Shown piece by piece: positions 1 through 64,000 of a DNA stretch of 64,000 nucleotides (positions are counted from its first letter, which is position 1; the number at the start of each line of letters is the position of its first letter). The notes under the pieces were generated by a model. That model saw only the letters and a program-made list of their open reading frames with translations. It was not told the origin of the DNA and searched no databases. The position numbers and the translations under genes are program-made. This stretch comes from Sinohyriopsis cumingii (taxonomy: Eukaryota > Mollusca > Bivalvia > Unionida > Unionidae), in the NCBI GenBank assembly GCA_028554795.2, contig CM068831.1, positions 59,581,180-59,645,179 of the forward strand, read 5' to 3'.

Positions 1-230
1 TCATTTATCCTGTATTTTAGGGTTACATGAACTAAATTTGTTTGTATATTTTTTCCATCTTTGAAACTGTGCGGTTTTTTTTGTTAAATAGATCCAATAT
101 TTGGATTATAAATACGCACACATCTTCATCATCCACTACTCATATAAATCGCCACATTAAACCATATATCTGTGTCGTCAAAACGTGTTCTGTTGTTAAT
201 CCGAAATATCCCACCCGGTTATCTTGTTAC

Positions 231-267
231 ATCTTTTCTAGAGTATTGGATAGCCCTGAAAAGGGCT
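231..267 (-). terminator. Histone-type 3' stem-loop plus downstream element
   Basis: On the minus strand positions 267-252 read AGCCCTTTTCAGGGCT, a 6-bp stem with a TTTC loop. This equals the metazoan histone consensus GGYYCUUHUHARRRCC except that the outer G-C pair is replaced by a compensatory A-U pair. About 10 nt further on is CTCTAGAAAAGA, like the U7-binding histone downstream element. It lies about 31 nt after the stop of the minus-strand gene ending at 298. Confidence 0.72.
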
Positions 268-297
268 GGGGTTTTTTTGAACTTCAGATGCACCTAT

Positions 298-751
298 CTA
301 ATGCTGGCACCTTCCTGGTCTGGCACCGCACACACATCTCCGACTCCAGTCTCCTTGCCAATTCACCCTTGTCGCTGGAATCGCATAGGCGGGTCGGGTG
401 GCTTCGCTATTCCAATCTTCTGTCTCTGGAATAGTGAATACTTCCCTTTCTCTTCTTCTATTTCTAATTCTAGGATGAATCGGCATCCTTACCTCCTGTT
501 GTGGTTGTGACTGTGGTGCAGCTACAGGCTGGGGAGATGTCCTTGCCTCAGGTGTCACCTTGCACACAGGGTTCATCATAGGGTGACACCTGATCTCTCT
601 CTTTTTTTCCTCCTCTTCTTTCATTTTTCTCTCTTCCTCCTCCTGTTCTATCCTGGCTTCTTCCACAAGGGCCGTTCAGGAGGCATCTGGCATACTCCAG
701 ATGCATCTGAAGTTCCATGAATTTAGTCAGTCTGCTGCTCATTCTACTCAT
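298..751 (-). pseudogene. Accessory charged coiled-coil protein, frameshifted
   Basis: I recognise no known family. A start at 751 opens a frame with the short N-terminus MSRMSSRLTKFMELQMHLEY. Near position 665 the reading must shift to a second frame, which carries an acidic E/K-rich coiled coil and then a Pro/Gln segment and a basic, Cys-containing tail ending at 298. The layout (short helical N-terminus, charged low-complexity middle, basic tail, histone-like stem-loop directly downstream) is shared with the genes at 1167-1550 and 17560-18108. A promoter-motif copy lies about 65 bp upstream at 814-840. This is probably an element-specific accessory gene, function unknown; the frameshift suggests decay. 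Confidence 0.5.
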
Positions 752-813
752 TTTCTAGTGTTGATCAATCAACAGGGGTAGCTAGACTGCCGAGCGATTT
801 TCAATTTTCGACG

Positions 814-840
814 AAAAGCGCGGACGTGAAGGAAAACATC
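814..840 (-). promoter_or_regulatory. Shared upstream motif (promoter candidate), copy 1
   Basis: The minus strand reads GTTTTCCTTCACGTCCGCG within this interval, about 65-90 bp upstream of the start at 751. A nearly identical block sits at 1614-1640, the same distance upstream of the gene starting at 1550, and in both cases GGCAGTCT follows 20-30 bp downstream. A looser copy is at 883-908. Conserved spacing to two paralogous genes supports a promoter or enhancer role. Confidence 0.5.
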
Positions 841-959
841 ACCCAAGACCCAAAACTTATATTACCTAGATCATCACTTAAAACGTGCGGACATGAAAGA
901 AAACATCCTCTACTTTTCTCATCTCATATTATCTACTATCCACACAGTAATGACTGGAC

Positions 960-1023
960 AAATAACATAACCAAACTATACTATCCACAAACACACACAC
1001 ACACGCACACGCACACACACACA
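960..1023. repeat. (CA)n microsatellite
   Basis: CA-rich tract preceded by an ACTATCCACA phrase. The same phrase plus CA tracts make up the minisatellite of element 3 at 57.5-59.0 kb, so this is probably element sequence and not host DNA. Confidence 0.7.
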
Positions 1024-1105
1024 TAAACATATACAATCACACCAGAAAAGAGTGAGTGTTTATATTCACACTACATACACACATTGGCAAATCGATTGTT
1101 ATTTC

Positions 1106-1139
1106 TTTTCTAGAGATTGGGATAGCCCTGAAAAGGGCT
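1106..1139 (-). terminator. Histone-type 3' stem-loop plus downstream element
   Basis: Positions 1139-1124 on the minus strand are again AGCCCTTTTCAGGGCT, followed by ATCCCAATCTCTAGAAAAG. The stem-loop is about 28 nt past the TAG at 1167-1169 of the Gln/Ser-repeat gene. Stem, loop and downstream purine element match the copy at 231-267. Confidence 0.72.
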
Positions 1140-1166
1140 GGGATTTTTGTGTGTGTGAAGTTGAAG

Positions 1167-1550
1167 CTATGGCGATCTTTTAGGTTCTAAGAATGCAACG
1201 TCCTCTGACGATAGGCTTTCTCCCAGGATAAGGTCTGCTTCTTCGGAAAGAGAAGAAGAACTCTTTGGTGTCGATACGACAGTCGACAAGGCCTCTGTCA
1301 GGTTCAGGTTGCTGCTGCTGCTGCTGCTGCTGTTGCTGTTGCTGCTCTCTCTGCTGTTTCTGAAGTCTGTCCTTCTCTGTCCATTCTTCTTTCTCCCTGT
1401 TAATTTCTTCTCTGAAGAGCTCTTCTATCAGGTCTTCATGACTTTTTACATTCTCACATTCTCTATCTCTTCTGGCTTCGGTATCAGACTGTGTCTGACC
1501 CTATGCAAATTCACGTAGGCCTCGTTTAGCTTAGCTAGTCTGGAGCACAT
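1167..1550 (-). pseudogene. Gln/Ser-repeat accessory protein, frameshifted
   Basis: Starts at 1550 (MCSRLAKLNEAYVNLHR), shifts frame near 1503 into an E/K-rich coiled-coil segment, then reaches a CAG/AGC trinucleotide tract (about 1309-1350). Read as Gln it runs to a stop at 1180; read as Ser it continues into a tail containing STPKSSSSLSEEADLIL and stops at 1167. The paralogue at 63,749-64,000 runs from the coiled coil through poly-Ser into the same tail, so the Ser frame is probably ancestral and repeat-length change broke this copy. The tail resembles STKSSSSE in the gene at 17560-18108. Function unknown. A histone-type stem-loop follows directly. Confidence 0.5.
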
Positions 1551-1613
1551 CTTCGTAGGAGGATGAGTCGACAATGAATGGTTAGACTGGAGACTGCCCC
1601 GGTTTTTAAAGTC

Positions 1614-1640
1614 AAAGCGCGGACGTGAAGGAAAACATCC
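1614..1640 (-). promoter_or_regulatory. Shared upstream motif (promoter candidate), copy 2
   Basis: Same GTTTTCCTTCACGTCCGCG block as at 814-840, 64-90 bp upstream of the start at 1550. Similarity to the copy at 59,279-59,375 continues further upstream through a GGGATAGAGAG phrase (about 1684-1695). Confidence 0.5.
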
Positions 1641-1883
1641 CTACACGGTTTTCGAGTCGGAACGTTTAATGAGTGTCATGGGAGGGATAGAGAGGTCAAA
1701 GAGAATGAATCAAGATTCCTATAGCAAAACAAACCACAAAGACATTTTTTCAAAACACAACATTTTTTTTATATTCAAAATCACTTAACACTAACAAACG
1801 AATATAACATTTTAACAATAATCAAACAATATAACATCAAACATTTTTATTTCAAATACCAAACATTTTTTTCAATTAACACA

Positions 1884-2444
1884 TTATTTTGGACAGGGCT
1901 GACAACATTGTGAATGAAATTGTGATTTCCACTGTTGGAAGTCATTAGGCCATTGATGGACACTACGTTTCCTAGCTTGAGACAAAAGATAAGCATAATG
2001 GTCACAGAACCATCGATCTACTTTCACATCGTTTCTAGAAGAAGAACGAGGATTAAAATGAGTCACTAAATGTTCTAAAGAATAGCCCAGACTGCGATGA
2101 CGCAGAAAATACATACAATATTGTCCACACACCAAGGAATCTGTGCCTTGTAATTTCACATTATTGAATCGGGTGGTCTGAGCAATTCTTCTCAAAAAGT
2201 CAATGATATCGTCTTCCAAAGGAGGCAATCCATACAAATCGAAATATTCCACACATCCTTCTTGAGGAAAGCAGACGGCTACCCAGTGGGTTCCTTGGAG
2301 ATGACTGTCGTCCGTGTTGATCATATAAGCTTGATGGTCTTGAGGTTTGCGATAAGGGAGTTCATCTTTAGCACAGACGACAGGATTCCAAGAAGCCGTG
2401 TACGAACTGTAGTTCTAAAGATAATAAAGTTCCCAGGTATCCAT
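1884..2444 (-). pseudogene. Adenain-like cysteine protease with N-terminal stop
   Basis: Maturation protease of the adenovirus/Ulp1 (C5-like) fold used by Polintons to process virion proteins. Visible motifs are GTHWVAV (catalytic His), EYFDLYGLPP (acidic residue) and DSLVCGQYCMYFL (oxyanion Gln context and catalytic Cys), in the normal order. The conserved region upstream of the first downstream Met (ending KDELPYR) is open in the same frame, and the likely start is at 2444. A TAG at 2415-2417 interrupts codon 10. The frame is also continuous with the preceding gene, so a former fusion is possible. Apart from the TAG the catalytic domain is intact. Confidence 0.82.
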
Positions 2445-2954
2445 GGTTTGTCTTGCTTTTTTCTTCACAGGTAATGATAAGTGATCAATTCGATCCTGAT
2501 TTTCTCTTGGAAAATGTCTGACAAGTAACCGTTTCTTCACTTCGTCTCCCCACTCTGATTCAGGAGAGCTTCGATGCGATGGATCTCTTGAGTGGTTAAT
2601 GGAGGACAAGCCTTTATACCACTGTTGCAACACGTCTTCTTCCGAGATGAGACTCCAAGCTTCGTCCAGATATTCGTCCAATTTTTCTTCTTGACTCAGC
2701 ATCAGACATTTGTCGTGTTGGATTTGACTGGAATGATCGTTGTGACATCCATAGCACTCTTCCTTGATTAATTCTTTCATTTTATCTGCCAGGACTGTAG
2801 CAAAACAGGAGACTAAATGGGCTTCTTGTTCTGGCCATCTCGACTTCATCATGATAACTTCTTCGTCTTTGTCGTGGGATTCTTCTTCCACGGTCTCCTC
2901 ACATTCCATGTCTAGAGTTTCTCCACTAGGTAAAGAGGGATAACAGTCTTCCAT
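2415..2954 (-). CDS. Conserved Maverick protein with CYGC motif
   Basis: 179 residues, function unknown. The N-terminal third is acidic; the centre carries CYGCHNDHSSQIQHDKCL, a Cys/His cluster that could bind metal and that I recognise as recurrent in invertebrate Maverick proteins next to the protease. The C-terminus is basic. It lies 5 bp downstream of the MCP gene and runs in the same frame into the protease, ending at the TAG that also splits the protease N-terminus. It is probably expressed with the structural genes. Confidence 0.6.
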   Translation of the reverse strand: MEDCYPSLPSGETLDMECEETVEEESHDKDEEVIMMKSRWPEQEAHLVSCFATVLADKMKELIKEECYGCHNDHSSQIQHDKCLMLSQEEKLDEYLDEAWSLISEEDVLQQWYKGLSSINHSRDPSHRSSPESEWGDEVKKRLLVRHFPRENQDRIDHLSLPVKKKARQTMDTWELYYL

Positions 2955-2959
2955 GGTTT

Positions 2960-4163
2960 CTAATAATCTAGAATGACTTCTCTTAAACTGTTGATTTCTA
3001 TCGTATTATCAAATTCTGCATACAGGAGGACGTTCACCGTCTCAGTTAGAGCTTCTGCAAACTGAAGTTCCACACGAATGTGGCCGGATTTTATAGGGTG
3101 GAAATGTCCCTCGTCGCTACCTTGGTCTGGAGTGAAATCAAAAGCCCACAAAGCATAGCCTCCTGCATAATCTTCGTACGTAATGTCATGACTGGTGTTG
3201 GTCCCTAACTGTCCAGTGGCTTCGTACAGGGACAAGTACGACCTCAAGTAATTCTGCTTGTCAAATTCAGGTTCGAAAGGTCGGGTACACAAGGTCTTGC
3301 CATTGCGACTGACTTCAATCTTTGACACTTTGTAATGTTTAAACTCAAAAGGATTTTGAATGTGGACTCTGTTGAAGGCTCTATTCTCGACCATACCAAG
3401 AATTAAACGTTTGGGTAACTGCCCTTGGAGTAGATGATCTTCGATCATGGATCGCTGTCCAGCGGATATGGTGAAGGTTTTCACTTCCACGCGTCGTATG
3501 GGATACTTGGCGGTCGTTCTGCTTAACGTGTGACTGATGTCGTTTCCCACTTTAGGTAACACTTCCACACGTCGTACGTAGAGTCTGGCTTCTTGTATGA
3601 TGGTTTTGTAATTGTCACTATCAGCCACTAAATGGAAAACGGCACTGCTACGATTCAGTCTCAGACGAACATTCACCCCGTTCAGCAAATACTTTTCTTG
3701 CAACCACATGTCCAAATGCAAACGATCCATCAGTTCTAAACTCTGTCCATTTTTTATTTTGTCTCTTCGTTCTACAAATCCCTCGTTGTGTGTTTTGGTT
3801 GTATCAATTTCGGTTTCGTCAAACTGGCCTGCATCGTCAGCTTCCCAAGAGATTTTCCAGGTACGCTTGATAAGGGTAAGTATCCATGCTGCTACTGACT
3901 AGTTTGTTATTCAAGTAGAAGTCCACTCCGCTAAACAAGGAATGCATGAAATTGTTGACGGGAGCTACTTGCTCGTCATCTATATCACCTCCTGTTTTAT
4001 CTAGAACTTTGATTTTCAGGTACAAGTAACTGCTGTTCAGATCGATGTAATCTTCGGGCTGCTCTTTGATTTCAAACTCGATGGGAGCGGAATCCGTCAA
4101 AGAGGAGACAGGGTGAAATTCCACCCATTGGGATTCTTGCATGGTCATCATGGTGGGTGGCAT
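2960..4163 (-). pseudogene. Double-jelly-roll major capsid protein, one frameshift
   Basis: Hexon-like MCP of the Polinton type (often annotated in animals as F54H12.2-like). The N-terminal frame (4163-3837) contains ESQWVEFHPVSSL and a jelly-roll opening with IDLNSSYLYLKIKV and VDFYLNNKLV. The second frame is open from about 3850 to 2960, with LHLDMWLQEKYLLNGV, the central PFEFKHYKVSKIEVSRNGK and the C-terminal jelly-roll strands. A frameshift near 3840-3860 separates them. At about 400 codons it is shorter than typical MCPs (450-600), so an internal deletion may accompany the shift. It sits between the pVI-like and CYGC genes, the usual Maverick order. Confidence 0.85.
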
Positions 4164-4254
4164 GGCAAACAGATCCAGTTCCTACTTGGAACAGACGCAA
4201 GACTCTCGGTGCATCATTTTTTCTGTTTCTCAATACTTTAATAATCGAAAACGT

Positions 4255-4677
4255 CTAAGTCTCGAACGTTTTTATTTTTGTCTTTCTAGCTTTAGAAGTG
4301 TGAAGTCTGGTGAAAGGGTGTTTTCTTCGTCGTCTTTTTCTGCCTTGTCCTTGCTGTGGCTTCAGGGAAGTAGGAATGCCTGACTCAGTAGCGTGCAGGG
4401 CATTTATAGGTGTTTCTCGTCGGCCTAAAAGGTATTTGCCTGTTTTCAGCAAGACATTTTTGCCTGCCCTCAAGAAGGCTTCTTTAGGGTTTTGTTTGTC
4501 GATGATGACATTATGGAGAAATTCTTTGCCGTGTGTCAATGCCGCATCTTTCAAGGCGTGCAATCCGCGTGTCACCATCGGTTTCAACAGGGGGGCCACC
4601 GAACGAAAAGCTGATTTTAGCATATCTCCTAAACCGTGTCCACGCTGTCGAGCAACCCCTCGGTACACTGGATACAT
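4255..4677 (-). CDS. pVI-like minor capsid/cement protein
   Basis: 140 residues. The N-terminus MYPVYRGVARQRGHGLGDML followed by an amphipathic helix (FRSVAPLLKPMVTRGLHALK) is the pattern of Maverick proteins compared with adenovirus protein VI, which lines the capsid interior. The C-terminus is strongly basic (RKRRRRKH). The ATG lies 4 bp after the penton stop and the MCP follows downstream, so co-expression is likely. The reading frame is intact. Assignment rests on motif, size and synteny. Confidence 0.68.
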   Translation of the reverse strand: MYPVYRGVARQRGHGLGDMLKSAFRSVAPLLKPMVTRGLHALKDAALTHGKEFLHNVIIDKQNPKEAFLRAGKNVLLKTGKYLLGRRETPINALHATESGIPTSLKPQQGQGRKRRRRKHPFTRLHTSKARKTKIKTFET

Positions 4678-4680
4678 GAC

Positions 4681-5610
4681 TTACGGGTCGTGAGAGAACC
4701 GTTTTCGAAAATGGAGTTTCACGGTGACTTTTCCTTTGGTGAATGGAATATTTTGTCCCAGATCTCCTTTTATAGTAATGTTGACCGTGTCCAAATACGA
4801 CTTGCTGACAGGCAAATAATGAGGATGTACAAATTCGCGGTGGACGTGATAAGTGTTTCCACCTTCCTCGTCAGCGAGGGTGACAGACTCCACTTTGAAA
4901 GGAATGACACGCAGTAACGGTACGGAGGTGTGTCCCACCACGTTGTACTCCACCACATCGGAGTACACAAAGATCAAATTCAGTCCTTGGTTCAGTTCTA
5001 CCAGGGAATGAAATAACTTGGTAAAAGAATCGTTGTCGGAAATGACCGGCAATTCGTTTTTCTTGATCATGGCCATTCTTATGTCCATGTCCCCGCCCAA
5101 CATGTCAACCAATTCAGGACAAAATAAAATGGACATGATTTTATCCCCGTCAAATTTCATCAGGAAGCGACAAGCTACTTTGTGGTACTCCAGGGTGACA
5201 GTTTTTCTGACATTTTCCAAAGCTTTCAGAAATACAACGTTAAATCTGGAGGTAATGGTGCTGACCAAATGTTGTCCACTAAAATAATAGCCTGGGGGAA
5301 TGATCAAGCGATAGGTCGTTTTCTGAGTTTGTGAGTTATAGATTTTATTATCATATTTGACGTTGGTATTCAAGTACTGTTGCATTTACTCGTCATGAAC
5401 TTCGACCGTAAAATCATTTTGATTGGGAAGGACATTGAGGACTTGGGTCGGGTGAATGATTTCTACCAAAGCCACTTCCCAATGGGTTTCGTGATCTAAT
5501 TGGATGGCCTGAGGTAATTTGGCCGTGTAACAGCACAACGTGTTCTTGGGAAACACCTCCATGGAACTGTCACTAGGTAAGGTTAAGTAAAATTGGTTAG
5601 TGTGACTCAT
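4681..5610 (-). pseudogene. Penton (minor capsid) protein split by in-frame TAA
   Basis: Single-jelly-roll penton of Polintons. The first part (5610-5386) has the family's opening, YTAKLPQAIQLDHETHWEVA followed by LVEIIHP. The second part (5385-4681) continues in the same frame with PPGYYFSGQHLVSTI and ends in a beta-rich C-terminus. A TAA at 5386-5388 is followed at once by ATG, so translation could in principle restart, but family proteins are continuous here and I call it a nonsense mutation. The start overlaps the stop of the upstream membrane-protein gene (ATGA), indicating tight coupling. Confidence 0.8.
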
Positions 5611-6014
5611 AATCCCAGAGTTCTGTGGCTGTCCGAGGGGTTACTAGAAGTCAGAGGCGTGTCTCCGCTCAAAATGGGATTGTTGTTATTGGAGTGGTGA
5701 CTGGCACTGACACTGCACACAAGGTTCCGGTTTTTCCCGTTCGAGGTCAATTTCAGGGAGGGATTAGGAAGCAGGTAACCGATGCAACTGCTTAATAAAA
5801 TGGTCCACAATTGTTTGTCTCCTTGTTGCAAACTCAAATTGGCGATGGCTGCACCGATGACACAATACACCACGAAGATTTGGCAGAAAAAGACGATTTG
5901 CGTTTTAGGCACACGTTCTCCACACCACACCCACAAGGGTTGTTTTTGTAAATCTTGCAGAGAAGAACTGGGTGAAGGAGTGGTCTACGTATCTGCGTCT
6001 GTGTGAAAGGGCAT
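5607..6014 (-). pseudogene. Conserved Maverick membrane protein, in-frame TAG
   Basis: From the ATG at 6014 the frame is interrupted by TAG after eight codons and then open to 5607. The open part (5936-5607) has a hydrophobic segment VFFCQIFVVYCVIGAAIANL and a second one around LWTILLSSCIGYLLPNPSLK, giving two predicted membrane spans. Similar small membrane proteins lie upstream of the penton in other Mavericks. Role unknown, possibly virion membrane association or entry. The stop overlaps the penton start. Confidence 0.62.
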
Positions 6015-6019
6015 GATGG

Positions 6020-7157
6020 TCACTTCTTTTTATAGTCGATGACTTGCGAAGCGTCGATCCAAAAATCAAAACTAGGTGGATATCCTTTCCAACGTACTTT
6101 GACTTCTTTGACACGTCGTTTGCCTACTTTACGGGTTCTGCGTTCGAGAATGCTCTCGATGTCGTACACGTCGTCTTCTTTTTTGGTGACACGTTGTAAC
6201 TCGGGCAAATAAAACGTTCTTTTGAGCACTTCTCCGTTTATGTCTTCTAATTTATAAACGGCAGGATCACGGCCATGCACTCGTCCAGTGACACGAAACA
6301 ATTCGGTAGTCCATTTAGGTAAGTAACCTTTGTCGAAAGTACGTTTGGTTTTGCCAATGCGTACCCAATCTCCGACGGTCAACACTCCACTTTTCTTGGG
6401 GACAGCTCTCGTCGGGACGTACCAAACAGGCGATCAGACACCAGCACTTCATGCACGGGAGTCACCTCTTGCGGGGCACGTCTAATGCTTCGATGGTAAG
6501 ATTGGTTGTACGCTTGCACCAGGTGCGGTAAGATGTCCATGTACTTCAGAGTGTGGTGATGCGTAAAATATTTCCACATGCATTCTTTCAAAGTGCGTTG
6601 AAAACGTTAAGCGATGCTGGCTTTGGTTTCAGGATTCTCGGTGGTAAAAAAGTGAATGTCACGTTTCTTTAATTCTTTTTGGAAAGCTTGGTTCAGAAAT
6701 TTGGTGCCTTTGTCAGTTTGCCATCGAAGAGGGGGACGACCGCTTTTTTCAACACCCGTTGCAGGGCTCGCACTAACTCACTGCTTGATTTGGAAGTCAA
6801 GGGCACGACCCAGGCAAATTTGGAAAAGACGTCGATGACACAAAACAAATATTTGTAGCCGCGATTGTAGCTGGCCAAATGAGAGACATCGGCTAAATCG
6901 GCTTGCCATTGATGATCGATGCCTTCCACTCGGGTGCAACTTCTGGAAAACTTGCGTCGAATGGGTTTGTGTAAAATGTCGGTAGCTTGTTCTTGTAACC
7001 ATCGTTGCACTTGAGGTAAACGGAGACTTTTCAGTCGAGTTTTGGTAGCACGATACAATTTTTGAACTCCTGCGTAACCTGCAGGATGGGAGGAATCGTA
7101 GTAAATGCTGGCTAACACTTTTTCCATTTTTTGTTTGTTTGCTAATAAGGCACCCAC
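6020..7157 (-). pseudogene. Retroviral-type integrase with chromodomain, broken
   Basis: Integrase of the rve/DDE superfamily that inserts Polinton DNA. The first frame (7157-6693) has the N-terminal region and core with WQADLADVSHL (first Asp); the next frame holds TDKGTKF (second Asp). The catalytic Glu, expected just before RFQRTLK, is replaced by TAA at about 6607. The last frame (6385-6020) has an SH3-like VGDWVRIGKTK domain and a chromodomain ending VRWKGYPPSFDFWIDASQV. Two frameshifts plus the stop make it inactive. It lies between the coiled-coil gene and the membrane-protein gene. Confidence 0.88.
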
Positions 7158-7738
7158 TCTTGGAGGATGCTACTCTTTTTCTCTTGGGGTATTTTCTTGG
7201 ATTGCAATGCTTTGCGTGTGCGACCAGCGATAGGTGTCGAGGAGGAGAATGTCTGAACAGGGGATATCTTTTCTTGTTTCACTTCTGTCTTCACCTTCTT
7301 TTTCCCTTCTGATGAAGAAGGGGTGGTCATCATCTTTTTAATCCATCCAATTCTGGAGGTAGGTGGTGTTGTTAACTTGCGTACTTTTTCTGGTGGAGTT
7401 TGAAACCCTTCCTCTTCTTCTTCTCCTTTTTCTGTCTTGGCCACTGGTAGTAGTAGTGGTGGTAGTGGTGATGGTGCTGGACTTTTCATCAAGGTCTTAA
7501 AATCTTTCAGAGTGGGTAAAGCTGTTTGGTCTGAGGCTTTCTGGTGAAAGAGTTGCAGTCGTTGCAAGAGTTGACCGTACTTTTGCAATTTTTCTGTTTC
7601 GGACAAATCTTGGCGATCCATCAAGGACTGCAATTCGTGTTGTAACTGGGACATCTCGCTCAAATTGGGATTGGGAGGTAAATGCGGGGTGCGTTGTTCT
7701 TGCCAACGATGGTATTCCATCCATCGTTTGTAAGGCAC
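7142..7738 (-). CDS. Conserved Maverick coiled-coil protein
   Basis: About 198 residues with no start ATG at the apparent N-terminus: the frame is open upstream of VPYKRWMEYHRWQEQ to a TAA near 7750, and the first internal ATG is near 7720. The middle has a helical segment LSETEKLQKYGQLLQRLQLF that I recognise from Maverick proteins next to integrase. The rest is Pro/Ser/Lys-rich and disordered, with acidic (GEEEEEG) and basic blocks. Function unknown. It overlaps the integrase start by 16 bp. Loss of the start codon is possible. Confidence 0.55.
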   Translation of the reverse strand: MPYKRWMEYHRWQEQRTPHLPPNPNLSEMSQLQHELQSLMDRQDLSETEKLQKYGQLLQRLQLFHQKASDQTALPTLKDFKTLMKSPAPSPLPPLLLPVAKTEKGEEEEEGFQTPPEKVRKLTTPPTSRIGWIKKMMTTPSSSEGKKKVKTEVKQEKISPVQTFSSSTPIAGRTRKALQSKKIPQEKKSSILQEWVPY

Positions 7739-7810
7739 TAAAGCTAGTTATCGTCCTTCCATGGGTTGTCAAGGGTCAATTCTGAGATTTTGGGACTTCA
7801 GAGGTCCCTT

Positions 7811-8236
7811 TTATCTTGCTCCCACCAGTCCTTCCAACACGGATCCCAAAACTTTTTTCAGCAATGGGCCTAATAAGAGGAGTAAAATTCCTCCACGTTG
7901 GACCAACATCTTCTTCTTTTGACGAAGGGTGATTTTCTTTTGAACCATTTGGCGAAGAACGTGACGATGTTTGCCTAAGCATTGTTTCTGGTGTTTGGAC
8001 AAAGGGATCGTGCCTTTCAACACGTTCAAACAACATTCACACACGGTATCGATGACCTCTTTGGACGCCGTTTGAATGAATTTTTTTCGCAGGGGTGGAG
8101 AAGCTTTGGACAGGACAGATAACATGTCTCCATGTTTGACTAAACGTGGAGGCAGTCCTTTCCTTTTCTTTCCTTGGGGTTTAGAGGAGGAATGTTTGCT
8201 GGAGGTTGACATCTTTGCTTGTGGGTTCCGGGACAT
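7811..8236 (-). CDS. Conserved Maverick protein with QRGG-hydrophobic tail (pX-like?)
   Basis: 141 residues, intact. Basic N-terminus, a central segment FIQTASKEVIDTVCECCLNV, a Lys-rich helix and a C-terminal VQRGGILLLLLGPLLKKVL tail. This arrangement is widespread in invertebrate Mavericks between the core and coiled-coil genes and has been compared with adenovirus core or membrane-lytic proteins; its role is unproven. The start is the ATG at 8236, with an alternative at 8212. A GATAAAAG TATA-like box lies 40-52 bp upstream (8276-8288). Confidence 0.6.
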   Translation of the reverse strand: MSRNPQAKMSTSSKHSSSKPQGKKRKGLPPRLVKHGDMLSVLSKASPPLRKKFIQTASKEVIDTVCECCLNVLKGTIPLSKHQKQCLGKHRHVLRQMVQKKITLRQKKKMLVQRGGILLLLLGPLLKKVLGSVLEGLVGAR

Positions 8237-8295
8237 TCACCAAACATACACTAACGTCGATGACTTAACACACGCCCTTTTATCTTTTTTGGGGA

Positions 8296-8484
8296 CTATC
8301 GCTTTGTCATAAAGGTGACAATGTTTTTTCCAAAATCGCCAAGGAATCCTCCCCTTTGTTGACGCCTCTTTTTCTTGGAACGATTGTGTCTTTTCTTAGG
8401 GTAACGTCGATGCTTGGCTAAGCGCTTTGTCGGATGACGAGTCTGCCTTTCTGTCTTTCTGTTTTGACTTCTTGGAGGTGACAT
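8296..8484 (-). CDS. Small arginine/lysine-rich core protein
   Basis: About 62 residues from ATG 8484 (MSPPRSQNRK), almost entirely Arg/Lys/Gln until a C-terminal GGFLGDFGKNIVTFM segment. Size, charge and place among virion genes fit a condensed-DNA core protein like adenovirus mu/VII. A strong TATATAAAAGG box is at 8523-8537 on the minus strand, about 45 bp upstream of this start, which is why I reject the longer non-ATG start at 8499. Confidence 0.5.
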   Translation of the reverse strand: MSPPRSQNRKTERQTRHPTKRLAKHRRYPKKRHNRSKKKRRQQRGGFLGDFGKNIVTFMTKR

Positions 8485-8522
8485 CTTTTGGAAGTTCACT
8501 GATACCCCTACTTAGTCACAGA

Positions 8523-8537
8523 CCTTTTATATATTGG
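8523..8537 (-). promoter_or_regulatory. TATA box of the small basic gene
   Basis: Minus strand reads AATATATAAAAGG about 45 bp before the ATG at 8484. Comparable boxes precede many element 1 genes. Confidence 0.55.
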
Positions 8538-8559
8538 AACGCGTCGCCACTGATTGTCT

Positions 8560-9478
8560 TTACGTCATATCAACTTGAGAACAGGCATGACACAACGGAC
8601 TAAATCGAGCCAGTTCTTGCTTGGACAAATCCAGTAAACTTTGTAACATACCGGATCCCTCTTGGACTTTGATTTTGGGAGCAGGTATTTTGTGAGCAGC
8701 GGCCACTGCTGCTAAATTGGAAGGTCCTGCCACTGGGGAAGTTCTTGGGGTCATCAACGGAGCAGTTCTTGGTGTGATCAACGTCTCCAAGTACTTTTCA
8801 GTTCTTGGTGTCATCAACGGAGAAGTGGATGAACCTGAGGCTACCGGAGGCGCGGTCACCGCCGTGGCAGGTCGTGGTTTGCGAGTGTAAGGTTGCGTCC
8901 TGGCCGAAGTGCCTCTCTTGCGACTAGTTTTCTGTGGGCTTGTCTTTTTCTGGGGACTTTTTCTCTGTTTCTTTTCTGGGAGCTTTTCTTTTTCCGGGGT
9001 GGTGACCGGTAAGAGGAGGGTCCCGCCACTGGAGAAGTTCTTGGAGACACGGGTCTCCTTGGGGACCTGGTCTTGACACCGTGGCTCTTTTTCTTCTTCT
9101 TGGAGCTTCGGTTGACTTTTTTCTTGGGGAGAACTTTGGGAGCATTAGGATCCCATCTTAAGAGAGAGCGAATGATGACGCCTCCTAGAGTACCGCTCCC
9201 TCCAGGTTTCAAAATGATTTGTTTTTTGGTTTGAGTGTGGATGCGGGGATGGGCAGGTGGGTCAAAGCAACTTTGTTTCGATTAAAAAAGCGTTTGGTTT
9301 GATGAGGAATCTGAATGATCCCTATCAGTAATTGACGTGCTCTCACCGTGAACCATCGTAAGACTTCTTTGAGACTAGCTTCTAAGACATCAGCCCGTAT
9401 TTGTGGATTTTTTTCTCGACTGATGCCATACAAGGCACGAATCAATTTGACGGGAAGATGCGACTGAAGGGACGTCAT
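8560..9478 (-). pseudogene. Basic Pro/Lys-rich core-like protein, multiple frameshifts
   Basis: From ATG 9478 (MTSLQSHLPVKLIRALYGIS) a helical N-terminal domain runs to about 9209. An overlapping frame continues with GGSGTLGGVIIRSLLRW, then a Lys-rich region (KKKVNRSSKKKKK) with repeats of PRTSPVAGPS, and a third frame ends in KIPAPKIKVQEGSGMLQSL and a C-terminal helix at 8560. The later frames lack their own ATGs and each is open across the junction, so I read this as one gene with at least two frameshifts (near 9270 and 8940). Composition suggests a DNA-binding core protein. Separate genes remain possible. Confidence 0.42.
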
Positions 9479-9515
9479 ATTCAAACTGTGTGAGACAGAA
9501 GAAAAGTGTCTGAGT

Positions 9516-9525
9516 TTTTATAGAG
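9516..9525 (-). promoter_or_regulatory. TATA box (CTATAAAAAC) upstream of 9478
   Basis: Minus strand CTATAAAAACTC about 40 bp upstream of the ATG at 9478. Confidence 0.55.
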
Positions 9526-9544
9526 TCTTATATTTTGAGTGAAG

Positions 9545-10273
9545 TTAAGTCGAGGACGGAGATTTGTACAGGACAGGCCCTCCGTCTTGGCACCAGTGGT
9601 GAAACAATTGGGTACGAAATCGCAAATCATCGGGGGTTGTCGGTTTCAAATCGACGACTAAATAGGCGTGTGGAGTTTGAATGGCATCGTCGTACTCCTG
9701 AGTCAGCCAAGGCGTTCCTAACTGTTTGTCTAAGACTTGCACTTGCGATTTATCTCGAGGGTTTTTAAACAAGACCACGTAACGCGCATTGAGACTGATG
9801 GTGCGATGGGCTTTACTTTGTTGAAACAAATTTTGAGTGATGTAAATGACACTGGCATTACGCTGATGCCCTTTGCGCGTGAACCACAGTTTAATTTCTT
9901 CTTCGTCTTCTCCTAACATGTGGTCGAAAATTACCAAATGGGTTTGACGGGAGTCGGAGACGATTCCGTCGTCTTCTTTAGGAATGCCTTCCACAAACAC
10001 GATGGAATCGCCTTGACTTTCTCGCAAGAGGCTGTACGCCGATTGCCACTCTTTGTAACACCACACGGTGCGATGAGGTGGACGATCGATCAAATGATGT
10101 TTATGTTCGATCAAACGTTTGACGAATTCGGTTTTGCCTGAACCGCTAGGTCCAGCAATGAGCATGTTAAAGGGATGGCGAAGATACAAAGCCTCCCAAC
10201 TGGCACGATCTAAGTGTTCGTCGATGACTTTGAGAGTAGAGGAAGAGGGAGCAGAGACAGCAGAAGTAGCCAT
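9545..10273 (-). CDS. Genome-packaging ATPase (FtsK/HerA type, A32-like)
   Basis: 242 residues, intact. Walker A GPSGSGKT at residues 41-48, Walker B THLVIFDHML near 111-120, and a sensor-like VIYITQNLFQQ further on: the arrangement of Polinton, adintovirus and poxvirus A32 packaging ATPases, which pump genomic DNA into capsids. It has its own TATA box (GTATATAAAC at 10,319-10,329, 46 bp upstream). Sequence outside the Walker motifs differs clearly from the element 2 ATPases, so the two elements are separate lineages. This is one of the few core genes of element 1 with no lesion. Confidence 0.9.
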   Translation of the reverse strand: MATSAVSAPSSSTLKVIDEHLDRASWEALYLRHPFNMLIAGPSGSGKTEFVKRLIEHKHHLIDRPPHRTVWCYKEWQSAYSLLRESQGDSIVFVEGIPKEDDGIVSDSRQTHLVIFDHMLGEDEEEIKLWFTRKGHQRNASVIYITQNLFQQSKAHRTISLNARYVVLFKNPRDKSQVQVLDKQLGTPWLTQEYDDAIQTPHAYLVVDLKPTTPDDLRFRTQLFHHWCQDGGPVLYKSPSST

Positions 10274-10318
10274 AGTGTCAGGAATGTCACTTGTGACACG
10301 AAAACAGACAAGACAAGA

Positions 10319-10329
10319 GTTTATATACT
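10319..10329 (-). promoter_or_regulatory. TATA box of packaging ATPase
   Basis: Minus strand AAGTATATAAACTC 46-56 bp before the ATG at 10,273. Confidence 0.6.
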
Positions 10330-10357
10330 TTTTTTCAGAACACGTTTATTGAATGTT

Positions 10358-10874
10358 TCAAACATGAACACGAAAGACAAAAATACATAAAAGCCAAAGG
10401 CTTAAGTACAACGATAAAAGGCACATGAAAACCATCAACGTGGAATAGAAACAAGTTTCTGTACAACATGTTTTGGGTAATGTTCTGACCAGTTCTATAA
10501 GGGGTAAGGTCACACAAGTGTCCTCCCGAAAGGGTCTTTCAGGCATGTTCACGACAGTCTTGTCCTTGGGGACGGGTTCTTCTTCTTCTTCTTCTGGCAC
10601 TCTCACTAACACAGGTTGAAAAGTAACTTTTTTCCTTGAACAACTCTCGTGCATACTGGGCCACTTCATGGGTCCAAGCCTCAAAATCCCATTCTTTCCA
10701 GGCACGGACAACTGTCCAATGGGGGTGTAAGTCACAAGCTACACACACATCGTCATACACGTCTTCGGTAGCTAAAAGTTGACGAATCTTTTTTTCCCGT
10801 AGAGGTCGAGAAGTATCCAGAAGAAAACGCAAGGCTTTGAGCAAAAGGAGTCTTTCGTGACCATTTAAGGCCAT
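10358..10874 (-). pseudogene. Tail-anchored unknown protein, frameshift in A-run
   Basis: Start ATG 10,874 (MALNGHERLLLLKALRFLLD), a helical soluble region to about 10,635, then a shift at an A6 tract (GGAAAAAAGTT) into a frame with an acidic EEEEEEP stretch and a C-terminal hydrophobic segment STLMVFMCLLSLYLSLWLLC followed by a short basic tail. The result is about 172 codons with one membrane anchor. No family recognised. The alternative downstream frame ends in an Arg-rich run without an anchor. The ATG overlaps the stop region of the preceding gene by 10 bp. A one-base sequencing error in the A-run is possible. Confidence 0.42.
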
Positions 10875-11089
10875 TTGGGTGGTAAGTACTGATCGTAAAG
10901 AGTCCACAAAGAATCGGCTGGTAAACGAAATCCTAGAAAACAAGTCACTAAGACACACACCACTTGTCGACCGAAATTCATTGGATACAGTTCTTGTAAT
11001 AATTGATGGTAATGATCCACGGTTTGAATATGGTCACTGAGTTCCTTCCACGGAATCTGTTCAATCACATGTGATAAAAGTTGTGGCAT
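10865..11089 (-). CDS. Small helical protein, unknown
   Basis: 74 residues from ATG 11,089 (MPQLLSHVIEQIPWKELSD). It has Leu-rich helical character and a hydrophobic stretch VVCVLVTCFLGF. A TATAAAAACAGG box lies 6-20 bp upstream. It overlaps the next gene's ATG. Family not recognised; the position among F-box-like and anchor genes suggests a host-interaction accessory gene. Confidence 0.4.
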   Translation of the reverse strand: MPQLLSHVIEQIPWKELSDHIQTVDHYHQLLQELYPMNFGRQVVCVLVTCFLGFRLPADSLWTLYDQYLPPKWP

Positions 11090-11552
11090 GGCAGCCTGTT
11101 TTTATACTCTCTTTGTTTCGGAAACAATACACGTACTTTCTAGCCAGAGATCTTCGTTCTCCAGTTGGGAATCTAAATGCTCCAAACTGTAACCTAAACT
11201 TCAAACTTCGATTAGAAGTTTCCTCTTCCTCTAAGTAGATTCCACGTAAAATATGTTGGTAATCCTTTAACTTGTCTTCCTCAATGCGTTGCACTAGGTG
11301 AATCTCGAAGTAACCAAAATTATGAACACGTGGATCATTGGTGGCCTGGAAGTATTGAACAAGGTCTGACCACTGAAACAATTTCTGACGAATCATTTCT
11401 CTTATGCCATTCAGGCACCAGTGGTTAAACATCTGATGACGTAACGGATGCAACTGTTCTTTACGTTTGACTTGTATTTTGACCACTTCTCGATAAATGC
11501 GTTCTATCAACTCAACAGGCAAGCCACGAATGTTCTCTAGCAAAGTATCCAT
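11061..11552 (-). CDS. F-box-like accessory protein
   Basis: 163 residues. The N-terminus ENIRGLPVELIERIYREV has the LPxEL...I spacing of F-box or PRANC-type motifs that recruit SCF ubiquitin ligase. The rest is helical and basic with no repeat domain that I recognise. A decayed paralogue with ESLPKELQEKIYKEV lies directly upstream (11,537-11,960), so this is a tandem family. Role inferred: redirecting host ubiquitination. The motif match is short, so an unrelated helix is possible. Confidence 0.42.
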   Translation of the reverse strand: MDTLLENIRGLPVELIERIYREVVKIQVKRKEQLHPLRHQMFNHWCLNGIREMIRQKLFQWSDLVQYFQATNDPRVHNFGYFEIHLVQRIEEDKLKDYQHILRGIYLEEEETSNRSLKFRLQFGAFRFPTGERRSLARKYVYCFRNKESIKTGCHATTFITCD

Positions 11553-11960
11553 GAATAGGTTAGTCCGTACAATTCACAATCTCCTAGAGCAAAAGTAATC
11601 CACATAGTAAGTAATTTCTGACCACTACCATTCAGGGTAATGTCCAAGAATCTCATTGAACTCTTTTGATGTAAACGGTCTAGAGTGATATAATAGGATG
11701 AATGCACACTTGACCCAAAGAAATCTAACACATTGATTGATTTTGTTCACTTTCCTCTTGTGAATTTCTCTTCACAAAAGTTCTACAGTTATCCATTGAG
11801 ATTTCACTCTGGCAAGTCGTTGCCAAACTTCCTTGTAAATCTTCTCTTGCAGTTCTTTAGGTAATGATTCAATATCGTTTTTGAAATGGAGTTTAAATAC
11901 TGGTCTCGGTGATGTCCAACATTTGACTCCTAACCAATCTGGTTTCTTCTTCAACGACAT
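11537..11960 (-). pseudogene. Decayed paralogue of the F-box-like gene
   Basis: Two fragments in different frames. 11,960-11,772 begins MSLKKKPDWLG and carries NDIESLPKELQEKIYKEVWQ, which aligns with the LPVELIERIYREV segment of the next gene. 11,731-11,537 carries YYITLDRLHQKSS, loosely matching the YFEIHLVQRIEED region of that gene. A stop and a frameshift separate them. Likely a tandem duplicate that has degenerated. Confidence 0.4.
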
Positions 11961-11971
11961 GGTAAGTTACT

Positions 11972-12607
11972 TCAATGTCTCGGTCCCACTAAGGGTAAGT
12001 AATGACAATTCGGTGACCATCGAACGTGTTCTAGGTAGGCCGAATCTTGCGGTTCCCAGTGGTGAAGTGACACACCGCAACTGAAGCACTTGACTTTTTC
12101 CCCTTCACCCAAGTAGAAAAATCCGGCCCTGGCTAATTCTTCGGGGGTCGGTCCTCCCAGATACTTAGGCCATTTTCCTTTGAACGATTGAAGACGATTT
12201 TCAGAGTCGCAGTATTCAAAGAAACGCACAGGGAACGAATATTCGTCTTTCACAGGTTCGTTTCGATGAGAGTTGGGTGACATGGACAGGAGTTTGCTCA
12301 GGGTTGGATGACATCCGTAGGGGGGTAGACGTGAAGGTGGACATCCACATTTAAAACGAAACCCAGTAAAGTGTCCAAGAGGACGAGCGGCATCGCTTTC
12401 GCATCCCTCAGGTTTGACACGCACAGCATCACTTTCTATGATAGGGGTAGTGAGAACAAAGTTCCGATGATGCTTTACGGCATCGCTAAGGTCATAGCGT
12501 ACAGCATCGTTCCCATCGCAACGCTCACAATCGCATTCCCCTTCAGAAGTCCCAAACTTGAATTGTGCCTGTCTGAACTTGTTTTGTGTTTCTCTGAAAG
12601 TATTCAT
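11972..12607 (-). CDS. BIR-domain (IAP-like) protein
   Basis: About 211 residues from ATG 12,607 (MNTFRETQNKF), preferred because a TATATAAAAAGG box lies at 12,661-12,675 and the upstream in-frame TTG is unlikely. The C-terminal third is a BIR: GFFYLGEGEKVKCFSCGVSL followed by HHWEPQDSAYLEHVRWSPNC gives the CX2C...HX6C zinc ligands. The N-terminal half has short repeats around SDAVRV/SDAARP and NDAVRY. No RING follows. BIR proteins of insect DNA viruses block apoptosis; the same is inferred here. The frame is intact, unlike the neighbouring polymerase. Confidence 0.82.
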   Translation of the reverse strand: MNTFRETQNKFRQAQFKFGTSEGECDCERCDGNDAVRYDLSDAVKHHRNFVLTTPIIESDAVRVKPEGCESDAARPLGHFTGFRFKCGCPPSRLPPYGCHPTLSKLLSMSPNSHRNEPVKDEYSFPVRFFEYCDSENRLQSFKGKWPKYLGGPTPEELARAGFFYLGEGEKVKCFSCGVSLHHWEPQDSAYLEHVRWSPNCHYLPLVGPRH

Positions 12608-12642
12608 CTTGTTCGCTTCGTCTTGGTAGTCACAATGAACTA

Positions 12643-15600
12643 TCAATCTTGCCTAGGGTTCCTTTTTATATACAAGCCAATACCAACATGTCCATACGGC
12701 AAGGTGCAATGACTGGGAAGTCGCACTCGCTTCTGGTAAACGATTTGATAGACTTTTTCCAAGGGTCGACTGACGATGTGGTGAGTGGGTAAACGTACAA
12801 TCTTGTTGGGCTGATAGGTGGTCACTTTAAAGTGTTCATCTTCTCTAGACTGCAAAGCTTCTTTCAATACGCCAAAGTTCACCACTCAACTGGTACGATA
12901 ATTCAGAGTCAATCCTTTCACTTTACACTTCGTGTACACTTCTCCTTGTTTGTCACGGTATTCGTAGCCGTAATTTTTAGGACCGCCACTCGCGAAACTT
13001 AGAATCTTGTCGTCGGGGTGCTCGTCTGTCCAGGCTCCTAAACGGTCTCCTTCGATGTCAGGGTGCTGTTCACTCGGGTGATCGATGTAAATGCAACTGT
13101 CCGTGTCAAAGTATCGGACACGTTCCCCTAACAGTTCTAAAGCTTCGTACAATTTTAAGCGAGCATGAACTGTCACGTAAGCCGCAATGATGACATTTCC
13201 AAAGGGATCGGTTTCTACAAAGTCCAGATCTTCTTCGTAATTCACTAAGATCAAATCCTCGCGAACGACGTCCACGTGTTTCATGAATTTGGTTTTGTCG
13301 TGAATCATCTGAAAGTAGCGGGAAGGTTCTGTCAAATACTCCGTCTTGGGTAAACACGGTCGTTGTGCCATTTTGCCACACAAGCAATTTAACATCACTT
13401 TGGCAAACGATCGCCTGCCTTCGTTTTTCTCGATGTGATCTAAAGAGACGCCTTCTTGTGTCCAGTATTTCTCTTTGAATGTATTTTGGTCTTCGGGAGT
13501 GTGACACCAAGAAGGATAGCCACTGGCTTCTTGCTTTAGTTTCAAAAAGGCATCCACGTAGTCGGCGAAAATGCCTTTCTGCGTGGGGTCACCCTTGTGG
13601 TATTGTTGTGTGTTGGGAAAGTGGCAAATTTCGTGCACTTCTAACAGTTGGTATTCCATCTCCAGAGCTTTGAACAATTCTACGCTGACCCAGGTTCCCG
13701 TCAAAGCCCGTTCTTCCTTGGTGTGCTGACAAGGTTGGTCTTGGTTGCACGTTTCGCCACAAGTACGGCACAAAGGAAACATCAGTTTGTCTTGGCAATG
13801 GTGAGGTAACACGAGATGGTACAAGTCAGTTGGAGGCAAATCTTTACATTTGATCAAGCCTTCGTATTGTCAAATGTTTTCGTGGGTCGATGTGTTCCGT
13901 CAACAATTGTGGGTGCCCTGCAGGAAAGTGACAATATTTGCACACGTAGGGATACCACGAACACATGTCCAAGTTTTTGATTTCTTCTCCTTTCTCTTCG
14001 TCGGCTGCATACAGCAAACAGGTGGCATTGGTCCTTCCTCCGTATAAACTATCCCTCGGATTCAGGGGGTCCATGAACTGGTAACTTTCCACGACACGTT
14101 TAAACTCGGGATCGGTTTTCAAACGGTGATCGTATTCGTGTTCCCACATTTCCACCACATGGTATCCTTGCTGTTCTAACTTTAGGCGTCGCTGACAAGT
14201 GTCCTGGTACAAGTTTTCCATGGTTCGTTGTAAAAACTGATTTTTAGTGTCACGGTCAGGGTAACAGACGGGGCATCCGTGAAATAAACAGCCGTTAAAC
14301 TCGCACACGATCTTGGAGTTTTCTAAGTCTCAGCCATCTACCGAATGCGTTCCGATGGTCTTTTCACCTCCTCCGTTGCGGGCATGTTGAATCCATTTGT
14401 CTTCCTTGTCGCACAAGTAATGTAACCAGCGTAGGGCTTTGACCGAGTATTGACGTTTGACATAGTTGGTCGTTTGAGGACTGATGACAGCCAAGGTGTT
14501 TTCAGGCATGAATCGTTGCCGGTAGACTAAGGAACACGCTTTGGCAATGGTGCAAGCTTCTTTCAAAGGATCGACCCCTCCATGTTCCATGAACAGTTCT
14601 CGAAATTTTCCACAGCAACGCCGTAAAATGTCCACGTGGAACGACAGTACTTTAGCATTTCTTCCTGAAAGTCGAAAGAGTCCGAGGCATGGGTCTGGTA
14701 CCAAGCGTAGAAAGCTTCTCGTTGTTCGGTACGCATGTTGTCGGGGTCGTAGTCTTTAGCCTTAGGCAAATGGGGTAGAACGGTATGTTGATTGGCTTCG
14801 GTATTGAAAAAGTGAGGAAAGTACCCTTTAGCCATTTCTGTCATTCCAAACGTTTTAGGCATTCGACTCAAAGGCATGGCCAAGTAACTCATCGAATCTT
14901 TAAACTGCACTTGTCCCACTTGCATGAAAATGATTTTGGCTCCGTTCAAAGTGACTTTAGGACGCTCGGTACCATGTTCCGTATAGTATCTGAAAAGAAA
15001 CTGTCCATCGTATCCGGAGAAATTGTGAGCCATCACCGTGGCATGACGATGACAATCTCCGTTACGTTCGATGTCCTCTTGGCTCCACGTCTTGTCGGTG
15101 GGGTCTAAGACCCATCGGGCGAATTCGGCTAGCGTGTTCGGTCCTCGAAAGATTTTTTTCACGTCCTCCAGGAATCTTGCTGCAATGAGGGCAATGACTA
15201 AACATAGGTTCTTGAATACACTTCTCGCACGCTCGATGAGCCACGCAGAAACTAGGAATGTGAATGCCAGTCTCTTGCATGCATTCGAAATCGAAAAAGA
15301 TGAAATTGCCTTTCTTCTTGTGACCATCCTCTTTGTCTGGTTGGGGTTGGTATTTTTGCACGTAGCATTGGTGTTCCATGTCCACGATGTGGTGACAAAT
15401 GTGACATCTTTTCTTTCCTGAACATATGTGTGTCTTGGCATTATTGGTAAGTATGCCTTGTCCACACGTAGGGCACAATCTCAGGAGTTGACAAGCACAT
15501 TTCTGCTGTGAACCTTGCGTCTTCAGATGTTTTTGGTAACAGGCAGGGCTGACAAACGTGCGCAGACAAGCTGGACAATGCACTCGTTCTTGTCCTTCGT

Positions 15601-16707
15601 TCAGACAGGGTTGAGAGGCCAAACATCCTGAGCATTTCGATCCACAATGCTTGTGTTGCTCTCGATTGTTATAGCCATAGTCACATTTCTCACAGTATTA
15701 ACCGTATCCGAGGAATGCGGTGATAGTGGTAATGGTATCGAAATGTTCATCGTGATGATAGAGGTGAATATATTTTCCAGCCTTAAAGTCTCTCCCTCGA
15801 AACAACAGAGGCCCGCGCACTTCTTGAGGGTGGACTTTTAAGGTGTAGCGTGGAGCTAGGACATCTTGCAATTTTTGCATCTCAGGAATGCCACAGGGTG
15901 TGTCCTTGGACAGACCGGCTTGTTGTAACAGAAGTTCTGCTTCATTTCGTTGTTTGGTTCGGTTCAATTTTCGAATGTTCTTTCAGTCTCTTTTCCATTC
16001 TGTCGTGTCGTTTTTGTTGGCATATGTTCGTCCCACCACGATAGCCCTGGCCAAACACATGTGGTCTTGAAAATTGTTAATTTGGCGAGGCTACGCTTAA
16101 TGCTGCGAAGACCGTTCACCGATAAGACCTTTTTGCGTCCAGTCCCTTGAGGAGGAGAGACGTGGGTCGTGTCCAGTGTGGCTTTTCCATCGGTGATGTC
16201 AAACTGGTCATTGAATTGTTGCACGTGTTCAATCTTGTCCATGACTTTGGAAGCGGTCAATTCTGCAGGGCTGCTAAACTCGATCCAAACAGGGGATTTC
16301 AAACCGTCGTGTTGTATGGAAAGTCTCAAGCGGTCGTCTTCTTTGTGTTGACATTGTCGCTTGAGTGTGGTGAGCAAAGAATCCCACATCTCGGTGATGA
16401 ACCCTTCTGCTTTCTCTAACGGTACTTCGCACTTGAAATCTTTAAACTTCAGCGTGTATTTGTAAGCCGTGGTTCTAAATTTTCTAGAGGGACGCTTTTC
16501 CGTCTCTTGAATGGAATAGTATTTTTCAGGGTTGACTAAGGGCGGTGAACTTGGTTTAGAGGGTTTGGATTCTGGTTCACTCATGTCATCTTCAAAATTA
16601 CTGGCATGAATTTGTGCCAAGACTTCAGCCCTGGTACGAGGCGATAGATCACGTTTCTGCCTCTTACTTTCTTCTTCTTTCTTCTCATATGAATTGGATC
16701 GTTTCAT
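12643..16707 (-). pseudogene. Protein-primed family B DNA polymerase (Polinton PolB), degraded
   Basis: The N-terminal frame starts at 16,707 (MKRSNSYEKK) with the Polinton pre-exonuclease region. Fragments in changing frames then carry Cys/His zinc-finger segments, Exo I FFDFECMQE (about 15,300), Exo II AHNFSGYDGQFL, motif A LDMCSWYPYV, motif B RRSFAKVMLNCLCGKMA and motif C RYFDTDSCIYI, in correct order. In-frame stops lie near 16,000 (TGA), 15,700 (TAA), 14,331 (TGA) and 12,887 (TGA); frameshifts are needed near 16,060, 15,220, 14,680 and 13,860. Length of about 1,350 codons fits Polinton PolB. The polymerase is clearly dead, so this copy cannot replicate itself. Confidence 0.92.
12661..12675 (-). 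promoter_or_regulatory. TATA box of the BIR gene
   Basis: Minus strand TTGTATATAAAAAGG, about 55 bp upstream of the ATG at 12,607. Confidence 0.6.
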
Positions 16708-16778
16708 CTTGATAGCAAAAAGTCAAATGACTAAAGTTTAAACACCATGGACTAATTTATAGTCATGGCAGACCAGCG

Positions 16779-16788
16779 TATATAAAGG
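16779..16788 (+). promoter_or_regulatory. TATA box of the CCHC gene
   Basis: TATATAAAGG 53 bp upstream of ATG 16,841. A matching box (GTATATAAGG, minus strand, 59,958-59,970) and a similar CTCTCAAAC leader precede the homologous gene of element 3. Confidence 0.65.
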
Positions 16789-16840
16789 GTATGTGTCTTG
16801 TCCTTTCACTATTCGTTTCACTCTCAAACCGAGTAGAACG

Positions 16841-17281
16841 ATGGAAGAGACTACCCAAATCGAACGTTTCATCAGAGCTTTGCGAGAGGTCATTAGAAAA
16901 TTTTCTTCAGATCAGCCGTGGGACTACTCTCCTTTCTTTCGAGATAAAAGTCAAGATACTTGCTATATCTGTCAGAAGAAAGGGCATTGGTCTTCAGAGC
17001 GTCCAGGCCGTCAAAAAAGCAAAACAGGGGTTAAAAGAGACAAAAGTCAAGATACCTGTTATCATTGTCAAGAAAAAGGATATTGGTCTCCAGATTGCCC
17101 TAAGAAACAAGAGGAGACAGAAGAAGAAGAAAGGGATTATGTAGAGGGAGAAGAAGAAGAAGAGAATGAAAGTAGACAGGTGAAGAAAAAGAAACAGGAG
17201 AAGAAAAGAAGAAGGGAAGAAAGTGAAGAGGAAGAAGAAGAAAAGACAGAAGAGAAAAAATTGAAAAAACAGAGAGAGTAA
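16841..17281 (+). CDS. CCHC zinc-knuckle accessory protein (degenerate knuckles)
   Basis: 146 residues from ATG 16,841 (MEETTQIERFIRALREVIRK); the longer non-ATG start would place the N-terminus over the TATA region. Helical N-terminus, then two zinc-knuckle-like motifs, CYICQKKGHWSSER (last Cys replaced by Arg) and CYHCQEKGYWSPDC (His replaced by Tyr), and a Glu/Lys-rich tail. Each knuckle lacks one ligand, so zinc binding is doubtful. A homologue at 59,512-59,908 loses a different ligand. It points towards the right terminus, opposite to the core genes, and ends with an AATAAA signal in place of a histone-type stem-loop. A nucleic-acid-binding role is inferred. Confidence 0.62.
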   Translation: MEETTQIERFIRALREVIRKFSSDQPWDYSPFFRDKSQDTCYICQKKGHWSSERPGRQKSKTGVKRDKSQDTCYHCQEKGYWSPDCPKKQEETEEEERDYVEGEEEEENESRQVKKKKQEKKRRREESEEEEEEKTEEKKLKKQRE

Positions 17282-17363
17282 ACAAAGAGACAGAAGAAGT
17301 GTTATGAACTTTTTAAAGTGATTTGTTGTGAATTGTGAATTGGATTGTAAATATTTATAAAAG

Positions 17364-17369
17364 AATAAA
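17364..17369 (+). terminator. AATAAA polyadenylation signal
   Basis: AATAAA about 83 nt after the stop of the CCHC gene, within an AT-rich 3' region. Confidence 0.5.
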
Positions 17370-17500
17370 TTAGGTATAAAAAGGTAAGTGTCTTTGGGTT
17401 TTGATTTTAAAATAAGAACCTATACTCACGCACTCATGCACAGACACGTACTATAGGGTAAAATGGGGTTTATTTTTAGTTATTGGCAACTGAAAGTCTA

Positions 17501-17538
17501 TCTCTTTTCGAGAGACGTGGGTGGCCCTGAAAAGGGAT
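17501..17538 (-). terminator. Histone-type 3' stem-loop (weakened) plus downstream element
   Basis: Minus strand 17,538-17,523 reads ATCCCTTTTCAGGGCC. The inner 4 bp and TTTC loop are kept and the two outer pairs are mismatched. It is followed by ACCCACGTCTCTCGAAAAGAG, i.e. the usual ACCCA flank and a purine-rich downstream element. It lies 22 nt past the stop of the gene ending at 17,560. Confidence 0.65.
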
Positions 17539-17559
17539 ATTTTTTGTTTAGGGGTGAGT

Positions 17560-18108
17560 TTAAGCAATCAACTTTAACTGCCTTAAGCCTTTGCCACGGC
17601 CGAGGCCTACTTCTGATGATGATGATTTGGTTGAAATCACTAAGGGTGGTACGGTAGGCTTAGTCACAGGGCTGGAGTGTTTAGCTCGGGAAGGTCGTAT
17701 TCTCTTCGGTCGTGATAAAGAAGTCTGATACATTTGTTTCAGACTTCTTAACTCCACTAAAATGTCTAACAGTACCGTGACGGTTTGACTTTCACCCTCT
17801 TGTTTCTTTGCTGCTTCTTCTTCTTCTTGTTTTTTTCTTACCTCTTCTTCTTGCTGATGCTGCTGTAGGAGAAAAGCTTGTTCTGCTTCCTTTTGCTGCT
17901 GTATAAATTTCTCCAATTCTTCTTTCTGTCTTTGTCTAAAATTCTCCACGTGTGGTAATGAAGGTGACGAAGGTTCCGGAACAAATTCTTGCGAGGTAAG
18001 AAAATCCACATAATCCCAATTCACCTCTTCTGAAAGTAAGTCCGGGTTCCCTTGAGTAGTCTTTACGGCTGGTACACCCCAACTGATCGTTTTCTGAGTT
18101 TCCGTCAT
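17560..18108 (-). CDS. Gln/Glu-rich coiled-coil accessory protein
   Basis: About 182 residues from ATG 18,108 (MTETQKTISWGVPAVK), chosen because a TATATAG box at 18,156-18,163 puts the expected transcript start near 18,130; in-frame ATGs at 18,126 and 18,153 are alternatives. A long heptad-like Q/E/K region (FRQRQKEELEKFIQQQKEAE) is followed by a second helix VLLDILVELRSLKQMYQTSL and a basic tail with STKSSSSE. Composition and tail resemble the genes at 298-751 and 1167-1550. Intact. Function unknown. Transcribed divergently from the gene at 18,329, with a CRE palindrome between them. Confidence 0.55.
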   Translation of the reverse strand: MTETQKTISWGVPAVKTTQGNPDLLSEEVNWDYVDFLTSQEFVPEPSSPSLPHVENFRQRQKEELEKFIQQQKEAEQAFLLQQHQQEEEVRKKQEEEEAAKKQEGESQTVTVLLDILVELRSLKQMYQTSLSRPKRIRPSRAKHSSPVTKPTVPPLVISTKSSSSEVGLGRGKGLRQLKLIA

Positions 18109-18169
18109 GTTGAAATACTGTCGCATAGACTGACTGCGCACAGGCGCTAGCAAATCTATATAGACTACG

Positions 18170-18177
18170 TGACGTCA
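18170..18177. promoter_or_regulatory. CRE palindrome TGACGTCA in a divergent promoter
   Basis: TGACGTCA lies between two divergent TATA boxes (minus 18,156-18,163 and plus 18,276-18,283). CREB/ATF sites are common in viral early promoters. Functional role inferred. Confidence 0.45.
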
Positions 18178-18275
18178 CAGACTGGTCTCTTCGGATTGGA
18201 CGTGGGCTGACTGAATTTTGTAACGCGTGTTTGGATTGGTCAACGAACTCAATCCGTTTCAATCCTTCCTCTCCC

Positions 18276-18283
18276 TATAAATA
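18276..18283 (+). promoter_or_regulatory. TATA box (TATAAATA) of the 77-residue gene
   Basis: CTATAAATA 46-53 bp upstream of the ATG at 18,329. Confidence 0.6.
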
Positions 18284-18328
18284 AGTGCAGATCACTGCAT
18301 TCCTTCACCTGTTACTCGGCGCCTCAAC

Positions 18329-18562
18329 ATGTGGACCGACGTGCAATCTTCCACGCTTGTATCATACATGATGTTCCGGACGGACATACCAATGTATGTC
18401 CGATCCAACTGGACAGTTGTCAATAGGACAGACACCAGCCTATGGATACGTAGGATCTATGTAGAACGTCAAGGATGCCTCAAAAGAGTGTTAATATATG
18501 GTCCTACAGTGAGGCGCAGCCTAAGGACAAGAAGAAGACCAATGCGGTGCCCTTTATGTTAA
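18329..18562 (+). CDS. Small basic protein with histone-type mRNA 3' end
   Basis: 77 residues, starting MWTDVQSSTLVSYMMFRTDI and ending in an Arg-rich RRSLRTRRRPMRCPLC tail. No family recognised; it is not a histone by sequence. The transcription unit is complete: TATAAATA at 18,276, a short leader, the ORF, and 24 nt past the stop a stem-loop that matches the metazoan histone consensus at every position. It is the gene nearest the right terminal repeat and is read towards it. The charge suggests nucleic-acid binding. A short random ORF is the alternative, but the flanking signals argue against it. Confidence 0.5.
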   Translation: MWTDVQSSTLVSYMMFRTDIPMYVRSNWTVVNRTDTSLWIRRIYVERQGCLKRVLIYGPTVRRSLRTRRRPMRCPLC

Positions 18563-18579
18563 GGGTATATTAACATAAA

Positions 18580-18621
18580 CCCAAAGGCCCTTTTCAGGGC
18601 CACTCCAATCTCTCGAAAAGA
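18580..18621 (+). terminator. Perfect histone-type 3' stem-loop with downstream element
   Basis: CCCAAA, then GGCCCTTTTCAGGGCC at 18,586-18,601, then ACTCCAATCTCTCGAAAAGA. The stem-loop satisfies GGYYCUUHUHARRRCC fully, the upstream AAA and downstream ACYCCA flanks match animal histone mRNAs, and the purine-rich element 8-19 nt beyond the loop resembles the U7 snRNA site. Confidence 0.82.
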
Positions 18622-18688
18622 TCATGACTTTCAGTTGCCTACCCCTTTTTATTTTTTGTTTGTGTGTTCCATTTCCATAGACCCGTAA

Positions 18689-18720
18689 GGTCGGGACCTT
18701 ATCAAAATAGGGTCCCGACC
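18689..18720. repeat. Strong hairpin next to the terminal repeat
   Basis: GGTCGGGACC (18,689-18,698) and GGTCCCGACC (18,711-18,720) form a perfect 10-bp stem with an 12-nt AT-rich loop. Not found in the element 3 terminus. Confidence 0.6.
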
Positions 18721-18866
18721 CTGTTCCATTTCCCTTGTTAATTTCCCATTGTCCCTATACAGACCCACGATTTTTCTCCATGTTAATTTCCCATTGTCCT
18801 TATACAGGCCCAGGGGGGTCTGTAATGCTAATTCCCATTGTCCCCCTATCGCCCCACTTCACTACT
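18721..18866 (-). repeat. Right terminal inverted repeat of element 1 with internal tandem units
   Basis: Contains two or three units of about 50 bp, each with TTAATTTCCCATTGTCC followed by TATACAG(G/A)CCC. The reverse complement matches 56,549-56,890, including GACAATGGGAATTAGCATTA. On the minus strand the outer end begins AGTAGTGAAGTGGGG, fitting the AG start of Polinton termini. Confidence 0.7.
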
Positions 18867-21747
18867 TACAGGCTTTAAAAATTGTGGCTAAACGTACACC
18901 CAAGATATAGGCCGAAATTTAATTATGACAGGTCCGCGCCAGTTCACTCTATCCGGTACTCTGATATGAACTGAATTAAATTCCCTTCCTCTTCCGCTAA
19001 TGTCTTGCCTGCACAACTGGCTGGTGAATATGGACGGGATGCATGTTTTATATGTGTCTAAATTTCTTAAATTACTTCTGTATCTTTTTGTTGTTGGTAT
19101 TTACCAAATGTGCACAGCCCCACACCCACACAATTATACACTCATCAACTCAAGACAGCCGCATGATCTTTGTGATCTTAATTTGGTTTTCGCGACGAGT
19201 TTAGTTCACTTTAGCAGCATGCCAGTCTGGTTTGGCTTTTCAGGGCAATACAGTTTTCACCTGAAGAAGGTTTTCTTGAGTCAGAATGAATCATTCAAAC
19301 TATCCATTGGAATGAATAAGTGCTCATTGATTGTTATGTACTAAAACACTACTTTCGGATTATTGTGAATTCATTTGAAGACAATCTGGATTATCTTAAT
19401 GTGGTACATCAGCACATTCAAGATTATTGGAATGAATTCGGAACATCCTATACTTTTGCACTTGTGATAGAACATTTAGGATTATTTGGGATTTAATTCA
19501 CAATAATGAAAGTCCCTCTTAAATATTTTTACTTTGCATTATAGGGAAAAATATTTTGTTTGTTGGATTTTACAACTTTTTGGTTTCGCTTCTTTCAGAT
19601 AGTTATTTTAAGACCATAGACTCTACTTTTCTCTATGTTGGTGTTTGGGCTTTGGATTTGTTTTAATTCGTTGGGGGAAGTTTCTTTTCCTTTTAGTCCT
19701 AAAAAGGACTTTTGGCTCTTCCTCTTTTATGGTGTTATTTCTTCTACTTTTGCTTTCTTCTTTTTTCTTCCTTTTGATCATCTTCTTCTTTCTTTCTTTT
19801 TCTTTCCTGTATCTTCTTTATGTTCTGCTCTTACGGTTTCTTGTCTTCTGCTGGTTCTTCTCTACTCATTTTCGTTATTACTGCTCTTGCGTCGTATCTG
19901 CTGTGCTCTTCGTGTCTGTCCCAAACGTACATACAGCCAACTTCACAACATTGCAGATTGGACCATTCGGATGGGGTATACAAAATTAGACATTGCTTGC
20001 CTCATTACAATGGATTTAAAATACTCAACAACATCTGATTACATACAAATTTGTAAGTAAAAGCTCTGATAACAATCATATTATTCAAATGTTAAATTCA
20101 AGACTCTTTCCCAATACAACGCCGACATCATCTTCATCCGTACTTTCCGTGCAGCGGAACCTACATATACGGATGCAAATAATACAGGATTATTGTGTTC
20201 CTCCTCTTGTGATGGTCCTCTCAATAGAAGTCACTTCGTCCTGTATCTTCGCCATTTAGCTCTCTCCCCTTGCCCCAGGAGATACCATTTCCATTCCTCT
20301 TAGGTCATGTTTTCATCGCAAAGAGGATGCCTTCTTCTACCCACCGCCTCAGAAAAAGGAATGGGACACTGTGTTGATCCCAAGTAATCCCCCACTATCA
20401 CCAACCCTTATCGCAAGTAAGAAACATCTTTGGAGATGAGTTCTACAAATATCTTACCGTTGTATTTACGCATAAGGACGAGCTGGACAAAAGCGAGAAA
20501 TTCCTTCAGCTGTTCATTTCTGAAGCAACTTCTGACCTGCAAAATGTCCTTTGAAGAACTAGCAATATATGTATGGCCATCGAGAATGAAACGTTTTCGG
20601 ACAAGGTCGAGGTACAGATGAAGGAGCTGTTCGATCTAATTATACATGTTGTCTGAATGAATGGGGGAGGGAGCACTTCACTATTACCACTTATGCAAAT
20701 ATCGAAGAAAGACTCTTGAACGAGGAGGACAAGGGAAGCAAGTCACCGATGAAGAAGTTGACACAAACTATACACGACAAGAAATTTGGGAAACTGATAA
20801 AGATGCTGGAGAAGAGAAGGAACGTCTGCAGGTGTTGGTTGGCAGTTTACAGATAATTACTGAAACATCTTCCACGGACGAAGCTCAAACAGTTGAAGCC
20901 AAGATTAACCAACTTGATATAGTAAAGGTAAAGCTCGAATATGACATCATTATGATGAAAGAAGAGAGCATGTGCATAAAAAGGAGTCATGGGAACACCC
21001 ACAGGATCCAGGGTGGTTTAGACTTGCCATAGGAAAATGACTGAATCTGAGGAAGGGCAACTTCTTGTGAATTTCATCAAACAGTCCAGCTTTTACCATT
21101 CTTAAATTTGTGATTAACTTTTTAAAGAGGTACCTGAAAAAAATAATTGAACGCAATTCCAATGTAATGTTAAACTAATTCCAAACTAAAGTAGATTGTA
21201 AAGGCAGAGTTTGAGCAATAGAGGACTGTTTCATCGCTAATTGGCTCTAACTTTAATGGACAAAGATTTTCTTTCTGAAGGACATTCGTTTCGTTTAATT
21301 TTTTTCTCCTATGATCAAATTTGTTTAATAAAAGGTCTTCACATTTAACATTTAAGAGTTTTTTCTACGTCTACAAGATTCACACCTTTTGATCGAAAAC
21401 TATTTTCTGACTTATAAAAAAAATGATCATTCTCGTGTATTCAAACATAACAAACACTTATATTTCCTCTGTAAAAAAAATCAAAGTTTTTTTTTTAGAA
21501 CTTTGTTGAAGTTAATGAAAATACCAGCTGAACTGTGCCAAACACTGTATTGTATTAAATTATTCGTACACTTGGTACCAGCTACTTTTCAGGTTATTGA
21601 ATATTATAGGCAAAGCAGATAGCTGGCATGGGCATATGTACTAAGATTTGACCGAAAATTTGCATGACTGAATCTTTGGTTACCGTGTATGATAAAATTA
21701 AGGTCTGTGAAAATTAGTCAATGCAATCGTAACACTTTCACGTCTTC
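18867..21747. other. Host DNA without a convincing gene
   Basis: AT-rich sequence. Short open frames (for example 19,635-20,060, low-complexity Phe/Leu/Ser) look accidental. Around 20,430-21,030 there are codon-like stretches in switching frames (Glu/Lys-rich), possibly a very old pseudogene that I cannot identify. Confidence 0.5.
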
Positions 21748-22916
21748 TGCAAAACCTTCGACATTGCTCTTTACATAACCAACTTGTCCACATTGCTCTT
21801 TTATAACCTACTTGTCGACATTGCTCTTTACATAACCAGCTTGTCGACATTGCTCTTTACATAACCAGCTTATCCACATTGCTCTTTACATAACAAACTT
21901 GTCCACATTGCTCTTTAATAACCTACTTGTCCATTTTGCTCTTTACATTACCCGGTTGCCGGCATTCATCTTTACATAACCTACTTGTCCACATTTCTCT
22001 TTACATAACCAACTTGTCGACATTGCTCTTTACATAACCAGCATGTCGACATTGCTCTTTACATAACCAACTTGTCGACATTGCTCTTTACATAACCAAC
22101 TTGTCGACATTGCTCTTTACATAACCTACTTGTCGACATTGCTCTTTACATAAACATCTTGCCGGCATTCATCTTTACATAACCAACTTGTCGACATCGC
22201 TCTTTACATAACCAACTTGTCGACATTGCTCTTTACATAACCAACTTGTCGACATTGCTCTTTACATAACCAACTTGTCGACATTGCTCTTTACATAACC
22301 AACTTGTCGACATTGCTCTTTACATAACCAACTTGTCGACATTGCTCTTTACATAACCAACTTGTCGACATTGCTCTTTACATAACCATCTTGCCTGCAT
22401 TCATCTTTACATAACCAGCTTGTCGACATTGCTCTTTCCATAACCAACTTGTCGACATTGCTCTTTATATAACCAACTTGTCCACATTGCTCTTTACTTA
22501 ACCAACTTGTCGACATTGCTCTTTACATAACCATCTTGCCTGCATTCATCTTTACATAACCAGCTTGTCGACATTGCTCTTTACATAACCAGCTTGTCGA
22601 CATTGCTCTTTACATAACCAACTTGTCGACATTGCTCTTTACATAACCAACTTGTCGACATTGCTCTTTACATAACCAACTTGTCGACATTGCTCTTTAC
22701 ATAACCATCTTGCCTGCATTCATCTTTACATAACCAGCTTGTCGACATTGCTCTTTACATAACCAACTTGTCGACATTGCTCTTTATATAACCAACTTGT
22801 CCACATTGCTCTTTACTTAACCAACTTGTCCACATTGCTCTTTACATAACCATCTTGCCGGCATTCATCTTTACATAACCATCTTGTCGACATTGCTCTT
22901 TACATAACCAACTTGT
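21748..22916. repeat. 29-bp satellite array
   Basis: About 40 tandem copies of a 29-bp unit containing ACATAACCAACTTGTCGACA, most with a SalI site (GTCGAC). A variant with CATCTTGCC(T/G)GCATTCATC recurs near 21,955, 22,150, 22,385, 22,535, 22,705 and 22,850, which suggests higher-order amplification of multi-unit blocks. Confidence 0.92.
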
Positions 22917-24209
22917 CTGGTCACTTGTCTTCTAAGTACCCCATAGGCGAATCCATGCAGTCTTTGACTGCATATCATGGTCGATATAAACTTGACTATT
23001 GCAATCGAATGCAGTAGGAAAAAATTATCGTGAATTTGTATCGACTGTAATCTTCATGTGTATTATCTGTCTCTTTAACAAAAGTAGTCACGAACATGAT
23101 AGCGCTATTTGGAATCTGCCCAAAGAAGTCGTACGAGCCGCTATAATAATCACGTTGTCCGTCCATCAGTTTGTCCTTTAACATTTGGTTTTATGCAAAA
23201 TAAGCTTTCAGATGATTACTGGATTTGAACTAAATATGACATTCAAATATTTTTAGGAAGATTCGAAAGATCTGAATATGCGGCATCATTCTAGGTCACC
23301 ATTTAGCCCGTAAATACCCACCCTCACATCCACACCCACCCTATCTTCCTATCTTACATTTTCACAGAACACCTTTAAAAAGAATGATTGGATTTCAAGC
23401 ATCGTTGGCATGCAGCATGATACTGATGACACATTACCAAATGTCCAAAATCCCACAACATCATTTAATGGAGTAATGCCCCTATGATGTTTCCTATCTT
23501 CATTAGTTTTGGATTCTACAGCCTTAATTTTCCAAAAACTTATTGCTTTTCAATTGAATTTGCTATGCAGTTTTATTGCAAGGGACCGCACTGATATAGA
23601 TGTTTTGTTGTTGTGAAAACATCAATGTTTTGCCGCAAAGCTGCTATTGGATTTCTTGAAAGTGTTACTTTGGTGTATTGCAGTATGAATTAGATTTACA
23701 TTTTTTGAGAAACAATCGAACAAGGCAAGACAAAATAAATATAGTTCTGGAAATTTTCAGAACACTTGCATGTAAATCTGTTATTCTCTTATATACTCTC
23801 AATTTTATTGCTAAGACTTAGTCGGTGGCTCCTGTCGGGTACATGGCTGATGTACGACAAATTTGATCCAAAAAATGAATGACCACGCCCTATAATGAAC
23901 GACATTTTACCGGAAATAACGTAATGGAACTGAAAATTAACTCAGGAATAAGTTAATTGTTTTCTTTGCTAAGGGTATGAATTTTAGTGTAAGCTAACAC
24001 TATTGTATGAATGAGTGCTTTTGTGAATGTTACTATAAGGTACTATGAAATATCAAAATTTGGAGCAAATTTAGTAAACATCACATTCAAGTAAGCTTAT
24101 CACAACGGAATGTCACTTTTTAAGGCAGGAGGGGGTGAATTATTAATCTGTTTTCTTACATATAAATCGGCCGCCTCCAAAACAAACGACTGAGCAAGAT
24201 GTTTAACCG

Positions 24210-24248
<39 letters not shown>

Positions 24249-25085
24249 CATCGGCAAATGTCATTCATTTACGTTTATAATGATAATTAAACAAATACAA
24301 ACGAGATGTTTAACTGACAAGGAAACACATGTATTTTTTATGTCGTTCCCTGAAGCATAGATTGGAGGAAAAGACTGATTATGAATAAAACATTACCTTC
24401 TGTGATTCTTAACATATTTCCATATAGCTACGAGATAGATCGTTAACTGCGTTTCTCTTCTTTTGTTTTGCTTTGTAAGAGTAGAGTCAATGAATGAAGC
24501 CAGGGCCGACAAGGGAGGAGGATATATCCCCGGACAAAACTTTTTAATTTTATAAAAGAAAAATATTTTCGAACAAGAAGTAGGAGAGGCTTAGGTGTTT
24601 CTTACCCCAGGACCCGTGATCGCTCTCTATGGCCCTGAATGCAGCCAGCGAACGTCCTTGTATCCAGCAACTGGTTCGTTAGTTGTAAAGTAGAGAATGA
24701 AATGATGGCACTCTTTGATAAGTATCAAACTGCAGTCCAAATAAGTAAAGAATCAAATTTACTGACCATACATTTTTACATTCTGGCAGATAAGCTGTGA
24801 TCTCCGTGCGCATGACTCTGGAAAGACGCTCTAGACAATATGCTGTAAATTTTCCAAACGGTTTGTAAATGACATGGATGACCGAGAAGAAAAGATACCC
24901 TCGTCCAGATTTTTCTTATTGCTATCGTTCATAATAGTAACATAAAATTATACAATTTTTACTTCCAAAGTTGAAATTAATATAAATGATCGTTGCTTAG
25001 CAATTCCTTCCGTGCTCAGGGATAATAAAGTAGAACAAATATATTGCCGAAGAGGAAGAACAAATTATATGAGCGTCTCATAATG
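22917..25085. other. Host DNA, no gene seen
   Basis: AT-rich with a (CT)n microsatellite at 24,212-24,245. No extended coding frame or RNA gene visible. Confidence 0.5.
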
Positions 25086-25390
25086 CCTAATACCGAGACA
25101 TGTACAAAGTAAAAACTTCAGGATGAATAATACCGAGCCATGTATAAAGTAAAAACTTCAGGATGAATAATACCGAGACATGTATACAGTAAAAACTTCA
25201 GGATGAATAATACCGAGACATGTACAAAGTAAAAACTTCAGGATGAATAATATCGAGATATGTACAAAGTAAAAACTTCAGGATGAATAATATCGAGACA
25301 TGTACAAAGTAAAAACTTCAGGATGAATAATATCGAGACATGTACAAAGTAAAAACTTCAGGATGAATAATATCGAGATATGTACTAAGT
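25086..25390. repeat. 40-bp tandem repeat array
   Basis: Seven to eight copies of a 40-bp unit containing GACATGTACAAAGTAAAAAC and TTCAGGATGAATAAT, with few substitutions between copies. Confidence 0.9.
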
Positions 25391-25640
25391 ACCGCAATAG
25401 TCACATGATATATAATAACGAGAAATGTAAAATGTCCCGCATATGCGCATGATGTACAAAATACAGCATTGTCACATGATGTCTAATAACGAGATATGTA
25501 CAAAATACAGCAATTGTCACATGATGTCTAATAACGAGATATGTACAAAATACAGCAATTGTCACATGATGTCTAATAACGAGATATGTACAAAATACAG
25601 CAGTAGTCACATGATGTCTAATAAAGAGATATGTACAAAA
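25391..25640. repeat. 45-bp tandem repeat array
   Basis: About five copies of a 45-bp unit containing ATGTACAAAATACAGCA and TCACATGATGTCTAATAACG. The shared GAGA(T/C)ATGTACAAA core suggests it derives from the adjoining 40-bp array. Confidence 0.88.
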
Positions 25641-27400
25641 GTAGTCACCAGCGTCTGACTGTATCTAAAGTATATATTGAGATTATATGAGTTGCATTGC
25701 GTGGCGTTTTATTCAAGAATCACAATACAGATTATTTAAAGTTTTATTAGAAAATTGACCAATCCACGACTGTCAGTCAAAACTGACCAATGTACGACAA
25801 TGCACTGATTTTCTAACCGATAGTTTTCTAAAACATTCAAATGATCAATAAGATTGTCGAAAGCTTTTCACCTTGCATTACACCGTCACGAGAGTAAAAT
25901 AAAGCATATTGGTCTCCCGCAAAACTGACACAAGATCTGATATTATAACACATCCCATATATCTTATTCCAAAGAATTTCCAATCAACATTGTAATGTTA
26001 TAATTTGATCGACAACCCTATCCTCCAAACATTGTCAAAATCACTTCTAAAATCAATAACGGCACAATGTAGATTCATCGTGCAATATTTTTATTTTCTT
26101 TTAAATTTCAGTAAGAGTTTGAGGACAAAATACATGGTATGTTGTTTAATTCATCCGGCTTGGTTTTCTTTAAACAACTAGTGAAGATATAACAAAATTC
26201 TTATTTGTTTTCTCTTCTCAAGCACATACGTAAAACAGGCTACAAAAACAGTTCCAAATCGTTTTAAGTTCTGTATTTATCGGGTAAGCTTGGGAACCCT
26301 TTCATCTTATGTATTGATCTGATTAGCTACCTCAGTCCATGCATCCAAAATCAGTCCAGAATTAAATTTTAACTCTAAAAGTAACCATACGAAGTCATCA
26401 GCATATCAAAAGTACCGTACAAAGGGGTTTTGTTACTCTGAAAGCATTCAGTAAAATTCATAATTGGTGACTCATTAACAGCAGAATAAAACAATGTCAT
26501 TATTGTTATATATTGTACTATTTCACCATTTTCAAAATCATATTTTTAATTTTGTCAACATTTCTAATTTAAAAAAATGCATCTGGTTTTTTTTAAATTT
26601 TTCTTCCTAAATTGTCCAGGGGATGGGTGTCTAGAAAGTTGAGGACACGGAAGAGAGAGGTTCGGATTCATAGGAAAGGGATCGAGTCTCGTACAAGCAC
26701 AAGTTATAGTCTCAATCATCTACAGTATGTTCTTTGATATAAGTTTGCAATTATTCGTTGAATTTATTCGTTTTAAATCCATACATACAATTTCCGTGAG
26801 TTCGGAAGTTAATGGCGTGAATGCATTGTTATCTATTGGTATATGACTTGTGTATTCTAAGGATTTCATCCATTACTTCTGTTACAAATTGTGGGAATAT
26901 GTGAATTTATCTGTCTTAAATGATATGTATAATGTATCCAAAGATTGATGTTACTGTATTTGTAAATGTATGTCAATGAATTTTTAATTAGCAAGTAATG
27001 TAGCTAAGACAAGACGCAAAGACCATTAATTACTTTGTATAATTAAATAGTACATTCTTTTTAACAAAGAGACGATTATGTTAGCATTAGGAGCACCTGT
27101 CGACAGATATCATTCAACTAGTGATTTATAGCCCACAGTAGTACGTAATAGTTTATCAATGAGGTCTAGTTATGACATGGTTCCAGTTAGGAATGATGTT
27201 AACAGCTAGGGGAAAGCAGCAGAGAGGGCGAACAGACCAAGATCGAAAAGTGTCGAAAAATTAAAAATAACCCTTCCTACGAACAAAGAAAAAATAAAAA
27301 GCGTCGACAGATTTAACCAAAGCGTCGACACAAATTGAAGCAAAAATAAAATCTTCCAAAAGATTTCTCAGATTGGTGTTACTTTAACGTCGTTGTCTTT
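25641..27400. other. Host DNA, no gene seen
   Basis: AT-rich with no extended coding frame. A short inverted pair, GCAGAGAGGGCG near 27,218 and CGCCCTCTCTGC near 27,453, lies just outside element 2 and might mark its left boundary. Confidence 0.4.
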
Positions 27401-27469
27401 TTTTTATTCGTAGAATGGTTTATTTTACCACGTGGACACTTTATTGAGGTCGCGCCCTCTCTGCTTCTT

Positions 27470-27851
27470 TTACCACCATACCAAGTTTGATGAATATTTC
27501 TCAACACGTTCTCGCTGTCGTTTCTCCTCATCTGTTTCATCTTTATTTGTTTCATCTTTATTTGTTTTGTTCTTCAAGTAATATTCAAGTTCTGATGGTG
27601 GTTTTTCTATTTTTGGATTTATGTTCTTTCTTCTTTTGTAATATATCATTATATTTCTGTATCGATCTTCACCGCAATTTTTGCAAATCTGGTATAATCC
27701 TCTAACGCCATTGTTACAACCAACACAACTTCGTGGACCAGCATGAGGGTTTTTCTTTATAAGATAATTATGTTTTTTTACAATATTCTCCACGGCATTT
27801 TTTCTCACATTTGTTAGTGGTTCCTTGACGTAGCCACGCACAATTGTTCAT
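27470..27851 (-). pseudogene. Zinc-ribbon protein of element 2 family, frameshifted
   Basis: The ATG at 27,851 is preceded by ATTATTATA and opens MNNCAWLRQGTTNKCEKKCR, matching the N-termini of the genes at 32,961 and 45,748. A frameshift near 27,780 is needed to reach the ribbon SCVGCNNGVRGLYQICKNCG, then YRNIMIYYKRRKN and a Lys/Glu/Thr-rich tail. Only copy of the family outside the zinc ribbon-HNH pair; element 2b has no counterpart beyond its ATPase. Function unknown; two CX2C pairs suggest zinc-dependent nucleic-acid binding. Confidence 0.6.
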
Positions 27852-27888
27852 TATAATAATGATATCTTTTTAATTCAATTTAATTTTA

Positions 27889-28553
27889 TCATCCAAATAT
27901 TTTATCAAGACCTACACGATATCTTGTTCTAGGATCATGTAAATTTATTGTTATAAATCCATGCGGAGTAGCTTCCGCTCGTGAAAAGAAATTTCTGAAT
28001 TTAATTATATCCATGTCACCGCTGCACCAAGTTTGATGAATATTTCTAAGTGTGTGTGTGTCTACGCCATTAAACACAACTAAATATTACAATTGTCCCT
28101 GATTACTTTTGGTATTTGTGTATATCGTTGAGTAACATAGATCACATCTGTATTTTTATGTCTACCGCGAGAAAATATTCTGGCTGGATTTGATTGTTTA
28201 TCTAGCATCACATCATCATACACAACTAAATTATTAATAAATCCGTCTAAAACATCAACGGACGGTACTTCATCAATATCGGTTATAAACTCTATAACAT
28301 CATTATCTTCGTCCAGTAATCTTGCGTTTTCATTGAAATCTTTAAGTACATCATAACATCGTTGATCATCAACGGATGGTACTACTAAATATAATTTATC
28401 CCATTTCAACCATCTCATTATCAGATTAAGTAATAACTGCGTCTTACCCGATCCAGATGGTCCTATGATAATCATTCTGATGGAATTCGGTAGCGCAGGA
28501 TGGTGTTTAACTGGCTCTCGTTGCCGAGTTGCTGAGAAATCAATTATATCCAT
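27889..28553 (-). pseudogene. Packaging ATPase, one frameshift
   Basis: HerA/FtsK-type genome-packaging ATPase. The frame 28,553-28,080 has Walker A IIIGPSGSGKTQLL and Walker B NLVVYDDVMLDKQ plus DVIYVTQRYTQIP; the C-terminal part (28,077-27,889, FNGVDTHTLRNIHQ) is in another frame. The intact homologue at 50,198-50,848 runs straight through the junction, so a frameshift near 28,080 inactivated this copy. Confidence 0.85.
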
Positions 28554-28565
28554 ATATATTATAAC

Positions 28566-29467
28566 ATGAATTTATGTTGCTAACGCTGTAGATCTAAAAG
28601 TCCAACTACTGATTTAGCTACGGTTATAACAAAAAATAAAAAAATAGCGTATGGTGGAAAATGTTCTGTGTGCGGTAGAAAGAAATTTTCGTTTTTACCT
28701 AATAAGCGCGGTGGTGATATTGCTAATTTGATGTCAAAGTTTCCAGGTACTCCATGGGCTAAATACCATGGGCTAACCGTTGTTGATGTTGCAAGTAGGT
28801 ATAAAGATGCAGAACCGCTATCATCGAAAACATCATCTGAAGTAGCCGATGCGTTTGAACGAATTTATCAACGAGGTGGTCTGCGATGGCCACAGCTGCT
28901 ACAGGTTGATCCTGGTAAGGAATTTCTTGGTCCAGTATCATCGTTGATGAAACAACATAATACCAAAATACGACGAGGACATACTGCGATTCACCGTGAT
29001 CAGGCAATTGTTGAGCGATTTAATCGAACACTTGCCGAGCGGTTATTTGGATATCAATACGCTAAGGAATTTATTCAAGATAAAAGATCTCGCGAATGGG
29101 TTGCAAGATTACCAAGCGTGATAGCTGCATTAAATAATGAGATTACACGAACAACCAACATGAAACCCATTAATGCAATTACAAAAAATATATACCAACA
29201 CAACGAAAAGATATTGAAAAACAAAAAATATTGGGTGATGTTACAGTTAGATATTTATATGAATCGGGTGAACTTGAAGGTGGTAAAGCGAGAGCAAATG
29301 AACCTATTTGGAGTGTTACCACACACAAAATATCCACCGTGACAAGATCATCAGTTAGACCTGCAATCTACAGATTAGATTCGACTGCTCCTCAACGTGG
29401 ATTTACACGTGAACAACTACAAATAATTCCAGAGGATACACAATTACCACCGCGATCACTTAACTAG
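28566..29467 (+). pseudogene. Deletion chimera of zinc-ribbon/PLA2 gene and integrase
   Basis: From ATG 28,566 a TAA occurs at codon 6, then the zinc-ribbon part (GGKCSVCGRKKFSFLPNKRG) and the GTPWAKY segment that in element 2b precedes the phospholipase domain. Here it joins directly to integrase core at LTVVDVASRYKDAEPLS. The PLA2 domain and the integrase N-terminus with its first catalytic Asp are missing. QVDPGKEFLG (second Asp) and AIVERFNRT (Glu) remain. A frameshift near 29,210 separates the C-terminal TRSSVRPAIYRLDS part. The stop overlaps the HNH-domain stop on the other strand. Confidence 0.82.
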
Positions 29468-32400
29468 CGCCAAGGGTGCCAGCACCCCGACGTCGATTAC
29501 ACTCGAGACAGGTCAGCATCACATTTTCTCGTGTATGACCGCGACTATTATCTTTTCTGTCTACGGTAAATTGTCTTGAATCATTACTGGAATACCTCCA
29601 CAACATTACACAATTACAACTTGCGCAATGATTATTCTGCTGCTGTTTTAACTCAATAATAAATTCAACATCAAGATCAAAGTCGCGTTTATTTTATTAT
29701 CAGATTGTTTGTATCCGATTATTTTTTTTCTTATTATATCATCATCGATGATGTTAAATTTATTAACGATTTCAGGAATTATAATTCTCCGTAATTGAGA
29801 TATTTTTCTCACCCTTGATACCGCTAAATAAACTAAATTTGACCACTCAATGCGATCGTCTACAATCCAGACTCGTGTATCAGAAATAGTTAATCCTTGA
29901 GACAAGTGGATCGTCATAGCGTATCCCAGCACCCATGGAGATTTGTCAGCGCCTAATGCATCTTCGACCACACTGATATCAACGGCGACAATATCATTTA
30001 ATACGAGATTTTGATTCTCAGTCTGCCCTGGAATATCAACATTAATATTCTGTTTTCGTGTATCTGATGGTCTATAACACAACGGTACGGGTAATTCTGA
30101 GTATTTTTCTTTATGCAGCTGAAATAACTGCTGTTGTAAAGCGTCTCTGATTACTTTTCTGCTTGCTACGATCAAATCGTTGGGTCTCCATAAATTTAAA
30201 AAATCGTTCATTGAGGTCTCTGAGATCACTCCACGTATCATTTCACACTGAATTTTGTTTGATTGTAATCTGATTAATTTTTTAAACTCCTTTAAATTTG
30301 CATCGAGAGCTCTATGATCATAATCTATTTCTTCGTAATAATCAACGAAATTTTTTAACCAATCATGTGGAGATGGTCCAACAAAAGGCTGCGGCTGACC
30401 ATGATCGCCATACATTATTATAGCGGTATTTTTCGTCAACAACCAATCAAGAAACGTTTTTAATGTATTCAATGACACCGTACATATCTCGTCCCAAATA
30501 ATTATTTTAGGTATATATTTTTCTCCCATTCGTTCAGGAGTCCTTGTATCCCCGCGCCACCGAAAGAAACTATGATACGTGTACGATTGTACTTGCCGTT
30601 GTTTCATCTCCCGTGCAAGTCTGTGTGTGGGTGTCAGCACGATCATATCTGAATTTCTAAAAACATTAATTGCTCGAGTCGTCTTGCCGCATCCACCAGG
30701 TCCATTGAGATATACTGTCTTATATCTAGTTATTGGATCACTCAACGATGGTGCTTTCGACATTTCTGATATTTTATTACCCTTACGATAAAAATCTCTC
30801 ATTGGAACATCTGCTGATTCTGTATAATTGTGTAATATTTCCTTTTTTATTCTCCACGAACTCCATCGTTCATCATTACTTGTAAATTTCATAACAGACT
30901 CTAAATATTTACTCGAAATATAAAACGAATCTGTTGCGACTCTGACTGCGGTCTCAGGAAATCTATTAATCATCGATAATAAATTTATAGAAACATAAGC
31001 CAACATGGAAGATCTTAGATAAGTATACTGTGGGGAGACATCATTTATGTAACTAACGATCGTACCCAATTTTGTTCCGTCGGATAAATAAACACTTTCT
31101 CGATTTACAAATATATTTCTCGCTGTTGTATCAGCAATTATAAAATTGTACTCGGCATCATCTAGAATTAATCGTGCGTGATGTCTTTTATGATCATATG
31201 CACCACCTTGAGTAAATTTACCTATAATTTTTCTACCGATATCTTTTGCGGTTTTGAGTTTAATCTCGAGAAGTTTAGGAGCTTCTCTGATAATATCATC
31301 TTCAGAAACACCAGGACATTTTTCCTTAAATTCCTTAATAACTTTATCAAAACTGATGGAATCTGACATGGGCAACCAAACTTCGGTCTGCGCGTGATAT
31401 GATATAATCGCCTCACTGACAACCAACGATGTCAGTACAGCACAATCTAGCATATATCGTAATAAAACTATAGGTGCCCAACGTTTTTCACAAAAATGTC
31501 TGCCAAACCAAACATAACAAATCTTGTGTAGATTTTCGTTAAGCTCGAATGATTCAACACAAGCGAATCCAGTCAGATCAAAATCAGGTAATGGTCCATT
31601 AATTGCCACTCGCGTCATCTCGTTTGTGGGGTGACCAATTCTTTAAAAGTACACAGAACAATCTCCGTATCCTAGAAAACTTCCTGGATAACATGCAACC
31701 ATATCAACCGAAATAACATCATTGTAATTATATTTGGTATTCCATAATCCACCGTGTCCGTATTCGACGCAACTTGCGCGTACGTCCTCGAGTAAATCAA
31801 ATCGTGTCGGTTTCCATGAATTTTTTTTCTCTAGCGAAATGAGCCGCAACAGATGGAACGGTAAAGCAATTAGTTAGTAATTTGTTAGTATTTTCCGCGT
31901 GCTTGCACTCTAAAAACTTCTCCGCGAGATTTTTCATCTCGTCATGGAGAGATTCTGTTCGATATATTTCACCGTTTGGTCTAACAAACTGATCAAATTC
32001 ACCTTCCTCATTACTTTTAAATAACCATACGATACAGGATCGTTTTTACTTATTTCGTTGATAAAATCAAACATATCTGAGGGGTAAAATCTAACAGTTC
32101 GATCACGCGGAAATATTGTTACTGCGCTGGTCCATGCGTGCGCGTTATGATCAATGATATTTATTGAAGCTCCTTTCGATTTATATTTCGATTCATACAG
32201 TACTTCTCCCGTTATTGTTGATACTTTTATTGGAAATTTTAATATTTTTCCTAACTCAGCAACATCTTTTATTGTAGCGCCGGTATCCTTAAGTGAATCA
32301 GCCCACGAGTTTATTTTTTCACGTCTTAAATCAGTTAATCCATTTCCACGCATCGCGTTTGTAAAGTGTTCTATTACTCGTTTGGCTACACAATTTAACC

Positions 32401-32918
32401 TTGAAAATTTCATGGTGTCAGTTGGGTTTTTTATTTATCTCATAGATTCCATAAATAACTGCTGTTACAGGGTACGCTCGCTCATAATACGGTTTGTCAA
32501 CACCCGTCAACAGACCCAGTCTGGAATTTTTACTTAATATGGCAATTTTATTATTACCAAGGACAGGATCATATTTGTCACGGATAATCCAACTACCTGT
32601 TTCTGTTAGTACAATAAATTTTACTCTGAAGAAATATTTTTGATTGCCCTCGTATTCAGTGATGTAGTTAATGATAGTTGCCGCTCGCTTGTCATTCATT
32701 GTGGCGTCCTTGACAGTGTTGCGAATAATCTTGAACGTTGACTATGTATGAGATGCACCATCCGTGTAAAATTCTTTCTTGGCGTCGTGAATTTTATTGA
32801 TCAAACTTTTATTTTTCGGATCAACCAAATCTCGTACTGGTAAGTCGGGGGATAGTCTGTCGAGGTTGAATTTATATTTAACAGGCCTAGTTTGGGATAA
32901 TCTCTCGAATTCATTCAT
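29464..32918 (-). pseudogene. PolB-SF1 helicase-HNH fusion, degraded
   Basis: Homologue of the intact 45,780-48,752 gene, starting at ATG 32,918 (MNEFERLSQTRP). Lesions: TAG near 32,740, frameshifts or stops near 32,415, 31,930, 31,850 and 31,630. The long remaining frame (31,618-29,648) keeps RVATDSFYI (motif C) and helicase motifs LNGPGGCGKTTRA, WDEICTV, YGDHGQP and LSQGLTI; motif A (DMVACYPGSFLGYGD) is in the 31,849 fragment. In a frame shifted near 29,690 it continues into an HNH-like zinc domain with CASCNCVM, FTVDRKDNSRGHT and LTCLECNRRRGAG, ending at 29,464. The 2b copy lacks this domain. Confidence 0.82.
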
Positions 32919-32960
32919 ATAATTAAAACAAATATTTAAATAAAGAATATTATATATACA

Positions 32961-33260
32961 ATGAATCAGTGCATTTGGCTCATGATCGGTTCAGTAAATC
33001 GATGTAATAAATCCTGTAGAGGTGAATTTTGTTGGATGCACTTACAAAATATACGGCGAGGAAGCTTAGGAGCAATACCATGTCTGCGATGTGGTATTGG
33101 GGTGCGAGGAAAAACAGAATTATGTGGAAAGTGCGGTGCAAAACGATTCAGAGAACTTAAAAGATATTATGATAAAAAAAATAATAATAGTGAAAACGCT
33201 ATAAAATCCGTGGAGGAGTATATATCAAGATTTCAGACAAACAATGATTTAAACAAATAA
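32961..33260 (+). CDS. Zinc-ribbon protein of element 2 family
   Basis: 99 residues, intact. The N-terminal MNQCIWLMIGSVNRCNKSCR with CRGEFCWMH looks like one metal site; the ribbon PCLRCGIGVRGKTELCGKCG gives two further CX2C pairs, followed by RELKRYYDKK. The 2b homologue at 45,458-45,748 and a broken third copy at 27,470 share this pattern. It starts directly after TATATATACAATG and ends 10 bp before the HNH gene on the same strand, the same cassette as in 2b. Function unknown. Confidence 0.68.
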   Translation: MNQCIWLMIGSVNRCNKSCRGEFCWMHLQNIRRGSLGAIPCLRCGIGVRGKTELCGKCGAKRFRELKRYYDKKNNNSENAIKSVEEYISRFQTNNDLNK

Positions 33261-33270
33261 TATTATTATA

Positions 33271-33882
33271 ATGGAGCAAAATATATTTGTCCTACATCCC
33301 ACAATAACAAACTATGAATCAGATCGTTATGGTGTCATCAGACACTGCAGGTTGAAGAGACCGGTTGGTGTTGTTTCTACTACTGGCTATCTTAGATTTA
33401 CAGTTGGGAAGAAAAGATATCTGTGTCATCGATTTACGTATGAGTGTTCCTTCGGAGTGATCAAAGATGATCTTGTTATTGATCATGTTGACGGGGATCC
33501 TCAGAACAACTCCTTATCCAATTTACAAGCTATCTCACGGAGTGAGAATAGTATGCGTGGTAATACTGGTAAATACTCAAAAATTGCAAGATCAGTTAAG
33601 TCTACAAACACAGAAACTGACGAAGAAATTATATTTAAATCAATGAACGCGGCTGCGATATACTTTGATATTGACTCGCGTGTGGTAAAATACGTCGCAG
33701 AAAATATAACCAGATCTACTTTCTCAAAAAATATAAGCAGAAAATCACCTTTCAGTATTGTTAACTATCATCACCACCTCGAATTATATTATTTTTTGGG
33801 TCAGAAATTATCATTATTATACTACTTATTTTTTGACTCACGAAAGGGAGGTAATTTTATGATCCTCGGTATATGGTCATAA
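33271..33882 (+). CDS. HNH homing-type endonuclease
   Basis: 203 residues. RYLCHRFTYECSFGVI, then LVIDHVDGDPQNNSLSNLQ and SRSENSMRGN form the HNH_3-type nuclease signature (DHxDGxxxNN). The C-terminal half holds a modular DNA-binding helix-turn-helix, FKSMNAAAIYFDIDSRVV, typical of phage and organelle homing enzymes. The last 40 residues are hydrophobic and probably run-on after decay or insertion: the adjacent 1.3 kb is foreign compared with 2b. Preceded by ATTATTATAATGG. It could mobilise the zinc ribbon-HNH cassette. Confidence 0.75.
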   Translation: MEQNIFVLHPTITNYESDRYGVIRHCRLKRPVGVVSTTGYLRFTVGKKRYLCHRFTYECSFGVIKDDLVIDHVDGDPQNNSLSNLQAISRSENSMRGNTGKYSKIARSVKSTNTETDEEIIFKSMNAAAIYFDIDSRVVKYVAENITRSTFSKNISRKSPFSIVNYHHHLELYYFLGQKLSLLYYLFFDSRKGGNFMILGIWS

Positions 33883-33889
33883 TCATATA

Positions 33890-35225
33890 CAACATCCAAG
33901 GTTTGTGATGCCTGGTGGAGCAAGTTGAACAGTATGCATTACAGAAAGGATTTATGATTTCTAACTTACAAAAATATGCAGTTCGTGTATTTTTCTGCCC
34001 TATTCGTGAAACATTTAGAACAGCGCAACACATAGAATACATGTATATTTCATCTAACCTACAGAAAACCGAGCGCAGTATGACATGTATATTCCAGCTT
34101 ACTGAGTGCAGAATCCAGCGTCTAGTCTGTATCGATCGTGGCGGGTTAATTTTAGATCCAATGTACAGCACATGGATCCTGCATGTACTGACTCGATTAC
34201 AGAAATACGTCCATAATAGTGTTTGGAATTAAAAATCAGTTGCATTTTCCTTGTTCAGTGCAGAAATATAATGCGAGATTGTGTATGTATGTGTGATTAT
34301 TTATTTATCGAGTAAACTCCCTTTGACCAGTCATAGATAGGATGGAAAAATCTAGCAGTTAGATGATCTGGACCGGATGTTCTATCATAGATGGCGTGGT
34401 TTAGTAAATAGGAAATTCCTTAATTCAGCTTTGTTTGGTGAGAATATATTGTATAAACGTATTTCTTGAATTCAGAATAGTATTTTGAGCAAATATTTTA
34501 AATTAGTTCCTTTTCAATGATTATTAGCTATATATTAACTTCCGAAACATATGTTTGTAATAAGATTTGATAGCTCAGTCGGTATCGTATTGGACTGTGA
34601 CGCTCGCAGTCCAGGATCGAATCCCCATGGCTGACAACTGGTCGGTGGTGTACGCATAATTGCGATTTTTATAATAATGGGGGGGGGGGGGCGGCAGCAT
34701 AAAGCCCCTCCGCTCAGCAAAACTCAACCACCATATCAACCGGTGGTTGATACATATTTTCGCATCACCCACGGGCTCGATTATTGTGGGTGGGGTTTTG
34801 CTGAGCGTATATGTTTGTACTGTCCTTCATTCATTATATGTTTGTACTGTCCTTCATTCATTCATTTCATCTCACTCATTCAGTTATTTCATCTCATTCA
34901 GTCATTGTATATATTTCATTTCATACCTAATGAACTTGCTAAAAATCTCGAATAGAAGTTCATTTCATAATATATGTTTGTGCCGTCATTCATTCATTGT
35001 ATATATCCATAATCTGAGCTCGCTAAAGACTCGATAGCGGCTCTTCATTCATTGTATATATCCATTTCATTGTATATCTTCACCAAACAAACCATCTTGG
35101 GCCTCTAGACCGTTGTTTGACGGGTTAGGGGCTCTCATAGGGGGTAGTGTTTCGTGTACCTGTGCCGTCCTTGAAACATCCCGACGAACTCGCTAAAGAC
35201 TCGATAGGGGTTCTATAGGGATAAT
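33890..35225. mobile_element. Insertion of about 1.3 kb between HNH and helical gene of 2a
   Basis: In 2b the two flanking genes are 23 bp apart; here they are 1.37 kb apart. The insert holds a tRNA-like segment, a G11 tract, short direct repeats of TATATGTTTGTACTGTCC and (near 35.0-35.2 kb) repeats of CGCTAAAGACTCGATAG. No coding frame of substance. Confidence 0.5.
34563..34640 (+). repeat. tRNA-derived SINE-like head
   Basis: TAGCTCAGTCGGTA resembles a Pol III A box and GGATCGAATCC a B box about 45 bp later, spaced as in a tRNA. The 3' part does not close into an acceptor stem, so this is a tRNA-derived repeat and not a functional tRNA. Confidence 0.5.
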
Positions 35226-35257
35226 TTTTTTTATTTTAGAGATTTATATATTATATA

Positions 35258-35635
35258 ATGAACCATGAAAATATCAAAGACATTATTTCTGCTATTAGAA
35301 AACTAGAAGAAAACGGAATTAATATATCCGATGAACTAAATCGTGAAAAAATAATATCTGATTTTGAAACGTTAGAAGAACTTAAAAATGAAAATAAGTA
35401 TGTTCTATCATCTCAATATAAGTTCATAAAGCGGATTCAGGCAGCTATGTTTCAGTCACTGGCTATGGTGAACGATGATCAAGTAAATGAATTTATTCCT
35501 CTTTCTGTTGCAGTAAAAAAGATCAGGTTGGGATTATCCAGCGAATACGAAACAAAAAAAAAAACAATCAGTACCCGCATAAGATACTTAAGAAAAATTA
35601 TGTCAGCGGGTAACGACCAAAGCAACCCTGAGTAG
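35258..35635 (+). CDS. Small helical protein, element 2 family
   Basis: 125 residues, predicted all-helical: MNHENIKDIISAIRKLEENG, then a conserved core YVLSSQYKFIKRIQAAMFQS and a basic C-terminus. The homologue at 44,468-44,842 has the same layout (YTLPSEYKLIKKIQIAIYQS). Both sit just after the HNH gene on the same strand. The start follows TATATTATATAATG. No known family recognised. Intact. Confidence 0.6.
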   Translation: MNHENIKDIISAIRKLEENGINISDELNREKIISDFETLEELKNENKYVLSSQYKFIKRIQAAMFQSLAMVNDDQVNEFIPLSVAVKKIRLGLSSEYETKKKTISTRIRYLRKIMSAGNDQSNPE

Positions 35636-35699
35636 TAATATAATTTCCCTCACTGTATATCACATCAGAATTAATTTACATAAAAAATAAAATATTTCA

Positions 35700-36130
35700 G
35701 AATAATAATAAAATATTTTTTGGAAAACTGATTGATTTGTTTACTTTTAAGTGGCAATCACCCCATCAGAATTAATAAACTGATTGATGTGTATACTTTT
35801 GAGTAGCAACCACCCCATCAGATTGATTCATAAAAAAATAAAATATTTCAGAATAATAATAAAAATATTTCAGAATAATAATACAATATTTTTTTGTAGT
35901 ATTTTTTGGAAAACTGATTGATTTCTATACTTTTAAGTACCAACCACCCCATCAGAATTAGCAAACTGATTAATTTGTATAATTTTCAGTACCAATTACC
36001 CCATCAGAACTAATAAACTGATTGATTTGTATACTTTTGAGTAGCAACCACCCCATCAGAATTATCAAACTGATTGATTTGTATAATTTTCAGTACCAAT
36101 TATCCCATCAGATTGATTCATAAAAAACAA
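35700..36130. repeat. AT-rich intergenic tandem repeats
   Basis: About six imperfect copies of a roughly 55-bp unit containing AAACTGATTGATTTGTATAC and AACCACCCCATCAGA, mixed with repeats of AAATATTTCAGAATAATAA. They lie between convergent genes. Iteron-like arrangement, possibly a replication or packaging signal; absent from the equivalent place in 2b. Confidence 0.7.
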
Positions 36131-36205
36131 AATATTTCAGAATAATAATAAATTATTTCAGATTGTACAAAATTGATTAATTTGTGCAGTGTATTATTTA
36201 TTTAT

Positions 36206-36478
36206 TTATTTATTCTGAAATATAATTTTTTTAAGTTGATCAAGTTTAATACAGGAGTGTGTATAATTTAGAATCTGATCTCTGTTACAGATGATCTCGA
36301 TAATATGTTCTCGACGGAGCTTATCTAACTGTTCTTGTGTCAATAAGAAATCCTCGCTTCCGTATTCATCAATAACTAAATTAACGTTAAATTGCTCTGT
36401 GTTTTGTGAAAACGCTGTTCTGATGGAGTTTTCAAGTGCTTCTTTGTCATGTATAAAAACAATCACGTGCTCGTACAT
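36206..36478 (-). CDS. Small unknown protein, element 2a only
   Basis: 90 residues (MYEHVIVFIHDKEALENSIR). It has an alternating hydrophobic N-terminus and a helical C-terminus (EQLDKLRREHIIEIICNRDQ). The ATG is fused to ATTATATAATG as in other element 2 genes, which is the main reason to accept it. No counterpart in 2b, no family recognised. Confidence 0.45.
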   Translation of the reverse strand: MYEHVIVFIHDKEALENSIRTAFSQNTEQFNVNLVIDEYGSEDFLLTQEQLDKLRREHIIEIICNRDQILNYTHSCIKLDQLKKIIFQNK

Positions 36479-36500
36479 TATATAATATTTACCGGATTAA

Positions 36501-36803
36501 TTAAGATTTCACATACAGATTTATTACAAGCTCTTCTCCACGTATGTCAATTAAGCGATTAAGGTGGTCTGTGAGCTTACAATTTATTCGTGTTAACATA
36601 CACTGGTCAACAGTGAAATCATTACTGACTTGAAAAGACCCTAATCTGTAGTATTTTGGTGTGCCGAACACGAATATAACCGTGAAAAATTTGTATTGGC
36701 TCTCGTTTTGAAGATATTCATATACCTCATTTTCTATGTTTCACTGTGTAAATTTCTCCAGTAGGACTGCAGCAACATCCGGAATAATGATGTAACATTG
36801 CAT
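36501..36803 (-). pseudogene. Penton C-terminal fragment of 2a
   Basis: A frame from ATG 36,803 (MQCYIIIPDVAAVLL) with an in-frame TGA near 36,743 continues to 36,501 and ends in LTRINCKLTDHLNRLIDIRG with a terminal NLYVKS. This matches the end of the 2b penton (SRINFKLTDQKGNLLDIRGE...NLLVKS). It shows that 2a once carried a capsid module on the minus strand, now lost or beyond the gap. Confidence 0.6.
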
Positions 36804-36865
36804 AATACCATCATGCTCACATCATCCACAGTTGATTGCATCATTTTCTGATGCAATGCAATACT

Positions 36866-36983
36866 AATGCCATGCGGCTGCTGAAGTAAGTTGACGTCAG
36901 CAGTGTACTATACATGTGTAGGCCTATTATACTAATGCCAGGCGGCTGCTGAAGCTGACGTAAGCAGTGTACTATATAAAGCC
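36866..36983 (+). promoter_or_regulatory. Duplicated promoter block with CRE-like sites and TATA box
   Basis: Two copies of about 65 bp sharing CTAATGCCA(T/G)GCGGCTGCTGA and GACGTxAGCAGTGTACTATA. The first has TGACGTCAGC, the second TGACGTAAGC and a TATATAAAG box six bases before the gap. Probably a host-type promoter, different in style from the TATAATG starts of element 2. Confidence 0.45.
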
Positions 36984-36989
36984 CAATCA

Positions 36990-37089
36990 NNNNNNNNNNN
37001 NNNNNNNNNNNNNNNNNNNNNNNNNNNNNNNNNNNNNNNNNNNNNNNNNNNNNNNNNNNNNNNNNNNNNNNNNNNNNNNNNNNNNNNNN
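36990..37089. other. Assembly gap (100 N)
   Basis: Exactly 100 unknown bases, the usual placeholder for a gap of unknown size. The head-to-head arrangement of 2a and 2b therefore rests on scaffolding. Confidence 0.98.
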
Positions 37090-38073
37090 TCAAGAAAGAA
37101 AAAAGATCAGAGTGATGAACCGATAATTGTTCCCGAACATATATTATCACCGGCTAGTAGTTTGTTTACAATTAATCCTAAAATATCTGCTAGAAATTAT
37201 TTGGATGAAAAAATGCTGCATTTAACCCGCAACTATGATTCAGTAGTTCAGATGGCTGCGGATAATTCTCCGGAAAATAAAAGATTACTTTTACGAAAAG
37301 ATATTGATGTTGATAAACTTGACGAAATTGATTGGCTAGCAATAATGTATTTTGGTAGTTTAGAAAAACCAATAATATATGATGATGAAAATTTTGGAAA
37401 ATTTTCATCAGATGTTATTAAATACAGATTTGCAAGTGCAAAAAAGACAATTTCGCCACCCAAAAGTAAAAGTTCGTCACCCAAAAGTAAAAGTTCATCA
37501 CCTAAAGATAAAGGTTCACCGCCTAAAAGTGATAGTTCTGAATCATTTTCCTTTGATCTTCACCACTCTCCTCTTCTCTCTCCCACATTATATCCAAGGA
37601 GACCTTCTGAATTCCCCTCTTGGCGCCCCCCACCTCCGGAACCAACAGCGTCAAACTACAGGGGTCCCACTGAGAAATATTTATTATACGATCCTGAGGG
37701 TAAAAAACTAGAAAGACACCCGGCTGGGACTCCCCCATCTCCACCAGAAATATATTCACCACTGACATCGTCAGGGACATCGCCGGGATCACCATCAGAG
37801 GAGAAGAAATCTTCATCGCCGTCAGACGATTTATTCTACGTAACGCCATTGGAATCTCCAGAAACAAAAAAAACAGGAAGTGGATATTCAGTTTGTCCCG
37901 ATAGTGTTGTCAACGATGTATCTCGCCTCGAAGTATTAATCGGAGGAAAGCGAGCCGGAAATAACTCCCGTGAGATAGTCAACGAAGCATCAGATATTTG
38001 TCAGCGATTATTCCGTGGTGGTATCATCGATTCTCACATTTATAAAGAGTTTGTCGATGAACTCATCGATTAA
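37090..38073 (+). CDS. Ser/Pro-rich virion-associated protein, 5' partial
   Basis: The first codons are in the gap. The visible 327 residues begin SRKKKDQSDE and contain an ordered part (ARNYLDEKMLHLTRNYDSVV), SP-rich repeats (KSKSSSPKSKSSSPK), a long Pro/Ser disordered region and a conserved-looking C-terminus SRLEVLIGGKRAGNNSREIV with FRGGIIDSHIYKEFVDELID. It is the first gene of the capsid operon, 20 bp upstream of the pVI-like gene. The C-terminal domain could bind capsid or DNA; no family recognised. Confidence 0.6.
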   Translation, partial: SRKKKDQSDEPIIVPEHILSPASSLFTINPKISARNYLDEKMLHLTRNYDSVVQMAADNSPENKRLLLRKDIDVDKLDEIDWLAIMYFGSLEKPIIYDDENFGKFSSDVIKYRFASAKKTISPPKSKSSSPKSKSSSPKDKGSPPKSDSSESFSFDLHHSPLLSPTLYPRRPSEFPSWRPPPPEPTASNYRGPTEKYLLYDPEGKKLERHPAGTPPSPPEIYSPLTSSGTSPGSPSEEKKSSSPSDDLFYVTPLESPETKKTGSGYSVCPDSVVNDVSRLEVLIGGKRAGNNSREIVNEASDICQRLFRGGIIDSHIYKEFVDELID

Positions 38074-38093
38074 ATCAACACAATTGAAATAAT

Positions 38094-38591
38094 ATGATTG
38101 TTCATAAACATCAACGCAGACCTAATCAGGTCCGCATAGTAAACTCTCGATTGCCAGTATACAAATATATTCACGGTAATGGATTTGGCGATATCATTGG
38201 AAGTCTTGTCACGCGAGTAATACCTAAAATTGGACCAATGGTAAAACAACTAGGATTAAAAGCAATAGGAAAGATAGGTGAGACTGCTGTTTCTGGTATC
38301 GGTAATTTGGCCAGTAAAGGCTTCAACGCTATCAAAAATAAAATATTAAGTTTAGTACGTAAAAAACAACCCGTCAAATTACCCATTACCAGCGAAATGC
38401 CACCCGAAGTCAGTAAGGCCATAAATGATGCGGCAAATAAAAAAATAAATGATCTAGCACAGGAAGCTGCTATAACAAATCTAGCACAGGAAGTTGCTAA
38501 GACAAATCTAGCGCAGGATGTTGCTAGGACAAATCTAGCAAATACAAGTTTTGTTTCAGGCGATGGTCTTCGTTTTAGACGATATTATTAA
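38094..38591 (+). CDS. pVI-like minor capsid protein
   Basis: 165 residues, intact. Basic N-terminus, then YIHGNGFGDIIGSLVTRVIP and an amphipathic Gly/Ile-rich helix region up to KNKILSLVRKK, as in Polinton and adenovirus-like internal capsid proteins. The C-terminal third is a small tandem repeat of AxxTNLAQ(E/D)VA units (about 8-10 residues, four copies). It lies 6 bp before the MCP, the same neighbour as in element 1. Membrane-lytic function is inferred from the family only. Confidence 0.65.
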   Translation: MIVHKHQRRPNQVRIVNSRLPVYKYIHGNGFGDIIGSLVTRVIPKIGPMVKQLGLKAIGKIGETAVSGIGNLASKGFNAIKNKILSLVRKKQPVKLPITSEMPPEVSKAINDAANKKINDLAQEAAITNLAQEVAKTNLAQDVARTNLANTSFVSGDGLRFRRYY

Positions 38592-38597
38592 TAATAA

Positions 38598-40022
38598 ATG
38601 TTCTCACAAGTGTCAAATGAAGTATTTGACATGGATGAACCAGTAGGTAGGGATACATCAGTGCGAGATTTCCAGTATTTCTCGTACGACACAGTTACAC
38701 CAAATACTGATAATCGCCTGGAAATTCAAGTTCACGATACAACAAGATATTTTCTTCCATCTGAGGCATATATCGAAGTTACCGGTGAAATTACTAGAGA
38801 TGACGGCGTTACTCTCTATGGAGCAGATTTTAGAGTCGGATTTGTTAATAACGGTATTATGGCATTATTCAAGAGCGCCACTTACATGATTGATGGAAAA
38901 GAGATTGAGTCAATTACCAATGATGTTGATTTAGCAACAACGATAATAGGTCTAGCGAGATACTCGGATGATTTTACCAGATCAGCTGGTCCGGGTATGA
39001 TGTTTGCCAAAGATAATTCTGATCGTCCCGATAATAGACCGCTTGATATCGGACAACCTAGAGATCGCGCCGCCCCCCCAGTCCTTATTAATACTGTCCA
39101 AGATCTTCCCCTCGGCACTAATCCTGATTATAATCTTGGATTTGCCACGAGAAAATCCATGTTGTGGGATATACGTAGAAAATTCTCTTGTGCTATTCCG
39201 TTATCTCATATATTTGGATTTTGCAGGCATTTTAGAAAAGTTATTTACGGAGCAAAGCATACCGTAACATTTATTAGAAAAGCAGATAGTAATGATGCTA
39301 TTTGGCGAGAAGGTGATATCAATTACCAAACGAACGTGGTAGGTGCAAATGATACCACGAATCATGGAGGTAGGGTAAGATTACTAAAATTTACCTTGTG
39401 GATGCCAGCGATGACTCCATCATTAATCGTGGAAGAAAAATTATTATCATTTATGAATCAAGGTGGTAAATCTATCATGTCATGGCTAACAACAACAACA
39501 GATTCCACAACTACTGATATTGATGGTGATTTTACTTGGCGCATTGCATCGCAGCAAGGTACCTCTGCGCCACGTCATATCTTTGTCGCTTTTTTGCATA
39601 CACGAAGATATCATCAATTATATAGCCACATGATATTCGATAATATTCACGCAACAAACGTGTCACTGAGAGTAAATGGCCAACAGGAGCCATCCGAGGA
39701 AATATCCATCAATTTTGAAAATTATTCGACAGCTCGCGCATATCATCGATTGTTAAGTTTCATGGGTCGCGATCAAAATATCGATACTGGATTGCAAATA
39801 TCACAACTAGATTTTAATAAACTTTATCCTATTTATTACTTTTCCTTGGAACATCTCGATTTGATAAAGCAATCCGTCGTCGATATTCATTTCAAAGCTA
39901 GAATTCGAACAGGAAATAATTTATATAAGGTATTCGCAGTAATTCTCAGTGATAGAACAATGTTCCTGGAAGGCATCAGCGGTAGAATGAGAGTTATCGA
40001 TGCACCCGTAGAGAACATGTAA
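38598..40022 (+). CDS. Double-jelly-roll major capsid protein
   Basis: 474 residues, intact. The N-terminus has RDTSVRDFQYFSYDTVTPNT followed by beta-rich segments such as LPSEAYIEVTGEI and an NGIMALFKSATYMIDGKEIE strand pair, the Polinton/F54H12.2-like MCP pattern. The second jelly roll contains PLSHIFGFCRHFRKVIYGAK and ends VFAVILSDRTMFLEGISGR. Length fits the family. Trimers of this protein would build the icosahedral shell. It is very diverged from the element 1 MCP. Flanked by pVI-like and pX-like genes. Confidence 0.85.
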   Translation: MFSQVSNEVFDMDEPVGRDTSVRDFQYFSYDTVTPNTDNRLEIQVHDTTRYFLPSEAYIEVTGEITRDDGVTLYGADFRVGFVNNGIMALFKSATYMIDGKEIESITNDVDLATTIIGLARYSDDFTRSAGPGMMFAKDNSDRPDNRPLDIGQPRDRAAPPVLINTVQDLPLGTNPDYNLGFATRKSMLWDIRRKFSCAIPLSHIFGFCRHFRKVIYGAKHTVTFIRKADSNDAIWREGDINYQTNVVGANDTTNHGGRVRLLKFTLWMPAMTPSLIVEEKLLSFMNQGGKSIMSWLTTTTDSTTTDIDGDFTWRIASQQGTSAPRHIFVAFLHTRRYHQLYSHMIFDNIHATNVSLRVNGQQEPSEEISINFENYSTARAYHRLLSFMGRDQNIDTGLQISQLDFNKLYPIYYFSLEHLDLIKQSVVDIHFKARIRTGNNLYKVFAVILSDRTMFLEGISGRMRVIDAPVENM

Positions 40023-40055
40023 TAAATTCTAAATTTAGATTAAGTGATTATTAAT

Positions 40056-40553
40056 ATGCCATACGATCACGTCAGCGTAACTCTGACCCCGGGTCAGGTG
40101 AAAAAACTTCATGCAGCAACAACAGCGCGACGAGGTTTAAGTTTAACCTTAAAAAGTAATCAACTTCACGGTGGACCTAACAAACTATCGTTAACTAAAA
40201 ATCAACACGGACATTTCACCAGAGCCAGATCAGCAAATACTGGTATTCGCTTGAATCTCTCAATAGGAGCAATCAGAGATATGATCAAAGTAGGTGGTAT
40301 TTTTCCATTGGCTGCGCTTATACCTGGGATAATAGCAGGTGCAAAAGCATTAGGATTGGGCGCACTTGGAGGGATAGGTTCCGCAATAGCAGGAAAAGTT
40401 GTTGGAAGAGGATATCGCAAAAAAAAGGGAGGATTTCTCTCCCCCTTCTCTCTTCTAGCAAAAGTGCTGCAGACGCAACAAGGATCCGGCCTTTACCTAA
40501 GACGACCCCCGTACGGATCCGGGTTAAGTCGAGCTTACCAACCTCAAATTTAG
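40056..40553 (+). CDS. pX-like basic protein with glycine-rich hydrophobic domain
   Basis: 165 residues from ATG 40,056 (MPYDHVSVTLTPGQVKKLHA); the earlier GTG is not needed. N-terminal part basic, then GGIFPLAALIPGIIAGAKAL with LGALGGIGSAIAGKVVGRGY, a hydrophobic Gly/Ala segment, and a basic tail RKKKGG. Proteins of this type recur in animal Polintons and are compared with adenovirus pX or VI. The stop at 40,553 lies inside the upstream extension of the protease frame. Confidence 0.6.
   Translation: MPYDHVSVTLTPGQVKKLHAATTARRGLSLTLKSNQLHGGPNKLSLTKNQHGHFTRARSANTGIRLNLSIGAIRDMIKVGGIFPLAALIPGIIAGAKALGLGALGGIGSAIAGKVVGRGYRKKKGGFLSPFSLLAKVLQTQQGSGLYLRRPPYGSGLSRAYQPQI
40421..40427 (+). other. Possible -1 slippery heptamer A_AAA_AAG
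   Basis: In the pX-like frame codons AAA AAA AAG (40,419-40,427) form A_AAA_AAG. A -1 shift here enters a frame that stays open through 40,607 into the protease. A GGATCCG/CGGATCC inverted pair lies about 50 nt downstream. Speculative. Confidence 0.25.
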
Positions 40554-40606
40554 ATTTAATCAGTGAAGCAAAAAAAAGGAAAATAAAATTTTTCAGAGGC
40601 GTATTT

Positions 40607-40945
40607 ATGCGAGATCAACTACCAGATAAACCAAATCCCACCGAGACAGGAATAATAAATCTCGATGAAAATTCCGGTCCTGGCACTCACTGGGTTGCCT
40701 ACGCGATTAATCCTCGCGAAGTTATTTACTTCGACTCATATGGATTAGCACCGCCAAATGAATTTATCAAATATGTGTCAAAATTAAAACTTCCAGTTTG
40801 GTATTCAACACTTCCAACACAAACATTAGCGGATCCACCAATATGCGGTCCAGAGTCAATTAATGTCCTTGATGCAATTTCAAAATCATCCAATCCTTAT
40901 CGCAAAATTTTATTTGAATATACCGTAGATAAATATCATGGTTGA
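40607..40945 (+). CDS. Adenain-like cysteine protease (start unclear)
   Basis: 112 residues from the first ATG. Motifs: GPGTHWVAYAI (catalytic His), VIYFDSYGLAPP (Asp) and DPPICGPESINVL (Cys; the Gln of the usual QCG is absent from this context and PIC precedes G). The frame is open upstream of the ATG and codes the conserved AKKRKIKFFRGVFMRDQLP segment expected at the N-terminus of Polinton proteases, but I find no ATG there. The true start is therefore non-AUG, by frameshift from the preceding gene, or lost. The stop overlaps the fibre ATG (ATGGTTGA). Confidence 0.78.
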   Translation: MRDQLPDKPNPTETGIINLDENSGPGTHWVAYAINPREVIYFDSYGLAPPNEFIKYVSKLKLPVWYSTLPTQTLADPPICGPESINVLDAISKSSNPYRKILFEYTVDKYHG

Positions 40946-42311
40946 CATTTACGGTAGATCTCTCTTTAGGAAAGAAAAAAAAGACGCAGTCGACATCGAT
41001 ACATCAAAGTTTGCAACCAAGAGCGATATTAACAATCTTTTATCGCTGTCAGAAGTTGATCCTGGTGAAGTTGCTGTTTTTCAAAATACAGAAGGGCGAT
41101 TACAAACTAGCAACGTTAAAATAACTGACATAATCAAGCGAGACGAATACCGCGATCACATTAGTCAATTTACTCGCCAATCGGAGATGGTATTAAAATC
41201 TGTTGCTGATATCGCCGATATTATAGCAAAGTTACCCCTGAAGGCCGATAAAGCATTACACGACGAACTTCAAGATAGAATGACAAAAAGACTTAACAAA
41301 CTAAATAACGATCTTAAAAAACTTGACGATATTTTAGCTAAATTTAGCAAAAAATTTGACGAGAATATAAAAACATCCAGTGATACTTCCTCCGTATCAG
41401 ATCAAGCATCACATGACGATCTTAGCGAGAAAATAAAAAAAATCAACGAGGAAATTACTAATATTCTTGCCAAAATTAACGAAGTAAATATCTCGATGAG
41501 TCAGAAAATCGATAAAACATCAATCGACGATCTCAACAAAAAAATAAAAAAAATCAACGAGGAAATTACTAATATTCTTGCCGAAATTAACGAAGTAAAT
41601 ATCTCGATGGGTCAGAAACCATCGATCGACGATCTCAACAAAAAAATCAACGAGGAAATTATTAAACTCGGTAATGTTGTTGTTCCTGAATTTACCAAGG
41701 GGATTAACTTGATGCAAGGACAAATAAAATCCATCAACGATGAAATTAACGTGGTACGTGAATTAGCGCGTCAAAAAGTCGATACATCAACGTACGACGG
41801 AGAAATTCGAGATTTAAACACGAAACTTTTTGCTGCAACAGCAAAGATTGACCAATCCGTCGATAAAACTGGTCACGCCACTGACGTAAAGCAATTAGGT
41901 AAAGAAATTGACGATATCAACACAAAAATATCGTCAATGAAACTTGGAAAATTATCGCGAATTTCGATACCAACGGAGGTAGAAACAAAAAATATTGTCT
42001 GCAATGTGCCATTTGTGTTTAAGACATACAATTATAATTGGGACCCTAAAAAAGGTATTATCGGATTTTATTTCACCGTACCAATTACCGGCGTATATCG
42101 AGTATATGTTATTTCCAAGATAAAGTTTAAAATAAAATCGAATAGTGAAATTCATGAATTCTACCCCGGATTTTTTATTATTTCTATAAAAAAAAATACC
42201 GGCGTAGTCTGCGATCTAGAACCGCCAGATAGAACCACCACAGAACCGGTGGATTATTTTGTAATTTTCGAATATTTATCGGGATTGGAAACAGTTGGTA
42301 TTCCAGGATAA
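40938..42311 (+). CDS. Trimeric coiled-coil fibre with C1q/TNF-like head
   Basis: 457 residues. A short N-terminal tail (MVDIYGRSLFRKEKKDAVDI) is followed by about 290 residues of heptad coiled coil with tandem 35-37-residue repeats around DDLNKKIKKINEEITNILA, and a C-terminal beta domain of about 120 residues with GIIGFYFTVPITGVYRVYVI, the strand pattern of C1q/TNF-like heads. This is the architecture of an adenovirus-style spike: tail to penton, shaft, receptor-binding head. Intact. It is translated with overlap from the protease gene. Receptor unknown; fold assignment is by pattern only. Confidence 0.65.
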   Translation: MVDIYGRSLFRKEKKDAVDIDTSKFATKSDINNLLSLSEVDPGEVAVFQNTEGRLQTSNVKITDIIKRDEYRDHISQFTRQSEMVLKSVADIADIIAKLPLKADKALHDELQDRMTKRLNKLNNDLKKLDDILAKFSKKFDENIKTSSDTSSVSDQASHDDLSEKIKKINEEITNILAKINEVNISMSQKIDKTSIDDLNKKIKKINEEITNILAEINEVNISMGQKPSIDDLNKKINEEIIKLGNVVVPEFTKGINLMQGQIKSINDEINVVRELARQKVDTSTYDGEIRDLNTKLFAATAKIDQSVDKTGHATDVKQLGKEIDDINTKISSMKLGKLSRISIPTEVETKNIVCNVPFVFKTYNYNWDPKKGIIGFYFTVPITGVYRVYVISKIKFKIKSNSEIHEFYPGFFIISIKKNTGVVCDLEPPDRTTTEPVDYFVIFEYLSGLETVGIPG

Positions 42312-42351
42312 ACATGATAATCCCGTAATTGTTATCGTAAGATACTAATAA

Positions 42352-42882
42352 ATGACCGCATCTGATTACCGTTACAATCAGGCGCGATCATGGCAGGATT
42401 CGTTGCGAAAACAACTTGACGATTATCAAACAAAAATAAATAAATACCAGCGCAAATTAGTTATCATTGATGTTGCAGTGTACGCGGTATCAGCTGTAGT
42501 TGCTGGTGCAGGAATAATTTTATCCGCGGTAACAATGATAGCGCCAATCGTAGCAACAATAATAATCTCGTCAACAACAGCAATCGCGGGTGTTCTAAAT
42601 ATCATCGCGAAAAAAATATCATCTTGCACAAATGAGAAACTATATTTGTACAAAAACAAACTAACTAAGGTAAATGACGCGTATTCGAAGTTATCATTGT
42701 TACTTTCGGAGAGTCTCAATGATGGTATTATATCCGATCTAGAATTTTCTGCAATGATCGGTATTTACTCGGAGATTGAACAAATGAATATTAATAATGT
42801 CCGATCTAGCCCAGATAGTGACAAACACGACACCGCCAACAACAACGTTAATATCGCTAAGTTCAACGAAACCCGAGTTTAG
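42352..42882 (+). CDS. Membrane protein with hydrophobic hairpin
   Basis: 176 residues. An N-terminal amphipathic helix (SWQDSLRKQLDDYQTKINKY) is followed by two adjacent hydrophobic spans (VAVYAVSAVVAGAGIILSAV and APIVATIIISSTTAIAGVLN) and a soluble helical tail. The 3' end overlaps the penton gene by 86 bp in another frame. The Ala/Gly-rich hairpin resembles membrane-active proteins. It lies between fibre and penton, like the membrane gene next to the element 1 penton, though the sequences are not clearly related. Confidence 0.55.
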   Translation: MTASDYRYNQARSWQDSLRKQLDDYQTKINKYQRKLVIIDVAVYAVSAVVAGAGIILSAVTMIAPIVATIIISSTTAIAGVLNIIAKKISSCTNEKLYLYKNKLTKVNDAYSKLSLLLSESLNDGIISDLEFSAMIGIYSEIEQMNINNVRSSPDSDKHDTANNNVNIAKFNETRV

Positions 42883-44347
42883 CATTAATTTCTCAACACC
42901 AATCAGCGTCAACGAAATTGCATTAACACAGTTGCGTGTCTACAACAGCTGGCCTAATGTTAGATCAAAATCATTCGGTAATTTGATGTCAAATAATTCA
43001 CTAGTTTTTGCAAATAAGAATAAACCCGATGGAACACCGGATTGGATCGTTGTTGGTATACCAACGGGCAGTTATGAAATTGATCAGCTGAATAATGAGT
43101 TTACCACTAGAATATCAAATTTAACCGGCGATGCTACTCCGGGAATAAAGATATCTTCACATGATCCAACATTATCGTCAATGATAGAAGTGAAATCACC
43201 GTACATGGTAGATATTTACCAATCATCGATTAGAAATATATTAGGTTGGCCCGAGGTCGCACCTCTGGTAGAACCAAAGAAATCGGATGTTATTATTCCA
43301 GGTTGGTATGATGAAACCCTTCCAGAACTACCGGAACCAAAGAAATCGGATTTTACAACCGACGAAGGATGGTATGGAGATATCAAACACAAACCTTTGA
43401 TCCACAGCGCCATCAATCTCATGAATAACCACAAAATTAACCTAGTAATGTTCGCTTTCACTTTTATTAACGAAAGAATTCTCTCATGGCTGCCTCTTCC
43501 TAAAATCCCCCCAGATGTGAAAATCTTCGACGCTACCCACATTAACAGGATAATAGCCCCCATAGACGGTATCTTGGTAAGAAGAACCCTCGACGAGTTT
43601 ATTCAAGAACACGAATCACAATTAAATTTATTGCGAGGATCATTTCATGAATGCATCCTAAATAAATCAGGTTCATGCAGCGAAATTATAAAGCATGTGA
43701 AAATTTTAAATCAACTTGCGAATGATATTGAATATTATCATGATATGTTTATTCGGGCGATAGTCGACGATATATCAATTGCCGACTATGTTCTTCCTAT
43801 TAGCAAATTCGAGTTGATCAAGAACTCGGGTGAGAAACAAAAATTCATGAGAGTATTTGAATTAACCGAGGAAACACTGCCAAATTTCAAATTTCCCAAT
43901 TCTGATTTTGATGCGATGAGAAAATCCGTCACTGATACCATTGATGATTTATTTCCGAAATTACATGCCTCATGGACCAAAAAAATATATTCAGAATTGA
44001 TTCTCAAACACAATAATGATCCTGCCGGGCAAGGGCGGCATATCTCGCCTGGTATCGTCAATATAACGGAAGTTATCGCGATTTATCTTCACGCGGATGT
44101 TGTCGAGGGTAGTTACAATGTTGATGCGTCAGAGTCAAATCAAGCCCATCAGGGTTTTATATTGTATTCATTTTCACCTAGCGCATCTCCTGGTTATTTG
44201 ATAATCAAGGAACCAATGAATCCGTTTTACCTGCGATGTCATAATCGATTTTTATCAAGAATAAATTTCAAACTAACGGATCAGAAAGGAAATTTACTTG
44301 ATATACGCGGGGAAACTGTGAGTATCAATCTTTTGGTGAAATCATAA
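42797..44347 (+). CDS. Penton protein with large internal insertion
   Basis: 516 residues, longer than usual Polinton pentons (about 250-320). The N-terminal part, ISVNEIALTQLRVYNSWPNV with GIPTGSYEIDQLNNEFTTRI, and the C-terminal part, LSRINFKLTDQKGNLLDIRG, are family-like and would form one jelly roll. Between them (residues about 150-420) is a helical domain starting with two EPKKSD repeats, each followed within a few residues by GWY, and including HINRIIAPIDGILVRRTLDE. The 2a fragment ends the same way. The insertion would project from the vertex. The reading frame is intact. Confidence 0.65.
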   Translation: MSDLAQIVTNTTPPTTTLISLSSTKPEFSINFSTPISVNEIALTQLRVYNSWPNVRSKSFGNLMSNNSLVFANKNKPDGTPDWIVVGIPTGSYEIDQLNNEFTTRISNLTGDATPGIKISSHDPTLSSMIEVKSPYMVDIYQSSIRNILGWPEVAPLVEPKKSDVIIPGWYDETLPELPEPKKSDFTTDEGWYGDIKHKPLIHSAINLMNNHKINLVMFAFTFINERILSWLPLPKIPPDVKIFDATHINRIIAPIDGILVRRTLDEFIQEHESQLNLLRGSFHECILNKSGSCSEIIKHVKILNQLANDIEYYHDMFIRAIVDDISIADYVLPISKFELIKNSGEKQKFMRVFELTEETLPNFKFPNSDFDAMRKSVTDTIDDLFPKLHASWTKKIYSELILKHNNDPAGQGRHISPGIVNITEVIAIYLHADVVEGSYNVDASESNQAHQGFILYSFSPSASPGYLIIKEPMNPFYLRCHNRFLSRINFKLTDQKGNLLDIRGETVSINLLVKS

Positions 44348-44467
44348 ATTTTCAAATCGCAAGTGAATTTGTTAAATCTGTCTCCGTAAGAAAAATAGGC
44401 GAAAAAAATAAATAAAAACCAGGGGAATATTCAAAATTAATCTTTTTTTTTGTTTTGCAGAAATTAT

Positions 44468-44842
44468 TCAGGATATAGATGATTCCCTAATTTTACTTTC
44501 ATCGACAAGTTTTTTCAGTTGCCTGACACGCGAACTTGTAATTTTTCGTGATTCATAAGCGTCTGATAAAATCAATCTAGCATTTTCTACTAGCATCGAT
44601 AATTTAACAAAATCCTCGATGTGATTATCGCTGACTGTCGCAAGTGATTGATATATCGCGATTTGGATTTTCTTTATTAATTTATATTCCGACGGCAGCG
44701 TATATTTATATTCAAGTTTTCCTTGAACAATCATTTCAAATTCAGATCGAATTTTATTTGTGTCTAACTCCGATGGAAGATTTATCTTTTTCTTCAGATC
44801 ATCAATCGCTGCAATGATGTCGTTTATTATTTCTTCGTCCAT
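44468..44842 (-). CDS. Small helical protein, element 2 family
   Basis: 124 residues (MDEEIINDIIAAIDDLKKKI), homologous to the gene at 35,258-35,635: the same helical core YTLPSEYKLIKKIQIAIYQS and basic C-terminus. The start follows ATTAATATAATG. It lies 23 bp downstream of the HNH gene and converges on the penton gene. No known family. Conservation between the diverged halves argues that it is a real gene. Confidence 0.62.
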   Translation of the reverse strand: MDEEIINDIIAAIDDLKKKINLPSELDTNKIRSEFEMIVQGKLEYKYTLPSEYKLIKKIQIAIYQSLATVSDNHIEDFVKLSMLVENARLILSDAYESRKITSSRVRQLKKLVDESKIRESSIS

Positions 44843-44865
44843 TATATTAATTTTGTAGTATTTAA

Positions 44866-45447
44866 TTATTCTTCGTCGTCGTCATCATCATGATCTTCGT
44901 CATCATTGAATATTATTGGTACATAAGAGAATCTGATCCACTCGCCGAGATTGTAGGAAAATGTTCTGTGAATTATTCCCTCCGCTGCTCGCCACACCGA
45001 TATTACATTAATTTCATAATACTTTGCAGCAGCATTTATCGACTCAAATATAATTTTTTCATTTGTTTCTAGATTTATCGACTCAACTGATTTGGCATAT
45101 TTCGGATACCTTCCAGAATTACCTGAGGAACAATTTTCACTTTGAGTCACAGCTCGAAGATTGGAAAGTTTGTTGTTGAGTTTATTTCCATCGATATGAT
45201 CTATAACCAAATTATCATTGATGAGTCCATGAAAACATTCGAATGTAAATCGATGAACGAAGTAATGTGTGTTTCTTCGTATATTATTTTTATTGATTGT
45301 AAATCTGAGATATCCATTCATATCAACAAAACCAACAAAATTCTTTGTTCTGATGTGTCTGACATTTCCATCCTTGGATGCTTCGTAACCATCAATGATG
45401 GGATGTGATTTATATTCACTCATGGGAATCGTTGATTTCATTTCCAT
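44866..45447 (-). CDS. HNH homing-type endonuclease
   Basis: 193 residues from a start after AATATTATATATG. HYFVHRFTFECFHGLI and LVIDHIDGNKLNNKLSNLRA with TQSENCSSGN form the HNH_3 nuclease; FESINAAAKYYEINVISVW is the modular helix-turn-helix. The extreme C-terminus is a run of Asp/Glu. Homologous to the 33,271 gene and in the same cassette position, 10 bp downstream of the zinc ribbon. Intact, so possibly active. Confidence 0.8.
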   Translation of the reverse strand: MEMKSTIPMSEYKSHPIIDGYEASKDGNVRHIRTKNFVGFVDMNGYLRFTINKNNIRRNTHYFVHRFTFECFHGLINDNLVIDHIDGNKLNNKLSNLRAVTQSENCSSGNSGRYPKYAKSVESINLETNEKIIFESINAAAKYYEINVISVWRAAEGIIHRTFSYNLGEWIRFSYVPIIFNDDEDHDDDDDEE

Positions 45448-45457
45448 ATATAATATT

Positions 45458-45748
45458 TTATAAGTCTAAATCATAATTTGCTTTGAAACGATTAATATAA
45501 TCTTCTTCACAAGAAATTACTGATAAAGATTTCTTTTCATAATATCTTCGTAACTCACGATATTTCTTTCCACCACAAGAAAAACACAATCGAGTCTTTC
45601 CTCGAATGCCAACTTGGCAAACTAAGCATCGTTGTGGTCCTTTGTTACCTCGTCGAACTTCGTATATATGAGCGCCGCAATATTCACCTCTGCAGGATTT
45701 GTCACATGACTTTGTTGATCCGACTATTATCCACGCACATTGCTTCAT
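45458..45748 (-). CDS. Zinc-ribbon protein of element 2 family
   Basis: 96 residues. MKQCAWIIVGSTKSCDKSCR with CRGEYCGAH, then RCLVCQVGIRGKTRLCFSCG and RELRRYYEKK: three Cys clusters conserved with the genes at 32,961 and 27,851. Its ATG (after AAATTATAATG) is separated by only 31 bp from the divergent PolB-helicase ATG, so both promoters must lie in or at the start codons. Function unknown. Confidence 0.7.
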   Translation of the reverse strand: MKQCAWIIVGSTKSCDKSCRGEYCGAHIYEVRRGNKGPQRCLVCQVGIRGKTRLCFSCGGKKYRELRRYYEKKSLSVISCEEDYINRFKANYDLDL

Positions 45749-45779
45749 TATAATTTAAACATTTGTCTAAAATATAATA

Positions 45780-48752
45780 ATGGATTTATTTGATCTTGAT
45801 GAGGCAGAATATATCATTCCTGAAGTAGATCGTGCAAAGAAAGAATTTTTCGATGATGGAGCGATTCATACCTGGTCGACATGGAAAACTAATTTTGTTG
45901 ATGCTACGATGAATCTGGAGCGAGCAAAGAAGATAATCGAACATATAAAATCTGAACACAAAGAGGAGCGATTTATCTTTGGAATAAAATTTATCGCACA
46001 AATGCCCGATGACACTTGGATTATTCGCGATAAAAGAGATCCAGTACGCGGCGGTAAGAAAAATGTCGTTCTTGATAAAAATTCGAAGCCGGGATTGTTA
46101 TTAGGGATTGATGGTCCTTATTATGCTAGGGCGTATCCTTCTAGTGCTGTAGTGTATGGAATTTATCGGCTGAATAATAATCCTGATGCGAAAAATTTAC
46201 CTGCGATGAAAGAATCTCCGATGATAAATTGCGTGGCTGAACGCGTTATCGAGCATATGAAAAACGCTTGTCGTGGATCTGGTCTGACTCAATTAAGACT
46301 GGATAAAATTAATTTATGGGCAAGGACGGTTACTGATGGTGCATCGATTGATGATGTTGCTGCGCTGAGCAAGAAACTTAAATTTCCTATTACGGTTAAA
46401 ACGTTATCGGGTGAAATATTATATTCGTCACCGTATAAGTCTCGAGGAACACCAATCGAAATTGTTGATCATAATTCACATGCGTGGAGTCAGTCGGTAA
46501 TGATATTTCCACGAGATCGTGTTGTTAAATTTTATCCCGTGGAAGAATCCAAAGACAATTCTGATGCAATGTTTAGGTTTATCAAACTATTAGCCAAGTC
46601 CGATCCAATATCGATTTGGTTATTTTCTAGCGAAGAAAGATACGATCAATTTATCTTACCACGCGGAGATATTTACCGAGATGAAATATTACACGAAGCG
46701 ATGAGAAATATCGCGGAGAAGTATTCGTCAAATCCAGATCGATTACTGACAAATTGCTTTACTGTTCCGTCTGTTGCTGCTCATGCTGCCAGAGAAAGAA
46801 ATTCGTGGAAACCTACAAGAAATGAATTTCTCAATGATATTCAACTTAGTTGTATCGAATACGGCCATGGAGGATTATGGAATACCAAATATTATTTCGA
46901 GGATATGATTTCCGTTGATATGAGCGCATGCTATCCTGGAAGTTTCCTTGGATACGGCGATTGTGCAGATTACTTTGCTAAATTCGGTCATCCCACCAAC
47001 GAGATGACTAGAGTTGCAATTAACGGACCGTTACCCGATTTTGTCATGACAGGATTCGCTAATGTTACTTCGTTTGAACTTGCTGAAAATTTGCATAAAA
47101 TTTGTTATATTTGGTTTGGTCGGCATTTATCTCAGCGAAGATGGGTCCCTACGGTATTGTTGAGATTTATGTTGGATTCGTCGATGTTGATATCGCTGAC
47201 GGTAAGTGAAGCGATTATATCGTATAGAAAGCAGACCGAGGTGTGGTTACCCACGGATTGTGAGAACGCGAAAGATATTGGAAGAAAAATAATTGGTAAA
47301 TTTACTCAAGGAGGATCAGTTGATCATAAACATCGCCATGCTAGGTTATTTATCAATGATGCCGAGGTGGATTTTATTATTGCTGATACAGTATCGCGCG
47401 GAATATTCTGCAACAGAGAAAATATTATTATTGATGGAGAAAAGTTAGGTACCGTGATTAGTTATCTTGATGGAGAGTCAGCACAATATACGCATTTGAG
47501 ATCGTCAATGCTAGCTTATGTCAGTATTAATTTACTGTCGATGATAAATAAATTTGCTGATATCGCGGTAAGGGTTGCAACGGATTCGTTTTATATCGAT
47601 AAAAAATTCCAATGTAGGTTGGAGAATTTAATCGCCGATGGTTCATGGGGAACCTGGAGAATAAAGAATGAGGATATTCTAGATTATTGTGAAGACGCTG
47701 ATGTGGAAGATTGCAATAAGTTTCATAAAAACCAATATGATGAAATATCAACAGCAGCATCCGCATTCGATCCGATTTCACGAAATAAATTTGTTTACAT
47801 GAATGGTCCTGGCGGTAGTGGTAAAACTACACGAGCAATAAACTTATTTTCAAATTCTGATATGATCGTGTTAACTCCAACTCACAGACTAGCAAGAGAA
47901 ATAAAGCAGCGTGGTGTTAATTCTTGTACTTATCACAGTTATTTCAAATATAGTGGTGGATTGTGGGATCCGGCTCGAATGGGAAACAAGTACGTTAATA
48001 AGATTATAATATTTGATGAAATTTGCACAGTAAATTTAGTTATACTAAAATCATTCCTAAGTTGGTTGGAAGAGAAAAACACCGCAGTAATAATGTGCGG
48101 CGATCACGGCCAACCTGATCCTATTGATGGCGAATCTCCTCATAGATGGCTTAGAAATTTTGTGGATTATTATGAAGAGATTGATGCTGATTATAGATCT
48201 AATGATATTTTACTGACCGAGTTTAAAAAAATGATTCGATTACAACCGAATAAGTTTCAATGTGATGTGATGAGAAAAATAATTGATGAGACTCCGATGG
48301 ATAATTTTCTAACTTTGTGGCGTCCAGATCATTTGATCGTTGCTAGCAGAAAAATTGTTCGTGATAATATTCAAGAAATACTATTTAAGCTTCACTGTGA
48401 GAAATTTCCAACGTTGCAGGTTCCGTTATGCTATAAGCCCGCTGATACTAGGAAACAAAATATTAATGTTACTTTGCCATGCGGAGAAGAAAAAATATTA
48501 GTTTTGAATGATATTATTTTCGTTGATATTAATCTTGTCAATGATGCGATAAACGCAGAAAGATCTCCATGGAAACTCGGATACGCAGCAACGATACATT
48601 CATCACAGGGATTAACAGTAGATGGCCAGGTCTGGATCGTCGATGACAGAATTTCCTGGTCAAATTTAGTTTATCTGGCCGTGTCTCGAGTAAGAAAATT
48701 ATCTCAGTTAGGTAGAATTAAATTTCACATTAACGACGATGGTGGTAATTGA
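45780..48752 (+). CDS. DNA polymerase B-SF1 helicase fusion
   Basis: 990 residues, intact. The N-terminal 370 residues lack a recognisable DxE/NxxxYD exonuclease. Motif A ISVDMSACYPGSFLGYGD has its Asp at 380; GRKIIGKFTQGG is a candidate motif B; HLRSSMLAYVSINLLSMI leads into motif C RVATDSFYID at about 598-607, with ATDS in place of DTDS. The helicase follows: Walker A GPGGSGKT 676-683, DE 746-747, motif III GDHGQ 774-778, ATIHSSQG 937-944 and VSRVRK 968-973, a Pif1/RecD-like SF1 set. It probably replicates the viral genome. The 2a homologue has an extra C-terminal HNH domain. The end overlaps the convergent integrase by 28 bp. Confidence 0.83.
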   Translation: MDLFDLDEAEYIIPEVDRAKKEFFDDGAIHTWSTWKTNFVDATMNLERAKKIIEHIKSEHKEERFIFGIKFIAQMPDDTWIIRDKRDPVRGGKKNVVLDKNSKPGLLLGIDGPYYARAYPSSAVVYGIYRLNNNPDAKNLPAMKESPMINCVAERVIEHMKNACRGSGLTQLRLDKINLWARTVTDGASIDDVAALSKKLKFPITVKTLSGEILYSSPYKSRGTPIEIVDHNSHAWSQSVMIFPRDRVVKFYPVEESKDNSDAMFRFIKLLAKSDPISIWLFSSEERYDQFILPRGDIYRDEILHEAMRNIAEKYSSNPDRLLTNCFTVPSVAAHAARERNSWKPTRNEFLNDIQLSCIEYGHGGLWNTKYYFEDMISVDMSACYPGSFLGYGDCADYFAKFGHPTNEMTRVAINGPLPDFVMTGFANVTSFELAENLHKICYIWFGRHLSQRRWVPTVLLRFMLDSSMLISLTVSEAIISYRKQTEVWLPTDCENAKDIGRKIIGKFTQGGSVDHKHRHARLFINDAEVDFIIADTVSRGIFCNRENIIIDGEKLGTVISYLDGESAQYTHLRSSMLAYVSINLLSMINKFADIAVRVATDSFYIDKKFQCRLENLIADGSWGTWRIKNEDILDYCEDADVEDCNKFHKNQYDEISTAASAFDPISRNKFVYMNGPGGSGKTTRAINLFSNSDMIVLTPTHRLAREIKQRGVNSCTYHSYFKYSGGLWDPARMGNKYVNKIIIFDEICTVNLVILKSFLSWLEEKNTAVIMCGDHGQPDPIDGESPHRWLRNFVDYYEEIDADYRSNDILLTEFKKMIRLQPNKFQCDVMRKIIDETPMDNFLTLWRPDHLIVASRKIVRDNIQEILFKLHCEKFPTLQVPLCYKPADTRKQNINVTLPCGEEKILVLNDIIFVDINLVNDAINAERSPWKLGYAATIHSSQGLTVDGQVWIVDDRISWSNLVYLAVSRVRKLSQLGRIKFHINDDGGN

Positions 48753-49675
48753 GTATCCTTTGGTATTATTTGTAATTCTTCTTTGGTAAATCCGCGTTGT
48801 GGCGCTAGTGAATCTAGAAAATAAATCGCTGGCCTTCCTGATGATCTTGTTACAGCTGATATTTTATGTGTCGTAACACTCCAGTTTGGATCAGTTGCTC
48901 TTTTTCTGCCACCCTCGGCTTCTCCTTCCTTATACAAATACCTTACAATAACGCTACCTAGCACAGGTGGAATAGTAGAATCTCGCTTTAGTGGTATTTT
49001 TGTTTTTGTAATTGCAGTTGCGGGCTTCATTGATATTGTTCGTGTTACCTCATTATTTAGCGCGTTAATCACGTGAGGTAATCTTGTTACCCAATCGCGA
49101 GATCGTTTATCTTGGATAAATTCTCTCGCGTACTGATATCCGAATAATCGTTCTGCAAGAGTTTTATTGAATCTCTCAACGATAGCTTGATTGTGATGAA
49201 CACCTACAATACCGCGACGGATTTTAACATTATTCTTTTTCATCAGTGAAGTAACCGCGCCAAGAAATTCTCGACCTGGATCAACCTGGAGAAGCTTCGG
49301 CCATGTTAATGGAGATCGTGAATAGATTTCGCTAAACGCCTTAGCAATCTCTGTTGCTGTTTTATTCGATAACGGTTCCGCTTCCTTGTATCTGCTAGCA
49401 ATATCAACAACCGTCAACACGTATTTATATGTGACTCCGTCAACGGTATCGTAAGGAAGAAACATAAGATCAGCCTGATGGACTTCATTAGGTACGCTGA
49501 CAGAGAAACTCGCATATGATATTTTCTTAGGCGGAGGAAGATAAATTTGCCAGACCGCCTGCCTCGATAGCCACGATTCAGCGACAGATTGCTTTACTTT
49601 TGCTGCCTTGGCAAGTTTGGCTATTGCTGATTTTCCCTTCCAAAATCCTCGCGGAGAATAATATATTTGCTCCAT
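48725..49675 (-). CDS. Retroviral-type integrase
   Basis: 316 residues, intact. Residues 1-60 form an N-terminal helical/DNA-binding region, the rve core follows with Asp69 (EVHQADLMFLP), Asp132 (LLQVDPGREFLG) and Glu167 (AIVERFNKTL), a complete DDE triad. The C-terminal part has GSVIVRYLYKEGEAEGG and ends LDSLAPQRGFTKEELQIIPK; no chromodomain, unlike element 1. The ATG shares a base with the stop of the upstream PLA2 gene (TAATG). Presumably inserts element DNA. Confidence 0.88.
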   Translation of the reverse strand: MEQIYYSPRGFWKGKSAIAKLAKAAKVKQSVAESWLSRQAVWQIYLPPPKKISYASFSVSVPNEVHQADLMFLPYDTVDGVTYKYVLTVVDIASRYKEAEPLSNKTATEIAKAFSEIYSRSPLTWPKLLQVDPGREFLGAVTSLMKKNNVKIRRGIVGVHHNQAIVERFNKTLAERLFGYQYAREFIQDKRSRDWVTRLPHVINALNNEVTRTISMKPATAITKTKIPLKRDSTIPPVLGSVIVRYLYKEGEAEGGRKRATDPNWSVTTHKISAVTRSSGRPAIYFLDSLAPQRGFTKEELQIIPKDTQLPPSSLM

Positions 49676-50183
49676 TATAAATTACCAGCACCTAGTACTA
49701 ATTTACCTTTCATTGCTCCTTTTATCAACCAAGTTGCCAATTTCTCTTTGAAATTTTTATCAGGAATAGCATCTATTGCGTGAATTAATTTAATATCAGC
49801 GAGATGTCTTTGTTGTAAATCTCCGCTGCGATATGCAAGATCGTGATAGTAGCATGCGTTATCGATAGCGTTTACTGGATCCTCGCCAGGATTTGGTTGA
49901 TTATTATCGTTAAGTCTTATATCTAGCCTCGTGCCGGGTCCACAGTAATTATATCCTGGTAAATGTTTCTCTCCGGGATATTTCGCCCAAGGAGCTCCAG
50001 GCAGATTTGTTAAGGAGGTTGCGATGTCTCCTCCGGTTCTACTTTTTTTTTTACAAATCTAAACTTAATTGTCTTGCAAACTTCACATTCTCCCTTGATT
50101 GCATTTCTGTTGTTGCGTGTAACGACTTCGATTGGATTTATCGTAGCAGTTCGAGTGCGACACTTAACACAATATGAATCCAT
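49675..50183 (-). pseudogene. Zinc-ribbon/phospholipase A2-like virion protein, frameshift at A10
   Basis: From ATG 50,183 (MDSYCVKCRTRTATINPIEV) a zinc-ribbon with CEVCKTIKFRF reaches an A10 run (about 50,043-50,052). The current frame then stops within 12 codons. The other frame is open to 49,675 and has GAPWAKYPGEKHLPGYNYCG, followed by GPGTRLDIRL and a PLA2-type catalytic signature NAIDNACYYHDLAYRSGD (His-Asp pair). Parvovirus VP1-type PLA2 domains breach endosomes during entry, and zinc-ribbon/PLA2 proteins occur in adintoviruses. The A10 tract may be a recent mutation, a sequencing error, or a polymerase-slippage site. Confidence 0.75.
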
Positions 50184-50197
50184 AATATTCTAATAAC

Positions 50198-50848
50198 ATG
50201 AATGTAATTGATTTTTCAGCCACAAAGAAACGCGAGAAAATGAAACATATCGAGGCATTACCAAATTCGATTAGAATGATAATCATTGGACCATCTGGTT
50301 CTGGAAAGACGCAGTTGTTACTAAATTTGATAATGAGATGGCTAAAATGGGATAAGTTGTATTTGATTGCACCGTCCGTAGATGATCAACGATGTTATAA
50401 AGTACTAAAGGAATTTAGCGATAATACTGAGGATGGCACAATAGAATTTATAACGGATATTAATGAAGCTCCATCAGTGGAAAGTTTAGACGGTGATGCT
50501 AATAATCTTGTTGTTTTCGATGATGTGATGCTGGATAAGCAAACTAACCCAGCTAGGATATTCTCGCGTGGCCGACACAAGAACACCGATGTGATTTACG
50601 TGACGCAGCGATATACGCAAATTCCAAAGGTGATTAGAGATAATTGTAATATTTTATCGGTATTTAATGGCGTTGATACTCACACGCTGAGGAATATTCA
50701 TCAAACTTGGTGCAATGGCGACATGGATATAAATAAATTCAAAAATTTCTTCAGTCACGCTCAGGCAACACCGCACGGTTTTGTCACAATTAATCTTCAT
50801 GATCCACGTAGTAGATATCGTGTTGGTCTTGATCAAATTTACTCATAA
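50198..50848 (+). CDS. Genome-packaging ATPase (HerA/FtsK type)
   Basis: 216 residues, intact. Walker A GPSGSGKT at 31-38, Walker B NLVVFDDVMLDKQ with FDD at 107-109, and DVIYVTQRYTQIPKVIRDNC. The start ATG is 14 bp from the divergent PLA2-gene ATG. Close homologue of the broken 27,889-28,553 gene and more distant from the element 1 ATPase. It is the last gene before the right end of the element. Confidence 0.9.
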   Translation: MNVIDFSATKKREKMKHIEALPNSIRMIIIGPSGSGKTQLLLNLIMRWLKWDKLYLIAPSVDDQRCYKVLKEFSDNTEDGTIEFITDINEAPSVESLDGDANNLVVFDDVMLDKQTNPARIFSRGRHKNTDVIYVTQRYTQIPKVIRDNCNILSVFNGVDTHTLRNIHQTWCNGDMDINKFKNFFSHAQATPHGFVTINLHDPRSRYRVGLDQIYS

Positions 50849-50890
50849 AATTGCAGCCCAAATTTGCAATCACAAATAAATTTTACAATA

Positions 50891-50947
50891 TCCCCCCCAA
50901 AAAATGCTGCTATTTTTTTTATGCCCGAAAATGCAATTTTGGGGGAG
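50891..50947. repeat. Imperfect inverted repeat near the element 2b end
   Basis: CCCCCCCAAAAAATGC and GCAATTTTGGGGGAG form an imperfect stem with about a 25-nt loop. Its place just beyond the last gene suggests a terminal structure, but no matching end was found at 27.4 kb. Confidence 0.35.
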
Positions 50948-51069
50948 ATTTTGCGGATTATTTTTCGTAGGAGGTTTTATTTTTGAATTCTGAGGCTTCT
51001 ACGGAGAAATGTTTGGTGGGAGGCTTAAATTTATCTGAGCCACCTGGTCTGTACGCCTTCCCTGCTGCT

Positions 51070-51080
<11 letters not shown>

Positions 51081-51116
<36 letters not shown>
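51081..51116. repeat. (TG)n microsatellite
   Basis: Pure TG run of about 36 bp. Confidence 0.95.
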
Positions 51117-51119
<3 letters not shown>

Positions 51120-51699
51120 ATAACGTTATATATTTCACATGAAGACTAGAGTAATATTTTCATCCTTCCTCTTTTTGCACATTGCTGACGACCAAGACAA
51201 GTGTGCATTTTATTTTATTTTTTTATAGAGTATATAACCATGTTACATGAGTAAACAGAGTGTCACAATCACTCTCTGCGTCCATTGTCCCAAGATCTTT
51301 CAGCATAATCCAAGCAATTCAAATAATAAAAATCCAAATTCAGTCCTGAATGTAAATATCATTATTCACATCAATTGCGCTCAGCAAAGTTAAACAAAAC
51401 TGTGTGCAAGTTAGCCAAAATGTACTTACTACGGAATTGAGTCATTTTGAGTCACAAATCCTCATACAAACCGAATAAGCAATAGATGTAAATAATTAAC
51501 ACAGATCAGGCCTGAATGTTAAACGCCCAGGGTTAAAAACTCCACCACCAAAAAGGCGAACACTTCATAAATGTATCCTTATTATCGTCAAAGAATGCAT
51601 TCACAGCTTTGCCGCCCAATTTGGCGAGATACTCAGAGCCAATAAACCCACGTCTTGACTCAATGTGAACCTCCAAGAGTTTACTATATAGTGCCGAGT

Positions 51700-51701
<2 letters not shown>

Positions 51702-51757
<56 letters not shown>

Positions 51758-51777
51758 TAGATAGATAGATAGATAGG

Positions 51778-51812
<35 letters not shown>

Positions 51813-51813
51813 G

Positions 51814-51842
<29 letters not shown>
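51702..51842. repeat. (TA)n and (GATA)n compound microsatellite
   Basis: TA run (51,702-51,755) continuing into GATA tetranucleotides with occasional GGTA variants. Confidence 0.95.
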
Positions 51843-51845
<3 letters not shown>

Positions 51846-51911
51846 CCCTTAATCCATGTCTTCTAAATAACTTAAACATGATGCAGAATTTCATCGAAAT
51901 CCTCTCTGCTT

Positions 51912-51912
<1 letters not shown>

Positions 51913-51970
<58 letters not shown>
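51913..51970. repeat. (CT)n microsatellite
   Basis: CT run with one interruption, adjoining the SINE. Confidence 0.95.
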
Positions 51971-52278
51971 CCCCGACCTCTCCGGTGGCCTAGTGGTTAA
52001 AGCGTCCGCCGCCGATGCGGGAGGTCGTGGGTTCTGTCCCCGGCCGAGTCATACCAAGGACTTACAAAAATGGTACTAACAGCTGCCTCGCTTGGCACTC
52101 AGCATTAAGAGGTTAGTGTTAGGACTGGTCGGCCTGGTGTCATGGTAATGTTGCTGGGTGAGACATCATGCTACATATCTGTAACATGATGCCCTAATGC
52201 TAGGCATCACTATAAACTGCCACATTGCAGACATCGCAGCGATATGACTGAATTTTTTTTTAAAGCTACGTTAAAAAT

Positions 52279-52320
<42 letters not shown>
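51971..52320 (+). repeat. tRNA-derived SINE ending in (CT)n
   Basis: Head GTGGCCTAGTGGTTAAAGCG (A box) and GGTCGTGGGTTCTGTCC (B box) are spaced as in a tRNA, followed by a body of about 230 bp containing CACTCAGCATTAAGAGG and CTAATGCTAGGCATCAC. The unit is bordered by CT tracts on both sides, so the (CT)n may be its tail or the insertion target. Pol III promoter; no protein. Confidence 0.72.
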
Positions 52321-52322
<2 letters not shown>

Positions 52323-55300
52323 ACCGTGGAGTCTTTTCGACTGTGTCATATGTCGATGTCACAAGACCTATGACTTATGCCATAATGTAATCACTCGAAG
52401 CGACGGGAAGGTTAAACTTAGAAATGGAGATATAAACATTTGTATGGTTGTGGTTGGTAGCAATGCTAATTAAATCATCATCTTAGATGAAACTGAAATA
52501 CATCTAAATGTTTGAATTACCTCTCGCTGGTTCCTCATTACCCTTAGTTTCTATTTCAAACTTGTTTCACTATGCTAGCCAGTAAGTGAAAGCCATATAG
52601 TTCAATTTTTCACGTATATTTAACCATGCTGTTTCGTATTGCTCTACTTTCTTCATTTAAACCAACTTTTTTTTGTTTAAATTGTGAGCGTATCTTATAT
52701 CTGCACACAAATTATTAGCTTACTGGAACATGAAAATTTTGCAAAATCAATATAACTTAATAGTATTTAAAATAACTTGACGGGGCATATATTATTGGAA
52801 TTTAGCAGCTCAAACTATTAGTGTTAGTAAAAGCAGGCTATATGTCTACCTTGAAATGTGAAATTATTCGTCTAAAATATGCACTGGCCTTACCTGATAG
52901 ATAGATGGATAGATAGATAATGTTTTGTTGGGTCGTAATCGACTCTTTGTTGTTGAAGATACGATTAGCATGATTACACTAGGTATCTGCCTTGTGCTCT
53001 TTGTCTCATTGATTTTCCTTGTCATATTTTACCGTGGTCAATTTCCAGAGCATATTAGCTACAAACTCTTTACTGAATGAAATATAAATATCATATGTAT
53101 GTGGTTTTATTTGAGCTAGCTGAAGAATACATTTTTATCAAACTCATTTCACAGACGAAGGTGGGTTTTTTTATTTCTTAATCTTAATGCGCCTACCAAG
53201 TTAGAAATTTATCCGTGTGGCGATCACCGCCTCTACTCCCCGCCCCATCACCCAATCCACCCTGTTTCAATGGACTTGTCAGTAGCCAGTGACGAATATG
53301 AATAATTTGGCTGTTGAAGATTATCGATTACGTTTTCAGCATCAGGAGCCTCACAATTATGATCTATTGCTTCCATTACTTTTACTGTATACAGCTGACC
53401 TGTCCATCTTGATCCACTTCCAGTCAGAGGATACATGTATAAGCAAGAGGCATGTAGGTTTCAGCCTAGTCCGATAAATCAACCCCATAAATCTGTGTGG
53501 ATACTGATGGACGATGTTGTGGGTCTGGTGACACCTGTTCATTAAAATATGTAGTTCTGCTGCATGTAAGTCATTCCGGAACATTCCCGCGTACACTTTA
53601 GACACATAACGGTAATTGGTAACAGCCATATCAAGCGCGAAATTCAAAATGGCCACAGGACAGATGATTGTGCTATTCCGGGTGGATTTACAAGTCACCA
53701 AACATATGCTCTGCTTAGGAAATATAAATTACATATCACCAAAAGAATCCTTCAGCCGACGGTAGCTGCACAGCCACGAGAAATACTGGTAAGTTATAAA
53801 ATATACATCGATCTGTGCAGCCAAATTTGGTGCAGATAATTGCAGCTTTCAATGAATGCGTGATATCAGCCCCTCGCCCGAAAATCGATATCATCACGGG
53901 TGAAGGGCTGATTTATCGGCCTAGTTTCAGCCCTCCCTCAGGTTAACCGCCGGTGATGTCCCGCCTGCCGAGTGCTGTCGAGTACCTTGAAGTCCTACGT
54001 AATCAATGTGTTGTCTGTCTGGATAGAAAGACAACTCAGTCCTCTCAAGTTCTACATACAGCGAAAGTATTCCAGATTTATATTACCAATATTTGTTTTT
54101 ATTTCTTACACTGGACGAGCTTAATTAGATATCGTTCCTTAATCATAACTAATAATAAATGCATAAAACAGCATTTAAGGTTACAGAGTACAGACGCCGT
54201 GGCACACATAATTGCAAAATAAATTATCCATGAAAGAACCTCTAATACTAGTCCATTTAACGGTCTTTCTTAAGTTTGGATCATATTTTTACAAATGAAT
54301 TATATATCCTAGACTCGGACAGGATCCAAGCACAGGCCGCAGCTTGTAAAGCAGCATTAGTGGCAGGAAGCCTATACGGCAGCTATTTAGTCATACAGCT
54401 AATTACATTAATTGATAGTACTCGTTAAAGCTCATAAATTAACCATATCAAATTTAAGATTATTTGTGGGGAGGCAATTAAACTGAGTCGATATACGTTT
54501 ACGACATGCATAATTTTATCTCAAGAACGAGATCAGTCCATTCATTACGATAGCAATGATAAATCGTGTAAAAGGATTTCGAAATGCAGTTAATAGCTAT
54601 TTAAGCCATACATATGTAGAAAGAAGATTACCCATGTATATGACGAGGCTGTGCGATCAGCAAATCCTAGGGAGAAAAAAGCTTGTATCTGGTGATGCTG
54701 GTAGCGTACATGTACTCTTCTTATTAACATTCTTTATGTGGTCAGTGCCGGTCAAGTGATCACTGCCGTATCTTTCCTATCAATACATATATAACATACA
54801 TACATACATATGGAGTACCAAATAACATAAAGACAAACAGATGATTTGGACAATTACGTTTTCTTAAATAATGCGTTGTTTTGTCTCTATGTTTTAATGG
54901 TTCCGCTACGCGATAGGCATAAAGTGGATGCACAAAGACGTAGATAAGTAATAAGTTGGATATCATCCAGTCAATCATCACTCATTTCCGGTTGTGATAA
55001 TACAGTCTTTATTTTTTACTTTTGTTCTCGTTTCAGACAGATTGCAAAAATGTTTTCATAAAGAAGGAGTAATTAAACAGTTCTTGTCGTCTTCGAGTTA
55101 GACTGAATATAATTCATTAATCATGACCCTTCTTCAGCAACATGTCACATAGACACAAGTCGTTCAAGTTTTATTGTTGTAATATATGCAGGACACTAAC
55201 CAATCAAGAATTTGTGACAAAAGCAACGGTAATATTTATTTATTTATTTTATCTTTTGTAGTTAAATCGAGTGCCGCATAAAAAATCTTCTAAAAATGCG

Positions 55301-56548
55301 TCCAACTAAAATGCCTACATCATCGTCTTTTTTTTTTGTTGTTGTTGTTGTTGTTGTTTTTTCGTTTTTAATTTCCGAATTCTCCGGTCTCGAGATTTCC
55401 ACCAAATGATCGTTCTTCACGGACTACTGTTACCGTTTAGACAGTCGTGAGGCCGCAGATAACTCTCAACTGTTAACAAGCCGATTTTGGCTTGCAAATT
55501 TAGGTCACGTGGTACGTACCGTACCAAAGTTTGCGACGCGTACTAAAGTTCAAAAACTGAGTTATCTGGGTTAGGCCATACTCCTGACCGTGGTTTAATA
55601 TCAGTGCGACACCGGTAAAATTATACCTAGACGTTTAGACTACATTGTGTACAATATTTTGTCTACAAAGTTTTTAGTTCAGAATGGGAAGATTTGCCAA
55701 AGTACCTTTCAGGACAATATCAGAAATTATTTACGTAGAGTGATGGAACACATCGCTGCTGATGTGACAAAGTCTCACTGGGCATTGCGTCACAATATAC
55801 CAATGACGTCACAATGATGAACCTCTGACCTTCCAAACATTGTTTGGTTCTTTTCCCCTGGATTTAGTTTATAGTTCAATCTGCGACGATATTTGTACTG
55901 TACGATCCAGTCGATGTGTCAATGTACTGAGGTTTAGATGACTCTGGAATAAAAACATAACTGCATCTAAAAGAGTATGACATGTAAGGAGTATGCTTTA
56001 ACGCTAACAGAATAATTCGCCAGATGTTAAATTCAGAATGATAAAATTAAAGAAGGCAGAGAAGACCTATTTTTCGTAAGATTTATAATGTATTCTTGGT
56101 ATTCAGTGCAGAAATTTTGAATTCACACAACGATAAGACACCCCCTTTTCACTGTCGAGGAATGCACACGTACCCCTTGCGAAATATTTCTATTCTGTCA
56201 CGCACCTGTTTTTATTGTTCATGTGTTTTCCTACATTGCATGGAAAATCTCGCAGTAAGTATTCTCAGTATGTCAGTTAATAACCAATCAAAATTCACAT
56301 AACATAAGCAGAGTTAACTTGTTACTTTTTTCGTCGTTCTACGGGTGGAGGGGGAACGGTTTAAGGGGGACGGTTGGACGAATGGGATATATGACTATTA
56401 TTTATTATGCAATCGGGCGGGGGATCTCAGGTACGTTACAATGTAACATTCGTGTATATTATGACGTATGTTTACTTTCTACGGAATAACATCATCGGCC
56501 GTGTACTATACAACCTATCGCAAATAATCCTAGAAGTTGTCCGACATA
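52321..56548. other. Host DNA without a recognised gene
   Basis: AT-rich, short accidental frames only. Notable small items: a GATA cluster near 52,895, a hairpin TCAGCCC...GGGCTGA at 53,867-53,912, and (GTT)n near 55,335. Confidence 0.5.
53867..53912. repeat. Inverted repeat hairpin
   Basis: TCAGCCCCTCGCCCG and CGGGTGAAGGGCTGA pair over 15 bp with two mismatches around a 16-bp loop. Could be a fragment of a foldback transposon. Confidence 0.5.
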
Positions 56549-56890
56549 AGTAGTAAATGGGGATACCCTAGCGACAATGGGAATTAGCATTACAGAGACC
56601 CCTGGGACACTCTGGCGACAATGGAAAATTAACATGGAGAAAAATCGTGGGACACTCTGGCGACAAGGGAAATTAACATGGGAAATAGATTTTGGGACTG
56701 TTGAGCGACAAGGGGAAATTAACATGGGAAATAAATTTTGGGACTGTTGAGCGACAAGGGGAATTGAACATGGGAATAAATCGTGGGACTGTCTAGCGTC
56801 AAGGGGAATTTAATATATGGAAATTGAACATGGTGGGTCTGTATAGCGTCAAGGGGAATTGAACATGGTGCGATTGTCTAGGGACAATGA
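56549..56890 (+). repeat. Terminal repeat of element 3 with tandem 45-60-bp units
   Basis: Starts AGTAGTAAATGGGG and includes GACAATGGGAATTAGCATTA, matching the reverse complement of 18,721-18,866. It then has six or seven degenerate units of GGAAATTAACATGGGAAATA with GGGACTGT(T/C)(G/T)AGCG. The array is longer than in element 1. Confidence 0.7.
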
Positions 56891-57559
56891 TGGTAGAGGG
56901 TCAAACACAACAGAGACAGAAACATACATACACTAGTACAAGCGTGAGATTTATATATAAAGCATTACCAAGACCTGAAATCTTGCTGGGGTGTTCAAAA
57001 ATTTGCATAATTGTAATGATGCTATAAATAGCTATAATCAAGGAAATGCTCAACGACAAAATGGATGTGACTAAAAGTAACGTTAAAATGACGAAATTGT
57101 CCCAGAATTTAAAGGAAAATAAACATATCCCCGAAAATTAAGTTACAATGGTTTAGACTAAAATGGATAAAATTAGTAACTACTTACAATATCAACTTCT
57201 GTGACGATCGTGGATAAATACCTATGTATCTATAATCAGCTGAAATTCCTATGAAATCCCACTATCTATTTATAGCTCCAACTTGTGGGTTTTTCCTTTG
57301 GAAAATCCCACTATCTTTTTATAGCCTCAGCTTGAGTGACGTTCCTGTTTATGAATTCTAGTATATATGTATAGCTACAAAATGTGGAAATCCCCAAATC
57401 GATCTTTATAGTCTCAAAATTTCCAGCGTCAGTGACGTCACTGTACTGAAAACTAGGGGATAAATGGCAACAGTGTTGCAAGTGGCTGACCTGAATACGC
57501 GCTACTGTAGGTAGGTAGGTAGAGTGTATCTGATAGGGATAAAGTGAGTTTTATAGGGA

Positions 57560-57612
57560 CAAACAGAGACCAATACACACACACACACACACACACAACA
57601 TACGCGCGCAGA

Positions 57613-57651
<39 letters not shown>

Positions 57652-57752
57652 GGAAGAGGAAGAAACAAACCCCAAATATACTATCCACACTCGGGAGGAA
57701 GAAAAAAAAACAACCAAATATACGATATACACAACGTACGCGAACAAACAAA

Positions 57753-57795
<43 letters not shown>

Positions 57796-58477
57796 GGAAG
57801 AGGAAAAAACAAACCCCAAATATACTATCCACACTCCGGAGGAAGAAAAAAAAACAACCAAATATACGATCTACACAACGTACGCGAACACACACACATA
57901 CACACACACACACACACACACAGAGGGAAGAGGAAAAAACAAACCCCAAATATACTATCAACACAGAAGGGAGATAATACAAACCCCAAATAAACTATCC
58001 ACACGAACGTACGCGAACGCATACAAACCCCAAATATACTATCAACACAGAAGGGAGATAATACAAACCCCAAATAACCTATCCACACAAACGTACGCGA
58101 ACGCATACAAACCCGAAATATACTATCAACACAGAAGGGAGATAATACAAACCCCAAAACAACTATCCACACAAACGTACGCGAACGCATACAAACCCGA
58201 AATATACTATCAACACAGAAGGGAGATAATACAAACCCCAAATAAACTATCCACACAAACGTACGCGAACGCATACAAACCCCAAATATACTATCAACAC
58301 AGAAGGAGATAATACAAACCCCAAATAAACTATCCACACAAACGTACGCGAACGCATACAAACCCAAAACATACTATCCACACAACGTCGCTAACGCATA
58401 CAAACTCCAAATATGCTATCCACACTCGGGAGGAAGAAAAAAAACCAACCAAATATACGATCTACACAACGTACGCG

Positions 58478-58528
<51 letters not shown>

Positions 58529-58970
58529 GGAAGAGGAAAAAACAAACCCCAAATATACTATCAACACAGGAGGGAGATAATACAAACCCCAAATAAACTA
58601 TCCACACAAACGTACGCGAACGCATACAAACCCCAAATACACTATCAACGCAGAAGGGAGATAATACAAACCCCAAATAAACTATCCACACAAACGTACG
58701 CGAACGCATACAAACCCCAAATACACTATCAACACAGAAGGGAGATAATACAATCCCCAAATAAACTATCCACACAAACGTACGCGAACGCATACAAACC
58801 CCAAATATACTATCCACACAGCGTCGCTAACGCATACAAACCGCAAATATACTATCCACACTCGGGAGGAAGAAGAAGAAAAACAACCAAATATGCGATC
58901 TACACAACGTACGCGAACACACACACACACACACACACACGCACACCACAGAGGGAAGAAGAAGAAAACC
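57560..58970. repeat. CA-rich minisatellite, units of about 85-100 bp
   Basis: Repeated units combine CACAGAAGGGAGATAATAC, AACCCCAAATAAACTATCC and AACGTACGCGAACGCATAC, with four longer units holding (CA)n tracts and GGGAGGAAGAAAAA. Long apparent reading frames on both strands are a by-product of the repeats. The ACTATCCACA phrase also occurs at about 970 in element 1. Confidence 0.88.
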
Positions 58971-59278
58971 ATTATACACTATCCACACGCAGTGAAGAAA
59001 TAACCCTTTATATATATACTATCAACAGAGAGTGAAGAAAATAACACATTATATTCCATCAACACAGAGTGAAGAAGAAAAAGTTTTTGAAAGCACCTAA
59101 GCCCTCACCTGCAATGACCAACTCTGCCAAACACCTACACCCCACCCACCCCCACTCCCAACACTACAAAACCCATTTAACCCGTTATTTTATGGCATCA
59201 GTATGTGATTTAGGAAACATCAAGACACAAAATGATGGACGAATAGACTGACTATTGTTTACGGACTTGCATGCCTAA

Positions 59279-59375
59279 AGAGCGTGCGTGAAGGAAAACA
59301 TCCTTCCATTTCAATTCTAACTAAAACATGATCCAGAGGGATAGAGAGAGGTGAAAGAGCACAATTTCATAAAGT
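59279..59375 (-). promoter_or_regulatory. Shared upstream motif, element 3 copy
   Basis: Minus strand has GATGTTTTCCTTCACGCACG at 59,303-59,284. Similarity to 1614-1710 extends through an AGAGGGATAGAGAGAGGT phrase. A relic of the promoter region of a lost accessory gene to its left. Confidence 0.45.
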
Positions 59376-59511
59376 GTGAGTAAAAACAAAACACGCCATC
59401 CTTATTATACACTGTCAAGACCAAGAGACACTTACGTTTTCTTTCTGGTCTATTCTCTTTTAGAAGGTAGTATGAAATTTCACATCAGGGCCAACGCATC
59501 GGCTCACATTG

Positions 59512-59908
59512 TCAATTTTTCCATTTCCATGTTTTTACTGGCACAAGTTCTTCATCATCTTGAATTTCTTCTTCTTCTGAATCCCTCTTCTCTGTTTCGT
59601 CTTGTTTTTGTTTCTTCTCTTTTCTCGTAGGGCACTCTGAATTCCAGTGTCCTTTCTCCTGACAACGATATGAGGTATCTTGACTTTTGTCTCTCTTTCT
59701 TAGACGAAGCAGGTATTCTGGAGACAAATACCCATTTACCTTTGCAGATATAGCAAACTTCATTAGCACTTACACACTTTCGTATGACTCTCATCAAATC
59801 AACGACCAAAAGAGTAAGTTTTGTTGCCACTTTCGCATGTGAATTATGCTTTCGTATGACTTTTAGCAAATATTTGACCAGCAGGTCGATCTGTGCTGAC
59901 TCTTCCAT
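59512..59908 (-). pseudogene. CCHC zinc-knuckle protein, frameshifted
   Basis: ATG 59,908 (MEESAQIDLLVKYLLKVIRK) aligns with MEETTQIERFIRALREVIRK of the 16,841 gene. VCYICKGKW is the first knuckle remnant; a frameshift near 59,690 leads to DKSQDTSYRCQEKGHWNSECP, where the first Cys has become Ser, and an acidic tail ending at 59,512. The TATA box (GTATATAAGG at 59,958-59,970) and leader are conserved with element 1. Non-functional in current form. Confidence 0.62.
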
Positions 59909-60049
59909 CTTCTTGATCGTTTGAGAGCGGAATGAATACTCTGACGCTAAGACACTCTCCTTATATACATGGACCTGCTGCGTATGAAACCTAGTCAAAT
60001 GTAATTTTGCAATAAGATGAAACGATTTCATTGAGGAAGTAAAAAGCAA

Positions 60050-62700
60050 TGATGTACCGTATCGCCTGACACAAAACCTGAAGTTTTAGTTCAAATCCGT
60101 GTCAGCGATTTCGAAGACGACATAACTGAGCTTTAATCAATGCTCTCCAATTATGCCACAAAACCACGAGTCCTGATTCACGCCAAAAGAAATTTCGTTC
60201 GGTCCATAAAAAATAGTATCACATCTGAGAAACGCAAAAACGAACTTCCAGAAAACTGAGAACGACGGCTTACACCTACAACGTAAATGTGTGAGTTCAA
60301 GTAGTGCGTAAAACTTAGTCAAATTAAATTTTTATAGTCAAGACGAAACTATCTCTTTTCGAACAAGAAAGCAGACACCAAGCGACAATGGCGATCCGTG
60401 TCACACAACACTTTTCAAAATGTATATTATCAGAGGTTTGTTCTAGCGATCTGCACGGTTAAATTAAATGTTGATGTATTTTGCAATAAGACGGACACAA
60501 TTTCCATGGGATCGCCCATGGTACGATTGTTCGTGCATTAGTTTAATTTTTAAAAATATTTTTTTATATAAATCGCCTATAGGATAGACCCAGTAAAGCA
60601 TGGCCATTCTCGTCACTGTCTGAATAGCTACTCAAGTCAATTCGAAGCGAACGCGGTAAGAAAATAAGTATAGCCAATGAAATGGCTTACAACGGGTGAT
60701 GCATTGTTATGTTCTAGGGCTGTGTGGCATAATAATCCCTATGTTCTTGCGTTGTTACCATTACAGTGCAGACAGACTGAAATGTGAACTTACAAGCCCT
60801 CTTTGTGTGTGTGTTGTACCATTTCCTCTTACCACATCAAAATACTGAGCGTCACAGTATTGGTTCGCGTTTTCAAGCTGACCATTTTTTTATATATCAC
60901 TTAAACATTTCGACATAAACACTCACATCGGTAGAGTCAGAACAGACGTGTTACAGTATTGAGGGGCATGTTATCTTTTCTTTTTCAAACTAATAAATTT
61001 GGGGTTTGTATGAAGTAAAGAACTGAAAGTACAGTGAAACTCAAGGATGATGACCCAATCTGTCTGTCTATTGATGCGTGTATTTACTTAAGAAGAAATA
61101 TGACCTCTAAAACACAAAAAGATACGGCAAGCATGATTAGATTAAACACAACGATGTTTTCCTTCACGCCCGTGTAATTTAGAGTTTCAATCGTCTTTGA
61201 AGACAAACTTGGTCTCCTTTTGTAGGGCTTGAAATAATAAAAAAACTGAAACATCTTAAGCACTTTGCTATAGATAATTTCATCAACAGACCAAACAACA
61301 TAAATACCGTTACAACAATAGAAAGCCTTAAATCTTCTATCAAAAAGAAATGCATGAAAAAAATTAAAGATTAACGATAACTAACCAATGAAACCGAATT
61401 TAACAAAGGCAATGACATGTGAAGAAATGCCTCTCACTTTGGAAAGGTAGGCGAATGCACTCTGTCATGCACCGTCAACTTGAAAAAAATTATAAACAGA
61501 GAGAAACCTGAATTCAAAATTCAGTTGTTTCTTTTTCTTCAAAATTATTTCGTTTCTTTTTTCTTTTTTTTTTGGAACAAATCTAAGCACTAATATAGAG
61601 TGGAAAAGGGAAAATGCACATACAAGCTTTGATATTTCTGAAAAAAGGAGGGGATATTCCTAACGTTCATAACCACCTATATATGCTTGGACTTGTCTGT
61701 GACTTATCCACAAAACAAGATATACATATTTCTGGTCAAGCTGCAAGTGTGTGCGTGTTTTTGAAAATGGTAAAAATTGGATATACAATTTTCTCGTGAC
61801 ACTTATAAAGTGAAGAGTCTGTGCAAGTGTCAAAAGCCAAAGTCATATAAGTTTTGTATTTTGTACGGCTTGTAAAGATTTCTACTTTAGAAAATGTGAA
61901 GTATCACAAGTTATTATCACAAACAGAAGTGGAACATAGGGGCTTGCAAGAAAGAAAATAACCCAGACAGTTGGTGTCATCAAGAGTGCTAGAGACGGTA
62001 CCCGAACTTGCTTGCCTGCTTACTTGAATTAAAGTGATTTTCGCTCTAATGGAGCATGTATCACTGGCTTAATAACGCACCGCGTGATTTTTAATTACTC
62101 CCGGGGAAGGAAAGAGAGCCTCATCCCCCAGGCTTTTATGTACTCACAGACTATTTTTAAATTTAGCCACTCAGGTGTAGGACTAACTAGTCCTTAACAA
62201 CCTGACTGAAAGACTTTAAACATGAGTGGGAATTGTCTCACCACACACTCATTTTTCTGTCCGAGCGTGGTAAGGGAGGAAAAAGGTGCTCAGCAAGACA
62301 GCCATGGATGTTAAGTACTCACCAAAACGCTAGCCCGTACTTATTTCAAATCAAGTCCCGTTTTTGCTAATGGACAATAAAAGGTACCAATAATGTGTTA
62401 ACCACCTGTGCAATTAGTTCAAATCTAACGAGTCTGTTAAATTTCCTACTTCCTAACATATCTGTCTAATATTAGTACTTAGTGTACATAAAAATAGCCA
62501 TACTGATCTTATTTTAAATTATTATGTCTAAGCGACATATACCAGTTTGGTCACTGTTAGGTTTAAAAAGTTAAGTTTGTTGTGGTGTTCCAATGGGTCA
62601 AGTTTGTTTCGAGAATAGTTTAGTCAAGGAGGGATACCAAGCCAAATATGGTTCCCTATTTAATAAAAAGCAATCTTTTGGAGCCCTAAAAAAAAGTCTG
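60050..62700. other. No gene recognised
   Basis: AT-rich sequence without extended frames. At 61,153-61,174 the plus strand carries GATGTTTTCCTTCACGCCCG, a further copy of the shared upstream motif, with no intact gene downstream. Confidence 0.45.
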
Positions 62701-62709
62701 TTTTTTCTG

Positions 62710-63240
62710 TTAGAAGGTAACACGTCTCTCTTTTGCTTTCACGTTCTTTCCCGCACTCCTAGTCTCATGATTCTTGATATCAGGAAATGCGTAGCCATGA
62801 TGGGCGGTAATGTAAGCAGCGGTTTCTACCAGTTGACTGAGGGGTATCCAGTGTAGGCTTGTCTGTAGAATTGGGGAAGAACTCTGACCCCTAATCCCCA
62901 TTGAGAAGGTTTTTGGTTTAAAGGTGTCTAGAGATTTGTAGGCAACGTATTGTATGGCTGTAATAAACTGCCCTGCTATTTTGACGTCATACAATGCTTG
63001 ATCTAGCCCCATTTCGGTGTACTTCTCAACGAGGGTCAGCGTCCCCCTCCTCCTCAACCGCCTCAATTTCCTCTTCTGGTTCTGATACTAATTCTTCAGT
63101 TGAGGTAGATAGTTTCAAATCCGCTGCTATGGTGTCTGTCGCTGTTATTGTTGTTGTGGTTGTTCTTTCAGCTGAGATTGCCTGTAGTATCGGAGTGAGA
63201 AAAGAACGTAGTGCCTCCGATAATTACATTTGAGTTTGCC
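62710..63240 (-). pseudogene. Unidentified degenerate coding sequence
   Basis: A minus-strand frame with protein-like composition (MGLDQALYDVKIAGQFITAI and SSPILQTSLHWIPLSQLVET) runs 63,060-62,710 without its own ATG. Directly upstream a second frame, acidic with STSTEELVSEPEEEIEAVEE, ends at the same point, which suggests one gene with a frameshift near 63,045. Further fragments (GTTKFKELGPELGVEGRNIR) occur near 63,450. I cannot name the family; a gag-like or element 3 accessory origin is possible. Confidence 0.3.
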
Positions 63241-63698
63241 ATACCGTTTGTGTAACATAATTGGACCTTTGTTTTGCCACCACTCTTTCCGGGACGGGTT
63301 GTTTGTTAGGTATAGTCGGCTGTTGACTAGCTGTTATTTGTGTTCTCGAGGTGGGTGGAGTGCTAACTGGCTAGGTCTGCATTTCTTGCTCCCGCTGCTG
63401 TTGCGTATATTTCTTCCCTCCACACCGAGTTCTGGACCTAATTCTTTAAATTTCGTTGTACCCGAACTTACATTATCCATATTATCAGCAACAAAAGAAA
63501 ACAAAACGCACAGACCTAAAAGAAACACTCATTCACTTTTTACAGAACATTACTATTTTTAAAATTTTGATAAGCGACGGAAACGAACAACTTAGAGTCA
63601 CACTTTCTAACCAAGATAAAGAAATCATGTGCTGATAGACTCACTTCTGTATTTTTTCTTCTAACTGACTAGCGTATCATAGGCAATGGAATGTGATT

Positions 63699-63739
63699 TC
63701 TTTTCGAGAGTATGGGGTAGCCCTGAAATTTTTTTTGGG
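63699..63739 (-). terminator. Decayed histone-type stem-loop of element 3
   Basis: Minus strand keeps CAGGGCTACCCCATACTCTCGAAAAGAA, i.e. the 3' half of the stem and a perfect downstream element, but the 5' half has become a T/A run, leaving only a CCC/GGG pairing. Same place relative to the Gln/Ser-repeat gene as at 1106-1139. Confidence 0.5.
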
Positions 63740-63748
63740 AAGTTGAAG

Positions 63749-64000
63749 CTATGGCGATCGCATAGGTTATAAGATGACGGCCTCCTCTGACGACAGGCTT
63801 TCTCACAGGATAAGGTCTGCTTCTTTGGAAAGAGAAGAAGAACTCTTTGGTGTCGATAAAACTGTTAACAAAGCCTCTGCCAGGTTCATGCTGCTGCTGC
63901 TGCTGTTGCTGCTCTCTCTCTGCTGTTTATGAAGTCTGTACTTCTCCGTCCATTCTTCTTTCTCCTTCTTGAATTCCTCCTTGAAGAGCTCTTCTTTCAG
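63749..64000 (-). pseudogene. Gln/Ser-repeat accessory protein, paralogue, partial
   Basis: Runs off the window end. Read from 64,000 down: EELFKEEFKKEKEEWTEKYR, then KQQRESSNSSSSS and a STPKSSSSLSKEADLIL tail continuous in one frame, followed by TGA and TAA before the conserved TAG at 63,749-63,751. It shows that the trinucleotide tract was read as Ser and that the element 1 copy shifted frame. DNA similarity to 1167-1440 is high. Confidence 0.6.

Follow-up and report, generated by a model that had tools for sequence, protein, structure and literature searches.

The window analysed here is a stretch of 64,000 nucleotides from a genome of 2,904,868,851 bases in 1138 contigs. On its forward strand lies an open reading frame (45780-48752) that runs from ATG to stop with no internal stop and encodes a protein of 990 amino acids. 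This protein is designated P0001, and its relatives in the eight-row family alignment P0002 to P0008. The gene product is a viral replication protein, in which a DNA copying enzyme without a proofreading part is joined to a DNA unwinding enzyme. The sequence-only reading of this DNA had described an intact fusion of a PolB polymerase with an SF1 helicase and without a visible exonuclease, located in an element with a double-jelly-roll (DJR) capsid gene. Both observations were confirmed by the stop-free frame, the polymerase motifs A, B and C, the SF1 helicase matches and the capsid gene of the following inventory:

27882-35635, minus strand: another element of this kind, degraded and oppositely oriented, with ATPase, integrase, a broken pPolB-S1H gene (29648-32783) and HNH
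36990-37089, no strand: scaffold gap of 100 N, where the left end of the window's copy is missing
37090-38073, plus strand: incomplete ORF at the left margin of the window's copy, cut by the scaffold gap
38094-38591, plus strand: small conserved ORF ahead of the capsid gene, with no family match better than E 0.1
38598-40022, plus strand: DJR capsid gene (PF21738, 2.9e-12; 27 homologues; found in 12/12 other copies examined)
40044-40553, plus strand: small ORF behind the capsid gene
40607-40945, plus strand: candidate adenain/Ulp1-like maturation protease (PF00770, E 0.023, below cut-off; 68% identical in the second family)
40938-42311, plus strand: coiled-coil, fibre-like ORF with weak family matches
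42352-42882, plus strand: ORF conserved in the second family, no function assigned
42797-44347, plus strand: candidate minor capsid protein, proposed from position; no family match
44468-44842, minus strand: small ORF; the degraded copy has its counterpart at 35258-35635
44866-45447, minus strand: free-standing HNH endonuclease (PF13392, 1.1e-14)
45458-45748, minus strand: zinc-ribbon-like small ORF (weak DZR matches, below cut-off)
45780-48752, plus strand: pPolB-S1H (Tlr1-like) replication protein, 990 aa, assigned from motifs, helicase matches and genomic copies
46218-46487, plus strand: candidate vOTU cysteine-protease core with the invariant residues C151 and H231/H234
46917-46943, plus strand: polymerase motif A, DMSACYPGS (D380), from alignment and motif pattern
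47271-47303, plus strand: polymerase motif B, K498-x7-GKF, from alignment and motif pattern; R replaces K in P0003
47577-47588, plus strand: polymerase motif C, ATDS, residues 600-603; first Asp absent, D602 kept; IDS in P0004
47757-48719, plus strand: Pif1/Dda-like SF1 helicase domain, from Pfam, PHROGs, PDB profile search and motif positions; Walker A at 47805-47831
48725-49675, minus strand: rve-family integrase (PF00665, 1.8e-8), intact in 8/8 copies examined
50198-50848, plus strand: A32/FtsK-like packaging ATPase (PF04665, 4.7e-12)
50853-51069, plus strand: right terminal inverted repeat, 217 bp, length taken from another copy

Exactly 100 N at 36990-37089 separate the degraded from the intact element and, because of this scaffold gap, their neighbourhood may not be real.

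Judged by its sequence, the C-terminal third of P0001 belongs to the SF1 helicases (Pif1/RecD/Dda type). Residues 662-793 matched the Pfam families AAA_30 (5.9e-9) and AAA_19 (6.8e-9), and a Dda-like helicase was matched in PHROGs (1.6e-18). The C-terminal helicase motifs aligned weakly with Pif1 structures when one sequence was used (best E 0.001), and Pif1-type structures were matched at 5.6e-8 in a PDB profile search using the family profile. Of the HMM searches against PolB and SF1 families that had been proposed, those for SF1 gave these matches; for the polymerase half, no Pfam polymerase model matched P0001 at E values up to 1.

The polymerase part was recognized by its motifs, to which a GxW at residue 624 can be added. 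A motif pattern derived from phi29 and PRD1 (D-x4-YP, K-x7-GK[FYW], TDS and GxW, in this order and with wide gaps), drawn up only after the motifs had already been noticed in P0001, was fitted by none of 100,000 shuffles of this protein. The spacing from motif A to motif B is 118 in P0001 versus 134 and 120 in phi29 and PRD1, and that from motif B to motif C is 103 versus 74 and 89, respectively. Six of ten phage sequences (three of the ten are fragments about 300 residues long) fit the pattern from A to C, and five fit it with GxW (phi29 and PRD1 among them). It is also fitted by half of the eight family-alignment proteins, including P0001; the four misses are two incomplete proteins, P0003 (R for K498) and P0004 (IDS for TDS). 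A comparison of the palm profile with ten phage pPolB sequences was dropped as evidence (E 0.27; 16/60 shuffles scored equally high, and the helicase part reached 17.0, nearly the palm's 17.8), and an AlphaFold2 model of the whole protein was discarded as unusable (mean pLDDT 39). The palm assignment therefore rests on the motifs and on the selection described below.

No Pfam exonuclease match was obtained in P0001, and at the sequence level no ExoI D-x-E is invariant in residues 1-379 across six alignment rows; on this point the profile comparison with phage pPolBs had no power. The residues C151, H231 and H234 are conserved without exception in P0001-P0005, in P0008 and in 13/13 genomic copies (the partial proteins P0006 and P0007 were left out of the residue counts for both Cys/His and D-x-E). 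They precede the palm, which is the position of the vOTU protease in the published scheme of Tlr1-like helicases (Krupovic et al., PMC11071308). This region may thus be a vOTU-like protease, and a priming domain might lie upstream of it.

The window also harbors a classical Polinton (element 1), from which the fusion element differs, as had been proposed from the sequence. Element 1 encodes PolB sequence with DNA_pol_B_2 matches (5.1e-6 and 5.5e-10) in separate frames, an ExoI-like DFE in the ORF 15062-15622, an integrase and an A32-type ATPase. Its PolB (12886-15622, minus strand) has N-terminal parts in 14563-15622 and the motif B/C part in 12886-13857, and since it is split over several frames, this copy looks broken or interrupted. 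A scan of IMG/VR viral contigs with the element 1 PolB gave no relative. Element 1 additionally encodes a BIR/IAP protein (11972-12646, minus strand; PF00653, 4.1e-23). A histone 3' UTR stem-loop was detected at 18581-18626 on the plus strand (RF00032, 36.2 bits, above gathering), and similar hairpin stretches, GCCCTGAAAAGGG, occur within 224-279, 1096-1151 and 17495-17550. They are located close to the borders of the region of element 1, whose ends are approximate, as if its mRNAs underwent histone-type 3' processing. A long array of 29-bp tandem repeats extends from 21758 to beyond 22942.

The fusion is no new kind of protein, since it matches the published plan of the Tlr1-like helicases. 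For these the name pPolB-S1H has been proposed, and they are described with the order TP-vOTU-PALM-S1H, with the exonuclease and the first motif-C Asp lost, and with tails of the HNH or GIY-YIG type (PMC11071308). Compared with this published description, P0001 likewise combines a palm and a downstream SF1 helicase in a single chain, with no exonuclease found, a motif C without its first Asp and candidate vOTU Cys/His residues upstream of the palm. An HNH-like tail, read by motif, is present in P0002, P0004 and the second family described below, whereas P0001 is without it; Pfam made no call on the P0002 and P0004 tails at E up to 0.01. Membership of P0001 in pPolB-S1H is thus supported at the level of sequence comparison. 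An rve integrase is also described for Tlr1 (PMC11071308). The novelty first ascribed to the fusion is largely removed by this earlier assignment, which includes the loss of the motif-C Asp. A different replication mechanism, also proposed from the fusion, does not follow from it as far as the start of replication is concerned, because PMC11071308 groups such proteins with protein-primed polymerases. The accompanying suggestion of a separate virus lineage is plausible.

According to the available parts of the literature, pPolB-S1H proteins are known from protist polinton-like viruses (PLVs), from Tlr1 and from transpovirons or giant-virus associates (PMC11071308, PMC12721341), and such fusions are mentioned in Aquintoviricetes (Tlr, Bigelowiella PLV) by Haro et al. 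(PMC12721341). The Helicase SF1-pPolB of an Oxyrrhis marina PLV is similarly a fusion of an SF1 helicase with pPolB; however, there the helicase comes first and the exonuclease is retained, and an independent origin was inferred (PMC12721341). With the classical Polintons/Mavericks (Eupolintoviridae, formerly Adintoviridae) the present element shares a length of about 15 kb, terminal inverted repeats, an rve integrase, an A32-type ATPase, a DJR capsid, a protease-like ORF and a probable animal host, but its replication protein appears to lack the exonuclease and carries a helicase.

Integrase, terminal inverted repeats and short target duplications, as in Polinton/Maverick elements, are all present, as are the DJR major capsid protein and the A32-type ATPase, the markers of Polinton-like viruses (Preplasmiviricota). 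The element ends were read in six other copies, in all of which the first 60 bases are identical as inverted repeats; the repeat is 217 bp long in the one pair measured. Target duplications read from the flanks measure 7 bp in four of the six copies and 6 bp in the other two. Three of the four had been scored 8 by the script, which took in an element-end base or shifted by one, and one lies in low-complexity DNA. The measured copy C4:55077033-55092199 is 15,167 bp long (calculated by hand from its coordinates).

Many intact copies of two families occur in this genome. Among 35,162 first-look candidates, the best 46 copies, the window's own included, are all full length, stop-free and 96-100% identical; being best matches, they demonstrate many intact copies and not the share of copies that is intact. 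A search with P0002 revealed the second family, in which 38 of the best 39 copies scored (85% identical to P0002) are stop-free, and five copies differ at 1-7 positions per pair over 3516 nt. The gene order of this family is the same in 4/4 upstream (capsid-side) pieces, and integrase and ATPase were found in 2/2 downstream pieces. Its capsid proteins are 59% identical to the capsid of the window's element, and its replication proteins end in the HNH-like tail, for which the tails of P0002 and P0004 are similar. Beyond this genome, annotated relatives of both the fusion and the capsid proteins are found in Sinanodonta woodiana, a freshwater mussel, where they lie on contigs 143 and 165 Mb long. 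The contigs of the present genome are up to 193 Mb in length, and the host is likely a bivalve similar to freshwater mussels, which have 19 chromosomes. Among the best 8000 candidates scored, protein searches with the fusion yielded close relatives plus a single relaxase-like helicase. A scan of prokaryote genomes gave no relative, and a phage tblastn gave nothing beyond weak Dda/RecD helicase matches.

Taken together, we consider it probable that this gene provides the replication protein for a DNA virus of the polinton-like supergroup that is integrated and was recently active. In this scheme, the palm of the polymerase would use protein priming to copy the linear genome, starting at the terminal inverted repeats and presumably with the help of a terminal-protein domain, while the SF1 helicase would open the DNA ahead of the palm and in this way replace the lost exonuclease module. 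The vOTU-like protease part may cut free the N-terminal part used for priming. Insertion of the copies by the rve integrase would give the target duplications of 6-7 bp, and the capsid genes would package element copies into virions.

The element could also be a self-synthesising transposon that spreads within the genome, carries its capsid genes as passengers and forms no virions. Many near-identical copies in one genome, the target duplications in the six copies examined, and the lack of any relative among IMG/VR viral contigs when these were scanned with the fusion protein, the capsid protein and alignments of both, would agree with such a transposon. Against it, the capsid gene was detected in each of the 12 copies tested (12/46, the window's own not counted; tblastn), seven at 98.7-100% and five at 69-73% identity. 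It reaches its normal end in 9/12; an early stop is present in L032, and in two copies the gene leaves the fetched piece, so that L036 and L042 were scored as undecided. Moreover, dN/dS between the two capsid types is about 0.2, which indicates past selection on the capsid protein. Among the near-identical capsid copies, dN/dS was 0.28 (6 sequences, mean dS 0.010), which was uninformative and was set aside. On balance, we regard a transposon without virions as unlikely.

It might further be argued that the palm is catalytically dead, that the helicase alone works and that a host polymerase replicates the element. The first Asp of motif C is missing in 7/8 alignment rows (those covering the site), all with Ala, and A600 is found in 13/13 genomic copies; the title of a 2016 paper terms this polymerase 'inactivated'. 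Its authors themselves revised this older view in the 2024 paper, because other PolBs without that Asp are active (PMC11071308).

The pattern of substitutions bears on the same question. In copies that merely decay after insertion, dN/dS is expected to be near 1. Among 13 of the 46 copies (the eight best matches and five more), the whole replication gene showed a mean dS of 0.153, a dN of 0.0082 and a dN/dS of 0.054, which shows purifying selection among the copies compared; as these copies were taken from matches ordered by their similarity at the protein level, they are not a random sample and dN is lowered. By segment, dN/dS was 0.092 in the N-terminal part (residues 1-329), 0.020 in the palm (residues 330-660) and 0.057 in the helicase; for the integrase it was 0.083 (8 copies). 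The palm thus has the lowest value of the protein within the family, which argues against a dead polymerase, and D380, K498 and D602 are retained in 13/13 copies. When the window's gene is compared with its counterpart in the degraded element, on the other hand, both parts are constrained, the palm no more than the helicase: dN is 0.272 (249 codons) with a dS of 1.86, close to saturation, for palm residues 409-660, and 0.252 (330 codons) with saturated dS for the helicase. Copy L045 has a dS of 0.41 in the palm versus 0.12 in the helicase, and such uneven values in some copies point to recombination outside the capsid gene too; as the copies are mosaics, dN/dS is approximate. An inactive palm therefore seems to us decidedly unlikely, and a polymerase that works together with its helicase is preferred.

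The two capsid types differ at 69-73% identity (L038-L042 versus L031-L037) despite replication proteins that are 96-98% identical. When the five diverged copies were compared with the window, dS was 0.83-0.98 for the capsid gene and 0.15-0.31 for the replication gene, while the neighbours of the diverged capsid genes in the fetched parts, the ORFs starting at 38094 (5/5) and 40044 (4/4; the L042 piece ends before it), retain 90-100% identity. A swap of the capsid gene between lineages best explains this contrast in dS. Diversifying selection in place, without exchange between lineages, might instead have produced the diverged genes in 5/12 copies, and the capsid differences are indeed uneven (from 53% to 97% identity by 40-codon block between the window and L038). 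However, selection at the protein level leaves dS unraised, whereas exchange raises it, so that the high capsid dS next to the low replication-gene dS of the same copies speaks for exchange and makes diversification in place improbable.

That the elements stem from a protist or a free virus sequenced alongside the animal, in line with the published sources of pPolB-S1H elements (protists or giant-virus associates; PMC11071308, PMC12721341), is very improbable, given copies on several contigs of more than 100 Mb, differing flanks with target duplications in the six examined, and the annotated relatives on the Sinanodonta woodiana contigs.

Within the literature searched, whose coverage was incomplete, we found no report of an animal pPolB-S1H. 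In the data of Bellas et al. (2023), cnidarian capsid genes are the sole metazoan ones outside the Maverick-Polinton cluster (PMC10120064). What is new within the literature searched is that the protein occurs in a probable animal setting, accompanied by an rve integrase and capsid genes, and in many copies that are intact and nearly identical; the evidence for selection and the capsid exchange are new there as well. Our most far-reaching reading, offered tentatively and with somewhat less than even confidence, is that of a distinct animal virus lineage that may still replicate and form virions, relies on a polymerase-helicase lacking the exonuclease, enters the germ line in bursts of integration and swaps capsid genes between co-resident lineages.

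Unlike in the published Tlr1-like elements, pPolB-S1H genes are found here in numerous copies within a large genome that is probably molluscan, and these many intact near-identical copies would extend pPolB-S1H to animals and supply many natural variants. The substitution pattern of the copies bears on the question of polymerase activity, and the capsid contrast points to an exchange of capsid genes among closely related elements within one genome.
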